Shown here: positions 1 to 51,432 of the stretch, piece by piece
Position numbering within the stretch: the first letter of the stretch is position 1
Layout: every line of letters begins with the position of its first letter
Assembly (NCBI GenBank): GCA_944384205.1
Contig: CALWSL010000021.1
Location: 1-51,432 of the forward strand
Direction: 5' to 3'
DNA: 51,432 nt
DNA from: an uncultured Acetatifactor sp.
GTDB lineage: Bacteria > Bacillota > Clostridia > Lachnospirales > Lachnospiraceae
The notes under the pieces: generated by a model
What the model was told of the DNA's origin: nothing
Database searches by the model: none
What the model saw: only the letters and a program-made list of their open reading frames with translations
Translations under genes and position numbers: made by a program

Positions 1-35
1 ACCACAGTTATCAAAGAGCCAGACGCACAGACGCA

Positions 36-83
36 GAGCCGATAATACGCAGATCAAAATGCGGTTATCGGCTCTTTTATTTT
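36..83 (+). terminator. Rho-independent terminator of an upstream gene
   Basis: An AGAGCCGATAA arm and a TTATCGGCTCT arm enclose a smaller CGCA/TGCG stem, and a T-rich tail follows. It probably ends a gene lying left of the window. The terminated gene is not visible. Confidence 0.7.
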
Positions 84-154
84 TTCTCGGATAAATATAA
101 ATACCGCTATGTCGACAAACTTTTCTTGACCTTATGGGGAAATAGCAAAGCCAA

Positions 155-205
155 GAAAAGCCGTCAAGGGTCAAGATGAACGCTTCGCGCCCTTGACGGC
201 TTTTC
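155..205. repeat. Perfect 16-bp inverted repeat (large hairpin)
   Basis: The arms at 155-170 and 190-205 are perfectly complementary (GAAAAGCCGTCAAGGG and its reverse complement) around a 19-nt loop. There is no open frame across it. From memory it resembles intergenic hairpins in large clostridial conjugative elements, but I cannot confirm that. It could be a terminator or a DNA-level signal of an element lying to the left. Confidence 0.75.
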
Positions 206-229
206 CCGTCTTTGCTCACAGGCAGACAA

Positions 230-262
230 GAGGGCGCAAACGGAAAGACCGCTTGCGCCCTC
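230..262. repeat. GC-rich 14-bp inverted repeat
   Basis: The arms at 230-243 and 249-262 (GAGGGCGCAA... and ...TTGCGCCCTC) pair with one mismatch around a 5-nt loop. The repeat lies 25 bp after the preceding large hairpin. Function is unknown. Confidence 0.7.
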
Positions 263-393
263 TATCTATCATAGGTGTCTTGTGGTCATTTAGGGGTTAA
301 AAAAGCCTTGATTTATACGGCTTTGCGGGCTCGAAAACAGAGGGGTAAGGTGTTTATATTCAATCCCTCAAAAACGGCGTTCTATTGCGTAAC

Positions 394-430
394 AAAGCGG
401 ATATACCGCATTTCGTGATATACCCGCTTT
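394..430. repeat. Inverted repeat AAAGCGG-TATA / TATA-CCGCTTT
   Basis: This is the third hairpin in the gene-free stretch 84-498. Apart from the hairpins I see nothing coding in 1-660. The stretch looks like the decayed edge of an older mobile element. Confidence 0.6.
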
Positions 431-498
431 CTGTTATTACAACCTGTCTGTCAGCCGTTAAATAGTTCCTTATCCCTCTTTATCTTGCCATGAGGAAG

Positions 499-577
499 AG
501 CACCAAGGGACAAGTATGCCCATTAGATGGACTATGGTATAGGTCATGGAGAACCATGCAGTTAAGTATATAATTTA
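499..577 (+). promoter_or_regulatory. AbiE upstream leader, copy 1 (two small hairpins)
   Basis: This stretch is nearly identical to 3796-3874, upstream of the second AbiE locus. Two hairpins can form: CCAT-uag-ATGG and CATGG-agaa-CCATG. Differences between the copies fall in loops or keep pairing (an A-U pair becomes G-U). In this copy the leader is separated from the antitoxin gene by the IS982 insertion. Confidence 0.5.
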
Positions 578-1693
578 ACCCGTTGTGCTAGATAAAAAAT
601 AAAGAAACTTCAACAAAATATGCTATCCTATTTGTAGGCAATACAAATACGAAAGGAGGCATCATTATGTTGAAGTTCCAAGACAATAATACCACGATTA
701 TAGCAACTTTTGAAGATTTTATTTTAACTGTTTACGTTTTAATCGATGACTTATATCATCAATTCGCTCCACCTGAAGTTACTTCCAGACGGAATATCCT
801 GGATGCAAAATTATCGGATTCCGAAATCATCACGATTAGCATCTGTGGTGAATTGGCTGGTATTGATTCAGAAAATGCATGGTTCTCTTTTGTGAAAAAG
901 AATTACCGCCATCTTTTTCCGAATCTTTGCAGCCGAAGCCGTTTTAACAGGACAAGACGTGCACTTCTCCAGACAACGGAACTGTTGCGTCAGAAAATGG
1001 CTTCTGCTTTTTCCATACCGTCCAGTAGATATTTTGTAATCGATAGTTTTCCACTTGCAGTCTGTAAATTTGGAAGAGCACGATACTGTCGTTCTTTCCG
1101 TGGTCATGGTGCCGATTATGGAAAATGCCCTTCGAAAAAGGAAACTTATTTTGGCTATAAAGTCCATGCCATGATTACTTTAGAAGGATACATTACCACT
1201 TTTGAGATCACGCCGGCATCCACGGATGACCGGGAAGGACTGAGAGATATCGTCGAGGGACAATCGGGTCTTGTAATCCTTGGTGATAAAGGATACGTTG
1301 GAGAAGCCCTTGCAAGGGAAATGTCAGAGCAAGGGATCTGCCTTATGGCACTGAAACGTTCCAACAGTAAAACGGACTGGCCAAAATCCGTACGTCAGTT
1401 AATTTTCAAACTGCGAAGACGAGTGGAAACTGTATTTTCCCAGTTAAGCGAACAGTTGAATGCAGAAAAGGTGCTATCCAAAAGTTTTCAAGGACTGTGT
1501 ACTAGGCTTGTCAACAAAATATTGGGGTATAATCTTTGTCTGGTATTAAACAGTATTTTTCATAAAACCTGTGAACTTGGAAAAATAAAACAGCTTATTT
1601 TCTAAGATTCAAAAATCAAGTTCTTTAATCTCAGGGGACATTTTGGGTTCTTACAGGTTTTCAATAAATTCAAATTGAACTAACACAACAGGT
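578..1693 (+). mobile_element. IS982-family insertion sequence
   Basis: The element runs from ACCCGTTGTGCTAG to the inverted end CTAACACAACAGGT, with 2 mismatches in 14. It is flanked by the 7-bp target duplication TAATTTA (571-577 and 1694-1700). The duplicated AbiE locus has the same sequence with a single TAATTTA at 3868-3874, which is the empty site. The boundaries are therefore supported independently of family knowledge. The 1116-bp length and single transposase gene fit IS982. Confidence 0.92.
667..1605 (+). CDS. IS982-family DDE transposase
   Basis: This 312-residue protein catalyses cut-and-paste movement of the surrounding insertion sequence. The first catalytic Asp lies in VIDSFPL, the second in LGDKGY and the Glu in RRRVETVFSQL. 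The length is normal for IS982 transposases and the frame is intact, so the copy may be active. The start is set by an AAAGGAGG ribosome binding site 7 bases upstream. It is the only gene between the inverted repeats. The insertion separated the upstream leader from the first AbiE locus but left that locus's own promoter intact. Confidence 0.93.
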   Translation: MLKFQDNNTTIIATFEDFILTVYVLIDDLYHQFAPPEVTSRRNILDAKLSDSEIITISICGELAGIDSENAWFSFVKKNYRHLFPNLCSRSRFNRTRRALLQTTELLRQKMASAFSIPSSRYFVIDSFPLAVCKFGRARYCRSFRGHGADYGKCPSKKETYFGYKVHAMITLEGYITTFEITPASTDDREGLRDIVEGQSGLVILGDKGYVGEALAREMSEQGICLMALKRSNSKTDWPKSVRQLIFKLRRRVETVFSQLSEQLNAEKVLSKSFQGLCTRLVNKILGYNLCLVLNSIFHKTCELGKIKQLIF

Positions 1694-1734
1694 TAATTTA
1701 AGTAATAAAGACAGAGAAAAAAGAAGTATTTATA

Positions 1735-1781
1735 TTGACTTTTATGCCATGTAAAAATATAATTATAAGCATAGAAGTCAA
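1735..1781 (+). promoter_or_regulatory. Promoter and AbiEi-type operator, copy 1
   Basis: TTGACT (1735-1740), a 17-bp spacer and TATAAT (1758-1763) form a sigma-A promoter. Inverted arms TTGACTTTTATGC (1735-1747) and GCATAGAAGTCAA (1769-1781) bracket it with one mismatch. AbiEi antitoxins are known to repress their own operon by binding inverted repeats, so this is the likely operator. The same structure recurs at 3908-3953. Confidence 0.8.
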
Positions 1782-1801
1782 TGAAAAGAAAGGGAACTAT
1801 T

Positions 1802-2395
1802 GTGGGAGCAACTGAAGAAATTATCAAGATGGCAAAAGAGAATAATGGCACGGTTACTACGGCAATGGTGGTTGCAGCTGGTATCTCTCGTGGAAATATC
1901 AAATACCTTGTAGACAAGGGTATGATTGAAAAGTCAGCAAGAGGCGTTTATATTTTGCCGGAGGTTTGGGATGATGAGATTTTTAATTTGCAGAGTCGTT
2001 TTAAACGAGGAATCTATTCTCATGAAACAGCATTGTTTCTTTGGGATTTAACTGACAGAACACCGAACAGGTATCACATGACGTTCCCGGCGAATTATAA
2101 TTTGACAAAGCCCAAAGAAGAAAACATTCGATGTGTGCAATGCAAGGAAGACTTGTATGATTTAGGAGTGGCAGAAGTGCTTACGCCGGGAGGAAATACC
2201 GTAAGGGCTTATAGTGTGGATCGCACGCTCTGCGATATTTTACGCCCTAATAGTCATGTGGATATTCAGATAGTGACGGAGGCTTTTAAACGGTATGCAA
2301 CAAGAACGGATAAAAATATTCCGCTTTTGTCAGAGTATGCAAAAACCTTGAAGGTAGAGAAAAAACTCAGAGCATATCTGGAGGTGTTGTTATGA
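1802..2395 (+). CDS. abiEi: AbiEi-family antitoxin / transcriptional repressor, copy 1
   Basis: This 197-residue protein resembles AbiEi, the antitoxin of the type IV toxin-antitoxin system AbiE. An N-terminal winged helix (about residues 5-60, including TTAMVVAAGISRGNIKYLVDKG) should bind the operator, and the rest matches the AbiEi C-terminal antitoxin region (SHETALFLWDLTDRTP). I chose the GTG at 1802, not the ATG at 1781, because the second copy lacks that ATG and both keep an AAAGGG-type site before GTG. The gene overlaps the start of the toxin remnant by 4 bases. The antitoxin frame is intact although its toxin is destroyed. Confidence 0.85.
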   Translation: MGATEEIIKMAKENNGTVTTAMVVAAGISRGNIKYLVDKGMIEKSARGVYILPEVWDDEIFNLQSRFKRGIYSHETALFLWDLTDRTPNRYHMTFPANYNLTKPKEENIRCVQCKEDLYDLGVAEVLTPGGNTVRAYSVDRTLCDILRPNSHVDIQIVTEAFKRYATRTDKNIPLLSEYAKTLKVEKKLRAYLEVLL

Positions 2396-2821
2396 AAAAC
2401 GCAATGCAGTTAAAAGCGATTATAAAGAATCTTGCAAAGGAAAAACATATATCCGCACAGCTTGTAATGCAGAATTTTATTTTAAAAGGTGGTTTCTTGA
2501 TTGCAGCGATGGTGGGACTTGATAGGCGACCAGAATACCAGACCAAGAGATTACTATGATATCTACATATTAGCCAAGCTACAATATGCAAACATAGGAC
2601 CGGATGCGTTAAAAGCTGCATTGAACGCCACAACAGATAAGCGTGATTCGTCAGCGGTGGTTCAGGAGTATCGTAGAATCATGGATACGGTTAAGAGTAG
2701 CGAAGTAATGCAGAGGCAGTGGAAGAATTATCAGAAGGATTTTGAGTATGCAACGGACATTGCGTTTGAGGATGCGTGTGATGTGGTGGTAGAGTTGATG
2801 GATGAGTTGATAGTTGGCTAA
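2392..2821 (+). pseudogene. abiEii: AbiEii-like nucleotidyltransferase toxin, doubly deleted, copy 1
   Basis: The start (KNAMQLKAIIKNLAKEKHIS) and end (DQNTRPRDYYDIYILAKLQYAN...) of an AbiEii toxin are present. Compared with the second copy, about 51 bp are missing in frame near 2475, between short GCAGAA-TTTAT repeats. A further ~360 bp are missing at about 2524, which also shifts the frame. The second deletion removes the core with the GG...DMDAT nucleotidyltransferase signature. The product cannot be an active toxin. The true C-terminal residues (...MDELIVG) survive only in this copy. Confidence 0.85.
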
Positions 2822-2857
2822 CGACGAAAATAATACATGAAAAAGACGGAGGAGAAA

Positions 2858-3190
2858 ATGCGGTTAGTAAACATAAAAATCCAAAATTATCGATTACTTA
2901 TTAATGCAGATTTGAAAGTAGATGATAATACTACTTTGATTGTTGGGCGCAATAATACAGCAAAAACATCCTGCGTTGAACTAATAGATAAGGTATTAAA
3001 GAATAATGTATTGTCATATGATGACTATCCATCGAAAAATGAGGGTCAATTTACTACTTTTTTTACTACTTTTGAGGTCAAAGATATGCCAAGATATGCC
3101 AACTTATGCGGAAAAATGCAAAAAATCAATCTGTCATTAAAACGCCGAGAAGTGCGTAAAATCAAGGAAAATCCACAGAAATTGAGGTAA
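2858..3190 (+). pseudogene. Truncated OLD-family ATP-dependent endonuclease, N-terminal fragment
   Basis: The first ~90 residues look like the start of an OLD or RecF-like ATPase: LVNIKIQNYRLLINADLKVDDNTTLIVGRNNTAKTS. The Walker A loop reads GRNNTAKTS, where GKT or GKS is usual. OLD proteins run to 500-700 residues, but here the frame stops after about 110, just before the leftmost attachment-site copy. GGAGG before the ATG at 2858 supports the start. The gene was probably cut by an insertion or deletion at the att site. OLD genes often occur in phage-defence islands. Confidence 0.7.
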
Positions 3191-3198
3191 ATATAACA

Positions 3199-3229
3199 AT
3201 GATAAAAATACTATTCGTTTGCCACGGCA
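3199..3229 (+). other. Attachment-site copy 1 (5' end of LMW phosphatase gene)
   Basis: The ATG at 3199 begins a fragment reading MIKILFVCHGTK-stop, the N-terminus and catalytic Cys of a low-molecular-weight phosphatase. It ends in TTTGCCACGGCA (3218-3229), identical to 24873-24884 in the intact gene. It is the left boundary of element A. It may be the original chromosomal start or the right end of a still older element. Confidence 0.75.
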
Positions 3230-3795
3230 CAAAATGATTGCACAAGCAGAAACACAGTGTTATCAAGGGTTTGTGAGGGTTAACCAAGAAAAACCACACC
3301 AATTTTACACCAAGTAATTAGTAGCAAAATAATTATACGAGAATGAGGCTCAAATGCAGAAAGAAATAGAAAAATGTTAAACAGAAAGAAGATGCAGTAC
3401 AGGTAAGTATTGTATCTTTTTCTTTTCTGGAATTACAACACTTATTGAAGAGTAACTGTAGGGCATTGAATTGCCCATGTGAGCGCGTCTGTGGCGATTT
3501 TGGGCGTTGAAAGGAGAAAGAGGGATAGTTGTGCGATGAGAAGCGAAAACGCAAATTTGGGCGAATTTGAAGGGACTGATATTAAGGGAAAAAAATAGGG
3601 TCGAAAATGGTGCAGGTTAAAGGAGTTATGCCACCAAGAGGCGGCATAACCCGTGAAACGCCCACCGGCAGAGCCGTTGGAGCATTTGGAGTATGGCATA
3701 ACTTTTGATGCAATGTTTAGAATTATTATGTCATATTCTCCCAAACAACCGAAAAATAAGGACAAGTAAGGTGAATTTGTTATGCCATAGGTAAA
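3230..3795. other. Non-coding left end of element A with GTTATGCC repeats (possible oriT)
   Basis: No credible gene is seen in about 740 bp. The octamer GTTATGCC occurs at 3625-3632 and 3779-3786 and inverted at 3643-3650 and 3695-3702; the 3625/3643 pair forms a hairpin with a 10-nt loop. Such repeats can be nicking-region or relaxase-binding sites in mobilisable elements, but no relaxase gene is nearby. The oriT reading is inference. Confidence 0.4.
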
Positions 3796-3880
3796 AGCAC
3801 CAAGGGACAAGCCTGCCCATTCGGTGGACTAAGGTATAGGTCATGGTGAACCATGCAGTTAAGTATATAATTTAAGTAAT
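3796..3880 (+). promoter_or_regulatory. AbiE upstream leader, copy 2 (uninterrupted)
   Basis: This is homologous to 499-577 plus the sequence after the IS. It contains the single TAATTTA (3868-3874), the empty target of the IS982 element in copy 1. The two hairpins CCAT-ucg-GTGG and CATGG-tgaa-CCATG are retained. Confidence 0.5.
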
Positions 3881-3907
3881 AAAAACAGAGAAAAAGAAGT
3901 ATTAATA

Positions 3908-3953
3908 TTGACTTTTATGCCATGCAAAATATAATTATAAGCATAGAAGTCAA
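3908..3953 (+). promoter_or_regulatory. Promoter and AbiEi-type operator, copy 2
   Basis: TTGACT (3908-3913), a 16-bp spacer and TATAAT (3930-3935) lie within the inverted repeat TTGACTTTTATGC (3908-3920) / GCATAGAAGTCAA (3941-3953). It is the same architecture as copy 1, so either antitoxin could bind both operators. Confidence 0.8.
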
Positions 3954-3973
3954 CGGAAAGAAAGGGTGCTATT

Positions 3974-4567
3974 GTGGGAGCAACGGAAGAAATTATCAAG
4001 ATGGCAAAAGAGAATAATGGTACGGTTACGACTGCAATGGTGGTTGCAGCGGGTATCTCCCGTGGAAACATCAAATACCTTGTGGACAAGGGGATGATTG
4101 AAAAGTCAGCAAGAGGCGTTTATATTTTGCCGGAGGTTTGGGCTGATGAGATTTTTAATTTGCAGAGTCGTTTTAAACGTGGAATCTATTCTCATGAAAC
4201 CGCATTGTTCCTTTGGGATTTAACGGACAGGACACCGAACAGGTATCACATGACGTTTCCGGCGAACTATAATTTAACAAAGCCCAAGGAAGAAAACATT
4301 CGATGTGTGCAATGCAATGAAACCTTGTATGATTTGGGCGTGGCAGAAGTGCTTACACCAGGAGGGAACACCGTAAGGGCTTATCGAGTGGAGCGCACGC
4401 TCTGTGATATTTTACGCTCACATAGTCATGTGGATATTCAGGTAGTGACGGAGTCGTTTAAACGGTATGCAACCAGAACGGATAAAAATATTCCGCTCTT
4501 GTCAGAGTATGCAAAAACCTTGAAGGTAGAGAAAAAACTCAGAGCCTATCTGGAGGTGCTGTTATGA
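3974..4567 (+). CDS. abiEi: AbiEi-family antitoxin / transcriptional repressor, copy 2
   Basis: This 197-residue protein is nearly identical to the product of 1802-2395, with about a dozen differences. It has the same N-terminal winged helix and C-terminal antitoxin domain. In the AbiE family this protein both represses the operon and counteracts the AbiEii nucleotidyltransferase. It starts at GTG, as no upstream ATG is available. Its last codons overlap the toxin start by 4 bases, the usual AbiE coupling. Conservation of two intact antitoxins beside two dead toxins suggests a retained repressor or anti-addiction role. Confidence 0.88.
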   Translation: MGATEEIIKMAKENNGTVTTAMVVAAGISRGNIKYLVDKGMIEKSARGVYILPEVWADEIFNLQSRFKRGIYSHETALFLWDLTDRTPNRYHMTFPANYNLTKPKEENIRCVQCNETLYDLGVAEVLTPGGNTVRAYRVERTLCDILRSHSHVDIQVVTESFKRYATRTDKNIPLLSEYAKTLKVEKKLRAYLEVLL

Positions 4568-5333
4568 AAAATGCAATGCAGCTAAAAGCGATTATTAAAA
4601 ATCTTGCAAAGGAAAAGCATATATCCGCGCAGCTCGTGATGCAGAACTTTATGTTGGAGCGATTGCTGGAACGAATATCTATTTCAAAATATCAGCAGAA
4701 TTTTATTTTGAAAGGTGGATTTTTGATTGCGGCGATGGTGGGACTTGATACCAGAGCAACTATGGATATGGATGCAACCATAAAAGGCTTGCCTGTCAAT
4801 GAACAGACGGTACGGGAAATGTTTGAAGAGATTTGCAAAATAGAATTAGAAGATGACGTAACTTTTAGTTTTCGTAGCATCGGAGAAATTCGAGAAGGTG
4901 ATGTATATACCGGGTATCGCGTTTCTCTGTCTGCCATTATCCACCAATGGCTGTTCCGTTGAAATTGGATATTACGACAGGGGACAAGATTACACCAAAA
5001 GAGATAGAGTATCAATTTAAACTTCTCTTGGGGGATAGAAGTATTTCGGTGCTTGCGTATAATCTGGAAACAATTATGGCGGAAAAACTGGAGACAGTCA
5101 TATCCAGAGGCGACCAGAATACCAGACCAAGAGATTACTACGATATCTACATATTAGCCAAATTACAATATGCAAACATAGAGCCGGATGCGTTAAAGAC
5201 CGCACTGAGTGCTACCACAGAGAAGCGTGGCTCATCAGCGGTGATTAAGGAGTATCGCAGTATTATGGATACGGTTAAGAAGAGCGAAGTAATGCAGAGA
5301 CAGTGGAAGAATTATCAGAAGGATTTTGAATAT
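4564..5333 (+). pseudogene. abiEii: AbiEii-like nucleotidyltransferase toxin, frameshifted and IS-truncated, copy 2
   Basis: The first frame (4564-4962) holds the nucleotidyltransferase core: FILKGGFLIAAMVGLDTRATMDMD, with the GG and DMD positions expected in AbiEii. Near 4943 one T appears lost (GCCATTATCCACC where GCCATTTATCCACC would keep the frame). The protein then continues in the next frame from MAVPLKLDITTGDKITP (4947 onward). The 3' end is cut at about 5333 by the IS3 element, losing the last ~25 residues seen in copy 1. The toxin is therefore broken twice. Confidence 0.88.
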
Positions 5334-5382
5334 TGCTCCTGTGTCAAGATTTAGTACAAATTAAAATGAGAAGTTTTGCCTG

Positions 5383-6207
5383 CTAAGCAGCAGGCAGGGA
5401 ATTTACCCTCTCATACATTTTTTCGAATTCGTTAGGAGACAGATAGTCACAATGACTGTGAATCCTGACGGTATTATAAAAAGTTTCAATGTATTCAAAA
5501 ACAAGCCTATAAGCATGTCTGTAGTTTTGAATGTTAAAACGATTAAGCCATTCACGTTTGATTAATGAATGGAAAGATTCAATACAGGCATTATCGTAAG
5601 GGTACCCCTTGTGTGAATAGCTGCGTTGCATATTTTCGGTAGCTTCTCTCCAGGCACTTGAAACATACTGACTACCACGGTCAGAATGTATGATTAAGGG
5701 CATATCCGTATTGCGGACAGCTTTGGCTTTGTTGATAGTTTCAATAACGGAAGATACTTCCATGTTGTCGGAAAGAGTCCACGCAATGATTTTTCTGGCA
5801 AATAAGTCCATAACGCAGTTAAGGTATACAAAGCCGTCCTGAGTCCAGATGTAAGTGATATCAGTACACCACACAGCGTTAGGACGTTCCGGGTTGAACT
5901 GCTCATCAAGGATGTTATGGAGTTCATTACTGAAATCAGAGTCTCTGGTCGTAGTGGTCCAAGGCTTGATCCATTGAGCTTTAATACCCATTTCACGCAT
6001 GTATTTACCTACAGTACGCTCTGAGATGGTTTCGCCAGATTTGCGAAGTTCCTGTGTTATTTTAGGAGCGCCGTAATTCTGCTTAGAATCATCGTAGATT
6101 TTCTGGATTTCCTTTTTGACAGTTTCTTTTCGCTGCCGGGCAGGAGAGACCTTACGTTTTAGAAAGGCTCTGTATCCAGAACGGGACACGCCTAAGAATT
6201 TCAGCAT
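5383..6207 (-). CDS. IS3-family transposase OrfB (integrase catalytic part)
   Basis: This part of the transposase has a DDE integrase core: Asp in VWCTDITYIW, Asp in IIHSDRGSQY and Glu in NACIESFHSLIKRE. A helical HTH_21-like region (QNYGAPKITQEL) precedes it. It is 274 residues from its own ATG. The frame is open further upstream to the A-AAA-G slip site, so the working protein is probably an OrfAB fusion (LTEAIYTEVSAKVE... joins the two). It is intact, and therefore may be mobile. Confidence 0.93.
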   Translation of the reverse strand: MLKFLGVSRSGYRAFLKRKVSPARQRKETVKKEIQKIYDDSKQNYGAPKITQELRKSGETISERTVGKYMREMGIKAQWIKPWTTTTRDSDFSNELHNILDEQFNPERPNAVWCTDITYIWTQDGFVYLNCVMDLFARKIIAWTLSDNMEVSSVIETINKAKAVRNTDMPLIIHSDRGSQYVSSAWREATENMQRSYSHKGYPYDNACIESFHSLIKREWLNRFNIQNYRHAYRLVFEYIETFYNTVRIHSHCDYLSPNEFEKMYERVNSLPAA

Positions 6208-6284
6208 TCCAGAAGTAGAGACGCGGCGTTTAGTAACTTTAGATGTCTCTACCTTTGCAGAAACTTCTGTATAGATAGCTTCTG

Positions 6285-6584
6285 TCAGTCTTTTCCCAGA
6301 ATGCTGATGGCTTTTTTTAACACATCGAGCGCATCCTGAGCATCACGGAGCTCCCGTTTGAGACGGGCGATTTCCTTGGCATCGTCTGATACGTAGTTGC
6401 CGGAACCTCTGACAGGAATATCGCCATCATTATCTCTGAACTGGGATTCCCAGCGTGCTAAGGTGCTGACACCTATACCGAGATTTTTGGCGCATTCAAC
6501 TTGTGTAAGATCAGGATGCTCTTTACGGTAGTTGACAGCATCCAGCTTAAATTGCTTTGAGTGTTGAGTTTTTTTACGTGACAT
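6285..6584 (-). CDS. IS3-family transposase OrfA (DNA-binding part)
   Basis: This 99-residue protein has an N-terminal helix-turn-helix (LTQVECAKNLGIGVSTLARW, residues about 25-45) and a C-terminal leucine-zipper-like helix (EIARLKRELRDAQDALDVLKKAI). It recognises the IS ends and lowers transposition when made alone. It ends ILGKD-stop directly after a slippery A4G run, where a -1 slip joins it to OrfB. Confidence 0.92.
   Translation of the reverse strand: MSRKKTQHSKQFKLDAVNYRKEHPDLTQVECAKNLGIGVSTLARWESQFRDNDGDIPVRGSGNYVSDDAKEIARLKRELRDAQDALDVLKKAISILGKD
6290..6294 (-). promoter_or_regulatory. Programmed -1 frameshift site A-AAA-G
   Basis: On the minus strand GGA AAA GAC TGA ends orfA. A -1 slip on AAAAG gives AAA AGA CTG ACA, which enters the orfB frame without a stop. 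IS3-family elements commonly use this motif. Confidence 0.75.
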
Positions 6585-6626
6585 AATGAGTTCCTCAATT
6601 TACTACTTATGTACTATGCACAGGCC

Positions 6627-6752
6627 GAAAGCATACTCCATAAATTTCTGGATGAAGAGCATCCTGATTTGTTGACTTGCAAGGAGCAATGGAGAAATGT
6701 GATAGGGATAGATGGGCAGAAGGTGGATTTGCTGGAAGAAAAAAATGCATAA
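6627..6752 (+). pseudogene. C-terminal fragment of an unknown protein
   Basis: An open frame of 41 codons (ESILHKFLDEEHPDLL... ending LLEEKNA) runs from the IS3 edge to a stop, with no start of its own. It is not the AbiEii tail. It probably belongs to a gene whose 5' part was lost when the IS inserted or caused a deletion. I do not recognise the family. Confidence 0.5.
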
Positions 6753-6756
6753 AAAT

Positions 6757-6793
6757 ACCCTTGAGGATATCATTTTGATTTCCTCAAGGGTTC
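6757..6793. terminator. Bidirectional terminator
   Basis: ACCCTTGAGGA and TCCTCAAGGGT form an 11-bp stem, followed by TTCTTTATT on the plus strand and preceded by an A-run that gives a U-tract on the minus strand. It sits between the gene fragment and the convergent HEPN-protein gene. Confidence 0.8.
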
Positions 6794-6797
6794 TTTA

Positions 6798-8078
6798 TTA
6801 CTCCTCTTCTTCATCCAGCATTTTGTCACTTGAATAAAAACTTAATGGATTAGTTAACGATTCCATTGAACTAATTTTTTGAGCTACTATCTGTGGTGTA
6901 GTAAAATAATCTCCAACCAAGTTTTTAGGTATCAACTTCTCTGTAATTGAAGATGTTATTGCAAACTGCTCCGCCAATCCGCTCATGCTTTTAACCATTT
7001 CTAATTGGTCTATGCCTAATCCAATATCCATATAAGATTTTGCAACACTTCCTAAAGCCTCCGTAATTCCACTGTTATAAACATCAATCATTGGTTTTAC
7101 TATCTCTTGCACTTTGGCATTAAAACCTATTATTACATCTTTAAAAGATTGTGAGAGGAACGTATCTCGCATTTTCTGTCCTATTAACGTAGCAAAACTT
7201 CCTAATATGTCTACAACACCATATTCTGTGAAGTTTTCCTCTCTAATTCCCTCAATTGCACTAGTCAAATCACGATTCAATGAATTTAATTTTTTATTTA
7301 TTGTGGTAAAAGTATTAATCGAAATTGTCTTCTGATGTGCAACATCATTTCTAGTTTGATGTATTTCCAATATCCTACTTTTCCATGAATCCTGACTACC
7401 AAATTTACTAAAATGACGTTCCCAAAGGCTAGTTGGACGCATTCCCTCAATAATCTTACATATCTCTTCTTTTGATAATTTAGATAGACTATTAGTATCC
7501 AATTGCTCGTTAATTATGGACAAATAATTTACTTCTCTTTCTTCAAATAAATAAGCCTCTAATGTAGCCAAATCCATATTCTCTAATGTTTCATTTAACG
7601 ACAGTTTTCCGTGTGCATTCTCCTTTAATACACTCAATAAATCTTCTGAAACCGTTTCTGTTCTCCAATTACTTCCATAAGCTTTTGTTAAAATGAATAA
7701 AACTAAACTTCTTAATTTACGTTCAAATTCCGCATATTTAGGATATAAACGTTTACAATTGCTTTCTGAAATGCCATCGTAATCACGAATACTATGATAG
7801 TACTTTTGCTGCGAAGATTTAAATATTGCATCATCCACTACTTGTAATGCTCCGATTGCTTTATTCACACGCTCCGTTGATGACATTTCCAGAAAACACC
7901 TTTCTGAATTCTTTTTCTGAATAATACGATATTCAATCTCCACGTCATTAACTATAATTACGTCTGATGTTCTTTCTTGCACCACATCATCTATTACTTC
8001 CAGCAAGATTTCTTGCATTACTTTTGATTCATTCTTTTGTTTTTCTATAAAAATGTAACTCATTTTTATTTCAGCCAT
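6798..8078 (-). CDS. HEPN-motif protein (Swt1-like), partner of the AAA ATPase
   Basis: This 426-residue protein has no signal peptide. Residues about 112-145 (KYAEFERKLRSLVLFILTKAYGSNW) and 230-250 (WKSRILEIHQTRNDVAH) match the two signature helices of Swt1-type HEPN domains. The R-x4-H motif of HEPN RNases is R243-NDVA-H248. HEPN domains are often metal-independent RNases in toxin-antitoxin and abortive-infection systems. The C-terminal ~180 residues are helical and unrecognised. The gene lies 27 bp after the ATPase gene on the same strand, so they form an operon. A GTG at 8087 is an alternative start; the ATG at 8078 has GGTGAGG just upstream. The toxic role is inference. Confidence 0.65.
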   Translation of the reverse strand: MAEIKMSYIFIEKQKNESKVMQEILLEVIDDVVQERTSDVIIVNDVEIEYRIIQKKNSERCFLEMSSTERVNKAIGALQVVDDAIFKSSQQKYYHSIRDYDGISESNCKRLYPKYAEFERKLRSLVLFILTKAYGSNWRTETVSEDLLSVLKENAHGKLSLNETLENMDLATLEAYLFEEREVNYLSIINEQLDTNSLSKLSKEEICKIIEGMRPTSLWERHFSKFGSQDSWKSRILEIHQTRNDVAHQKTISINTFTTINKKLNSLNRDLTSAIEGIREENFTEYGVVDILGSFATLIGQKMRDTFLSQSFKDVIIGFNAKVQEIVKPMIDVYNSGITEALGSVAKSYMDIGLGIDQLEMVKSMSGLAEQFAITSSITEKLIPKNLVGDYFTTPQIVAQKISSMESLTNPLSFYSSDKMLDEEEE

Positions 8079-8105
8079 AAACCTCACCTTTTCCTTACCC
8101 TGTAC

Positions 8106-9899
8106 CTACAACTTCTTCAAATACTCTTCCACATTCATATATGCCACATCTTCCTGTGTCTCCACTCCTGCCTTAATAAGCGATGTTGTAGCACCACGGT
8201 ATATCACATACTTTCCGGTAATTGTACCATATCTAAATTCAGTATCCTTGCATTTTTGTTCATCCAACAAATGTTTGCACTGCTGTGGAACAACTTCTTT
8301 ACTATGCTTAATCTCATAGATTTCGCAAGTACCTTCATCCGGATTAAACACCACCATATCAAATTCGCCAATTGCAAACTGTAAGCGGAACACTTCACAA
8401 TTCTTTTTAGAAAGCTTTGTTTCCAGAAGGACAATATCCTCCATCATTCTGCCTTTGATTTCATCTATTATTCTTTCAGTTACTCGCTTTCGCTCTTCAA
8501 AGGATAACCCTCTAAACATATCATCCTGCATAAGCGATTTGATAAGTGCCTCTGCTTGAGAATAACGCATACCAGGCTGCGAAAATGCTGTTCTGGATTC
8601 TCTTCGATTATAATCAGACATCCATCTGCTTTCTATTTCCACAGTTAAGTCAAGCAAATCCAAGTATTCTTTTATTTCGTAACGATGTGCATCTTGGATT
8701 TCAACCTTTTGTTCTTCCTTATCCTTGATTTCCAGCAAAGATTTCAGCATTTCATTCACTTTAAGAATATCAATACGATCGAGAATATCTGTCGGTTCTT
8801 CCCTATCCTTTCGTAAATTGCTTGCTGAAATTCTTAAATCATTTGATTTAAAATCTCTGGTCAATACCTCCATAGTGAATCGATGGTTCATATCCTCCAC
8901 AATTCTGTTAATTGCGTTGGTTAATTCATTTTTCTCATACAAATCCCGCAATGAACGGAAATGACCTTCATACTTATAATTTTTCAAGGAATGCTGAATA
9001 TTTCTCGAAATGGCACTGTCAACGTACTCGTCGGTACTCTTCTTAGTGGCAAAAATCATGGCATTATCATTATACTGCTTTCCACCAAGACTCATCGTTC
9101 CGCCATATCGAATGAAATCATCAATACCAACAATTCCCAGCACTCTCTCAAATTCGCGATATGGAATAAAAGTTGTATGACACATAATGCACCTGTCATA
9201 CAACTCCTCATCCTCTGTAAACATAAAGCCTAAGGAATCAGTACCGGAAAGTACTATCTTCATTCCGCTCGCCGCAAATACATCAGAAAACAGTGCTGCA
9301 CCTTCGATAAAATCATTCAGTAGTGTAACCTCATCGATAAACACATAGCGATAACCTTTTTCTTCCAGAACTTTTAAATCCCGATTCACATCATCCAAGG
9401 TCTTATTATCCTGTATCTGAATGAACACAGTTTTACTTCTCATTGATGTATCCATCTCTGATATCAACTGACGTATCAGTGTTGTTTTACCGGTTCTTCT
9501 AAGACCATACAAAATATACACTCTATCATGTATATCTCCATAAACATAATCATGAAGTTGCTGGTAACATTCACGTTTTACCCACTTTGCCACAGGCTTT
9601 ACAAAACGCTCCAGCTCCTCACCAATTCTTACTGTGCATCGAAACTGCGAAACCGGCTTTTCTTCATTTATTTCCTGATTATCTATGTTTTTTATTAAGT
9701 TTTGAAGTACTTTCCTGCGTTCGATTTGCTTGGAAAGCTGTTCTAACTCTTCATCCTTCGTCCTTCTGGTATGTTGCTTTCCATCCTCGCGCCATTGATA
9801 ATAAGCATACTCTTTTCCATTTATTTTTTTATAAGTAATACCGCCTGTTGGCAATGTTTCAATCTCGGCAATAATCTTGTTATATTCTTCGTTTGTCAT
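8106..9899 (-). CDS. AAA ATPase with N-terminal DUF6788-like and C-terminal PD-(D/E)XK-like region
   Basis: This 597-residue protein has three parts. Residues 1-70 resemble a small basic domain (GGITYKKINGKEYAYYQWREDGK). An AAA_14-type P-loop ATPase core has Walker A GLRRTGKTT (132-140) and Walker B YVFIDE (185-190). The C-terminal ~90 residues have a D514...E529-I-K531 pattern (GEFDMVVF...YEIKHS), typical of a PD-(D/E)XK nuclease fold. GGAGG lies 8 bases before the ATG. It is first in an operon with the HEPN protein. Similar ATPases occur in accessory regions of Firmicutes with unknown function; an ATP-driven sensor or nuclease is inferred. Confidence 0.75.
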   Translation of the reverse strand: MTNEEYNKIIAEIETLPTGGITYKKINGKEYAYYQWREDGKQHTRRTKDEELEQLSKQIERRKVLQNLIKNIDNQEINEEKPVSQFRCTVRIGEELERFVKPVAKWVKRECYQQLHDYVYGDIHDRVYILYGLRRTGKTTLIRQLISEMDTSMRSKTVFIQIQDNKTLDDVNRDLKVLEEKGYRYVFIDEVTLLNDFIEGAALFSDVFAASGMKIVLSGTDSLGFMFTEDEELYDRCIMCHTTFIPYREFERVLGIVGIDDFIRYGGTMSLGGKQYNDNAMIFATKKSTDEYVDSAISRNIQHSLKNYKYEGHFRSLRDLYEKNELTNAINRIVEDMNHRFTMEVLTRDFKSNDLRISASNLRKDREEPTDILDRIDILKVNEMLKSLLEIKDKEEQKVEIQDAHRYEIKEYLDLLDLTVEIESRWMSDYNRRESRTAFSQPGMRYSQAEALIKSLMQDDMFRGLSFEERKRVTERIIDEIKGRMMEDIVLLETKLSKKNCEVFRLQFAIGEFDMVVFNPDEGTCEIYEIKHSKEVVPQQCKHLLDEQKCKDTEFRYGTITGKYVIYRGATTSLIKAGVETQEDVAYMNVEEYLKKL

Positions 9900-9924
9900 A
9901 GGAAACCCTCCTTATAGGTCTATA

Positions 9925-9963
9925 TTAACTTTTTTAACTTCATTTGTAAAGTTAAAAAGTTAA
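9925..9963. promoter_or_regulatory. Palindromic operator upstream of the ATPase-HEPN operon
   Basis: Two TTAACTT half-sites face two AAGTTAA half-sites (TTAACTTTTTTAACTT, 8-9 bp, AAGTTAAAAAGTTAA). It lies 25 bp upstream of the ATPase start, where it would overlap the promoter. The regulator is unknown; no repressor gene is adjacent. Confidence 0.55.
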
Positions 9964-10073
9964 AATTATGATTTTTTCATATTATTGGCTAATTCACTCA
10001 GAAATGCTATAATATTTCCAGTTGAGAAATCTGCGAGGTTTGCACCACACTATAGGGCAAACCTCGCTCACTC

Positions 10074-10382
10074 TTATCGAATCCTAACGCCTCTTTCATA
10101 ACTTCTGTCTTTGTCCGCATTCTGTAATTGCATCTCCGCCTTAATACAGGCATCCCGGAATCCATATTCAGAAAAATCTTTCCCATGCATCTCTTGCAGA
10201 ACAACTTTCGCCTTTTGCTCTGCTATATGCTCTACCTGATTATTATTGCCAAATCCGTCATAGTTTAAGATACCTTCTGCACCTCTAACCAACTCTGCAT
10301 ACTTTTGAATAATTCCTTCGCATTCGGCCTTAGCAATGTAGCCACAGAATGAAAATCCAGTCTGTTCAATCCTTTTCTCCAT
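10074..10382 (-). CDS. Small hypothetical protein
   Basis: The frame is 118 residues from a GTG at 10430, or 102 from the ATG at 10382 (MEKRIEQTGFSFCGYIAKAEC). Neither start has a strong ribosome binding site, so the start is uncertain. The protein is charged and soluble with no recognised motif. It lies between the defence-like operon and the divergent xis gene, where recombination-module accessory genes often sit. I do not know its function. Confidence 0.5.
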   Translation of the reverse strand: MEKRIEQTGFSFCGYIAKAECEGIIQKYAELVRGAEGILNYDGFGNNNQVEHIAEQKAKVVLQEMHGKDFSEYGFRDACIKAEMQLQNADKDRSYERGVRIR

Positions 10383-10605
10383 TCCTTTGTCTAAGAATTC
10401 GCTCTGTAAAATATTCGTTTGCGAATGCACAGAGTCTTAAAGAAAGTATATCATAGAATATTGCCTCGAACAAGTGTTTGTTTTGCAAAAACACTCAAAA
10501 TCTGGTCAAGTCTTATTCAATTTCAAACGGTTTCGTCCTTGTTACAATAGCCTTAGTTTTCGAAGACTAAGCAATTTATAGGGAAGGCGAGGTGATGCAA
10601 AAATT

Positions 10606-10839
10606 ATGAATCAAGTAACAGAGAATGAAACAGGAGTTAAAGCAGGTATTCCAATTTGGCGAAAGTATACGCTTTCTGTACAGGAAGCGTCGGAGTATTT
10701 TCATATTGGATACAAAAAACTTAGGAAGTTGATAGATGAGCATCCGGATGCGGATTTTATTCTGTGGAATGGCAGCAGACCACAGATAAAACGCAGGAAG
10801 TTCGAAGCGTATATAGATGAAAATCTCAGCGCCATCTAG
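10606..10839 (+). CDS. xis: Tn916-type excisionase of element A
   Basis: This 77-residue protein aligns from memory with Tn916 Xis (67 aa): IPIWRKYTLSVQEASEYFHIGYKKLRKLIDEHPDADFILWNG. The middle is a winged-helix/MerR-like DNA-binding fold. Xis bends the element ends and directs the integrase toward excision. It lies 98 bp before int on the same strand, as in Tn916. The N-terminus is about 10 residues longer than in Tn916. A GGCGAGGTGA site precedes the start. Confidence 0.85.
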   Translation: MNQVTENETGVKAGIPIWRKYTLSVQEASEYFHIGYKKLRKLIDEHPDADFILWNGSRPQIKRRKFEAYIDENLSAI

Positions 10840-10937
10840 GATAGCAGACAAACGATTTTCGGTAGAAATAGAGCCAGGGTTATGGTATATTAAATGTATC
10901 ATAGCTCGGCTCTTCAAGTTGGAAAGGAGCAAATGAT

Positions 10938-12155
10938 ATGTCATATGATATAAGACGCGACAATAAAGGTCGCAAGCTACTAAACGGTGAGAGCCAGAGA
11001 AAAGATGGAATGTATGAGTACAAGTACCTAGATAATGCGGGTAAGAGAAAGTCGTTATATAGTTGGAAACTGACGTCATCAGACCCATTACCTCCGGGAA
11101 AAAAGGCATGTGTTCCGTTAAGAGAAAAAGAAAAGCAGATTCAAAAGGATTTGTACGAAGGACTTCGCTATGAAGGTGGAGACATAACCGTCCTTGAACT
11201 GGTTAAGAAATATATTGACCAGAAAAGAGGCGTGCGTCATAACACCAAAGCCAATTATAATTTTGTAATTAATATTATTGCAAAAGAAGAATTCGGGCAG
11301 AAGCGGATTGATAAGGTGAAGTTATCCGATGCCAAGGCGTGGCTTATTAAGTTACAGGATGATGGAAGAGGATACTCTACCATTCATACAGTGCGTGGTG
11401 TAGTCAGACCGGCATTTCAGATGGCAGTAGATGATGATCTGATTCGGAAGAATCCATTTGAGTTTCAATTAAATACTGTGGTGGTAAATGACAGTGTTAC
11501 CAGAGAGGCTATCAGCAGGGCAGAAGAAAGGGCATTCCTTAAGTTTGTGAAAGAAGATAAGCATTTTGCCAAGTATTATGACGGGATGTTTATTCTGTTT
11601 AAAACAGGACTTCGAATCTCTGAATTTTGCGGGCTAACCATCAGCGATATTGATTTTAAGAATAATCGTATCAATGTGGACCATCAGTTACAGAGAACCA
11701 GAGACATGCGTTATATTATTGAGGATACCAAGACAACTTGTGGTGTACGCATGATTCCTATGACACCTGAAGTGAAGGAGTGTTTTGAGCGGATTGTTAG
11801 CAGTCGTCCGAAACCTAAGGTGGAGCCTATGATTGATGGCAGGTGTGGATTTTTATTTCTGGATAAAAATGAGATGCCGATGGTGGCTTTGCATTGGGAG
11901 AAATATTTTCAGCATGTTGTGGAAAAATACAATCGTATCTACAGGGTGCAGCTTCCAAAAATAACTCCCCATGTATGCAGACACACCTATTGCAGTAACA
12001 TGGCAAAGGCAGGAATGAATCCAAAGACCTTGCAGTACCTTATGGGGCACAGTGATATCGGAGTGACACTGAACACTTACACACACTTTAAGTTTGAAGA
12101 TGCACAGGCAGAAGTTTTACTTATGGATGAGAGTTGTCGTAAGAAATCCTCTTAA
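10938..12155 (+). CDS. int: Tn916-type tyrosine integrase of element A
   Basis: This 405-residue recombinase has the same length as Tn916 Int and integrates and excises element A. An N-terminal arm-binding domain (DNKGRKLLNGESQRKDGMYEYKY) comes first, then a core-binding SAM-like domain (~80-170) and a catalytic domain. Catalytic residues visible are Arg in LFKTGLRISEFCG, His-x-x-Arg in ITPHVCRHTYC, His in YLMGHSDI and Tyr in LNTYTHF. GGAAAGGAGC precedes the start. It lies about 260 bp inside the right att copy, as expected for an element-end integrase. Its 3' end overlaps the first of five TGTCGTAA-type repeats. Confidence 0.94.
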   Translation: MSYDIRRDNKGRKLLNGESQRKDGMYEYKYLDNAGKRKSLYSWKLTSSDPLPPGKKACVPLREKEKQIQKDLYEGLRYEGGDITVLELVKKYIDQKRGVRHNTKANYNFVINIIAKEEFGQKRIDKVKLSDAKAWLIKLQDDGRGYSTIHTVRGVVRPAFQMAVDDDLIRKNPFEFQLNTVVVNDSVTREAISRAEERAFLKFVKEDKHFAKYYDGMFILFKTGLRISEFCGLTISDIDFKNNRINVDHQLQRTRDMRYIIEDTKTTCGVRMIPMTPEVKECFERIVSSRPKPKVEPMIDGRCGFLFLDKNEMPMVALHWEKYFQHVVEKYNRIYRVQLPKITPHVCRHTYCSNMAKAGMNPKTLQYLMGHSDIGVTLNTYTHFKFEDAQAEVLLMDESCRKKSS

Positions 12156-12294
12156 GTGTCGTAAAGTTTTTAGTTTTGGTATGAGTGAGTAAATTGCCGT
12201 GGAGGCTGCTATGTCAGCCTCCCAGCAGTAGAAAGTCACTTCTTGAAAAAGGTGCTGTCGTAGAGAAAACTCCGTTACGACATTATTTACGACA
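12135..12294. repeat. Five TGTCGTAA-type octamers, candidate integrase arm sites
   Basis: TGTCGTAA occurs at 12135-12142 and 12157-12164, TGTCGTAG at 12256-12263, and the inverse TTACGACA at 12275-12282 and 12287-12294. They cluster between the integrase gene and the att core. Tn916-type Int uses its N-terminal domain to bind repeats inside the element ends, which this arrangement would fit. A hairpin GGAGGCTG-ctatgt-CAGCCTCC (about 12202-12223) lies among them. Confidence 0.55.
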
Positions 12295-12401
12295 AACAAG
12301 TGAAAAAATATGCCAAATTAAGCAAATTTATACCGAAATAAGGTTGAAGGTAAAAGTGCCAAAAACACAGTAAAATCAAGGATAAAAAGGAGTTTTAAGG
12401 A

Positions 12402-12432
12402 ATGATAAAAGTACTTTTCGTCTGCCACGGCA
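12402..12432 (+). other. Attachment-site copy 2 (junction of elements A and B)
   Basis: A strong ribosome site (AAGGAG...) and an ATG begin MIKVLFVCHGRM-stop, ending in the shared core TGCCACGGCA (12423-12432). This is the phosphatase start that the right end of element A would have supplied before element B entered at the same core. Confidence 0.78.
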
Positions 12433-12794
12433 GGATGTAATAAAAGTGTGGAATGGCTAGTAAAATTGGGCTTTTGAACATTTTGTGATTAAGTTTTTAC
12501 CTGTGATTTACTTATTCCGATTTTGTAACTAAGTGGGACATGTTTTGGGGTAAGACGGATTGTCAGTAGTGGCGGTCAGTCTTTTATATTTTAGAGTGCG
12601 TATAAGGGGATTCAAGTGGACATAGAGAGTTTAGAGATAAAAATATAGGGTACGGGAAGAAAAGAGAAAACATGGGGAAAATACAAAGCAACAGCAGGGA
12701 TTTTCAATTATTTTATTAGTGTTGTTTTCCTGATTTTTAACCGGAATTGAAATTACTGTTATAAAAATTTCTTTTATAACGGAGGTTCGGTTAC
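12433..12794. other. Non-coding left end of element B
   Basis: About 360 bp without a credible gene lie between the att core and the serine recombinase gene. The stretch is AT-rich. I see no strong inverted repeat. It probably contains the promoter of the recombinase and left-end integrase sites. Confidence 0.5.
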
Positions 12795-13589
12795 ATGGAA
12801 AACAACATTGTAAATGTATATGGCTACATAAGGGTGTCAACAGAAGGACAAGTCAAACAGGGATATTCCTTAGCGGAGCAACGAGCAGAAATTGAAAAGT
12901 ACTGTAGTTCCAAAAGTTACAACTTGATAGGGATATTCAAGGACGAAGGTATCAGCGGAGCGAAAGCCAACGAGGACGAAATGAGTATTGAGCGTGACGG
13001 TCTGCTTGATATGCTTGCTTCATTGAAAGAAAATAAAATTCAGTATATTGTTGTGCTGTCAACAAACCGTCTGTGGCGGTCAGACTTAGTAAAGGTTCTG
13101 TTACACAGAGAACTCAAAAAGAATAATGTGGATATTAAAGCCATTGACAGACCGAATTATTCTATCTACACGCAAAATCCCAATGAGATTTTTGTAAATG
13201 GTATGTTTGAACTTTTGGATGTGTATGAGCGATTAGAAATAGCATTGAAATTAAAACGTGGCAGATTGCAGAAAGCAAAGGGCGGTGGATATGCAGGCGG
13301 TGGTGCTCCATTTGGCTATGAGTGTCTGCGTGGTGGCAAGAAACTATATGTAAATGCAACAGAGGCAAAAGCGGTACGGAGAATATTTGAGATTAAACAG
13401 AGTTTTCCAAAAATGACTTTGAAAAATATAGCAGAGTTGATGAAAACAGAGGGTTACAAGGGGAGAAAAGGTGCTGACTTTAACGCTATGCTTGTAAAAC
13501 GTATTCTTGACAAGGAAAATTTTTATAGGGGATATTACAATTACGGCGGTATTGAGAGCGTGGGAGAGTATGAGCCGTTACTTTCATAG
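12795..13589 (+). CDS. Serine recombinase (resolvase/integrase type, short form)
   Basis: This 264-residue protein has an N-terminal resolvase domain (about 1-150) with the nucleophile Ser in YIRVSTEGQ and the conserved RLWRS stretch. A recombinase domain follows (YAGGGAPFGYECLRGGKKLYVN...). It lacks the zinc ribbon and long coiled coil of large serine integrases. The frame ends soon after the recombinase domain, as in many short ICE-encoded recombinases. ACGGAGG precedes the ATG. It could resolve dimers or invert DNA within element B; the tyrosine integrase at the far end is the likelier integrator. Confidence 0.85.
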   Translation: MENNIVNVYGYIRVSTEGQVKQGYSLAEQRAEIEKYCSSKSYNLIGIFKDEGISGAKANEDEMSIERDGLLDMLASLKENKIQYIVVLSTNRLWRSDLVKVLLHRELKKNNVDIKAIDRPNYSIYTQNPNEIFVNGMFELLDVYERLEIALKLKRGRLQKAKGGGYAGGGAPFGYECLRGGKKLYVNATEAKAVRRIFEIKQSFPKMTLKNIAELMKTEGYKGRKGADFNAMLVKRILDKENFYRGYYNYGGIESVGEYEPLLS

Positions 13590-13824
13590 AAAATAGTATG
13601 GGTCTTTATTTGTTATCATTTTGAAAAAATTGCAGTTGATAGATGATAAATTGCAGGAGCAGAAAAAATTTTGAACGGGCTGTTGATAGGAAATTGTACT
13701 GACAACAAAAGTAGAAGAATAGCAGTAGGCAGGAAAGAAACAGCATTCAGAAAGGCATGGATGGTACTACATAGTAGATAAAAATTTTGAAAAAAATGTG
13801 AGTAGGAAGGGACGTGCGAAAAAT

Positions 13825-14250
13825 ATGGAAACATTGGAAAAGGTTTGGGTTCTTTATGACGAGATGTTTTGTGACGAATTATCAATAAAGCTACTGTATC
13901 AGAATAAAGATTTAATTAACGAGTTCGTGGATGAAAACGAAAATCCCATTAGCAAAAAAGCAGTAGCAGACTGGATTATGGAGAATTATTACAATGACAG
14001 AAAGTTTATGGAGTATTGCGAAGAGGGTAAAGGTAGAATACCCGAAACAGCGGAGCAACTGTATCAATGTAACGAGGAATACAGAAAGAGCGTAGATGAG
14101 GAAAGATTATATCTGTTGTGTCTGATTGGCATAGCAGTTACAAAAGTTGCAAATATCTTTGGGGTAAGTCGGCAGACAGTATACAGCAGAATGAAAAACT
14201 TTGAGGAAAACAGATTGCAGGAATTTTTACAGGATGGCAGAGTGGCTTGA
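13825..14250 (+). CDS. Hypothetical HTH protein
   Basis: The ATG at 13825 gives 141 residues, preceded at some distance by AGGAAGGGA; the open frame extends to a GTG at 13798. The C-terminal part holds a convincing helix-turn-helix (VTKVANIFGVSRQTVYSRMKNF), similar to Fis/RpiR-type or sigma-like DNA-binding helices. The acidic N-terminal half (DELSIKLLYQNKDLINEFVDENEN) is unrecognised. It follows the serine recombinase and probably regulates element functions. Target unknown. Confidence 0.6.
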   Translation: METLEKVWVLYDEMFCDELSIKLLYQNKDLINEFVDENENPISKKAVADWIMENYYNDRKFMEYCEEGKGRIPETAEQLYQCNEEYRKSVDEERLYLLCLIGIAVTKVANIFGVSRQTVYSRMKNFEENRLQEFLQDGRVA

Positions 14251-14462
14251 CACTCTGTCATTTATAAATTTGCCAGTCAGTTTGAAAAATAGTGTGGGCG
14301 GTGTTCACCTGCTGTATTTACAATATATAATGGGTTCAGATGAATACACCCCGATTCTGAAATTGACTAAATAAAATATGAAAATACATTAGAAGTAATG
14401 ATTGACAGTAGAATACCACAGCGTTACAATCCCCAAACATTAAGAAGAAGGGAGGGTTTCGT

Positions 14463-14714
14463 ATGAGAGAGAATGCAGGACTTGTAAGGTGTGTGGACGG
14501 ACTGGAAATGGTGTCATTGCGTTTGGGAAAGTTAAATAATATGATAATGTCACTCTGTTTGGGTATGCAGCAGGAGCACATGGGGCAACAGGCGGTTGAT
14601 TGTGTGGAAAGTATCGGTTACTGTGTGAACGATATAAGAAGCATAGCGATTGACTGCCTGCAACAGATACAGAAATTACAAAACAATATGGACGAAAACA
14701 ATAAGCATGAGTGA
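14463..14714 (+). CDS. Small hypothetical protein (83 aa)
   Basis: A strong GGGAGGG site lies 6-8 bases before the ATG. The protein is amphipathic and helical (LEMVSLRLGKLNNMIMSLCLGMQQEHMGQQAVDC...) with three Cys and no known motif. Its stop lies in the arm of a shared terminator with the convergent repressor gene. Function unknown. Confidence 0.6.
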   Translation: MRENAGLVRCVDGLEMVSLRLGKLNNMIMSLCLGMQQEHMGQQAVDCVESIGYCVNDIRSIAIDCLQQIQKLQNNMDENNKHE

Positions 14715-14740
14715 TTAAGTTTACTCATGCTTTATTGTTT
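14703..14740. terminator. Bidirectional terminator between convergent genes
   Basis: AAGCATGAGT (14703-14712) and ACTCATGCTT (14723-14732) form a perfect 10-bp stem. It is flanked by a T-rich tail on the right and an AACAAT run on the left. Confidence 0.85.
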
Positions 14741-15017
14741 TTATGAGAGTTTGTAATGCTTGTATCTGTTCGGGTGTTAAGCCGTCAGTATCAAGTACAA
14801 CAGATGGTTTGTCACTTGATTTGCCAAGAAGATAATCAGTACTGCATTTATAGAGATAAGAGAGAGCAAGTAGATTTTCAGTACTGGGCGTTCGTTCTCC
14901 AGTTTCATAGCCAGAAACGATAGACGGAGAAATTTTTAGCTTTTTGGCAACATCAGCTTGGGAGAGGTTCTGTGACATTCTTAATTTTTTCAGCTTGGTC
15001 GATAAATCTTTAATCAT
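14721..15017 (-). CDS. XRE-family transcriptional repressor
   Basis: This 98-residue protein has an N-terminal Cro/C1-type HTH (KLKKLRMSQNLSQADVAKKLKISPSIVSGYETGERTPS, residues 8-45). A short C-terminal tail (LTPEQIQALQTLIKTIK) is typical of dimerising Xre repressors. AGGAGG lies 8 bases before the ATG. It diverges from the lipoprotein cluster, with about 150 bp between the starts, so it may control that cluster and itself. It probably acts as a maintenance or induction switch of element B. Confidence 0.9.
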   Translation of the reverse strand: MIKDLSTKLKKLRMSQNLSQADVAKKLKISPSIVSGYETGERTPSTENLLALSYLYKCSTDYLLGKSSDKPSVVLDTDGLTPEQIQALQTLIKTIKHE

Positions 15018-15165
15018 AGTGGTGTCCTCCTACGCTTATTGTATTGATATAAACAACACATTAGGAGTGATTAAACAACACTTTAAGAGTTGAAAAGGAA
15101 CGCGGATAGTATTATAATGGTACAAGTGGAAATATTTTATACCACGGGAAAAGGAGAAAAAACTT

Positions 15166-15924
15166 ATGAAAAGAAAACAACTAATAGCAGTCGGCATTTT
15201 AAGTATTTGTTTATTTGCTTCAGCGTGTGGAAGTAACACAGCAAGCACGGAACAGGGTACAGAGAATACTGTAATTGTGCAGGAAATAGATGTGCAGGAA
15301 ACAGATATGCAGGAGACGGAAACACAAGAAGAGGAGACGCAGGAAGTAGAAACACAAGAAACGGAAACACAAGAAACAGCGGACAATGTTGAAGAAACAG
15401 AAAATTATGATAATTATGAAGAACTTGTGTCTGTTCCAGTTGATGGCAGAGATGGAAGTAAAGAAAATCCATATCAAGTAGGAGATAAGATTTATTTACC
15501 CAAAATTCTTGTTGCTCATGAAAGTGGAGAAGATATTTATTCTTCAATTACGGTATCTATTGAAGAAGTGACTTCCGAATATGTGAAAATTGCGTTTGAG
15601 TTTGGCACGGATTTTCTGAGTTATCAAAGTTTTTCTAGTTGGTATGGTATAGGGGATATGGTAAAGGCACATTGTTGCAACGAAAACTTTGAAATAATTG
15701 GAAACACTTTTAACGCATTAAATCAACTTAACGATTCAGATGATATGATGAACTATGATTGGAGTGAAAGCGAAAAGGTTTTATATTATCAAGATTATGA
15801 GGCGTTTAAGGGGTGTACAGAGGATACTGCTTATATTCAATTGACATATAAGGTTAATCCTTATCTTTATGAGGAGTCAGAAGAGGCTTTACAGCGTGAC
15901 TATTATGTAAAGGTTACAGAGTAA
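15166..15924 (+). CDS. Lipoprotein with Gln/Glu/Thr-rich linker (1 of 3)
   Basis: This 252-residue protein has a lipoprotein signal peptide (KRKQ, a hydrophobic stretch, lipobox FASAC with Cys21). Residues about 30-80 form a low-complexity acidic linker of ETQE repeats, encoded by a short tandem repeat at about 15310-15380. The C-terminal ~170 residues (SKENPYQVGDKIYLPKILV...) are an unrecognised extracytoplasmic domain that looks beta-rich. AAAAGGAG precedes the start. It is the first of three consecutive lipoproteins and is divergent from the repressor. Surface exclusion or cell-envelope protection is conceivable; no function is known. Confidence 0.8.
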   Translation: MKRKQLIAVGILSICLFASACGSNTASTEQGTENTVIVQEIDVQETDMQETETQEEETQEVETQETETQETADNVEETENYDNYEELVSVPVDGRDGSKENPYQVGDKIYLPKILVAHESGEDIYSSITVSIEEVTSEYVKIAFEFGTDFLSYQSFSSWYGIGDMVKAHCCNENFEIIGNTFNALNQLNDSDDMMNYDWSESEKVLYYQDYEAFKGCTEDTAYIQLTYKVNPYLYEESEEALQRDYYVKVTE

Positions 15925-16023
15925 TTTGAGATTGTATTTTAAGAATAGGAAAACTGAACAGAATATTGGGATATGGGGGCATGGCTAAATGCCCTCACTC
16001 ATTATCAGAAAAGGTACGATAAA

Positions 16024-16971
16024 ATGAAAAAGAAAACAGCGATTTTAATATTAGGTTTGGCGGTTGCATTATCTGTAGGGGCTTGTGGAAATAAAGATAA
16101 TTCAATAGAGCCAACAGAGACAACGAAAGCTACTGCTGTTGTGCAGGAAACAGAGAAGCAAGATTATGAAACAGAGGAAGTAGAAACACAGGAAATTGAG
16201 ACACAGATAGAGGAAACAGAAGAGGTGAACTTGTGGGAACAGGTAGGAATAAAGGACGGAATAGGAACTGTTTACAATGGTGAGACAGTAGAACTTGTTC
16301 GTCACGGCGAAAATGCTTGTTGTATATATGCAGGATATGAGTTTGAAGAACCGACAGATTTTGAACAGTTTGCAAATGTTGATATCTGTTATCAAGATGT
16401 AGATATCAAATTACACGTTGAGGAAAGTCATAATTGCAAAATATTGTTGTCCGGCAACTATGAACTGGAAGAAATAGGAAGTTTTAATAATGAGTGTGGG
16501 AAATATTATAATTTAATGGTTAATGGCAGTTGTATTGCTTGGATTGATGTGGAAGGAGATAGCCCGGAAACAGCATTGGAGAATTGCAAAGTTAATGGTT
16601 TTACATTGTACCCTGTTGAAGGAATTACGTTAAATGGATATGAATTCAATGATTTGCAGATGTGTAATGTGGTAAATTATTTTGGAAATCCAAATAATGT
16701 GGTTTATTACGTTTATGATGAAGGATGCTATGATATTGATTATGGCAATGAACAAATTTTATATTCGTATAGGGAAGAAGTTGACTACATAAGCTACAGC
16801 GAAAAATATGGGAGCCTTGTTTCATATTGCAACGCTTCATCGTTAGATTTTTTTACAAAAGATGGTAAAAGTGTTGACACAATACAAATATCATTATTAC
16901 TTAGCAAGGAAGAAATTCAATGGCAAAAAGATTTGGAACAGCAAGACGTGACAATAGAAGAAAATGAATAG
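16024..16971 (+). CDS. Lipoprotein with acidic linker (2 of 3)
   Basis: This 315-residue protein starts at 16024; the longer frame from 15973 lacks a signal peptide context. It has a KKK-hydrophobic signal and lipobox LSVGAC with Cys21. An acidic ETQEIETQIEETEE linker much like that of the first lipoprotein follows. The mature domain contains several Cys (ENACCIYAGYEF, HNCKI, NECGKY) and is unrecognised. It is probably co-transcribed with its neighbours (about 100 bp after the first, 14 bp before the third). Confidence 0.8.
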   Translation: MKKKTAILILGLAVALSVGACGNKDNSIEPTETTKATAVVQETEKQDYETEEVETQEIETQIEETEEVNLWEQVGIKDGIGTVYNGETVELVRHGENACCIYAGYEFEEPTDFEQFANVDICYQDVDIKLHVEESHNCKILLSGNYELEEIGSFNNECGKYYNLMVNGSCIAWIDVEGDSPETALENCKVNGFTLYPVEGITLNGYEFNDLQMCNVVNYFGNPNNVVYYVYDEGCYDIDYGNEQILYSYREEVDYISYSEKYGSLVSYCNASSLDFFTKDGKSVDTIQISLLLSKEEIQWQKDLEQQDVTIEENE

Positions 16972-16985
16972 GAGAGCGACATATT

Positions 16986-17747
16986 ATGAAAAAATTGATG
17001 ATTGTAACAGTATTGATTTTTGCACTTAGTACAATAACAGCGTGTGAAAAAACAGAAAATAATCAACAGGAGTATTCGCAGAACGTTGAAACTATTAATG
17101 ATTTGCCCTCACAGGATGAAATAGACGGAGCGTTTTACATGGTGGAGGAAGCTGAACGGCAAGATAATTATGATGGTGCGGATTATACGAAAATAGAAAT
17201 TCCAGTAAAGGTGTCATTGACTGCCAGTGAGACTACTCCAATAAATTTATGCGTACCAGAGGAATACTATGTTGATACATTACAAGTACTGGACGGAAAC
17301 GCAATAATAAAATTACAAGCGTATGCGAACGGTATTGCAGAGCCATATTGGATATATCTGAAGGTCGGCATTCGTAAAACAGAGCAATTAGATAATGGAG
17401 CGGACAGTTCGGCAGAGGAAATAGCAAATTCACAGTATGATTTGAAAAATAATGAGTTCAAGGGGTATTCGATTGAAAGAACATTAACAGGGGATGGTGA
17501 TTCTTATAAGTTTATTTATGAAAATGAGGAAGAGGGGTGGTATATAGATGGTGACGGAATTAATTGCAGACCAATGCGACACGCAATGAAATATTTTGAG
17601 CAAAGTGGATATACCATAGATTTGGATTTAATATCATTCAATGACAGTAGGGAAGAGGGTTCCAGTAAGTTTTCATATTCCTATATTTTGAACAATGAAG
17701 ATATTGAGTATGACATTTTGGATTCGATATTCATTGAAGTACAGTAG
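16986..17747 (+). CDS. Lipoprotein (3 of 3)
   Basis: This 253-residue protein has a signal peptide and lipobox STITAC (Cys20). The mature part (IPVKVSLTASETTPINLCVPEEYYVDTLQVLDGN...) reads as beta-strand rich. It lacks the long repeat linker of the other two but shares the overall plan. It follows the second lipoprotein by 14 bp with GGAGAGCGAC before the start, so the genes are in one operon. Function unknown. Confidence 0.8.
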   Translation: MKKLMIVTVLIFALSTITACEKTENNQQEYSQNVETINDLPSQDEIDGAFYMVEEAERQDNYDGADYTKIEIPVKVSLTASETTPINLCVPEEYYVDTLQVLDGNAIIKLQAYANGIAEPYWIYLKVGIRKTEQLDNGADSSAEEIANSQYDLKNNEFKGYSIERTLTGDGDSYKFIYENEEEGWYIDGDGINCRPMRHAMKYFEQSGYTIDLDLISFNDSREEGSSKFSYSYILNNEDIEYDILDSIFIEVQ

Positions 17748-17896
17748 TTTCCTATTTGAAGCCATTGCAACATAATGTTGTTGTAGTGACTTCTTTTGTA
17801 GTTGCTGTCCTTTTAATATACATCATTCTTAGATAAGATATATGTTTTTTGTAAGAAGAAAACATCATACAAGCAATATTTAAGGAGGCACATATT

Positions 17897-18088
17897 ATGG
17901 GAATATCATTCAAGAGTGCAAGAAAAGACAACATCATAGGCATGGTTATGATTTACCCCGACGGACATCCACGAACTGTACTTATGGCAGAGTTGCCAAT
18001 AGACGGAGACTGGCGTGCAGATGTAGACTTCTTTGATGAAGTTGAGAACGCATACAAAAAGCGTTTACGCAGAGCATTAAGAAGATAA
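17897..18088 (+). CDS. Small hypothetical protein (63 aa)
   Basis: AAGGAGG lies 9 bases before the ATG, a strong site. The protein (MGISFKSARKDNIIGMVMIY..., ending KKRLRRALRR) has a basic C-terminus that might bind nucleic acid. A terminator follows at 18109. I do not recognise it. Confidence 0.65.
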   Translation: MGISFKSARKDNIIGMVMIYPDGHPRTVLMAELPIDGDWRADVDFFDEVENAYKKRLRRALRR

Positions 18089-18108
18089 AACAATATTATC
18101 AAAGTAAG

Positions 18109-18138
18109 AGCATTGCCAGTTGGTAGTGCTTTTATTTT
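18109..18138 (+). terminator. Rho-independent terminator
   Basis: AGCATTGCC and GGTAGTGCT pair over 9 bp with two G-U pairs around an AGTT loop, followed by TTTATTTTT. Confidence 0.8.
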
Positions 18139-18243
18139 TGCAAAGCTACATAAAATTGCTACATTTTTAGGGACTAGTGAGAAGGCAGTTAGGAGCGTAT
18201 TTTTCAATTTTTATTGAAAATTTATATCCTTTGAGAGTAAACT

Positions 18244-18379
18244 TATAAAAATGAAAATGTGAATATTTTGAAAAAAATGTATTAGAAATTTTTGTGGAAA
18301 GATTGAAAAATTGTACTAAAAAATTATGTGGGAAATTTAAAAAAGTGTATTAGAAAATTTTTGCAAAGAGTTGAAAAGG
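18244..18379. repeat. 34-bp iteron-like tandem repeats in a 640-bp gene-free AT-rich region
   Basis: Three units start at 18278, 18312 and 18346 with exact 34-bp spacing (TGTATTAGAAA.., TGTACTAAAAA.., TGTATTAGAAAA..). A weaker unit at 18244 keeps the phase. Each has an ATTTTTGTGGAAAG..TTGAAAA-like second half. Between 18139 and 18774 no gene is visible; the rest is AT-rich. Iterons in such a position suggest a replication origin or a binding array for an element-encoded protein. Confidence 0.6.
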
Positions 18380-18774
18380 TATAAAATGTCAGGATTTTAA
18401 GGTTTTTTAGAAAAAAATTAAGGTTTATGTGTCAGAAAATAAGGGGATTGAAAAGTTTGACTATGTGCTTTTTCCTCAAAAAATGTGAATAAAAAGTTGA
18501 AAATAAATTGATGCAGAAAATGACAGTTAAAGGGTAAAAATAGTAAAAAAATATAAGGAACACATTTAGAAAAAATGTTTTTGTTTGTATACGATTAGCA
18601 ATGAATGCGGTAATTTTATATTACTCTACAAACTCCACAATTACACAATAAATTTTGAGATAAAACCCCTTGTATTCCGTCAATAGCCCTGTTGAGCTGT
18701 CAGCGTTAATATGTATTTGTAAGGAAGTAGTAATAAAACAAATAAAAAATGCAAAAGCACGGAGGTAAAGAATT

Positions 18775-19269
18775 ATGTGTACATTTTTAGTGAACGGGAA
18801 CTACTTAGGTCAGCGTCTGATTGGTTATGACTGCTACGATTCCAAGTCAAAGGGCTTTATCGGCATGAGCGAAAAACAGATTGCGGATAAATTGAAAAGA
18901 GGCGAGCGAGTTTACGGTTTTACACTTGTTACAGAAAATGAAGAGGATAAACTGGTTCTTGATGTTGACGGCTTCAACATGACGAACTTACAGTTAAAAA
19001 GTGGCGTGAATAATCTGTCATGGCTGAATGAAAATTCTGACTGTTGTGATATGAATATTGGCTTGATTGTAGTAGCTGTATTTGTGGAAAATGGTAAAAG
19101 AGTTTATGAGACGGTCAATGCCCGTCATGCCCGTGTCACTTATGAAGAAAGCAAGTTGCGTATGCTGATGGAAATAGGCGTATCGGTTGGAGGGGTAAAG
19201 TTAGAAAAGAATAAACTGGTCTTATGTGAGGGTGTTGAACTCTTTGGCGAAGTGAAAGAAGGTGCATAA
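18775..19269 (+). CDS. Hypothetical ICE-type protein (164 aa)
   Basis: ACGGAGG lies 9 bases before the ATG. The protein (MCTFLVNGNYLGQRLIGYDCYDS...) is soluble, with no membrane segment or known catalytic motif. The central VLDVDGFNMTNLQLKSG region may be a beta-rich fold. It is the first gene after the iteron array and is closed by its own terminator. I recognise this style of protein only as common in clostridial integrative elements; function unknown. Confidence 0.7.
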   Translation: MCTFLVNGNYLGQRLIGYDCYDSKSKGFIGMSEKQIADKLKRGERVYGFTLVTENEEDKLVLDVDGFNMTNLQLKSGVNNLSWLNENSDCCDMNIGLIVVAVFVENGKRVYETVNARHARVTYEESKLRMLMEIGVSVGGVKLEKNKLVLCEGVELFGEVKEGA

Positions 19270-19289
19270 GGAATAAGCAATAATAGCGG

Positions 19290-19330
19290 ATAAGAGTTTG
19301 TTGGAGCAGTCTGACAAACTCTTATTTTTG
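19290..19330 (+). terminator. Rho-independent terminator
   Basis: ATAAGAGTTTGT (19290-19301) and ACAAACTCTTAT (19314-19325) form a perfect 12-bp stem followed by TTTTTG. Confidence 0.9.
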
Positions 19331-19508
19331 CATTATCTGCATTTATTAGAAAAGGTGTTGCTGTTAAATATGTTAATGGGAGTGAAAATGTTTCTGTGTT
19401 GCTTTTGTAAACTGTTGTTGTTGGCATTCTGCCATAGTAACCAAAATAAAAGATGATTTTTGGTTGCACAGATAGTATAATGGGGTTCAAAGGATGGTGT
19501 AAAATGTC

Positions 19509-20204
19509 ATGGCAGAAACAAAACGATACATTTTAGATAAAGACAACGGCTTTAATGTAATAGTAAATTTGTATATTATACGATATTTATATTCACACAT
19601 GAAGAAAGCAGCCTGTTTTGAGATAGTGGATAGCGAGAGAAAAAAATCAGTGGATTTTTATAATAATGTGGTTGGAATTACAAGACAGCGTATATCAAGA
19701 ATGTTGCAGGGTGCAAGATTTGAAATGTCTGCCGAAGATAGGAAACGTCTAAGCGGTATGTTTGGAATATCAGAAAACTATTTTGAACGGGATGGAATTT
19801 GTTTTCAGCTTGGCAGACTGGAGAAAACGGACTGGGAATGTTATTTCAATGACCGCTACGATGCAGGATATAACGTATATGATTATGACAGAATAAAAAA
19901 ACGGCATATTTCCAATGTTGAGGAAACTCTAAAGGTACTTTGTTCCAAAGGGGCATTGGAACGAGATTATGAAACGAGTACACCAATTTATTATGTCTAT
20001 TATTATTTTAAAAACGGAGCAACCTATACAGAAGAAAGTAATCTTACAAAATTTTTGAAACTGCTGTCGCAGTTGTCATTTTCAGATTGGGAAGAAATTG
20101 AGGATAACGTAGACAGTTTGGAGCATTACCAAGGTTTATTAGAAAAACACAGCCATTATGTAAAGGTGGTAGCAGAATATAAGCGGTTAAAAGAGAAAAA
20201 ATAG
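19509..20204 (+). CDS. HTH-containing hypothetical protein
   Basis: This 231-residue protein has a phage-repressor-like HTH at about residues 50-90 (NVVGITRQRISRMLQGARFEMSAEDRKRLSGMFGISENYF). A helical C-terminal region follows (SNLTKFLKLLSQLSFSDWEEIEDNVDSLEHYQGLLEKH). It may be a copy-control or maintenance regulator of element B. A weak AAAGGATGG site precedes the ATG. The gene is closed by its own terminator and is followed by the structured leader. Confidence 0.65.
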   Translation: MAETKRYILDKDNGFNVIVNLYIIRYLYSHMKKAACFEIVDSERKKSVDFYNNVVGITRQRISRMLQGARFEMSAEDRKRLSGMFGISENYFERDGICFQLGRLEKTDWECYFNDRYDAGYNVYDYDRIKKRHISNVEETLKVLCSKGALERDYETSTPIYYVYYYFKNGATYTEESNLTKFLKLLSQLSFSDWEEIEDNVDSLEHYQGLLEKHSHYVKVVAEYKRLKEKK

Positions 20205-20219
20205 GCAGTCAGACACGAG

Positions 20220-20255
20220 AGAGCGTATACATTTGGAGTATATGCTCTTTTTTTA
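20220..20255 (+). terminator. Rho-independent terminator
   Basis: AGAGCGTATAC (20220-20230) and GTATATGCTCT (20238-20248) form an 11-bp stem followed by seven T. Confidence 0.88.
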
Positions 20256-20449
20256 ATGGTGGTACATATAAAAACAATAGCATAACAAATAGAAGCGAAT
20301 GGAGTTGCAAATAACGTATAAAATGCAGATAAATGTATTATTACAAATAAAACAAGAGGCATATTTTAATGGGTATTGTCACGTTATAATAAGCACATAA
20401 GGTTGAAATAGAGAGGAGATGAAAAAGACTACATAGGGTAGAAGTATAT

Positions 20450-20558
20450 CGTACCTTGACAAAAAGTAGGCTGTACATATCTGCTGGTACGGAGCAGGTA
20501 TGTATGGACGGCTCATATTGAAATTATCAGCGACAACGGATGAACCCCGACCGTACCA
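20450..20558 (+). ncRNA. Structured leader with potential pseudoknot
   Basis: TACATATCTGCT (20474-20485) and AGCAGGTATGTA (20493-20504) form a 12-bp stem with one wobble, leaving the loop GGTACGG (20486-20492). The loop is perfectly complementary to CCGTACC at 20551-20557 and matches CGTACC at 20450-20455 over six bases. A very short frame (AUG-AAA-AAG-ACU-ACA-UAG) with a GAGAGGAG site begins at about 20420. It lies in the gene-free 20256-20665, upstream of the 320-aa protein. It could be a copy-number or translation switch, or a DNA-level site. Confidence 0.5.
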
Positions 20559-20665
20559 AGGGGGAAGTCTGTCAATACAACAAACCTTATGATGCAGAAT
20601 CATAAATTAACTATAAATATAACAGCTGTTAATCATGCAAGTGACAGTTGAGAAAGGGAAAAATC

Positions 20666-21625
20666 ATGGAAGAAGTAAAACACAATGCTCTTTTAGAGAG
20701 CGAAACGCTAGGAGCAATAGATGAAGCTGTTAATATTCTTGGCACACAAACAGGGGTGTTAAGCAATGCCTTGAAGCTGATGGATGGGAAGTATGGCGGT
20801 GCATTTTATGTGCGGTACATCTGTGACACAGGCAGAGGCTGTGGATGGTTGCAACTGATAATCGAATACCCAACTGGAACGGTGCAGACACAACTGCTGT
20901 GTAAAAATGTCTGCAAGATTAGCAGTTATGAAGAGGATGGCTTGGGAGAGGTCGAAGGCATTTCTTATCAACATAAGCCTAATGGAGAAATGGCAGTTTA
21001 TAAACCACATATCACGGATAGTATGCGTAGTGGATTTTATGACAGTATGCGAGTGTATGAGCGTCCTAATATGCCTATTCCGATGAGGGTGCTGTGGCAA
21101 CGTATTGTGGAGAATTACGCAGAAATACCAGTCTTGGAGTTGACAGTCAAAAGCTCTTTGCAGGATGTTTATAATGCATTGATAGAGTATGGAGAAGATT
21201 TCATTCAGCGTGACATTTCAAGACTCGGAAATGGATATATATTGCTGACGAAAAGTGAAGTAGAGGAGACTGTTTCCAAACTGGGGTATTCTTTGCAGGA
21301 AGTGCGTACAGAATTTGCACTTCGTGGTTTATGGGTAACCGACAAAAATACTGGTGGTTATCAAAAAACTAGAAAAGTTGACAAGAAAAACTGTAGGTTC
21401 TATGCGTTGAAAACAGAATTGCCAAGTGATAAAGGTGCAGAGTGCAAAGCAGTTGACAATGTTGCGTATGCAGAGACGATTCCACATACAAAAGAAAATG
21501 CAGAAATTGAAAAGTTAAAGTCTGAACTTGCTAAAATGAAAAAGGAAAGGGACGAAATGACACAAATTGTGTGTGAGCGAGTACCTGATTTAACACAGCA
21601 GGAAATAATGAAAAAACTACTTTAA
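20666..21625 (+). CDS. Hypothetical protein with C-terminal coiled coil
   Basis: This protein is 319 residues from the ATG at 20666, preceded by GAGAAAGGGA. I see no known catalytic motif. Residues about 170-230 (SSLQDVYNALIEYGEDFIQRDISRLGNGYILLTKSEVEETVSKLG) resemble a winged-helix pair. The last ~50 residues (KENAEIEKLKSELAKMKKERDEMTQIV) form a coiled coil. Its place behind a structured leader and before xis-int recalls replication or regulatory genes of small elements, but no Rep motif is visible. Function unknown. Confidence 0.65.
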   Translation: MEEVKHNALLESETLGAIDEAVNILGTQTGVLSNALKLMDGKYGGAFYVRYICDTGRGCGWLQLIIEYPTGTVQTQLLCKNVCKISSYEEDGLGEVEGISYQHKPNGEMAVYKPHITDSMRSGFYDSMRVYERPNMPIPMRVLWQRIVENYAEIPVLELTVKSSLQDVYNALIEYGEDFIQRDISRLGNGYILLTKSEVEETVSKLGYSLQEVRTEFALRGLWVTDKNTGGYQKTRKVDKKNCRFYALKTELPSDKGAECKAVDNVAYAETIPHTKENAEIEKLKSELAKMKKERDEMTQIVCERVPDLTQQEIMKKLL

Positions 21626-21698
21626 AATGAAAATACCATAAAACATAGTAACCCAACAGAACGAACCAGTGATATTGAGATATTATTGGAGGTTCAAA

Positions 21699-21905
21699 AT
21701 GAATCAAGAAATTAATGTGCCGCTATGGCACAAATACACGCTTACGATTACGGAAGCCAGTGAGTACTTCAATATTGGCGAAAAGAAACTGCGTCAGATG
21801 GTGCAGGAAAATAGCAGTGCTGATTTCCTGCTTAACAACGGTGTGAAAGTACTAATCAAGCGAGAAAAATTTGAGCAGTTTCTTGATGAAACGTGCAGTA
21901 TTTGA
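21699..21905 (+). CDS. xis: Tn916-type excisionase of element B
   Basis: This 68-residue protein has the Tn916 Xis length and pattern: VPLWHKYTLTITEASEYFNIGEKKLRQMVQENSSADFLLNNG. The ATG at 21699 is chosen because GGAGG lies 8 bases upstream; the longer frame from 21669 lacks such a site. It should direct excision by the downstream integrase, about 100 bp away. It is clearly related to the excisionase of element A but diverged. Confidence 0.88.
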   Translation: MNQEINVPLWHKYTLTITEASEYFNIGEKKLRQMVQENSSADFLLNNGVKVLIKREKFEQFLDETCSI

Positions 21906-22008
21906 AATTCAAAAATTACCTTTAAAAAACATTTGCAATTCCCTTTAGGTGGCGTTACAATCCCCCACCCAAAGGGAATAAAAAAATAAATTGCAGGAGG
22001 ACAAGGCT

Positions 22009-23289
22009 ATGGCAGAGAGTTTCAAAAGAAAAGACAGCAGAGGACGCATTTTGAGGGAGAACGAGCAACAGAGAGCAGACGGCAGATATATGTATGCGTA
22101 CAAAGACCCGACAACAGGAAAGAAAATGTTTATTTACAGTTGGAAGTTAGAGCGCAACGATAAGACACCGGCAGGGAAAAAGATTGACCTGTCATTGAGA
22201 GAAAAAGAGAAGCTAATAGAAAAGGATTTGAGAGACGGCATTTCCTATAAGGCAGGCGGTATAACGGTGCTTGAACTGGTGGAGCGGTATATCAGCCTAA
22301 AAACAAAGGTACGTCCGACAACGAGGGCAGGATATAGGACAGTAGTAAATGTGTTAAGAGCAGACCCATTTGGGCAAAAGAATATTTCTACAATAAAGAC
22401 ATCCGAAGCGAAAATGTGGTTGATTAGTTTGCAGGACGGCGGACGCAGTTATTCATCCATACATAGTATTCGTGGAGTAGTAAGACCTGCTTTTGCAATG
22501 GCGGTGGAGGATGATTTGCTTCGTAAAAATCCATTCGATTTTGAATTGGCAAAGGTACTGATAGATGATTCTGTCAAGCGTGATGCACTGACACCAAAGC
22601 AGGAGCGGGATTTTTTGAAATTCATCAAAGAAGATGAATATTTTAGTCAGTTTTATGACGGGATATTTATTCTGTTAAAAACAGGCTTGCGTATCAGCGA
22701 GTTGTGCGGTTTGACAATTCGTGATATAGATTTGCAGGAGCGAACAATAAATGTGAATAAGCAGTTACAATATACTGGTGGAAAGAAAGCCTATATTGAG
22801 CAGACAAAAACAATAGCAGGAACAAGGGTGCTTCCAATGAGTGACGAGGTGTACGAAGTATTTAAGCGTGTCATTTCAAGCAGGAAGAAGCCCAAGGTGG
22901 AACAGATGATAGATGGTGTCAGCGGTTTTCTGTTCTTGGATGATAAGGGAAAACCAATGTTGGCATACCAGTGGGAAAAGAAGTTTCAACACTCTGTTGA
23001 GAAATATAATAAAACCTATAAGGTGGAATTACCCAAGATTACGCCCCACATATGCAGGCATACTTATTGTACAAATATGGCAAAATCGGGAATAGCAGTT
23101 AAGACTTTGCAATATCTCATGGGGCACGCAGATATAGCAACTACAATGAATGTATACACACATCTCAAATTAGAAGATGCCAAGGACGAATTGGAACAAC
23201 TGAAGGTAAGGGAACAGCTTAAAAAGGAGATGGCATTGGTGGATATGGAGTATGCCAAGAAAGAATTAAAGAGAGTAAGTGTAGTTTAG
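22009..23289 (+). CDS. int: Tn916-type tyrosine integrase of element B
   Basis: This protein is 426 residues from the ATG at 22009 (GCAGGAGG upstream). It aligns along its length with the element A integrase and Tn916 Int: N-terminal arm-binding domain (KDSRGRILRENEQQRADGRYMY), core-binding domain and catalytic domain. Catalytic residues are Arg in LLKTGLRISELCG, His-x-x-Arg in ITPHICRHTYC, His in YLMGHADI and Tyr in MNVYTHL. A C-terminal extension of about 20 residues (EQLKKEMALVDMEYAKKELKRV) is absent from the A enzyme. It lies unusually far (1.58 kb) from the att core because a cargo block sits between. Confidence 0.94.
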   Translation: MAESFKRKDSRGRILRENEQQRADGRYMYAYKDPTTGKKMFIYSWKLERNDKTPAGKKIDLSLREKEKLIEKDLRDGISYKAGGITVLELVERYISLKTKVRPTTRAGYRTVVNVLRADPFGQKNISTIKTSEAKMWLISLQDGGRSYSSIHSIRGVVRPAFAMAVEDDLLRKNPFDFELAKVLIDDSVKRDALTPKQERDFLKFIKEDEYFSQFYDGIFILLKTGLRISELCGLTIRDIDLQERTINVNKQLQYTGGKKAYIEQTKTIAGTRVLPMSDEVYEVFKRVISSRKKPKVEQMIDGVSGFLFLDDKGKPMLAYQWEKKFQHSVEKYNKTYKVELPKITPHICRHTYCTNMAKSGIAVKTLQYLMGHADIATTMNVYTHLKLEDAKDELEQLKVREQLKKEMALVDMEYAKKELKRVSVV

Positions 23290-23294
23290 AAGAA

Positions 23295-23328
23295 GTCAGT
23301 AGAAAAAGGGGCAGAGGTACAAAAGTGG
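23295..23328 (+). repeat. Direct repeat left of the cargo block
   Basis: GTCAGTAGAAAAAGGGGCAG followed by AGGTACAAAAGTGG matches 24678-24708 with few differences. It starts 6 bp after the integrase stop and contains the motif AGAGGTACAA (23313-23322), a candidate integrase arm site. Confidence 0.75.
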
Positions 23329-23415
23329 GAGATAAAAGAGGCAAAAGTACACACTAGATGAATAATCGATTTTCATCCCCCAGTTCATCTTTTTGAAATT
23401 TATTCGAACATACGG

Positions 23416-23475
23416 TTGACAAATAATGGAAAAGGAAATATAATGTTGTTAGCACTCAAAAGACGCGAGTGCTAA
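23416..23475 (+). promoter_or_regulatory. Consensus sigma-A promoter with CIRCE (HrcA) operator
   Basis: TTGACA (23416-23421), a 17-bp spacer and TATAAT (23439-23444) are perfect consensus. Four bases later lies TTAGCACTC (23449-23457), 9 bp and GAGTGCTAA (23467-23475), a perfect CIRCE element. CIRCE is the operator of the heat-shock repressor HrcA and normally precedes groES-groEL or hrcA-dnaK. Here the downstream gene is not a chaperone. Confidence 0.95.
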
Positions 23476-23576
23476 CAACTGCTTTCCGTTGAGTAATTAA
23501 AAGAGTATTACCGGGTACCAGAAATTTAATTATTATCAACGTTCATTTATAGATAAAAAATTTGGAGGATAAAGAA

Positions 23577-23645
23577 ATGTTGAATCAAACAGAATTAATT
23601 ATCAGAAAAAAATGGAGGTATTATATTGACGAAATTGATGGTTAA
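23577..23645 (+). CDS. 22-codon leader peptide upstream of the cargo gene
   Basis: TTGGAGG lies 8 bases before an ATG that opens MLNQTELIIRKKWRYYIDEI followed by DG and a stop. Its end overlaps the TTG start of the next gene in another frame, and that gene's ribosome binding site lies inside it. The layout suggests translational coupling or is the remnant of a gene that once followed the heat-shock promoter. Its sequence is not GroES. Confidence 0.45.
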   Translation: MLNQTELIIRKKWRYYIDEIDG

Positions 23646-24561
23646 AGAAGAAAAACTGAATAAGGTACTATTTACAGAATATTTTGGAGTGAATAGGGAA
23701 CAGAAAGATTTAGAATTTGTAAATATTTATGTCAATGCAGATAAAAAATTTTTTCTAGACCCTGCTAAGTTACTTGATTTTGATGATGCAATGAGCATTC
23801 AGATGAGTAATGTTATTATAAAATATTTTGAAAAGCTCTTACAATTCATAATAAAACAAGATGAATTTAATAGTTTGAAGTTATTAAGTGAGTTGAGAGA
23901 ACCTAAAGAAACTCATTTAGGATATGCTACAAATGGGTATACTGGTAATGCAGTAGGTGGAATAAAGGGAGAGAAGATTTATAGAAAATTGTCTGAGAGT
24001 AATGCTGTAAAGACAGGACTTCTAAAAGATTTGGAAGAAAGTGCATTATTGGTAGAGGGAATTAATAGGGATATTATTTCGGACATGACGGTTATGATAA
24101 CGAAGAAGTATTTGATAGAATTTACACAGGCTCAATGTAAAAAATATCAAGTACCAATGAGTAAAGCTAAAGTAGGTAAGATATGGGATGAAAAGCAAGA
24201 ATATTGGGTGGAAATAGAAACAGAGTTACCTATTTATGATAATAAACCGATGATATTGGTTCCAAAGAAAATTGTAACAGATAAATTGATGTTAGATAGT
24301 CAAGACTTTTATCGTAATGAGTTATTGAGCTTTGTACAAGATGAGTTAATGCGTGCTGATAGAAGTTTGATAATCGTGTTGAAAAATGGAAAGAGACAAT
24401 GTGCAGTAACTAAAAAGCAATTGAAATCTGATAAGCAATATAGATACTCTAAAGAGTTAATATATAGGATTGTCCAAAAGCATCCCGAGTTATTGCAAAG
24501 GTATCGACATCGAAAAAAGAATATATCGGAAGATATAGATGAAAAGCTAGAAGAAAATTAG
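23626..24561 (+). CDS. Unknown accessory protein under heat-shock (CIRCE) control
   Basis: This 311-residue soluble protein starts at TTG, 7 bases after GGAGG; an ATG at 23638 is the alternative. The N-terminal part (LEFVNIYVNADKKFFLDPAKLLDFDD) is followed by ETHLGYATNGYTGNAVGG, then LLKDLEESALLVEGINRDIISDMTVMITKKYLIEFTQAQC, and a basic C-terminus. I have a sense of similar motif strings in proteins of accessory islands but cannot name a family. Expression should rise on heat or protein-folding stress. The gene is more AT-rich than its neighbours and lies in a 1.35-kb block between direct repeats, so it joined element B late. A strong terminator follows. Confidence 0.75.
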   Translation: MTKLMVKEEKLNKVLFTEYFGVNREQKDLEFVNIYVNADKKFFLDPAKLLDFDDAMSIQMSNVIIKYFEKLLQFIIKQDEFNSLKLLSELREPKETHLGYATNGYTGNAVGGIKGEKIYRKLSESNAVKTGLLKDLEESALLVEGINRDIISDMTVMITKKYLIEFTQAQCKKYQVPMSKAKVGKIWDEKQEYWVEIETELPIYDNKPMILVPKKIVTDKLMLDSQDFYRNELLSFVQDELMRADRSLIIVLKNGKRQCAVTKKQLKSDKQYRYSKELIYRIVQKHPELLQRYRHRKKNISEDIDEKLEEN

Positions 24562-24569
24562 AACATATG

Positions 24570-24618
24570 GGTAGTATGCTATTGGATACCCGGGATAGCA
24601 TACTGCCTTTTTATTTTG
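24570..24618 (+). terminator. Rho-independent terminator of the cargo gene
   Basis: GGTAGTATGCTAT (24570-24582) and ATAGCATACTGCC (24595-24607) pair over 13 bp, followed by TTTTTATTTT. Confidence 0.92.
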
Positions 24619-24677
24619 AAATAGGACGTAATAAGTGATAGTAAGTAAAAATGGTTATCAAGTAGTGTTTAAAAGCA

Positions 24678-24734
24678 GTCGGTAGAAAAAGGGCAGAGGT
24701 ACAAGTGGTAAATTTTACTTCCATTTGTACCTCT
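24678..24734. repeat. Direct repeat right of the cargo block, plus palindrome
   Basis: GTCGGTAGAAAAAGGGCAG and AGGTACAAGTGG (24678-24708) repeat 23295-23328. AGAGGTACAAGTGG (24695-24708) also pairs with CCATTTGTACCTCT (24721-24734). AGAGGTACAA is therefore present three times near the right end of element B and is a candidate integrase arm site. Confidence 0.7.
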
Positions 24735-24844
24735 TTTACCTACCAAGATAGGGTAAAATATGATAAGATATACCAAGAAAGGGTTCTAAGGGAAAATGCT
24801 TGGAACACTAGGAAATACAAGGAAAATCGAGGTTATACTAAGAT

Positions 24845-25333
24845 ATGCAAAGAAAAATAAAAGTCCTCATGGTTTGCCACGGCAATATCTGCCGTTCTCC
24901 CATGGCGGAATTTATCCTAAAGGACATGACCCAAAAACGAGGCATTGCAGACTGCTTCTATATCGCTTCGGCTGCCACCAGCACGGAGGAGATTTGGAAC
25001 GGTGTCGGCAATCCGGTGTACCCACCCGCCCGGGAAGAACTTGCCAAACACGGCATTAGTTGTGCAGGGAAACGAGCGGTGCAGGTATGCAAAGCAGATT
25101 ACGAAAAATACGATTATCTTATCTGTATGGACGGGAATAATCTGCGGAATCTTAGCCGTATTATCGGAGCGGACAGGGACGGCAAGGTAAGCCTTTTATT
25201 AGATTATGCCGGACGGAATGGACAGGCAATCGCAGATCCCTGGTATACAGGAAACTTTACGGCAACATACAAGGATGTGTCAGATGGCTGTGAAGGGTTT
25301 CTGCAATATTTAAAGGAAAACGGTAAACTGTAG
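24845..25333 (+). CDS. Low-molecular-weight protein tyrosine phosphatase (att target gene)
   Basis: This 162-residue cytoplasmic phosphatase is of the arsenate reductase/LMW-PTP fold. The catalytic loop is CHGNICRS (Cys nucleophile, Arg) at residues 11-18, and the general acid Asp is in ADPWYTGNF. In Firmicutes this family includes arginine- and tyrosine-phosphatases. Its first ~14 codons (MQRKIKVLMVCHG) lie left of or at the att core TGCCACGGCA (24875-24884), so the start codon and promoter come from element B. Two displaced alternative starts lie at 3199 and 12402. The ribosome site before this ATG is weak (CGAGGT), so expression may differ from the uninserted gene. Confidence 0.92.
   Translation: MQRKIKVLMVCHGNICRSPMAEFILKDMTQKRGIADCFYIASAATSTEEIWNGVGNPVYPPAREELAKHGISCAGKRAVQVCKADYEKYDYLICMDGNNLRNLSRIIGADRDGKVSLLLDYAGRNGQAIADPWYTGNFTATYKDVSDGCEGFLQYLKENGKL
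24873..24884. other. Attachment-site copy 3, right end of element B
   Basis: TTTGCCACGGCA lies at the codons of the phosphatase P-loop and matches 3218-3229 exactly and 12423-12432 over its last 10 bases. It marks the right boundary of the accessory region; housekeeping genes follow without interruption. Confidence 0.8.
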
Positions 25334-25370
25334 AATTCTGTTTTTGCTTTCTATGGACAGGAGAATAACA

Positions 25371-26030
25371 ATGATACGCGCAGTAATTTTTGATATGGAT
25401 GGAACACTGATAGATACGGAGAAATATTACAGGGTATTTTGGAAAAAAGCCCTTCAGGAATTCGGGTATACAATGACAGATGAGCAGGCGTTATCCATGC
25501 GCAGTCTGGGACGCCCCTTTGCTCCGGAAAGGTTGCGGGAGTGGTTTGGCGAGGAACTGGATTATCAAAAAGTGCGGCAGCGCAGAAAAGAACTGATGGA
25601 GCAATGTATTGAAAGAGAAGGGATCAGGCGCAAACCGGGTGCGCTGGAACTGCTTTTTAAGTTAAGAAAACAAGGCGTCACGACGGCGATTGCCACGGCA
25701 ACTGATTTGGAGCGCACGGAAAAATATTTGAAGATGGCAGGTTTGGATGGTTATTTTGATGAGATTATCAGTGCCACTATGGTAAAAGAAGGGAAACCCT
25801 CTCCCGATATCTATCTGTATGCCTGCGGGAAACTGGGACTCAAACCGCAGGAGTGCATTGCTGTGGAGGATTCTCCAAACGGTGTGCTTTCCGCATACAG
25901 AGCGGGCTGTAAGGTAATTATGGTGCCTGACCAGACAAAGCCGGATGGGGAAATGCACAAACTTCTTTATGCCTGCGTAAATTCTTTATCAGACATTGGT
26001 CCGGACATGTATAATTCCCTTGATTTTTAA
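25371..26030 (+). CDS. HAD-family hydrolase, beta-phosphoglucomutase-like
   Basis: This 219-residue protein has the HAD motif I DMDGTLIDTE (residues 8-17), a cap domain, motif II Thr in ATATD, motif III Lys in KEGKPSPDIY and motif IV EDSPNG. This order fits subfamily IA phosphatases or phosphomutases acting on small sugar phosphates. The substrate cannot be read from sequence. The ATG at 25371 is chosen because AGGAGAA lies just upstream. It follows the phosphatase by 37 bp and is probably co-transcribed with it. Confidence 0.9.
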   Translation: MIRAVIFDMDGTLIDTEKYYRVFWKKALQEFGYTMTDEQALSMRSLGRPFAPERLREWFGEELDYQKVRQRRKELMEQCIEREGIRRKPGALELLFKLRKQGVTTAIATATDLERTEKYLKMAGLDGYFDEIISATMVKEGKPSPDIYLYACGKLGLKPQECIAVEDSPNGVLSAYRAGCKVIMVPDQTKPDGEMHKLLYACVNSLSDIGPDMYNSLDF

Positions 26031-26152
26031 ATATCAGCGTGTTATTATTTTAACGATAATGAAAAAGCGAGAGTTCCGCTTTTCCAATAGATGAGAGAAA
26101 AGAATCCTTGAAGATAAGGGATGCCCGAAAAGGGCGGAAAGGGATGTAAGAA

Positions 26153-27076
26153 ATGAAACAGGGTTTTGATGACATCATTGCAAAGGTTAAAGAGTGCGGC
26201 AGAAAGACGGTAGCCGTATCCGTAGCGCAGGATTCAGCAGTGCTTGAGGCGGTAAAGGAAGCTAAGGAGCGCGGCATCGCAGACGCCATTTTAGTAGGCG
26301 ATGAGGCGAAAATCAGGGAAATTGCAGCTTCTATCAACATGAATCTGGAAGGCTATGAAATTATTGACGAGCCGGATATGATTCAGGCTTCTTTAAAGGC
26401 AGTAAAGCTTGCGCATGAGGGCAAAGCCGATATGTATATGAAAGGTCTGATTGATACTAAGAACTTTTTAAAGAGTGTATTGGATAAGGAGGTCGGTCTC
26501 AGAACCGGCGGCGTGCTTTCCCATGTATGTGTATTCGAGATTTCCGGTATTGACAGATTGTTATTTTTAACTGACGTGGCATTTATGACTTATCCTACAC
26601 TGGAGGATAAGGTGAATATTATTAAGAACACTTTGCCGGTATGTAAGGCTTGTGGGATTGAGAATCCGAAGGTGGCGCCGTTGGCGGCTGTTGAGGTGGT
26701 AAATCCTAAGATGCCTGCAACCGTGGATGCGGCAGAGCTGACCCGGATGTGTGAAGAAGGCGAGCTGACCGGATGTATTGTAGACGGTCCTCTTTCTCTG
26801 GATCTTGCCATTGACCCTGAGGCTGCTATCCATAAAGGGGCTACGGACCGTAAAATTCAGGGAGATGCGGATATATTGTTATTCCCTGATATTCATGCGG
26901 GCAACCTTGTATACAAGGCAATTGTACATATGACAAAGATGAAAAACGGCTGTATCTTAACCGGTACAAAGGTTCCTGTTATTTTAACAAGCCGTTCCGA
27001 TACGTTTGAAACCAAGGTAAATTCCATCGCTCTGGCTGCTGTTGTTTCTGAGCAGATGAAGAAAACATCAAAATAA
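26153..27076 (+). CDS. ptb: Phosphate butyryltransferase
   Basis: This 307-residue enzyme converts butyryl-CoA and phosphate to butyryl phosphate and CoA, the penultimate step of kinase-type butyrate formation. It belongs to the phosphate acetyl/butyryl transferase fold ([34 protein letters not shown]; later [14 protein letters not shown] and [15 protein letters not shown]). The length is normal. AAAGGGATG precedes the start. A hairpin GAAAAAGCG/CGCTTTTC about 70 bp upstream may end the previous unit. buk follows at 98 bp. Confidence 0.96.
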
Positions 27077-27174
27077 TGTTGGATGATTTTTTGGAATTTG
27101 TGCTTGAAGCGGCAGTGGATATTGTGGATGCTGCCGTGACATTAAAAAGTGAAAAACACAGGAGGAAATATAAT

Positions 27175-28242
27175 ATGTCTATCAAAAGTTTAATTATCAA
27201 CCCTGGTTCCACCTCCACCAAAATCGGTGTGTTTGAGGACGAAACCTTATTGTTTGAAGAGACTTTAAGGCATTCTACCGAGGAAATCAGTCAGTATGCC
27301 TCCATCGTAGACCAGAAGGATTTCCGCAAGAAAATCATTACCGATTTATTGGAGGAGAAAAATTTCGATATTAAGTCTCTGAATGTTGTTGTAGGTCGCG
27401 GCGGTATGTTAAAGCCTATCCCCGGCGGAACCTATCAGGTGACGGACGAGCTGTTAGAGGATTTGAAGGTAGGAAAACAAGGACAGCATGCTTCCAATCT
27501 GGGAGGTATTCTGGCAAGAGAAATTGGTGACTCCATCGGCGTCCCTTCCTATATTGTTGACCCTGTAGTGGTTGATGAGCTGATGCCTGTTGCGAGATAC
27601 TCCGGTGTGCCTGAGCTTCCCCGTACCAGTGTATTCCACGCATTGAACCAGAAGGCGGTTGCAAAGAGATATGCAAAAGAGACGGGAAAGGCTTATGAAT
27701 CACTTCGTTTAATCGTTGTGCATATGGGCGGCGGTGTATCTGTCGGCGCTCACGAATACGGCAAAGTAGTGGATGTATTTAATGCGCTGGACGGTGACGG
27801 GGCGTTTTCCCCCGAGCGTGCCGGTGCAGTGCCCAGCGGCGCTTTGATCAAAATGTGTTTTTCCGGTAAGTATACTGAGAAGGAAGTATATAGCAAAATC
27901 GTGGGAAAGGGAGGCTTTAACGCATACCTTGGAACCAACGATATGCGTGACGTTGTCAAGAGAGCCAATGAGGGAGATGCCAAAGCAGCAGAGGTAAAAG
28001 AGGCGTTTATTTATCAGGTAGCAAAGGATATCGGTTCCATGGCATGTGTGCTTAAGGGAAAAGTAGATCAGATTATTGTAACCGGCGGTATTGCATACAA
28101 TGAGACTGTTGTTTCCGGATTAAAGGAATATGCAGGATTTATTGCACCTTTCACTGTTTACCCCGGTGAAGATGAGCTGCTTGCATTGACCCAGGGTGCC
28201 CTTCGTGTGCTGAATGGGGAAGAAGAAGCAATGAAATACTAA
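27175..28242 (+). CDS. buk: Butyrate kinase
   Basis: This 355-residue ASKHA-fold kinase transfers phosphate from butyryl phosphate to ADP, giving butyrate and ATP. Motifs seen are the phosphate-1 loop [41 protein letters not shown] and the adenosine-binding VTGGIAYNE. The ATG at 27175 has AGGAGG 8 bases upstream. The frame is also open, without a stop, back to an ATG overlapping the end of ptb (27076). The extra 33 codons ([17 protein letters not shown]...) are probably untranslated spacer. It is in an operon with ptb. Confidence 0.96.
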
Positions 28243-28264
28243 GAGAAAAAGTTATGTGAATACG

Positions 28265-28306
28265 AAAGGCTGTACCGTAATGCGAATTACCGTGCAGACT
28301 TTTTAG
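28265..28306 (+). terminator. Probable terminator after ptb-buk
   Basis: AAAGGCTGTAC-CGTAAT and ATTAC-CGTGCAGACTTTTT pair around a GCGA loop with two mismatches, followed by five T. Confidence 0.7.
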
Positions 28307-28370
28307 ACAACCATAGTAAAAGGGAATAATCTTGCACGGAAATAGAGCATGGAGGATGGTTTGAAAGAAC

Positions 28371-29726
28371 ATGAAAGTGAATAGAAAAATCAATATGGAT
28401 ATTTCCCCCACGAAACTGCTGTTGGGTGGATATTGTATGATTATTCTGATTGGGGCGATTTTGCTGACATTGCCCATTGCATCGAGAACTGGAGAGAGTA
28501 CGCCGTTTTCTGACAGCTTTTTTACGGCAACCTCTGCGACTTGTGTGACAGGTCTGATACGGTATGATACATATACGCATTGGTCATTATTTGGGCAGTT
28601 GGTAATTATCGGACTGATTCAGATAGGCGGTGTGAGTTTTATGACCGTTGCCATTCTTGTGATGGTGCTGGCAAAGCGCAAAATCAGCCTAAGCCAGCGC
28701 GCCATTATGCAGGATTCTATCTCGGCGCCGCAGTTAGGCGGTATTGTAAAAATGACAAAGTTTATTGCACTGGGGACAGCGGTCATAGAGCTAATTGGGG
28801 CAATATTGTTAAGTTTTTCTTTTATTCCCAAATTCGGTGTGGCAAAGGGAATTTATTTTTCGTTGTTTCATTCTATATCTGCATTCTGTAATGCAGGGTT
28901 TGATTTGATGGGGGGAACGACGGGGGAATGCTCTTCTCTGGTAGGAATGGCGGACGACTGGTATGTCAACATCATAATTATGAGTTTGATTGTAATCGGC
29001 GGTTTGGGATTTTTTGTATGGCGTGACCTGGGAATTAAAAAATTCCGTTTCAGCAGGCTGAATCTGCAAAGCAAGATGGTGCTTAGCCTGAGTATTGGGC
29101 TTGTGTTTGGTGGTGCCCTGATTTTATTCTTTTTGGAAAACGGACATGAGGCATATGCTGGGATGTCCGTGAGTGAGAAGATTCTGGCGAGTTTGTTTCA
29201 GTCTGTAACAGTCAGAACGGCTGGCTTTAACACAGTTGATCTTACGGCGATGACGGAGGGGGGAATATTTTGGATGATATGCCTGATGTATGTGGGCGGT
29301 TCCACAGGGTCTACGGCAGGCGGTATAAAAACGACAACCTTCTGGGTGCTTTGTGTCAGCATTTTTACTACTTTCAGACGAAAAAAAAATATAGAGGCGT
29401 TTGGGCGAAGAATGGAAGAAAATATTACGAGAACGGCATCCTGTGTATTTATGATTTATCTGTTGATGACAACATCGTCCGCTGTTGTGATTTCGGCATT
29501 GGAGAATATTCCGATTCTGACGGCAATGTTCGAGACAGTATCGGCAATGGCGACAGTAGGCGTAACATTAGGAGTCACATCAGAACTTGGGATGATTTCC
29601 AAGTGGATTATAATTCTTCTGATGATTTGTGGGCGGGTAGGCTCTATCACCATGCTGTTGGCTTTTTCGTCAGAAAAGAAAGCAAGAAATTCCAGATTAC
29701 CGTTGGAGAAAATTCAGATTGGATAG
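28371..29726 (+). CDS. ktrB: Potassium uptake protein KtrB/TrkH, membrane subunit
   Basis: This 451-residue polytopic membrane protein is the channel-like subunit of a Ktr/Trk potassium importer. Four pseudo-repeats carry selectivity-loop signatures: SATCVTGL (about residue 57), SAFCNAGFD, VRTAGFNTVD and SAMATVGVTLG. About ten hydrophobic segments alternate with them. ktrA follows directly, so the complex is complete. The N-terminus could begin a few codons later (MDISPTKLLLGG). Confidence 0.93.
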   Translation: MKVNRKINMDISPTKLLLGGYCMIILIGAILLTLPIASRTGESTPFSDSFFTATSATCVTGLIRYDTYTHWSLFGQLVIIGLIQIGGVSFMTVAILVMVLAKRKISLSQRAIMQDSISAPQLGGIVKMTKFIALGTAVIELIGAILLSFSFIPKFGVAKGIYFSLFHSISAFCNAGFDLMGGTTGECSSLVGMADDWYVNIIIMSLIVIGGLGFFVWRDLGIKKFRFSRLNLQSKMVLSLSIGLVFGGALILFFLENGHEAYAGMSVSEKILASLFQSVTVRTAGFNTVDLTAMTEGGIFWMICLMYVGGSTGSTAGGIKTTTFWVLCVSIFTTFRRKKNIEAFGRRMEENITRTASCVFMIYLLMTTSSAVVISALENIPILTAMFETVSAMATVGVTLGVTSELGMISKWIIILLMICGRVGSITMLLAFSSEKKARNSRLPLEKIQIG

Positions 29727-29742
29727 AAGGAGAAAAATTATT

Positions 29743-30384
29743 ATGAAATCAGTTTTAATGATAGGCTTGGGACATTTCGGGCGTCATATGGCAGAAAAAC
29801 TCATTGAAAACGGGCAAGAGATTCTGGCGATTGATATTGATGAGGAAAGAGCGGACGATGCGGTGGGCATTGTACAAAAGATTCAGATAGGGGATGCCAC
29901 AGAGGAACGTTTTATGGAGACGTTGGGGGTGCGCAATTTTGATTTGGCAGTGATTGCTATCGGTGAGAACTTTCAGACCGTATTGGAAATTACGGTATTG
30001 TTAAAGGATTTGGGATGCAAATATATCATTGCCCGTGCCACGAGGGATGTGCATAAAAAATTGCTGCTCCGAAACGGGGCTGATTATGTAGTGTATGCAG
30101 AGCGCGAAGTGGCGGAGCGTCTTGCAATTAAATTCGGCGCGGATAATATTTTTGACTATGTGGAGCTGACGCCGGAAATAGGCATTTATGAGATAGCCGT
30201 CCCCAGGAAATGGAACGGCAAAAGTATGGTTGATTTGTCTGTGCGTACCAATTATCATGTAAGCGTACTGGCAACCAAAAAAGAAGGAAAAATTTTCCCG
30301 CTGCCTCATCCTACGCATATCTTTGAAGAAGAAGAGAGTATCATGGTTATGGGAACCATGGAGGATATCAAAAAAATCACCTGA
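29743..30384 (+). CDS. ktrA: Potassium uptake protein KtrA/TrkA, regulatory subunit
   Basis: This 213-residue cytoplasmic RCK protein forms the nucleotide-sensing ring that gates KtrB. The Rossmann motif is GLGHFGRHMAEKL, with the acidic IDID end of strand 2. A TrkA-C domain follows (IAVPRKWNGKSMVDLSVRTNYHVSV). AGAAGGAG before the ATG at 29743 sets the start. The gap to ktrB is 16 bp, so the genes form one operon. Confidence 0.95.
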   Translation: MKSVLMIGLGHFGRHMAEKLIENGQEILAIDIDEERADDAVGIVQKIQIGDATEERFMETLGVRNFDLAVIAIGENFQTVLEITVLLKDLGCKYIIARATRDVHKKLLLRNGADYVVYAEREVAERLAIKFGADNIFDYVELTPEIGIYEIAVPRKWNGKSMVDLSVRTNYHVSVLATKKEGKIFPLPHPTHIFEEEESIMVMGTMEDIKKIT

Positions 30385-30405
30385 CGCAAGTCGGGTGATT
30401 TCTTA
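30374..30405. terminator. Terminator after ktrA
   Basis: AAATCACC-t-GAC and GTC-g-GGTGATTT form a stem around GCAA. It lies between ktrA and the convergent HD-GYP gene and can serve both. Confidence 0.85.
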
Positions 30406-30424
30406 ATGACAATATCAGAATATA

Positions 30425-31504
30425 CTAAATAATTTCGATAATCGTTAAATCAGGGTGTTCTGCAAGATTCACATATTCTCTGCCACACTGCACAATCGGG
30501 CGGGACAGCTTATCTTTGTTGATATAAATAATATCCCCCTCTCTGCCGTCACTTAAAAGGCAGCGGCTTTGAATATAGGTACTTACCACATTCTCCAGAA
30601 AGGTCAGCAGATAATTTACATCGTAACGCTGATAGCCTTCCGCCTCGAAAATCTCAATGGCGCGGAAGGGGCAGAGTGGACCGCGGTACACGCGGGCAGC
30701 CGTCATGGCATCGTATACATCGGCAATCGCTACCATCCGTGCATATTTATCAATCTGATTACCAACCAAGTGCATGGGGTAGCCGGTGCCGTCGTTTCGC
30801 TCATGGTGCATCAGGGCGGCAAAGCGTACATGCTTGTCTACATCCTGAGAGAGCAGCAAATCATAGCCTGCGATGGGATGCTTCTGTACCTCCGCATATT
30901 CCTCGGGAGATAATTTGCCGGGCTTGGAAATAATTTCATGGGGAATCAGCATTTTGCCCACATCGTGGAACAAGCCGCATGCGGTAGCAAGTTCTATTTC
31001 ATTTTGGTCCAGATTTAGCCAGGTGGCAAGAACATTACAGATTAACGCAACATTCATGCTGTGGGTGTAGGTGGAGTCGTCAAATTCGTGCATATTTTGC
31101 AGCATATCAAGAACGCCGACCTGTCCGCTTCGATTGGCAACCATGTTGAGGGCGCTTTTTAAGAGAGTACCCACATCCAGCTTAATGTTTTTTTCTACCA
31201 CACGATTCATTGCATCGTGAAAACAATCAAGATTTAATTGATAATCTTCTTTAAACTGCAGGAAATCCTCGGAATTCTTCAGCCGCTCGGAATAGGAGGG
31301 AACTTTCGGCGCAGGAGGAACCAAAGAGATATCCGGAATCGAATCCTCCACACAGATGCTCATCACTCCATATAAATCCAGTTTTGTAATTAATTTGTCT
31401 GTTAAAACAGTTCCCTTGGGGATGAGAAGCTGATGATGAAAGCTTAAGACATCTTCAGCAACGGTCATGCCGGGAATTAACTGTAATTTCGATAATCGTT
31501 TCAT
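30425..31504 (-). CDS. HD-GYP domain protein, probable cyclic-di-GMP phosphodiesterase
   Basis: This 359-residue protein has an N-terminal ~100-residue region (QLIPGMTVAEDVLSFHHQLLIPKGT) typical of a family linked to HD-GYP. The catalytic HD-GYP domain shows the metal-binding HD in FHDVGKMLIP, then HPIAGYDLL and HHERNDGTGYP, so it is probably active. HD-GYP proteins hydrolyse cyclic di-GMP. The C-terminal ~60 residues are unrecognised. ATG 31504 is preferred; a TTG at 31510 is possible. It is transcribed alone, divergent from secA. Confidence 0.9.
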   Translation of the reverse strand: MKRLSKLQLIPGMTVAEDVLSFHHQLLIPKGTVLTDKLITKLDLYGVMSICVEDSIPDISLVPPAPKVPSYSERLKNSEDFLQFKEDYQLNLDCFHDAMNRVVEKNIKLDVGTLLKSALNMVANRSGQVGVLDMLQNMHEFDDSTYTHSMNVALICNVLATWLNLDQNEIELATACGLFHDVGKMLIPHEIISKPGKLSPEEYAEVQKHPIAGYDLLLSQDVDKHVRFAALMHHERNDGTGYPMHLVGNQIDKYARMVAIADVYDAMTAARVYRGPLCPFRAIEIFEAEGYQRYDVNYLLTFLENVVSTYIQSRCLLSDGREGDIIYINKDKLSRPIVQCGREYVNLAEHPDLTIIEII

Positions 31505-31633
31505 AGACAAACTTATTCCCTGTTTTAGCTGTATTAGAGAGTAACACTATAATAATTATACTTTTTTTCTTGTGTAATGTCAATTTTAACATATTTTTCA
31601 CAATTTGTTAATGACTTAACCGTAAGCTTAGTG

Positions 31634-31662
31634 TTGAATCTGCTTTGTAAATCTGTTACAAT
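31634..31662 (+). promoter_or_regulatory. Probable sigma-A promoter of secA
   Basis: TTGAAT (31634-31639), 17 bp and TACAAT (31657-31662) lie 65 bp upstream of the secA start. Confidence 0.65.
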
Positions 31663-31726
31663 ATGTTTTGGATTTACGTAAAAATAAGTGTATCTCTCAG
31701 ATACACGGATGGGTAAGGAAATCATA

Positions 31727-34309
31727 ATGAAAGTAGTAGAGAAGATATTTGGTACACATAGTTCCAGAGAGCTGAAACGTATTATGCCGCTGGTGGATAA
31801 AATCGAAGCGCTTCGTCCATCCATGCTGGAGTTATCTGACGAAGAACTGAGAGCGAAGACAACAGAGTTTAAGAAACGCTTAAAAGAGGGTGCCACTTTG
31901 GACAGCCTGTTGCCGGAGGCATATGCAACGGTTCGTGAGGCAGCCAGACGAGTGCTGAATACGGAGCATTACAGAGTACAGTTGATTGGCGGTATTATTC
32001 TTCATCAGGGTCGTATCGCAGAAATGAAAACAGGTGAAGGTAAGACGCAGACTTGTCTGCTGCCTGCTTATCTGAATGCGCTGGAGGGCAGGGGAGTTCA
32101 TGTTGTCACCGTCAATGACTATCTGGCAAAGCGTGACGCCGAGTGGATGGGACAGGTACATGAATTTTTAGGTCTGACGGTTGGCGTGGTTTTAAACAGT
32201 ATGACCTCAGAAGAGAGGAAAGCCGCATATGCGTGCGACATTACCTATGTAACCAACAATGAGCTGGGGTTTGATTATCTGCGTGACAATATGGTGATTT
32301 ACAAGGAACAGCTTGTTCTCAGGGACTTGCATTACGCCATTATTGATGAGGTCGATTCCGTTTTGATTGACGAGGCGAGAACACCTCTCATTATTTCCGG
32401 TCAGAGCGACAAATCTACGGCATTGTATGAAATGTGTGATTTGCTGGCGCGTCAGATGCAGCGCGGCGATGATATGCAGGAGCTTTCCAAGATGGATGCC
32501 ATTATGGGAGTCGTGCAGGAGGAAACCGGAGATTTCATTGTCAATGAGAAGGATAAAGTGGTGAACCTGACTGCAGCAGGCGTGGAAAAGGTAGAGCGTT
32601 TCTTCCATATCGATAATTTTGCCGACCCGGAAAATCTGGAGATTCAGCACAACATTATTCTGGCTCTGCGGGCGCATAACCTGATGTTCCGTGATCAGGA
32701 TTATGTTGTAAAAGACGATCAGGTATTGATTGTAGACGAGTTTACCGGACGAATTATGCCCGGACGCCGCTATTCCGACGGACTGCATCAGGCAATCGAG
32801 GCAAAGGAGCATGTGAAGGTGAAACGGGAGAGCAAGACCCTTGCATCCATTACCTTTCAGAACTTCTTTAATCTATTTGAAAAGAAGTGCGGCATGACCG
32901 GTACCGCTCTGACAGAGGAAAAAGAATTCCGTGAGATTTACGGCATGGATGTGGTGGAGATTCCAACCAATAAGCCGATTGCCCGTATTGACCATCAGGA
33001 TGCTGTATATAAGACCAAGGCGGAGAAGCTGAATGCCATTGCGGATGCGGTGGAAGAAGCCCATGCGAAAGGACAGCCGGTATTGGTGGGTACCATTACG
33101 ATTGAAGCCAGTGAGGAAATCAGCCGTATGCTGACAAAGCGTGGTATCCAGCATAAAGTATTGAATGCGAAGTTTCATGAACTGGAGGCAGAGATTGTAG
33201 CGGACGCAGGTATCCATGGCGCGGTTACGATTGCAACCAATATGGCGGGACGTGGTACGGATATCAAGCTGGATGAGGAGGCGAAAGCCGCAGGCGGACT
33301 AAAGATTATCGGTACGGAGAGGCATGAATCCAGACGTATCGATAACCAGTTGAGAGGTCGTTCCGGACGTCAGGGAGACCCCGGTGAGTCCAAATTCTAT
33401 ATCTCCCTGCAGGACGATTTGATGCGACTGTTCGGTTCCGAGCGGTTGATTAATATGTTTAACACGCTGGGGATTCCCGAAGGACAGGAAATTGAGCATA
33501 AGGCGCTGACTAATGCCATTGAATCTGCCCAGAAAAAGATTGAGAATAATAACTTTGGCATTCGTAAGAATCTGCTGGAATATGACCGTGTTATGAGTGA
33601 GCAGCGTGAAATCATTTATGATGAACGCCGCCGCGTATTAAACGGCGAGAGCATGAGGGACGTTATCTATAAGATGATTACGGATATCACTGAGAATTGT
33701 GTGGATATCAGTATCAATGATGATGCGGATGTGGAGGAATGGGATTTCAATGAGTTAAATACCCTGCTGCTCCCCACCGTTCCCCTGAAGCCGGTAACTG
33801 CGGAGAGAGTGCAGAAAGCAAAGAAAAACAGCTTAAAACAGCAGTTGAAGGAGGAAGCCGTAAAGCTGTATGAGAGCAAGGAAGCGGAGTTCCCGGAACC
33901 GGAGGCAATCCGTGAGATTGAGCGCGTAATTTTGTTAAAAGTAATTGACCGTAAGTGGATGGATCATATTGACGATATGGAACAACTTCGTCAAGGTATC
34001 GGATTACAGGCGTATGGTCAGCGAGATCCGTTAGTAGAATACAAGATGAGCGGATATGAAATGTTCGACCAGATGACACAGAATATCAGGGAAGAGACTG
34101 TCAGACTTCTGTTCCATATCAAGGTAGAGCAGAAGGTAGAGCGCGAGCAGGTGGCAAAGGTAACCGGTACCAACAAGGACGATTCCGCGCCAAAGGGACC
34201 TGTAAAACGCGAGAATGCCAAGATATATCCCAACGATCCCTGCCCCTGCGGAAGCGGCAAGAAGTATAAACAATGCTGCGGCAGAGCGAAAGGTAACTCT
34301 AAGATGTGA
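31727..34309 (+). CDS. secA: Preprotein translocase ATPase SecA
   Basis: This 860-residue peripheral membrane ATPase drives preproteins through SecYEG. Order: Walker A MKTGEGKT (about residue 100), [17 protein letters not shown], the [19 protein letters not shown] motif, the preprotein-binding domain, [24 protein letters not shown] and [11 protein letters not shown] of the second motor domain, the helical scaffold, and a C-terminal zinc motif [14 protein letters not shown]. The length is normal for Firmicutes. The ATG at 31727 follows GGTAAGGAA. prfB follows about 95 bp downstream beyond a perfect hairpin. Confidence 0.97.
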
Positions 34310-34340
34310 AAGAACCACAACTAAGAGTTACTGTGTTTCG

Positions 34341-34370
34341 CTGGGAAGAACGCTGAAGCGTTCTTCCCAG
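34341..34370. repeat. Perfect 13-bp hairpin between secA and prfB
   Basis: CTGGGAAGAACGC and GCGTTCTTCCCAG pair perfectly around TGAA. There is no T-tract, so it is not a classical terminator. It shares GGAAGAA..CG..AAGCG.TTCTTCC with the hairpin at 46543-46570. Confidence 0.75.
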
Positions 34371-34404
34371 AAATATAAATATATCAGAAAGAAGGTGACG
34401 TTAA

Positions 34405-35518
34405 GTGGTAGAATTAGACCAGATGAAAACAGAAATTTTGACCTATGAAACACCATTAGCGGAAGTGAGGGATTCACTTTGACTTAGCAAATAAGTCGAA
34501 GCGGATTGAAGAACTGGAAATGGAGATGGAGGCACCCGGATTCTGGGATGACCCTGAAAGCTCCAACCGGAAAATGAAAGAATTAAAGAATTTAAAGGAC
34601 ACTGTAGAGGAATGTAACAAGCTTTCTACCCAGTATGATGATATTCTCACGCTGATTGAGATGGGCTATGAGGAAAATGATGAGTCCATGATTCCCGAGA
34701 TACGCGGTGAGCTGGACGAATTTATAAAAGAGTTTGAAGAGCTTAGAATCGGTACATTGCTTGCAGGAGAGTATGACAAAAATAATGCCATACTGAAACT
34801 GAATGCAGGAGCGGGCGGCACGGAGAGCTGCGACTGGTGCAGTATGCTCTACCGTATGTATACCAGATGGGCGGAGCGCAAGGGTTTTGCCGTGGAGGTG
34901 CTGGATTATCTGGACGGTGATGAAGCAGGTATCAAATCTGTAACCTTTCAGGTAAACGGACTGAATGCGTATGGCTATCTGAAATCCGAAAAGGGAGTAC
35001 ACCGTCTGGTGAGAATCTCACCCTTCAATGCGCAGGGAAAGCGACAGACCTCTTTTGTGTCCTTGGATGTCATGCCTGAGATTGAGGAAGATTTGGATGT
35101 GGAAATTGATGAGAAAGATTTGCGCATCGACACCTACCGAAGCAGTGGAGCAGGCGGTCAGCATATCAATAAGACCTCCTCTGCAATCCGAATCACCCAT
35201 ATTCCTACAGGTACGGTAGTGCAGTGCCAGAACGAGCGAAGCCAGTTCCAGAATAAGGACAAGGCGATGCAGATGTTGAGAGCAAAGCTGTTTTTGCTAA
35301 AGCAGGAGGCAAATGTAGAGAAGCTGTCTGACATTCGCGGCGAGGTCAAGGATATCGGCTGGGGCAATCAGATTCGTTCTTATGTATTACAGCCCTACAC
35401 CATGGTAAAGGATCACAGAACGGATGTGGAAACCGGTAATGTGGACGCTGTTTTAGATGGCGCTTTGGATATTTTCATTAATGGATATTTAAAATGGATT
35501 AGTGTTTCAAAGGAATAA
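34405..35518 (+). CDS. prfB: Peptide chain release factor 2, with programmed +1 frameshift
   Basis: RF2 ends translation at UGA and UAA. The first 25 codons start at GTG 34405 (GAAGGTGACG upstream). The frame stops at TGA 34480-34482, and a +1 shift on CTT-TGA-C continues from 34481 for 345 codons, 370 residues in all. Visible motifs are the stop-recognition SPF in VRISPFNAQGKRQ and the catalytic GGQ in SGAGGQHINKTSSAIR. The shift is autoregulation: low RF2 favours frameshifting at its own UGA. The gene follows secA, as in many Firmicutes. Confidence 0.96.
34461..34483 (+). promoter_or_regulatory. prfB +1 programmed frameshift site
   Basis: GTGAGGGATTCA-CTT-TGA-C contains the slippery CTT, the in-frame UGA and a following C. 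A purine-rich Shine-Dalgarno-like stretch lies just upstream. This matches the frameshift element known in most bacterial prfB genes. Confidence 0.95.
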
Positions 35519-35522
35519 AAAA

Positions 35523-35598
35523 GAGCGTTTTGCCTGTTTGGGCGAAGCGCTCCGACTAATATGCGGATGGCTCGCAAAATGAGTCATCCGTTGTTTTT
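35523..35598. terminator. Two back-to-back terminators for convergent genes
   Basis: GAGCGTTTTGCC/GGCGAAGCGCTC (35523-35552) has its T-tract on the minus strand and serves the DUF975 gene. CGGATGGCTC/GAGTCATCCG (35564-35590) is followed by TTGTTTTTT and serves prfB. Confidence 0.85.
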
Positions 35599-36389
35599 TA
35601 AGCGAATTGGTCAAATTTTGTTCCCGTCTGGTTCTCGGCAGGATTCATAAGGTCCAGAAAGAACAGCGTGTAGGTCATATTTTTATAAGGAATTAGCCAA
35701 AGGTAGCCGATGGAAAGAGAGAGAACACACAACAGCTCCAGCGGAAGGAAACTCAACTGGATATAAAATAATCTCCTTTTGTGTCCTTTCATAATGCGGA
35801 AACTGAGTTTTATCAATTCCTTTGCACTGTATTGCGGGAAGTCCAGCATCAGGAAAAAAACCTGAGACAATGCCAGCGAGATGGGAATTCTCACTGCTAT
35901 CCCCAAAATATAGCAAATCACCATCGGGAGTGTAAACTGAAATACATAATCAGTGGGCTGCGTGTAACTACAAATCTGATAGGGAAGCATACACAGGTTA
36001 TTCAATATGACGATGACTGCGGAAAGCGCAAGAGATTTCTTAAACTGCCAGCGGAAACCGAAAAACAAATCGGATACGGAATGACGTTTGCCACAGGCTA
36101 TATTCAGGAAAAAGAGAGAGATTCCCGCTTGAAATACCGTGCTGAAAATACTGAACACTAAAGTGATAACCAAAAGTAAAATGTTATAAAATCCTTCATT
36201 GATCTGGGAATCCCTCATTATGTCAATCATCATGGCAGGCACAACAATCAGCATGATAATAGGAAAAACCATGGCAAATGTAAAAGCGAGTTCCAGCAAT
36301 GGTGATACCAGCATGGCAGAGCCGAATTTTCCTTCCAGTTTTTCTTTTGCCATGTTTTTCAGTTTTGAGCTTGATTGATATTGTTTCAT
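35598..36389 (-). CDS. DUF975-family integral membrane protein
   Basis: This 263-residue protein starts at the ATG at 36389 (GGAGACGAC upstream). About six hydrophobic segments are visible, with the family-type start SSSKLKNMAKEKLEGKFGSAM and the internal FRWQFKKSLALSAVIVILNNLCMLP. DUF975 proteins are common in Firmicutes and their function is unknown. It is last of three minus-strand genes and is probably co-transcribed with the metal-motif protein upstream (22 bp). Confidence 0.8.
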   Translation of the reverse strand: MKQYQSSSKLKNMAKEKLEGKFGSAMLVSPLLELAFTFAMVFPIIMLIVVPAMMIDIMRDSQINEGFYNILLLVITLVFSIFSTVFQAGISLFFLNIACGKRHSVSDLFFGFRWQFKKSLALSAVIVILNNLCMLPYQICSYTQPTDYVFQFTLPMVICYILGIAVRIPISLALSQVFFLMLDFPQYSAKELIKLSFRIMKGHKRRLFYIQLSFLPLELLCVLSLSIGYLWLIPYKNMTYTLFFLDLMNPAENQTGTKFDQFA

Positions 36390-36411
36390 AATTAAGTCGT
36401 CTCCAACAAGT

Positions 36412-36912
36412 CTATACTGCGTAATCCGCATTCATTCCTTTATATTTCATTTCATCTGTAGCTTTCAAATCCTGCTGATAAGGATTTTCTTCATTATAAT
36501 ATTTTATCTGCGTGTCTGTAGTGCCGCCGGATACATAGGAACGACCACATTCAGGGCAGACAGACATATGAATGGATACCGTGGCGCGGACAACTTTTCC
36601 ATTGTTTGTCGCAGCTTTAGAGTACGCATTTGCCACATGCTCCTGTTCGTGGGAGCGCACCGCCGTGCTTGCATTCTGAGGAGAGATATGGGTAGGGGAC
36701 TTGAAGGATACCATCTCGTTGGAACCGTCCACATATTTGCGGTTCTTACAAGTCTGGCATTCTTCGGAGGGGTCTTTCATACCGCTGTTTTTCTTTTCGC
36801 TGTCAAACAGTGTTGTCCTGTTATCCGTATCGGATATCTGACCGGTATAAACATGGTTTCCATAAGAAGAACCATAGAAAGAGATGTTGACCAGGGGAGA
36901 TAAATATGCCAT
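36412..36912 (-). CDS. Putative zinc metallopeptidase-like protein (HExxH, two CxxC pairs)
   Basis: This 166-residue protein starts at 36912, with GGAGG 8 bases upstream. It contains CQTCKNRKYVDGSNEMV, then AVRSHEQEHVANAYSKA with an HEQEH zinc-peptidase motif, then CPECGRSYVSGGTT. HExxH after VRSHEQ.H resembles the SprA-related putative metalloprotease family, but the two Cys pairs could instead bind structural zinc. There is no signal peptide. The spacing to its neighbours (13 bp and 22 bp) implies one operon with the two membrane proteins. Catalysis is inference. Confidence 0.65.
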   Translation of the reverse strand: MAYLSPLVNISFYGSSYGNHVYTGQISDTDNRTTLFDSEKKNSGMKDPSEECQTCKNRKYVDGSNEMVSFKSPTHISPQNASTAVRSHEQEHVANAYSKAATNNGKVVRATVSIHMSVCPECGRSYVSGGTTDTQIKYYNEENPYQQDLKATDEMKYKGMNADYAV

Positions 36913-36925
36913 GATAATGCCTCCT

Positions 36926-37342
36926 TTACTCGATTTCAATTCCGTAATTATTTTCCCAAAACTCTGCAAAGTCTTCTCCGTAGATTGCTTCGTAAACAGT
37001 GTCCAGTTCCTTCCGGAAGGTCTGGTCTTGCAGCATACTGGGTAACTGCACAAAAACAGATATTATCATCAGGACGCTCATGAACAAACCGATGCAGGAA
37101 GTCACAATACCGGCGATGCTCATGGAATCCGTTGCCCTTCCTTTGCGGCAGGTGAGGATGGCGAACAGGATACCCAGTGCACCAAATGGAAGGGAAAGCC
37201 CCAAGCAGGACAAAACAACAGAGCAGATACCGCACACCATGGAAGCGATGGCAAAGCCGTTATTTTTTTTCCGGGGCGTGGGCTGCCCATAGTAGTTTTG
37301 ATTGCGGTTATTTTGTCCGTTGTTGTATTGATTGTAGTCCAT
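36926..37342 (-). CDS. DUF4190-type small membrane protein
   Basis: This 138-residue protein has an Asn/Tyr/Gln-rich N-terminus (MDYNQYNNGQNNRNQNYYGQ). Two hydrophobic segments follow (AIASMVCGICSVVLSCLGL and SIAGIVTSCIGLFMSVLMI), the layout of DUF4190 proteins. The acidic C-terminal tail is probably outside or at the membrane surface. It is the first gene of a three-gene minus-strand operon. The function of the family is unknown. Confidence 0.8.
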   Translation of the reverse strand: MDYNQYNNGQNNRNQNYYGQPTPRKKNNGFAIASMVCGICSVVLSCLGLSLPFGALGILFAILTCRKGRATDSMSIAGIVTSCIGLFMSVLMIISVFVQLPSMLQDQTFRKELDTVYEAIYGEDFAEFWENNYGIEIE

Positions 37343-37543
37343 TGTAATCAAGCCTTTCCCAATTTCAAACCTCTTCTGATATTACTCTAACATTTTTTTA
37401 CGGATTAATCAAATAAATGCTGTAAAAATTCTTTAAAAAATAGATTTTTTCCAGTATAATAAACTGGTATGGAAATCAGCGTGAAAAAAGAGGCGGATTT
37501 CCGAAAAGGATATGCCCGCAAGGGAAGAAAGGTATTGTTACAT

Positions 37544-39928
37544 ATGGATATCATACTGAAATTAAAAGAAGAACTGAATGTGGAAAAATGGCAGGTGGAA
37601 GCTGCGGTGAAGCTGATTGATGAGGGAAATACCATTCCTTTTATTTCCCGTTACCGTAAAGAGGCAACAGGCTCATTGAATGACGAACAGCTTCGTAATC
37701 TGCATGAGAGATTAGCGTATCTGCGCAATCTCGAAGATAAAAAGGAACAGGTTTTAAACAGCATTGAAGAGCAGGGGATGCTGACGGAGGAATTAAAGGA
37801 AAAAATTCTGGCAGCCCAGACCCTTGTTGTAGTGGAGGATTTATATCGTCCCTACCGTCCTAAGAGAAAGACCCGCGCGAGTGTTGCGAAGGAAAAAGGT
37901 CTGGACGGACTGGCGCAGTTTTTGTTACAGCAGGACGCACAGGCGCCGATAGAGGAGGAAGCGGCAAAATATGTTTCCGGGGAAAAGGGTGTTGCTTCCG
38001 TTTCGGAGGCGCTGCAGGGAGCAAAGGATATTATTGCAGAGAGTATCTCCGATGAGGCAGACCACAGACTCTATATCAGAAATATCACGATGGAGGAGGG
38101 CATCATCACCAGTACTGCCAAGGATGAAACGGCAGAGAGTGTGTACGAAATGTACTACAACTTTGAAGAGCCTGTAAAGAAGATTGCGGGACACAGAGTG
38201 CTGGCGTTGAACCGCGGCGAGGCGGAAAAGGTATTGACTGTAAAAGTCAATGCCCCGGTAGAACGCATTATTCAGTATTTGGAGAAAAAGACTCTGACCT
38301 GTGACAATCCTTATACTACCCCTGCATTAAAGGACGCCATTGCAGACAGCTATGACAGATTAATCGCACCTGCGATTGAAAGAGAAATCAGAAATGAGCT
38401 GACCGAAAAAGCGGAGGATGGTGCGATTACGGTTTTCGGCAAGAACCTGGAGCAGCTCTTACTGCAGCCTCCGATTGCCGGAAAGGTAGTGCTGGGCTGG
38501 GATCCTGCATTCCGCACCGGCTGTAAGCTGGCGGTGGTTGACCCTACCGGTAAGGTGCTGGATACCAAGGTGATTTACCCGACTGCGCCCCAGAATAAGG
38601 TGGAGGAAGCGAAGGCGGAGCTTAAGAAGCTGATTAAAAAGTATAATGTGGATTTGATTTCCGTAGGTAACGGCACGGCTTCCCGTGAATCTGAGCAGGT
38701 CATTGTGGAACTGTTGAAGGAACTGGACAGACCTGTACAATACGTGATTGTGAATGAGGCAGGGGCGTCCGTATACTCTGCAAGTAAGCTTGCCACAGAG
38801 GAGTTTCCCAACTTTGATGTGGGACAGAGAAGCGCGGCGTCCATTGCCCGCAGATTGCAGGACCCGTTGGCTGAACTGGTCAAAATCGATCCGAAATCTA
38901 TCGGCGTGGGTCAGTATCAGCATGATATGAACCAGAAAAAACTCAGCGATGCGTTAAACGGCGTGGTAGAGGACAGCGTAAACAAGGTTGGCGTGGATTT
39001 GAATACTGCATCCGCATCCTTGTTGGAATATATTTCCGGTATCAACAAAACCATTGCAAAAAATATCGTGGATTACCGTGAGACAAACGGACGTTTTACC
39101 AACAGAAAGCAGCTTCTTAAGGTGGCAAAGCTGGGTCCCAAGGCTTTTGAGCAGTGCGCGGGCTTTATGCGCATTCCGGACGGCGAGAATCCGCTGGATG
39201 CCACAAGCGTACATCCTGAATCCTACGAGGCGGCAAAAAAGCTTCTGGATAAGCTGGGACTGACTATGGAAGATGTCAGGGAAGCCCAGAAGAAGGCGGC
39301 AGCACAGAAAAATACGATAAAGAAGGTGCCGACAGAGCCTGTCAGGAAGAAGCCTGCGACGAAACAGATACAGATACGCAACACCAATACCGCCATGGGG
39401 AAAGCGCTGGCGGCAGCTATGGACGGTATGGTTCTGGATGGTGATGCGGCAGGGGCAAACAAGGGCGGACAAAAAGATAACTCACCGGGCAGTATGCAGA
39501 AAGAGGAAACAATAACCGTTTCCTCCTTAGAGAAACGCATCAGGAACAAGAAGCTTCTGGCAGAAGAGCTTGGTATCGGCGAGATTACCCTGACAGATAT
39601 CTTGAAGGAGCTGGAGAAGCCTGCCCGCGACCCAAGGGATGATATGCCAAAGCCAATCCTTAGAAGCGATGTGCTTGATATGAAGGATTTGAAGCCGGGT
39701 ATGATTCTGAAAGGCACTGTTCGAAATGTTATTGATTTCGGTGTATTTGTGGATATCGGTGTCCATCAGGACGGACTGGTTCACATCTCGCAGATAACAG
39801 ACCGTTTTATTAAGCATCCGTTAGAAGCAGTCAGCGTAGGAGATATAGTAGAGGTACAGGTGCTCAGTGTGGATGTTCCGAAAAAGAGAATCTCACTGAC
39901 AATGAAGATAAAACCGGATAAGTGTTGA
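37544..39928 (+). CDS. tex: Tex-like transcription accessory RNA-binding protein
   Basis: This protein is 794 residues from the ATG at 37544; a TATAAT at about 37456 makes the earlier ATG at 37469 unlikely. It shows the Tex order: N-terminal helical domain (VEAAVKLIDEGNTIPFISRYRKEATGSLNDEQLR), a YqgF/RNase H-like domain (VLGWDPAFRTGCKLAVVD), helix-hairpin-helix (NTASASLLEYISGINKTIAKNIVDYR) and a C-terminal S1 domain (GTVRNVIDFGVFVDIGVHQDGLVHISQ). A low-complexity insert of about 90 residues before S1 (residues ~600-690) makes it longer than the usual ~720. It acts on RNA and transcription in the cytoplasm. Confidence 0.93.
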   Translation: MDIILKLKEELNVEKWQVEAAVKLIDEGNTIPFISRYRKEATGSLNDEQLRNLHERLAYLRNLEDKKEQVLNSIEEQGMLTEELKEKILAAQTLVVVEDLYRPYRPKRKTRASVAKEKGLDGLAQFLLQQDAQAPIEEEAAKYVSGEKGVASVSEALQGAKDIIAESISDEADHRLYIRNITMEEGIITSTAKDETAESVYEMYYNFEEPVKKIAGHRVLALNRGEAEKVLTVKVNAPVERIIQYLEKKTLTCDNPYTTPALKDAIADSYDRLIAPAIEREIRNELTEKAEDGAITVFGKNLEQLLLQPPIAGKVVLGWDPAFRTGCKLAVVDPTGKVLDTKVIYPTAPQNKVEEAKAELKKLIKKYNVDLISVGNGTASRESEQVIVELLKELDRPVQYVIVNEAGASVYSASKLATEEFPNFDVGQRSAASIARRLQDPLAELVKIDPKSIGVGQYQHDMNQKKLSDALNGVVEDSVNKVGVDLNTASASLLEYISGINKTIAKNIVDYRETNGRFTNRKQLLKVAKLGPKAFEQCAGFMRIPDGENPLDATSVHPESYEAAKKLLDKLGLTMEDVREAQKKAAAQKNTIKKVPTEPVRKKPATKQIQIRNTNTAMGKALAAAMDGMVLDGDAAGANKGGQKDNSPGSMQKEETITVSSLEKRIRNKKLLAEELGIGEITLTDILKELEKPARDPRDDMPKPILRSDVLDMKDLKPGMILKGTVRNVIDFGVFVDIGVHQDGLVHISQITDRFIKHPLEAVSVGDIVEVQVLSVDVPKKRISLTMKIKPDKC

Positions 39929-39998
39929 CATGGATTTCACAATGGAGTAATATATGGTGGATGATATCCTCACCATTCAGGATGTCTTACATAAGAAA

Positions 39999-40150
39999 AT
40001 TCTTCGGGGTTGGGTGAAATTCCCTACTGGCGGTAATACATTGCAAAAGCACAAGGCGAAGCAGATGTGGAGTCCGCGACCCATAGCAAATGCTATGGCT
40101 GATTCGGTGAGAAGCCGGAACCAACAGTAAAGTCTGGATGAAAGAAGAAA
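39999..40150 (+). ncRNA. FMN riboswitch (RFN element)
   Basis: Conserved blocks are present in order: TTCTTCGGGG, GGGTGAAATTCCC, GGCGGTAAT, AGTCCGCGACCC, GATTCGGTGAGAAGCCGG, CCAACAGTAAAGTCTGGATG and AAGAAGAAA closing P1. It precedes ribU and should switch off its expression when FMN is abundant. Confidence 0.97.
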
Positions 40151-40194
40151 ATCGGGTATGCGAGTACCCGATCTTACTACATGTATATTTATTT

Positions 40195-40223
40195 CCCCCG
40201 AATCTCAGGATTCGGGGGATTTT
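40195..40223 (+). terminator. Riboswitch-controlled terminator
   Basis: CCCCCGAATC (40195-40204) and GATTCGGGGG (40209-40218) form a perfect 10-bp stem followed by ATTTT. CCGAATC in the 5' arm is also complementary to GATTCGG (40101-40107) inside the aptamer, giving a possible antiterminator when FMN is absent. A separate hairpin ATCGGGTA/TACCCGAT lies at 40151-40172. Confidence 0.88.
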
Positions 40224-40293
40224 GTAGTTCGCGAAGAATTTTCCTGCAAAAATTAACAGGTGTTTAAAAACATCGGAAATGGAGGAAAATGAA

Positions 40294-41031
40294 ATGAATG
40301 GTTTATTTTCAAGTGTGGCACAGAATGTTTCTTTTGTGCTGGAATTTATTGCGGTAATTGTGGCATTGTTTGTGGTGGCGCTTCTCTTGGAGAAGGCAGC
40401 GCAGAAAAAGCGAGGCGTGAAGGAGCCTGTGTTCGGCACCAGAAAGATGGCAATGGTGGGTATGTTTTCCGCTATCGCCATGATTTTGATGCTGTTTGAA
40501 TTTCCCTTGCCTTTTGCCCCCTCGTTTTATGAGCTGGATTTCAGTGAGCTTCCCATTTTGATTGGAACCTTCGCGTTTGGTCCTGCGGCGGGCGTAATGA
40601 TGGAATTTGTTAAAATTCTGCTGAAGCTGTTCGTAAAAGGCACGTCAACTGCCTTTGTAGGTGATTTAGCAAACTTTGTGGTAGGATGCAGCTTTATTAT
40701 CCCTGCATCTGTTGTGTACGCATTCCGCAAAACCAAGAAGGGGGCAGTCGGCGCCTGTATTTTGGGAACGCTGGTTATGACTGTCTTTGGCACGGCATTT
40801 AATGCAGTTTATCTGCTTCCTGCTTTCTCAGAGCTGTATGGTATGCCTTTGTCCTCGATTCTGGAAATGGGTACGGCGGTAAATCCCTTTGTAACGGAAG
40901 GCAGTATTGTAAGCTTTGTGGTGGCATGTGTGGCGCCCCTTAATTTCATCAAGGGAGCCAGTGTTTCCATTATTACGCTGCTGATTTATAAGCCTTTAAG
41001 TCCGATTATCAAGACAGGACATAAAATGTAA
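40294..41031 (+). CDS. ribU: Riboflavin ECF transporter S-component RibU
   Basis: This 245-residue membrane protein binds riboflavin for import by the shared ECF energising module, which is not in this window. The family pattern is clear: MAMVGMFSAIAMILMLFEFPLPFAP, FYELDFSELPILIGTFAFGP, KGTSTAFVGDLANFVVG and FGTAFNAVYLLPAF. An extra N-terminal hydrophobic segment (about residues 8-35) precedes the usual six. GGAGG lies 8 bases before the ATG at 40294. It is controlled by the FMN riboswitch and ends in its own terminator. Confidence 0.95.
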   Translation: MNGLFSSVAQNVSFVLEFIAVIVALFVVALLLEKAAQKKRGVKEPVFGTRKMAMVGMFSAIAMILMLFEFPLPFAPSFYELDFSELPILIGTFAFGPAAGVMMEFVKILLKLFVKGTSTAFVGDLANFVVGCSFIIPASVVYAFRKTKKGAVGACILGTLVMTVFGTAFNAVYLLPAFSELYGMPLSSILEMGTAVNPFVTEGSIVSFVVACVAPLNFIKGASVSIITLLIYKPLSPIIKTGHKM

Positions 41032-41046
41032 CATCGCTTGAGCATG

Positions 41047-41076
41047 AAACCGTCCCCTTCCGGGGGCGGTTTTTTA
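41047..41076 (+). terminator. Terminator of ribU
   Basis: AAACCGTCCCC and GGGGGCGGTTT pair around TTCC, followed by TTTT. Confidence 0.9.
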
Positions 41077-41170
41077 GATATGTCTATAGAAAATCTTTAG
41101 AAATTTCCCTGTATTTTTTTTAATATTTGCTTATAAGATAGGAAAGGTGTTGAAAACTTATAAAAAGGAG

Positions 41171-41225
41171 TTGACAGAGGGTAAAAGCTACTGTATTATA
41201 TGTGCAGTACAATGATACAATAATA
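41171..41225 (+). promoter_or_regulatory. Promoter with dyad operator for the ABC exporter operon
   Basis: TTGACA (41171-41176), 17 bp and TATTAT (41194-41199) are near consensus. GTATTAT, overlapping the -10 box, is mirrored by ATAATAC about 20 bp downstream, a dyad that a GntR- or MarR-type repressor could bind. No regulator gene is adjacent. Confidence 0.65.
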
Positions 41226-41261
41226 CAACCGAGTGAAAGGCGCTGGAAAGAGAGGGAGAAT

Positions 41262-41969
41262 ATGAGCGCATTAGTTGAAATCAGGGATGTTTGTAAGATT
41301 TATAACCCCGGAGAAAATGAAGTAAGGGCACTGGATCATGTGAATGTCACGATTCGGGAAGGAGAGTTTGTGGCAATCATCGGTCAGTCCGGCAGCGGTA
41401 AATCTACATTGATGAATATGCTGGGATGTCTTGACGTGCCGACAAGCGGACTTTACATGCTGCACGGGCATGATGTGTCACAGCTTGATGACGACGAGCT
41501 GTCCGATATACGAAATAGAGAAATCGGATTTATCTTTCAGGGCTTTAATCTGATACCGAATTTAACTGCCCTTGAGAATGTGGAGCTGCCGCTGATTTAC
41601 CGCGGTGTGGGCAAGTCGCAGCGGATGAAGCTGTCAAAACAGGCGCTTGAGAAGGTAGGATTGGGACACCGTCTGAATCATAAACCGGCGGAAATGTCAG
41701 GCGGTCAGCAGCAGCGTGTAGCGATTGCGAGAGCGATTGCACAGGCGCCGCCGATTATATTGGCGGATGAGCCTACCGGAAATCTTGATTCCCATTCCAC
41801 GCAGGAGATTATGGGAATCTTGACGGAATTACATAAGGACGGCAGAACAGTGATTCTGATTACCCATGATAATGAGATTGCGGCAAGAGCGAAGCGGGTT
41901 ATTAAGATAAAAGACGGACGTGTTGAGGCAGATTCTGAGATGGAGGAAGATTATGAAAAAGGAAAATAA
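41262..41969 (+). CDS. MacB/LolD-type ABC transporter ATPase
   Basis: This 235-residue ATPase has Walker A IGQSGSGKST (about residues 41-50), Q-loop FIFQGFNLIPNLT, signature MSGGQQQRVAIARAIA, Walker B PIILADEPTGNLD and switch His in ILITHD. The LIPNLTALENVELPL pattern is typical of the MacB/LolD class that powers FtsX-type permeases. The ATG at 41262 follows GAGAGGGAG. It overlaps the next gene by 17 bases, so the three genes form one operon. Confidence 0.95.
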   Translation: MSALVEIRDVCKIYNPGENEVRALDHVNVTIREGEFVAIIGQSGSGKSTLMNMLGCLDVPTSGLYMLHGHDVSQLDDDELSDIRNREIGFIFQGFNLIPNLTALENVELPLIYRGVGKSQRMKLSKQALEKVGLGHRLNHKPAEMSGGQQQRVAIARAIAQAPPIILADEPTGNLDSHSTQEIMGILTELHKDGRTVILITHDNEIAARAKRVIKIKDGRVEADSEMEEDYEKGK

Positions 41970-43431
41970 CAATCAGGTGAAAAGGAAGAGGAAAAAAGCC
42001 CCAATTATTATATCGGTGGTAGTGATACTGTTTGTAATTATTCGTCTGGTGAGCTGTGCATTTACACCGGCAGAGACAGCGCTTGTGACCACAACCAGTG
42101 CCATAAGAGGAGAATTACAGGAAAGCATCAGCACCAGCGGTACGGTTGCCAGTGAAATGAAAAAGATTTTCTTTGCCCCGGTAAGCGGTACGGTTGCTGA
42201 TGTTGCCGTAGCAGCAGGTGACGCCGTGGCAGCAGGAGATATCCTTGTAAGTTATAATATGGAAGAGATGGAGAAGGCGCTGACACAGGCGACATTACAG
42301 CAGAAAAAGAGTGAGGCGGGATACAATGGTTTGCTGACAGACAATTCTGAGAATCAGGCAAAGCTGAATGAGGCAAATACCAATCTGGAGGTTTTAAATC
42401 AGCAGATTGCGGATAATGAAGCATATCTGAAACAGCTGCAGGAGAATCTGGACCAGAACCAGAGGGTAACTGCCAATAAACTGGCAGATGAAAACTACAA
42501 TCTGAACAACCAGCTGCAGCAGCTTCAGGAGGAATTAAAGGAACTGGCTCAAGACTCCCGGGAATATGCGGATAAGGCAGCGCAGATTCAGGAATTGACT
42601 GCCAAGCTTTCCCGCAACCAGTATGTACAGTCCATGGTTTCTTCTTCCGATTATGTGGCAAGTATTCAGAGTGAAATAACGGACGTTCAGGAGAGAATTG
42701 CGGGATACGAAGAGTACAAGGCGCGTATGGAAAGCCAGAAGACCACCAGTGAAGCAGCGGTTCTGGATGGCTATGATAAAACCCAGTATGAGGTAGATCA
42801 GGAGCTGGCAGCAATGACATATCGTGAAGCAGAGACAGATTATTATACTGCAAAGCAGGGAATTTGTGCAGAGTTTAACGGAATTATTACAGAGTGCAAT
42901 GTGGTGGAAGGAGCGCCTGTTGCAGAAGGCACTCAGCTCTTGACTCTTGAAAGCAGTGATAATGTGAAAATATCCTTTAGCGCTTCCAAGAGTGATATTG
43001 AAAAGCTGGAAGTGGGACAGCAGACAGAGATTACCATTTCAGGTCGCACCTATGAAGGTCAGGTACAGAAAATTAACAGAATGGCAACCCCGAATGCTTC
43101 CAACACTCCTATGGTTGGTGTGGAAGTACATATTAATAATCCGGATGAAAATATTATTCTGGGTATGGATGCAAAGCTGGAAATCTATACAAAAAAGGCG
43201 GAGAATGCTCTGCTTGTTCCGGTGGAAGCTATCAATGCAGACAGAGATGGGGATTTCCTGTATGTGGTAGAGAACGGTGTTATTGTAAGAAAGCCCGTTG
43301 TATGCGGTATCTCATCGGACAGCTTTACGGAAATTGTGGAAGGTATTACAGAGGAAGACCAGATTGTTCTGATTGCGTATACCGATATTGAGGAGGGTAT
43401 GGCGGTTACCGTTATGCCGCAGCTGCAATAG
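41953..43431 (+). CDS. HlyD/MacA-type periplasmic adaptor-like protein
   Basis: This 492-residue protein has one N-terminal membrane helix (PIIISVVVILFVIIRLVS) and an extracytoplasmic part. A biotinyl-lipoyl-like half (SGTVASEMKKIFFAPVSGTV) leads into a long coiled-coil hairpin (~110-290). The second lipoyl half (YTAKQGICAEFNGIITECNVVEGAPV), beta-barrel and membrane-proximal domains follow. In Gram-positives such adaptors join MacB-like exporters of peptides or antibiotics. GGAGG lies within the overlap with the ATPase gene, indicating coupling. Confidence 0.9.
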   Translation: MKKENNNQVKRKRKKAPIIISVVVILFVIIRLVSCAFTPAETALVTTTSAIRGELQESISTSGTVASEMKKIFFAPVSGTVADVAVAAGDAVAAGDILVSYNMEEMEKALTQATLQQKKSEAGYNGLLTDNSENQAKLNEANTNLEVLNQQIADNEAYLKQLQENLDQNQRVTANKLADENYNLNNQLQQLQEELKELAQDSREYADKAAQIQELTAKLSRNQYVQSMVSSSDYVASIQSEITDVQERIAGYEEYKARMESQKTTSEAAVLDGYDKTQYEVDQELAAMTYREAETDYYTAKQGICAEFNGIITECNVVEGAPVAEGTQLLTLESSDNVKISFSASKSDIEKLEVGQQTEITISGRTYEGQVQKINRMATPNASNTPMVGVEVHINNPDENIILGMDAKLEIYTKKAENALLVPVEAINADRDGDFLYVVENGVIVRKPVVCGISSDSFTEIVEGITEEDQIVLIAYTDIEEGMAVTVMPQLQ

Positions 43432-43440
43432 GAGGCTTAC

Positions 43441-44655
43441 ATGACACAGGTATGGGAATACATTAAAATTGCTTTGATGAATATTAAGAGCAATAAAGGT
43501 CGTTCTTTTTTGACTATGCTGGGCATCATTATCGGTATTTCATCTGTCATTATGATTATTTCCATTGGAAATGGCGTCAAAGGCGGTATCAACAGTGAAT
43601 TGAATGCCATGGCGGGAGGGCAGATTTATATTTACTCTTATGGTGACAACGACGAAGGGATAGAAGTGGAATTTACCGATGAAGATATAGAGGCTATTCT
43701 GGAAAAGGTTCCAAATGTGAAGGCGGTTACGCCGCAGTGGGGATTTTCAGGAACCGCAGACGGAAGAAAAGGAACCTTTAACTGTTCTGCAACCTTTGGT
43801 ATGTCAGGAATGGAATATTCCAGTAATGATCCGATTATTAAAGGAAGATATTTTACGGACAGTGACTATTATTCAGCAAATAAGGTCTGCGTTATTACGG
43901 AGAGCAGTGCAAAGCTGCTTTTCGGTACGACGAATGTGATTGGCATGACCTATGATTTTTCTTTGTATGGAGTGACACAGGAATTTACGATTATCGGTAT
44001 CAGACAGGATAATGCGTCCATGCTGTCCGGTATGATGATGACTGATACAGTGTCCATGGAAGCGCCCCTGTCAGTAGTGTCATCTTCATATGGCTTCTAT
44101 GTCACAATGAATGATCTGCTGATAATCAGTGATGGCGCGGAAAATGCGACACAGGTGGCGGCAGATGTGGTCCGTCTGATGGAGAACAGACATGATGTAC
44201 GAGGAAAGAACGCAATTCAGGTACAGAACTTTAATGACTACATGAGTCAAATGGATCAGATACTCAGTTATATCACAATATTTGTAGTGTTTGTTGCGGC
44301 AATTTCATTATTAGTAGGCGGTATCGGCGTTATGAATATTATGCTGGTGTCCGTGACGGAGCGCACCAGGGAAATCGGTATCCGCAAGTCGTTGGGAGCA
44401 CGAACCGGATCGATCCTGCTGCAATTTCTGTCTGAGTCGGCAATCATTACATTATTGGGAGGAATCATTGGTATTTTGTTGGGCGTAACCGGTGCATATG
44501 GAGTCTGCTCGCTAATTGGATTTACCGCACAGGTCAATGTCACCACTGTGCTGGGCGCAAGCATCTTTTCTTCCGCAGTCGGTATCTTTTTTGGCATCTA
44601 TCCCGCCAGAAAGGCAGCAAAGCTCAGTCCTATCGAGGCGCTGAGACATGAGTAA
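43441..44655 (+). CDS. MacB/FtsX-type ABC transporter permease
   Basis: This 404-residue membrane protein has an N-terminal helix (ALMNIKSNKGRSFLTMLGIIIGISSVIMIISIG), an extracytoplasmic MacB periplasmic-core-like domain (~45-270) and three C-terminal helices carrying the FtsX signature (AISLLVGGIGVMNIMLVSVTERTREIGIRKSLGA). It completes the exporter with the ATPase and adaptor. Its substrate is unknown. AGGAGG lies just before the start, 9 bp after the adaptor stop, and a strong terminator follows. Confidence 0.95.
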   Translation: MTQVWEYIKIALMNIKSNKGRSFLTMLGIIIGISSVIMIISIGNGVKGGINSELNAMAGGQIYIYSYGDNDEGIEVEFTDEDIEAILEKVPNVKAVTPQWGFSGTADGRKGTFNCSATFGMSGMEYSSNDPIIKGRYFTDSDYYSANKVCVITESSAKLLFGTTNVIGMTYDFSLYGVTQEFTIIGIRQDNASMLSGMMMTDTVSMEAPLSVVSSSYGFYVTMNDLLIISDGAENATQVAADVVRLMENRHDVRGKNAIQVQNFNDYMSQMDQILSYITIFVVFVAAISLLVGGIGVMNIMLVSVTERTREIGIRKSLGARTGSILLQFLSESAIITLLGGIIGILLGVTGAYGVCSLIGFTAQVNVTTVLGASIFSSAVGIFFGIYPARKAAKLSPIEALRHE

Positions 44656-44702
44656 ATAGAACTTGCATTTTCACAAAAAAACCTTATAATGGAATTAATT
44701 CA

Positions 44703-44733
44703 AAAAAGCACCTACAGCGTAGGTGCTTTTTAA
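44703..44733 (+). terminator. Terminator of the ABC exporter operon
   Basis: AAAAGCACCTAC and GTAGGTGCTTTT form a perfect 12-bp stem around AGC, with T-runs on both strands. Confidence 0.93.
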
Positions 44734-44768
44734 ACGATAATAAACTAGGTAAAGAGTGTGAGGTAAAA

Positions 44769-45245
44769 ATGGTAGAGCTGGATGTAAAAATAGAAGCGGG
44801 AGATTTATATGATTTTATGCTGATGCACTCCTACAGCAAGCCGTCAGGGCTGATGGGGAGCGTGTTGGGAGCTGTGATGGTTATAGTGGCTCTTTCTACA
44901 AAACAATGGATTTTTTTAATCGGGGGAGTGGTACTTCTTTTGTATCTGCCGTGGGTGCTTTTTATCAAAAGCAGACAACAGGTATTGGGAAATCCCGTGT
45001 TTAAACAGCCTTTGCATTATGTGTTAGATGAGAACGGCGTAACGATTTCCCAAGGGGAGACAGAAGAGACCCAGAGCTGGGAGAACATGGTGAAAGCAGT
45101 TTCTACAAGCAAAAGCATTATCCTGTATACCTCACGGGTCAATGCCACAATTTTTCCGAAACGTCAGATGGGCGATAACAAAGCGGCTGTTATTGAAATA
45201 ATTTCTACTCATATGCCGCCTTCCAAGGTAAAGATCCGCGCATAA
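44769..45245 (+). CDS. YcxB-like membrane protein
   Basis: This 158-residue protein has two adjacent hydrophobic segments (GSVLGAVMVIVALST and WIFLIGGVVLLLYLPWVLF, residues about 30-70). A C-terminal domain follows (HYVLDENGVTISQGETEETQSWENMVKAVSTSKSIILYTS) of the YcxB-like type. The function of this family is unknown. A GTGAGG site precedes the start. It directly precedes tsaE, about 70 bp away. Confidence 0.75.
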   Translation: MVELDVKIEAGDLYDFMLMHSYSKPSGLMGSVLGAVMVIVALSTKQWIFLIGGVVLLLYLPWVLFIKSRQQVLGNPVFKQPLHYVLDENGVTISQGETEETQSWENMVKAVSTSKSIILYTSRVNATIFPKRQMGDNKAAVIEIISTHMPPSKVKIRA

Positions 45246-45315
45246 AGGCGTGAGCGCGGAAGCTGCTAAAAGGCAGAATACAAAACACAAAAAACAAAAC
45301 GGGATTATCAAAAGA

Positions 45316-45777
45316 ATGAATATAACAGAAATGCTTTCTAAGCAGAAAAAAATAGTAATGGAAACAAACAGCGCAGAGGAAACCTTTGCCATTGGTGAGA
45401 AAATCGGGCGGGAATGTGTTCCGGGGCAGGTTTATACTTTGATTGGTGATTTGGGTGTGGGAAAAACCGTTCTTACTCAGGGGGTTGCAAACGGACTTGG
45501 AATCACCGAACCGGTGAACAGTCCCACCTTTACGATTGTCCAGATTTATGAGGAGGGCAGAATTCCTTTTTACCATTTTGATGTATACCGCATCGGTGAT
45601 GTGGAGGAGATGGAAGAAATCGGTTACGAGGATTATTTTTACGGAGAGGGTCTGTGCCTGATTGAATGGGCAAATCTGATTGAAGAGATTCTTCCGGGGC
45701 ATTACGGACGGATTACGATTGAAAAAAACTTGGAAAAAGGATTCGATTACCGTAAAATAGTAATAGAGGCAATCTGA
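45316..45777 (+). CDS. tsaE: tRNA t6A biosynthesis ATPase TsaE
   Basis: TsaE is the P-loop ATPase that works with TsaB and TsaD to make N6-threonylcarbamoyladenosine at position 37 of ANN-decoding tRNAs. Walker A is GDLGVGKTVLTQG; SPTFTIVQIY and YHFDVYRIGDVEEMEEIGYEDYF are family signatures. The start is uncertain: GTG 45250, ATG 45316 or ATG 45358 (METNSAEETFAIG) are in frame and none has a strong ribosome site. 45316 gives 153 residues, the family's usual length. tsaB follows at 17 bp. Confidence 0.93.
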   Translation: MNITEMLSKQKKIVMETNSAEETFAIGEKIGRECVPGQVYTLIGDLGVGKTVLTQGVANGLGITEPVNSPTFTIVQIYEEGRIPFYHFDVYRIGDVEEMEEIGYEDYFYGEGLCLIEWANLIEEILPGHYGRITIEKNLEKGFDYRKIVIEAI

Positions 45778-45794
45778 AAGGCTGGATGTTTGTT

Positions 45795-46502
45795 ATGAAG
45801 ATATTAGGGCTGGACAGCTCAGGATTAGTGGCAAGTGTGGCGATTGTAGAGGATGAGGTTTTGCTGGCGGAGTACACCACCGATTATAAAAAGACCCATT
45901 CCCAGACACTGCTTCCCATGTTGGACGAGCTGCGCAATATGATCGAACTGGATATGGAAAGTCTGGACGCGATAGCCATAGCGGCAGGACCGGGTTCCTT
46001 TACAGGACTCCGCATTGGTGCGGCGACTGCCAAGGGTCTGGGACTGGCACTGAAGAAGCCGCTGGTAGAGGTTCCGACGTTAGAGGGACTTGCCTACAAT
46101 CTCTGGGGAACCACTCATTTAGTCTGCCCGCTGATGGATGCAAGAAGAAATCAGGTTTATACGGGAATTTACGAATTTGTGCCGGAAGGCAGCGGGAGGA
46201 AGCTGCAGACAGTGGAAAAACAGAGTGCAATCGATATTACGGAGATTATCGCGAAACTGAATTCCATAGGCAGGGAAGTGATTTTCCTTGGGGATGGCGT
46301 ACCGGTATACCGCAAAGTAATGGAAGAGCAGATTAAGGTGCCGTTCTCATATGCACCGTCATGTAACAACCGCCAGAGAGCGGCAAGCGTAGCGGCTTTG
46401 GGAGCTGTATATTTTGCGCAGGGCAAAACCGTGAGCGCCGCCGGGCATCAGCCGGAATATTTGCGCAAGAGTCAGGCGGAACAGGAAGGAAAGAAATTCT
46501 AA
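45795..46502 (+). CDS. tsaB: tRNA t6A biosynthesis protein TsaB
   Basis: This ~235-residue ASKHA-fold scaffold partners TsaD in t6A synthesis. It begins MKILGLDSSGLVASVAIVEDEVLLAEYTT and has the family stretch AAGPGSFTGLRIGAATAKGLGLAL. The C-terminal half is the variable lobe. An ATG three codons earlier (45786) is possible. GAAAGG lies between too close to one start and too far from the other. It is followed by a hairpin and rimI. Confidence 0.94.
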   Translation: MKILGLDSSGLVASVAIVEDEVLLAEYTTDYKKTHSQTLLPMLDELRNMIELDMESLDAIAIAAGPGSFTGLRIGAATAKGLGLALKKPLVEVPTLEGLAYNLWGTTHLVCPLMDARRNQVYTGIYEFVPEGSGRKLQTVEKQSAIDITEIIAKLNSIGREVIFLGDGVPVYRKVMEEQIKVPFSYAPSCNNRQRAASVAALGAVYFAQGKTVSAAGHQPEYLRKSQAEQEGKKF

Positions 46503-46542
46503 GATGTCAAAGTACGCCATCTAAGAATTTCAATGTTCCTTC

Positions 46543-46570
46543 CAGGAAGAATCGCAAGCGATTCTTCCTG
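46543..46570. repeat. Perfect 12-bp hairpin between tsaB and rimI
   Basis: CAGGAAGAATCG and CGATTCTTCCTG pair around CAAG. There is no T-tract. It resembles the secA-prfB hairpin at 34341-34370 in sequence as well as shape. Confidence 0.75.
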
Positions 46571-46587
46571 AGGTGGAGAGAAGTTCT

Positions 46588-47025
46588 ATGAATATAACAA
46601 TCAGAGAATTGCGAGAAACGGATATCGAAGCGCTCAGCAGAATAGAAGCTGCCTCCTTCAGTATGCCATGGTCGGCCAGGGATTTTGAGGATTTGTTATC
46701 CAGATCCTATTGCATTTATCTGGTGGCAGAGGTTGACGGCATGGTAGCCGGCTGCTGTGGAATGACGAATATCTGCAATGAAGGAAACATTGATAACGTG
46801 GTGGTGGCGGAAAGCTTTCGGGGACAGGGTATCGCCCAGAAACTAATGAGGGAATTGATTGCACTGGGAGAGAGCATGGGGATTGAGGCGTACACTCTGG
46901 AGGTGCGTGTCAGCAATGAGGTGGCAATCCATGTTTATGAGAAAATGGGGTTTGTATCGGAGGGGGTCCGTCCCCGGTTTTATGAGAAACCCACGGAGGA
47001 TGCCCTGATTATGTGGAGACATTGA
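46588..47025 (+). CDS. rimI: Ribosomal protein S18-alanine N-acetyltransferase RimI
   Basis: This 145-residue GNAT acetyltransferase probably acetylates the N-terminal Ala of ribosomal protein S18. The family start MNITIRELRETDIEALSRIEAASFSMPWS, NIDNVVVAESFRGQGIAQKLM (acetyl-CoA loop R/Q-x-x-G-x-G/A) and AIHVYEKMGFVSEGVRPRFYEKPTEDALIM are all typical. The ATG at 46588 follows GGAGAG. The tsaE-tsaB-rimI order is common in Firmicutes. Confidence 0.93.
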   Translation: MNITIRELRETDIEALSRIEAASFSMPWSARDFEDLLSRSYCIYLVAEVDGMVAGCCGMTNICNEGNIDNVVVAESFRGQGIAQKLMRELIALGESMGIEAYTLEVRVSNEVAIHVYEKMGFVSEGVRPRFYEKPTEDALIMWRH

Positions 47026-47157
47026 CTGCAATCGAAAAATAAGGTTTTTTAGGGAACAATTACCACATAAACGCCTCTCTGTTTTCATTTATAATATTTC
47101 TGAAGTTTCTTTTAAATTAAGATTAAGTTGAAAGAATTGCAGAAAGTGGAGGGTAAG

Positions 47158-47406
47158 ATGCGTAAATATGAGAGTGAATCAAATGGACAATTGGTACAGG
47201 TTATTTGCAATCAATGCAAAAAAGAATTAAAATTAGAAAACGGATATTTGAAAGAAGGCTGCTTTTCGGCAGACTTTGTTTTCGGATATTTTTCTGATAG
47301 GGATGCTTTAAGGCACAGATTTGATTTGTGTGAAGACTGCTATAACAAACTGATAGCAGGATTTCAGGTTCCGGTAGAGGAAATATCGGAAAATGAATTG
47401 TTATAA
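47158..47406 (+). CDS. Small zinc-ribbon-like protein
   Basis: This 82-residue protein starts at the ATG at 47158 (GGAGGG upstream). Two CxxC pairs (VICNQCKKEL and FDLCEDCYNKL) about 45 residues apart could bind zinc. The middle, GYLKEGCFSADFVFGYFSDRDALRHRFDLCEDC, recalls proteins that use a CxxC...CxxC ribbon without known function. It lies alone between rimI and rnz. Role unknown. Confidence 0.75.
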   Translation: MRKYESESNGQLVQVICNQCKKELKLENGYLKEGCFSADFVFGYFSDRDALRHRFDLCEDCYNKLIAGFQVPVEEISENELL

Positions 47407-47447
47407 TTTGGGCAGAGCCGGTTCTGCCCGGAGGGATGGAAAGAAAT

Positions 47448-48359
47448 ATGTTAGATGTTTGTCTGTTGGGGACAGGAGGAATGATGCCGCTGCCGTATCG
47501 CTGGCTGACCTCCTTGATGATGCGCTATAATGGAAAAAGTATTCTGATTGACTGTGGAGAAGGAACCCAGATTGCTATGAAGGAAAAGGGGTGGAGTCCG
47601 AAACCGATTGATATTATCTGCTTTACACATTATCATGCGGATCATGTCAGCGGATTGCCCGGGATGCTTCTGACTATGGGAAATGCGGAGCGCACGGAGC
47701 CGCTGCTTCTGATCGGTCCCAAGGGGCTGAATAAAGTGGTGACTGCGCTCCGCGTGATTGCGCCGGAGCTTCCTTTCCCGATTCAGTGCATGGAGATAAC
47801 GGCAAACACACAGACATTTTCTTTTGACGGATTTCGCATTGAGGCTTTCAAGGTAAATCATAATGTGGTATGCTATGGATATAGCCTTTCCATTGACAGA
47901 GGCGGCAGGTTCAATCGCGAAAAAGCTGTTGCGGATGGCATTCCCATGCAGCTATGGAGCCGTTTGCAAAAGGGGGAAACCGTAGAACAGGACGGAACGA
48001 TTTACACGCCGGATATGGTTTTGGGAGAGGCAAGGAAGGGTCTTAAGGTCACCTACTGTACGGATACCCGTCCTACGGACATGATTACGGAACATGCAAG
48101 GGGAAGTGATCTGCTGATACTGGAAGGCATGTACGGTGAACCAGACAAGCTGAGCAAAGCGAAAGAATATAAACATATGACAATGTACGAGGCGGCGAAG
48201 ATTGCCAGACAGGCGGAGGTTCCCCAGCTTTGGCTGACTCATTACAGTCCGTCACTGCTCAGACCTGAGGAATTCATGGGTGAGGTGAAAAAGATTTTTC
48301 CCAATACAATAGCAGCGAAAGATGGAAGAACGGTAGAACTGAAATTCTCGGAGGAGTAA
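47448..48359 (+). CDS. rnz: Ribonuclease Z
   Basis: This 303-residue metallo-beta-lactamase-fold endonuclease removes the 3' trailers of tRNA precursors, needed where CCA is not encoded, as in the tRNA-Ser genes here. Visible motifs are LGTGGMMPLPYRWLTS, the zinc ligands HYHADHVSGLPGML, HNVVCYGY, YCTDTRPTD and LTHYSPSL. It starts at 47448, because GGAGGG abuts the earlier ATG at 47436. It matches the short (~310 aa) bacterial form. Confidence 0.92.
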   Translation: MLDVCLLGTGGMMPLPYRWLTSLMMRYNGKSILIDCGEGTQIAMKEKGWSPKPIDIICFTHYHADHVSGLPGMLLTMGNAERTEPLLLIGPKGLNKVVTALRVIAPELPFPIQCMEITANTQTFSFDGFRIEAFKVNHNVVCYGYSLSIDRGGRFNREKAVADGIPMQLWSRLQKGETVEQDGTIYTPDMVLGEARKGLKVTYCTDTRPTDMITEHARGSDLLILEGMYGEPDKLSKAKEYKHMTMYEAAKIARQAEVPQLWLTHYSPSLLRPEEFMGEVKKIFPNTIAAKDGRTVELKFSEE

Positions 48360-48380
48360 TTCAGTAGAGAGTGAGGCAAT

Positions 48381-48974
48381 ATGAAAAAAGTGACTCCTAA
48401 ACTGGTAATAGTATTTATTTGTTTGATCGTTTTGTTAGTGGGATATTATGCGTATCTTGCAAATAAGGAAAAAGAGGCGAAGAAGGAAGCTGCTTTGACG
48501 GTGGTGCAGGAGACATTGAGCAGGGATTTGGAATATGATTATCCTGCCACGCCTAAGGAGGTTATTAAATACTATAACGAGATACTCAGATGTTTCTATA
48601 ATGAAGACTGTACAGAGGAAGAGATTGAATCGCTGGGGCAGAAGGCAAGGGAGTTGTACGATGAGGAACTGCTGGAAGCCAATGAGTACGGTACTTATAT
48701 GATAAAGCTCAAGAGTGATATTGAGGATTATAAGGACAATAAACGCCGTATTACGAGTTTTGCCGTGGCAGCCAGTACCAATGTAGACCTTTTTGAGGAA
48801 GACGGATTCGACTTTGCGCGTATTTCATGCGCTTATAACATTATGGAGGGAGAAATCAGCAATTTTACAAGGCAGGTATATCTGCTGAGAAAAGATGATG
48901 ATAATCGTTGGAAAATATACGGTTGGGAGGATGCCGCAAATCTGGAGGAAAACCAATCGGAGGAGACGGAATAA
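48381..48974 (+). CDS. Membrane-anchored hypothetical protein
   Basis: This 197-residue protein has an N-terminal signal anchor (KLVIVFICLIVLLVGYYAYLA) and a charged extracytoplasmic domain (TPKEVIKYYNEILRCFYNEDCTEEEIESLGQKARELYDEELL) that may fold like NTF2/SnoaL. It lies 21 bp after rnz and 3 bp before tsaD, so it is co-transcribed with them, though no link to tRNA modification is evident. I recognise the type as common in Lachnospiraceae. Function unknown. Confidence 0.7.
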   Translation: MKKVTPKLVIVFICLIVLLVGYYAYLANKEKEAKKEAALTVVQETLSRDLEYDYPATPKEVIKYYNEILRCFYNEDCTEEEIESLGQKARELYDEELLEANEYGTYMIKLKSDIEDYKDNKRRITSFAVAASTNVDLFEEDGFDFARISCAYNIMEGEISNFTRQVYLLRKDDDNRWKIYGWEDAANLEENQSEETE

Positions 48975-48977
48975 AGT

Positions 48978-50012
48978 ATGTGTGAAGAAGGATTCAAGGA
49001 TATATTAATTTTGGCGATTGAAAGCTCCTGCGATGAGACGGCTGCTGCGGTTGTAAAAAATGGCAGGGAAGTACTGTCCAACGTTATTTCCTCTCAGATT
49101 GCCTTACATACTTTGTATGGCGGCGTTGTGCCGGAGATTGCCTCAAGAAAGCATATTGAGAAAATCAATCAGGTGATTGAGCAGGCATTAGAGGATGCAA
49201 AAGTCACGTTAAAGGATATTACGGCAATTGCAGTCACCTACGGTCCCGGACTGGTAGGCGCCCTTTTGGTGGGTGTGTCCGAGGCAAAGGCAATCAGCTT
49301 TGCAACGGGAATTCCATTGGTTGGGGTGCACCACATAGAAGGTCATATCAGTGCGAATTTTATTGAAAATAAGGAATTAGAGCCGCCGTTTATCTGTCTG
49401 GTGGCATCAGGCGGACACTCTCATCTGGTGGTGGTGAAGGATTACGGAGAATTTGATATTATAGGAAGAACCAGAGATGATGCCGCAGGGGAAGCCTTTG
49501 ATAAGGTGGCAAGAGCTATCGGGCTTGGCTATCCCGGCGGACCCAAAATCGATAAGCTTTCCAAAGAGGGAAACCCTGATGCAATTTTGTTTCCACGGGC
49601 AAAGGTTGCTGAAAATGAGTACGATTTCAGCTTCAGCGGTCTGAAATCCGCTGTGTTGAACTATCTGAACAGTTGCCGGATGAAGGGAGAGACCGTCTGC
49701 GAGGCGGATGTGGCTGCTTCGTTCCAAAAGGCAGTCATTGATGTGCTGGTGGAGCATTCTCTTCATGCCGTAAAAGAATATGGTTTTGATAAATTTGCCA
49801 TTGCCGGCGGTGTTGCGTCCAATTCTTCCCTGCGTACGGTTTTGGAAGAGGAGTGTACTAAGCGGGGGATCAGGTTTTATCATCCATCCCCTGTTTTTTG
49901 CACCGATAATGCGGCAATGATAGGTGTTGCGGGCTATTACGAGTATCTGAAGGGTGTCCGCAGCGGATACGATTTGAACGCGGTTCCCAATCTGAAGCTT
50001 GGCGAAAGGTAG
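48978..50012 (+). CDS. tsaD: tRNA t6A threonylcarbamoyltransferase TsaD
   Basis: This 344-residue ASKHA enzyme transfers threonylcarbamoyl to A37 of tRNA. Motifs are [32 protein letters not shown], the metal-binding [46 protein letters not shown] and [14 protein letters not shown]. With TsaE and TsaB upstream the complex is complete apart from TsaC, not seen here. The start lies 3 bp after the previous stop. ispD follows at 15 bp. Confidence 0.96.
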
Positions 50013-50027
50013 AAACGGAGTTTCAAA

Positions 50028-50759
50028 ATGAAAAAAAAACGGTGTACGGCGATAGTTTTGGCGGCAGGCAGCGGAAGCAGGATGAAAAGCAATGTCGCGA
50101 AGCAATATATGCTGCTTAATGGTAAACCTCTGATTTGGTATGCGCTTCGGGCGATAGAGGATTCGGAAATTATTGACGACTGCATTTTGGTGACGGGAGC
50201 GGAGGATATTGCATATGTGCAGAAGGAAATCGTGGAAAAGTACGGTTTTCATAAAGTAGACACCATAACTGCAGGAGGTGCGGAGCGATATCTTTCTGTA
50301 GGAAATGCGTTAGATGTTATTGCGGATGAGGATATCAAGGTGCCAAATCAAGATGGATATATTTTTATCCACGATGGGGCAAGACCTTTTTTGACGGAAG
50401 AAATACTGCAAAGCACCTACGAGGCGGTGAAGAAGTACCATGCCTGTGTTGCGGCAATGCCCGTTAAAGACACCGTGAAAATAGCCGACGGAGCAGGCTA
50501 TGCGGCGTCAACTCCCGAACGGAAGCTGGTATGGTCGATTCAGACCCCGCAGGTTTTTGATACGGAATTGATTTTGCAGGCTTATGGAAAATTGCGGGAG
50601 CACCAGACAGAGCTTGACCGCAAAGGAATGATGGTGACAGACGATGCAAGTGTGGTAGAGTTGTTTACAGACCAAAAGGTAAAATTAGTGGAGGGATCAT
50701 ATAAGAATATTAAAATTACCACTCCGGAAGATATCAAAATTGCAGAAGCTTTTTTGTAG
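50028..50759 (+). CDS. ispD: 2-C-methyl-D-erythritol 4-phosphate cytidylyltransferase
   Basis: This 243-residue enzyme of the MEP isoprenoid pathway makes CDP-methylerythritol from MEP and CTP. The CTP-binding VLAAGSGSRMKSNVAKQYM, HDGARPFLT, AAMPVKDTVK, LVWSIQTPQVFD and TDDASVVE all fit IspD. AACGGAG lies about 9 bases before the ATG. The gene is last in the rnz-tsaD run, and tRNA genes with their own promoter follow. Confidence 0.96.
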   Translation: MKKKRCTAIVLAAGSGSRMKSNVAKQYMLLNGKPLIWYALRAIEDSEIIDDCILVTGAEDIAYVQKEIVEKYGFHKVDTITAGGAERYLSVGNALDVIADEDIKVPNQDGYIFIHDGARPFLTEEILQSTYEAVKKYHACVAAMPVKDTVKIADGAGYAASTPERKLVWSIQTPQVFDTELILQAYGKLREHQTELDRKGMMVTDDASVVELFTDQKVKLVEGSYKNIKITTPEDIKIAEAFL

Positions 50760-50889
50760 AAAGTGTAGGAAAAGTTTGAACGATTGCTACACTTTGCCGG
50801 CTTCAGGACTGGTTAAAATTCAAAAATATTGATGAAATGGGGGCTTTTTCACCCTCTGAAAAATTTTTGAAAAATTGTGTAAAAAGTTG

Positions 50890-50918
50890 TTGACACATTA
50901 AACTCTTTTTGCTAGAAT
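50890..50918 (+). promoter_or_regulatory. Promoter of the tRNA-Ser genes
   Basis: TTGACA (50890-50895), 17 bp and TAGAAT (50913-50918) lie 31 bp before the first tRNA. Confidence 0.85.
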
Positions 50919-50949
50919 AGTCTTTGCCGCTGATGAAGCGGAAACGCTT

Positions 50950-51035
50950 GGAGAGATATCGAAGTGGTCATAACGAGGCGGTCTTGAAAACCGTTTGTCC
51001 GCAAGGGCGCGTGGGTTCGAATCCCACTCTCTCCG
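50950..51035 (+). tRNA. tRNA-Ser (anticodon UGA)
   Basis: The acceptor arm is GGAGAGA/TCTCTCC with discriminator G. The anticodon loop CTTGAAA carries UGA. A long variable arm (about TTTGTCCGCAAGGGCGCG) marks it as class II, and GGTTCGAATCCC is the T arm. The 3' CCA is not encoded. Confidence 0.97.
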
Positions 51036-51129
51036 CTCGGAGACGGTGCTGGCTTGCCGGCACGAGGTATCTCTCCGCCGCAACTTGAATATTGAGAGAA
51101 CTTGTTTCTCGATAGTTTATTAGCTACAT

Positions 51130-51218
51130 GGAGAAGTACCCAAGAGGCTGAAGGGACACCCCTGGAAAGGGTGCAGGTCGTTAATAGCGGCGCGAGGGTT
51201 CAAATCCCTCCTTCTCCG
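51130..51218 (+). tRNA. tRNA-Ser (anticodon GGA)
   Basis: The acceptor arm is GGAGAAG/CTTCTCC with discriminator G. The anticodon loop CTGGAAA carries GGA. The long variable arm and the GGTTCAAATCC T arm fit tRNA-Ser. CCA is not encoded. It follows the UGA isoacceptor by 94 bp. Confidence 0.97.
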
Positions 51219-51432
51219 TTTGGTTACTTTGGTAACCGTTCTGTGAATCCGCAGTGCGGATTCCGTGCCGGAGGCAGATGCCCGGCATTGGACCTTGACA
51301 AATGAACAGCAATGCAACCCTGAAAATTCCAGAAAGAGACGGGAGCAGGAAACACGGTTTCCGGCTTCCGGGGAAACTGAGATTTCAGAAAAACAAAGAA
51401 CGTGATGGAAATCACAACCCAGACAACAGTAG
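51219..51432. other. Gene-free right edge
   Basis: The stretch contains hairpin GAATCCGCA-gtg-CGGATTC (about 51245-51263) and no gene. CCTTGACAAATGAACAGC and CTGAAAATTCC faintly recall leaders of ribosomal RNA operons in this family, but no rRNA sequence is present in the window. Confidence 0.4.

Follow-up and report, generated by a model that had tools for sequence, protein, structure and literature searches.

The window (the whole stretch of DNA that was analyzed, 51,432 nucleotides) contains an exact CIRCE, the operator consensus of HrcA, placed directly behind a perfect sigma-70-type promoter and ahead of a mobile gene whose 311-residue product matches a candidate defence family. We favor, with somewhat better than even confidence, the reading that the gene, cargo of a small integrative element and member of a defence-associated family, is repressed by HrcA and induced by stress. 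Judging from the layout of the control region, the gene probably stays silent until stress sets in.

The CIRCE promoter and its cassette

The control region and the transcription unit behind it comprise the following features:

23416..23444, + strand: sigma-70-type promoter, TTGACA-N17-TATAAT, 12 of 12 consensus bases
23449..23475, no strand assigned: exact CIRCE, HrcA operator consensus (predicted operator), found by pattern match
23577..23645, + strand: leader ORF of 22 codons, overlapping the start of the main ORF, with its own GGAGG at 23564-23568
23626..24561, + strand: cargo protein of 311 aa, TTG start, short form of the PDC-M36A / phrog_27295 family
24569..24608, + strand: hairpin resembling a terminator, with a T-rich tail behind it (folding energy -22.8 kcal/mol, z -4.98)

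In the promoter, TTGACA (23416-23421) and TATAAT (23439-23444) are separated by 17 nt. The CIRCE pattern, TTAGCACTC-N9-GAGTGCTAA, was matched exactly at 23449-23475, with agreement at all 18 fixed bases. It starts 4 nt past the -10 hexamer, the main ORF begins approximately 150 bp downstream, and the complementary arms of the inverted repeat reach 13 bp (23445-23479). The perfect promoter and operator claimed in the original prediction were confirmed at these positions, as were the 22-codon leader and the 311-residue protein behind them. A chance palindrome was considered and appears unlikely: shuffled versions of the window gave a mean of 0.01 matches with up to three mismatches allowed, approximately 5e-5 exact sites are expected per genome assuming equal base frequencies, and counts of a reversed control pattern were low.

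The ribosome-binding site of the main ORF (GGAGG, 23614-23618) is located inside the leader ORF. The leader peptide was also considered as the remnant of a known gene, and no match to it was found in plasmids. The hairpin at 24569-24608 was absent from the output of a consensus terminator scan; besides its promoter, the cassette probably includes a terminator. Promoter, leader, gene and hairpin together span approximately 1.4 kb between the integrase gene and the right end of the element (element B, described below), an interval with only one gene of at least 60 aa on the + strand. The G+C content of the cassette is 30.5%, vs. 36.6% for the remainder of element B.

Element B and the tandem array

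The sequence TGCCACGGCA occurs in exactly five copies in the window, three of which (3220, 12423 and 24875) lie in the 5' ends of phosphatase genes. From these we infer two tandem elements, A (approximately 3220-12423) and B (approximately 12423-24875, 12.5 kb). The landmarks of element B are:

12423..12432, + strand: left attachment core, in a truncated phosphatase-gene start
21669..21905, + strand: excisionase (phrog_16129, 1.2e-20)
21991..23289, + strand: Tn916-type tyrosine integrase (PF02920 and PF00589)
23277..23310, + strand: imperfect direct repeat on either side of the cassette, left copy (integrase tail plus right-end arm)
24660..24693, + strand: cassette-flanking repeat, right copy, located at the element's native right end
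24845..25333, + strand: low-molecular-weight phosphatase gene, the insertion target (PF01451, 3e-31)
24875..24884, + strand: right attachment core, in the 5' end of the phosphatase gene

The gene had been placed in element B, close to its right end, and this was borne out, the cassette lying between the integrase gene and that end. The description of the element as a Tn916 relative was sustained in part: the integrase is of Tn916 type and is accompanied by an excisionase, yet no relaxase or conjugation gene was found in the nine element B ORFs scanned with Pfam or at 13798-14250 with NCBIfam, the ORFs at 14463-14714 and 17897-18088 being left out of the scans. Since the integrase is of Tn916 type and the ORFs scanned hold no conjugation gene, small integrative element is the better description. 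The element had no close DNA match in phages, its first 4 kb had none in plasmids, and no relative of the integrase was found in viral contigs.

The two copies of the cassette-flanking repeat share 82% identity over 34 nt (91% over 33 nt in a second comparison). Four sister elements lack the cargo: in G241 (the best genus match after the host) and in G174, G748 and G754 (which also rank among the best matches), approximately 175-330 bp separate the integrase match from the phosphatase match downstream, as against 1556 bp in the window; the G241 integrase is interrupted and the G748 integrase match is partial. The right repeat copy is more similar to the right end of G241 than the left copy is, so that the cassette probably came with the end of a related element. 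In a further genome (G611, L232:14157-16071) an SLFN_AlbA_2 gene takes the place of the integrase ahead of the same right end, and no integrase was found in the stretch read; such an arrangement suggests that the right-end region acts as a cargo slot. The cassette may have entered this slot, between integrase and right end, as a self-contained transcription unit.

The tandem array also contains AbiE-type and GajA-like pieces. The core at 3220 is flanked on either side by an AbiEi-type gene (1781-2395; 3974-4567) with a partial AbiEii ORF (2501-2821; 4564-4962), and a fragment of a GajA-like N-terminal ATPase (2837-3190) ends just ahead of that core. Within element A, two minus-strand genes at 6798-9899 may be a further pair of defence type: one is an ORF whose Swt1-like HEPN match is sub-threshold, the other an AAA_14 ATPase that matches PDC-S01 weakly.

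CIRCE sites elsewhere and the origin of the promoter

Five exact CIRCE and one with a single mismatch were found in the host genome, where the reversed control pattern gave one match with up to three mismatches allowed. The four exact sites other than that of the window are located at hrcA, hsp20, htpG and groES-groEL; a second hsp20 has the site with one mismatch. The host encodes HrcA (PF01628, 4.6e-68), its gene being itself behind a CIRCE, and Pfam confirmed HrcA, both Hsp20, Hsp90, Cpn10 and Cpn60. One of the hsp20 sites (L002, C8 of the host genome) sits between hsp20 and a divergent ORF that was read as TerD-like.

Exact CIRCE were present in 135 of 138 genomes of the genus, the reversed control giving zero matches in the genome table. 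All 43 of the sites examined in other genus genomes adjoin chaperone genes (30/30 taken one per genome from the first 30 genomes listed, and 13/13 representing every exact site in G241, G236 and G651); they are a minority of all the genus CIRCE sites counted. Among the sites examined, that of the window is the sole one without an adjacent chaperone gene. Many of the chaperone labels derive from blastp to host proteins; Pfam confirmation covers the host proteins, one DnaJ and two viral Hsp20, with the GrpE labels and the GroES-GroEL labels of viral contig L072 outside it.

Within the family of the cargo gene, CIRCE is not a shared feature. No CIRCE was found upstream of any of 36 distinct relatives, the best match within 500 bp having at least 6 of 18 mismatches; of these relatives, L008, L131 and L139 offer an upstream stretch shorter than 500 bp, and for the fragments L009 and L010 the start was extrapolated. 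Since none of the 36 has a CIRCE, the link looks lineage-specific, and there is therefore no sign among them of a conserved use of CIRCE control or of a second copy of the cassette. That homologues might belong to chaperone operons was also considered, and no such operon was seen in the seven wider regions read (six short forms, L249-L254, and one long form, L257).

In order to trace the promoter, the cassette was compared with 48 chaperone CIRCE loci (5 of the host and 43 of the genus), and the longest alignment, around the CIRCE, spanned 46 nt. Against 101 genus genomes, cassette DNA gave only short matches outside the host genome (at most 44 nt). A recent copy of those chaperone promoters is not supported by alignments of this length, and the captured host chaperone promoter of the original prediction was not recognised, the similarity to the 48 loci stopping within 46 nt.

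Viral contigs contain comparable layouts. In L042, TTGACA-N17-TATAAT, 4 nt, CIRCE and hsp20 follow one another as in the window; in L076 the -10 is one base off and the spacer is 16 nt, ahead of a CIRCE and an hsp20 beside a terminase gene; L072 was read as carrying a CIRCE before groES-groEL, plus a recombinase. Chaperone genes behind this layout in viral contigs make a mobile chaperone gene a possible donor of the promoter. Overall, 114 exact CIRCE were counted in 104 viral stretches, 34 of them near ORFs related to host chaperones and 80 not, and a promoter scoring 11 or 12 was found near 5 of the 114, vs. 9 of approximately 1,040 random places. Some of the non-chaperone CIRCE of the viral contigs (L020-L123) occur in close pairs or triples, e.g. 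in L044, L055 and L108.

These data bear on whether stress control is a selected property of the cassette. The operator could be real and HrcA-responsive, and yet have arrived with a promoter from a chaperone gene, perhaps on another mobile element, the gene of the window being an incidental passenger and its stress control unselected. The lack of CIRCE in all 36 relatives, the chaperone genes behind the same layout in L042 and L076, and the low G+C of the cassette, which fits a foreign origin, are in line with such a passenger. On the other hand, the promoter, the operator and both ribosome-binding sites are intact, the ORF has the full length of its family, and no donor promoter extending beyond 46 nt was found among the 48 chaperone loci, and we regard this explanation as rather unlikely.

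The cargo family, a proposed circuit and known systems

The 311-residue protein had been described as belonging to an unknown family. While it gave zero Pfam or NCBIfam matches up to E 1, this is not wholly so: it matches PADLOC PDC-M36A (E 1.2e-31) over profile positions 8-233 of 457, that is, approximately 225 residues of the N-terminal half, as well as phrog_27295 (7.9e-61), a PHROG family of unknown function. PADLOC PDC entries are candidate defence families, and the "M" in the name presumably stands for more than one gene. The C-terminal half of the profile is missing from the protein, which does not span the full-length model, and no PDC-M36 partner gene was found between the integrase and the right end, so that PDC-M36 as defined is incomplete here.

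Among 72,556 plasmid records, tblastn detected relatives in 36, with identities under 60% throughout and some on small cryptic plasmids with few genes; 50,697 phage records gave no relative despite the phrog_27295 match, and viral contigs gave none either. A profile built from seven sequences had matches in 14 of 392 genomes of the order, 5 of 138 of the genus and 11 of 391 of the class, each count including the host. The scan of genome contigs added two loci, both partial, one of them at 75% identity in a Lachnospiraceae MAG. Six relatives fetched from the 36 plasmid records span 283-345 residues, and 311 aa is therefore an ordinary short-form length. Long forms (L007, L008, L144 and L257; 440-545 residues) have an extra C-terminal half, in which PD-(D/E)XK-like motifs may be present in L007, L008 and L144, as read by eye. 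A second PDC-M36A model spans the C-terminal half of L144, and Pfam gave no match for L007 or L144. Structure prediction was unsuccessful (AlphaFold2 on the single sequence of the 311-residue protein reached a pLDDT of 31), no solved structure matched the seven-row profile at E 1, and three weak matches of solved structures to L144 (E 0.17 or worse) were taken as chance.

Several relatives lie among defence-type genes. In three of the six short-form regions read (L249, L252 and L254) the next ORF upstream, 227-604 bp off, encodes an AAA_21 ATPase that AbiLi fits best among the PADLOC models; no such partner was seen in the other three, by eye in L251 and L253, where a small part of the ORFs was scanned, while L250 has an ImmA/IrrE-type peptidase upstream. 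Among the long forms, L257 stands behind a DinG-like helicase, a PIN_8 protein and a NucC-like protein, and that of G666 comes after an S8 protease matching IetS. By association only, these neighbours support a putative defence role of the cargo family. Two relatives from different genomes (the fragment L009, and L249) are near genes read as thiamine-synthesis genes, possibly a shared insertion spot.

In the favored reading, the HrcA-repressed cargo gene would be controlled as follows. The CIRCE would cover the expected transcription start, and in an unstressed cell host HrcA, kept active by free GroEL, would bind it and block the promoter. When unfolded protein fills GroE, HrcA would lose activity, the promoter would fire, and the PDC-M36A-type protein of 311 aa, most likely an anti-phage or anti-element factor, would be made. 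The element would thereby carry a defence-type gene gated by the protein-folding state of its host. A more specific version, in which the HrcA-GroE circuit acts as an infection sensor, phage or foreign protein occupying GroE so that HrcA releases the promoter and the defence protein appears only in overloaded cells, seems to us quite unlikely; release by phage infection had been offered as a possibility in the original prediction.

The cargo might instead serve the element, as a stress-induced factor for its maintenance, for competition with other elements or for transfer. The frequency of relatives on plasmids (36 of 72,556 records), including small cryptic ones, would fit, but several relatives belong to defence-type gene clusters, and the integrase and excisionase are separate genes that are not behind the CIRCE; we hold this account to be improbable. 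That the inverted repeat is no HrcA operator at all is highly improbable: a hairpin with 13-bp arms at the 5' end of the transcript could stabilise the RNA, and the 80 of 114 viral exact matches away from recognised chaperone ORFs indicate that the pattern by itself does not prove function, but 18 of 18 fixed bases match where approximately 5e-5 sites are expected per genome, the site is directly behind a perfect promoter, and the other genus sites examined all adjoin chaperone genes.

If HrcA control of the cassette were confirmed, the sequence that controls chaperones in this genus would do the same for a mobile gene from a defence-associated family. An element would then have a simple, testable means of detecting folding stress and of keeping down what a harmful protein costs. 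Other stress-gated cargo could also be sought by looking on mobile DNA for non-chaperone genes preceded by a CIRCE.

According to published work, HrcA needs available GroELS in order to repress, and the appearance of non-native proteins lifts the repression (PMC3842655). In Campylobacter phage carrier cultures hrcA expression was lower, the authors discussing derepression via chaperone titration. HrcA targets outside the chaperone set are already known: in L. plantarum two predicted regulon members, one an integrase/recombinase and the other a gene without known function, changed in hrcA mutants, and prophage genes are among the predicted CtsR or HrcA targets (PMC3842655), while the HrcA regulon of Waddlia includes an accessory part (PMC4989314). 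In titles and abstract openings of the open-licence literature, covering HrcA or CIRCE together with integrative or mobile elements, prophage, phage defence or phage infection, and also PDC-M36, no description of the present arrangement was found.

Compared with the Tn916 family, element B shares an integrase with a Tn916-type DNA-binding domain and an excisionase, but has a fixed target in a phosphatase gene, a length of approximately 12.5 kb and no conjugation gene in the ORFs scanned. The cargo protein is like PDC-M36A / phrog_27295 in its N-terminal half, and differs in having neither the C-terminal half nor a partner gene in the cassette; the CIRCE promoter of the window was seen in none of 36 relatives. 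In AbiLi- and IetS-associated defence clusters, relatives adjoin ATPase or protease genes of those types, whereas the gene of the window stands alone. Phage-borne chaperones (L042 and L076) have the same layout of promoter and CIRCE on mobile DNA, the gene there being hsp20. With the class I heat-shock regulon of HrcA and CIRCE, the cassette shares an exact operator between promoter and gene and a host HrcA, yet here the site precedes a mobile non-chaperone gene instead of groE, dnaK, hsp20 or htpG.
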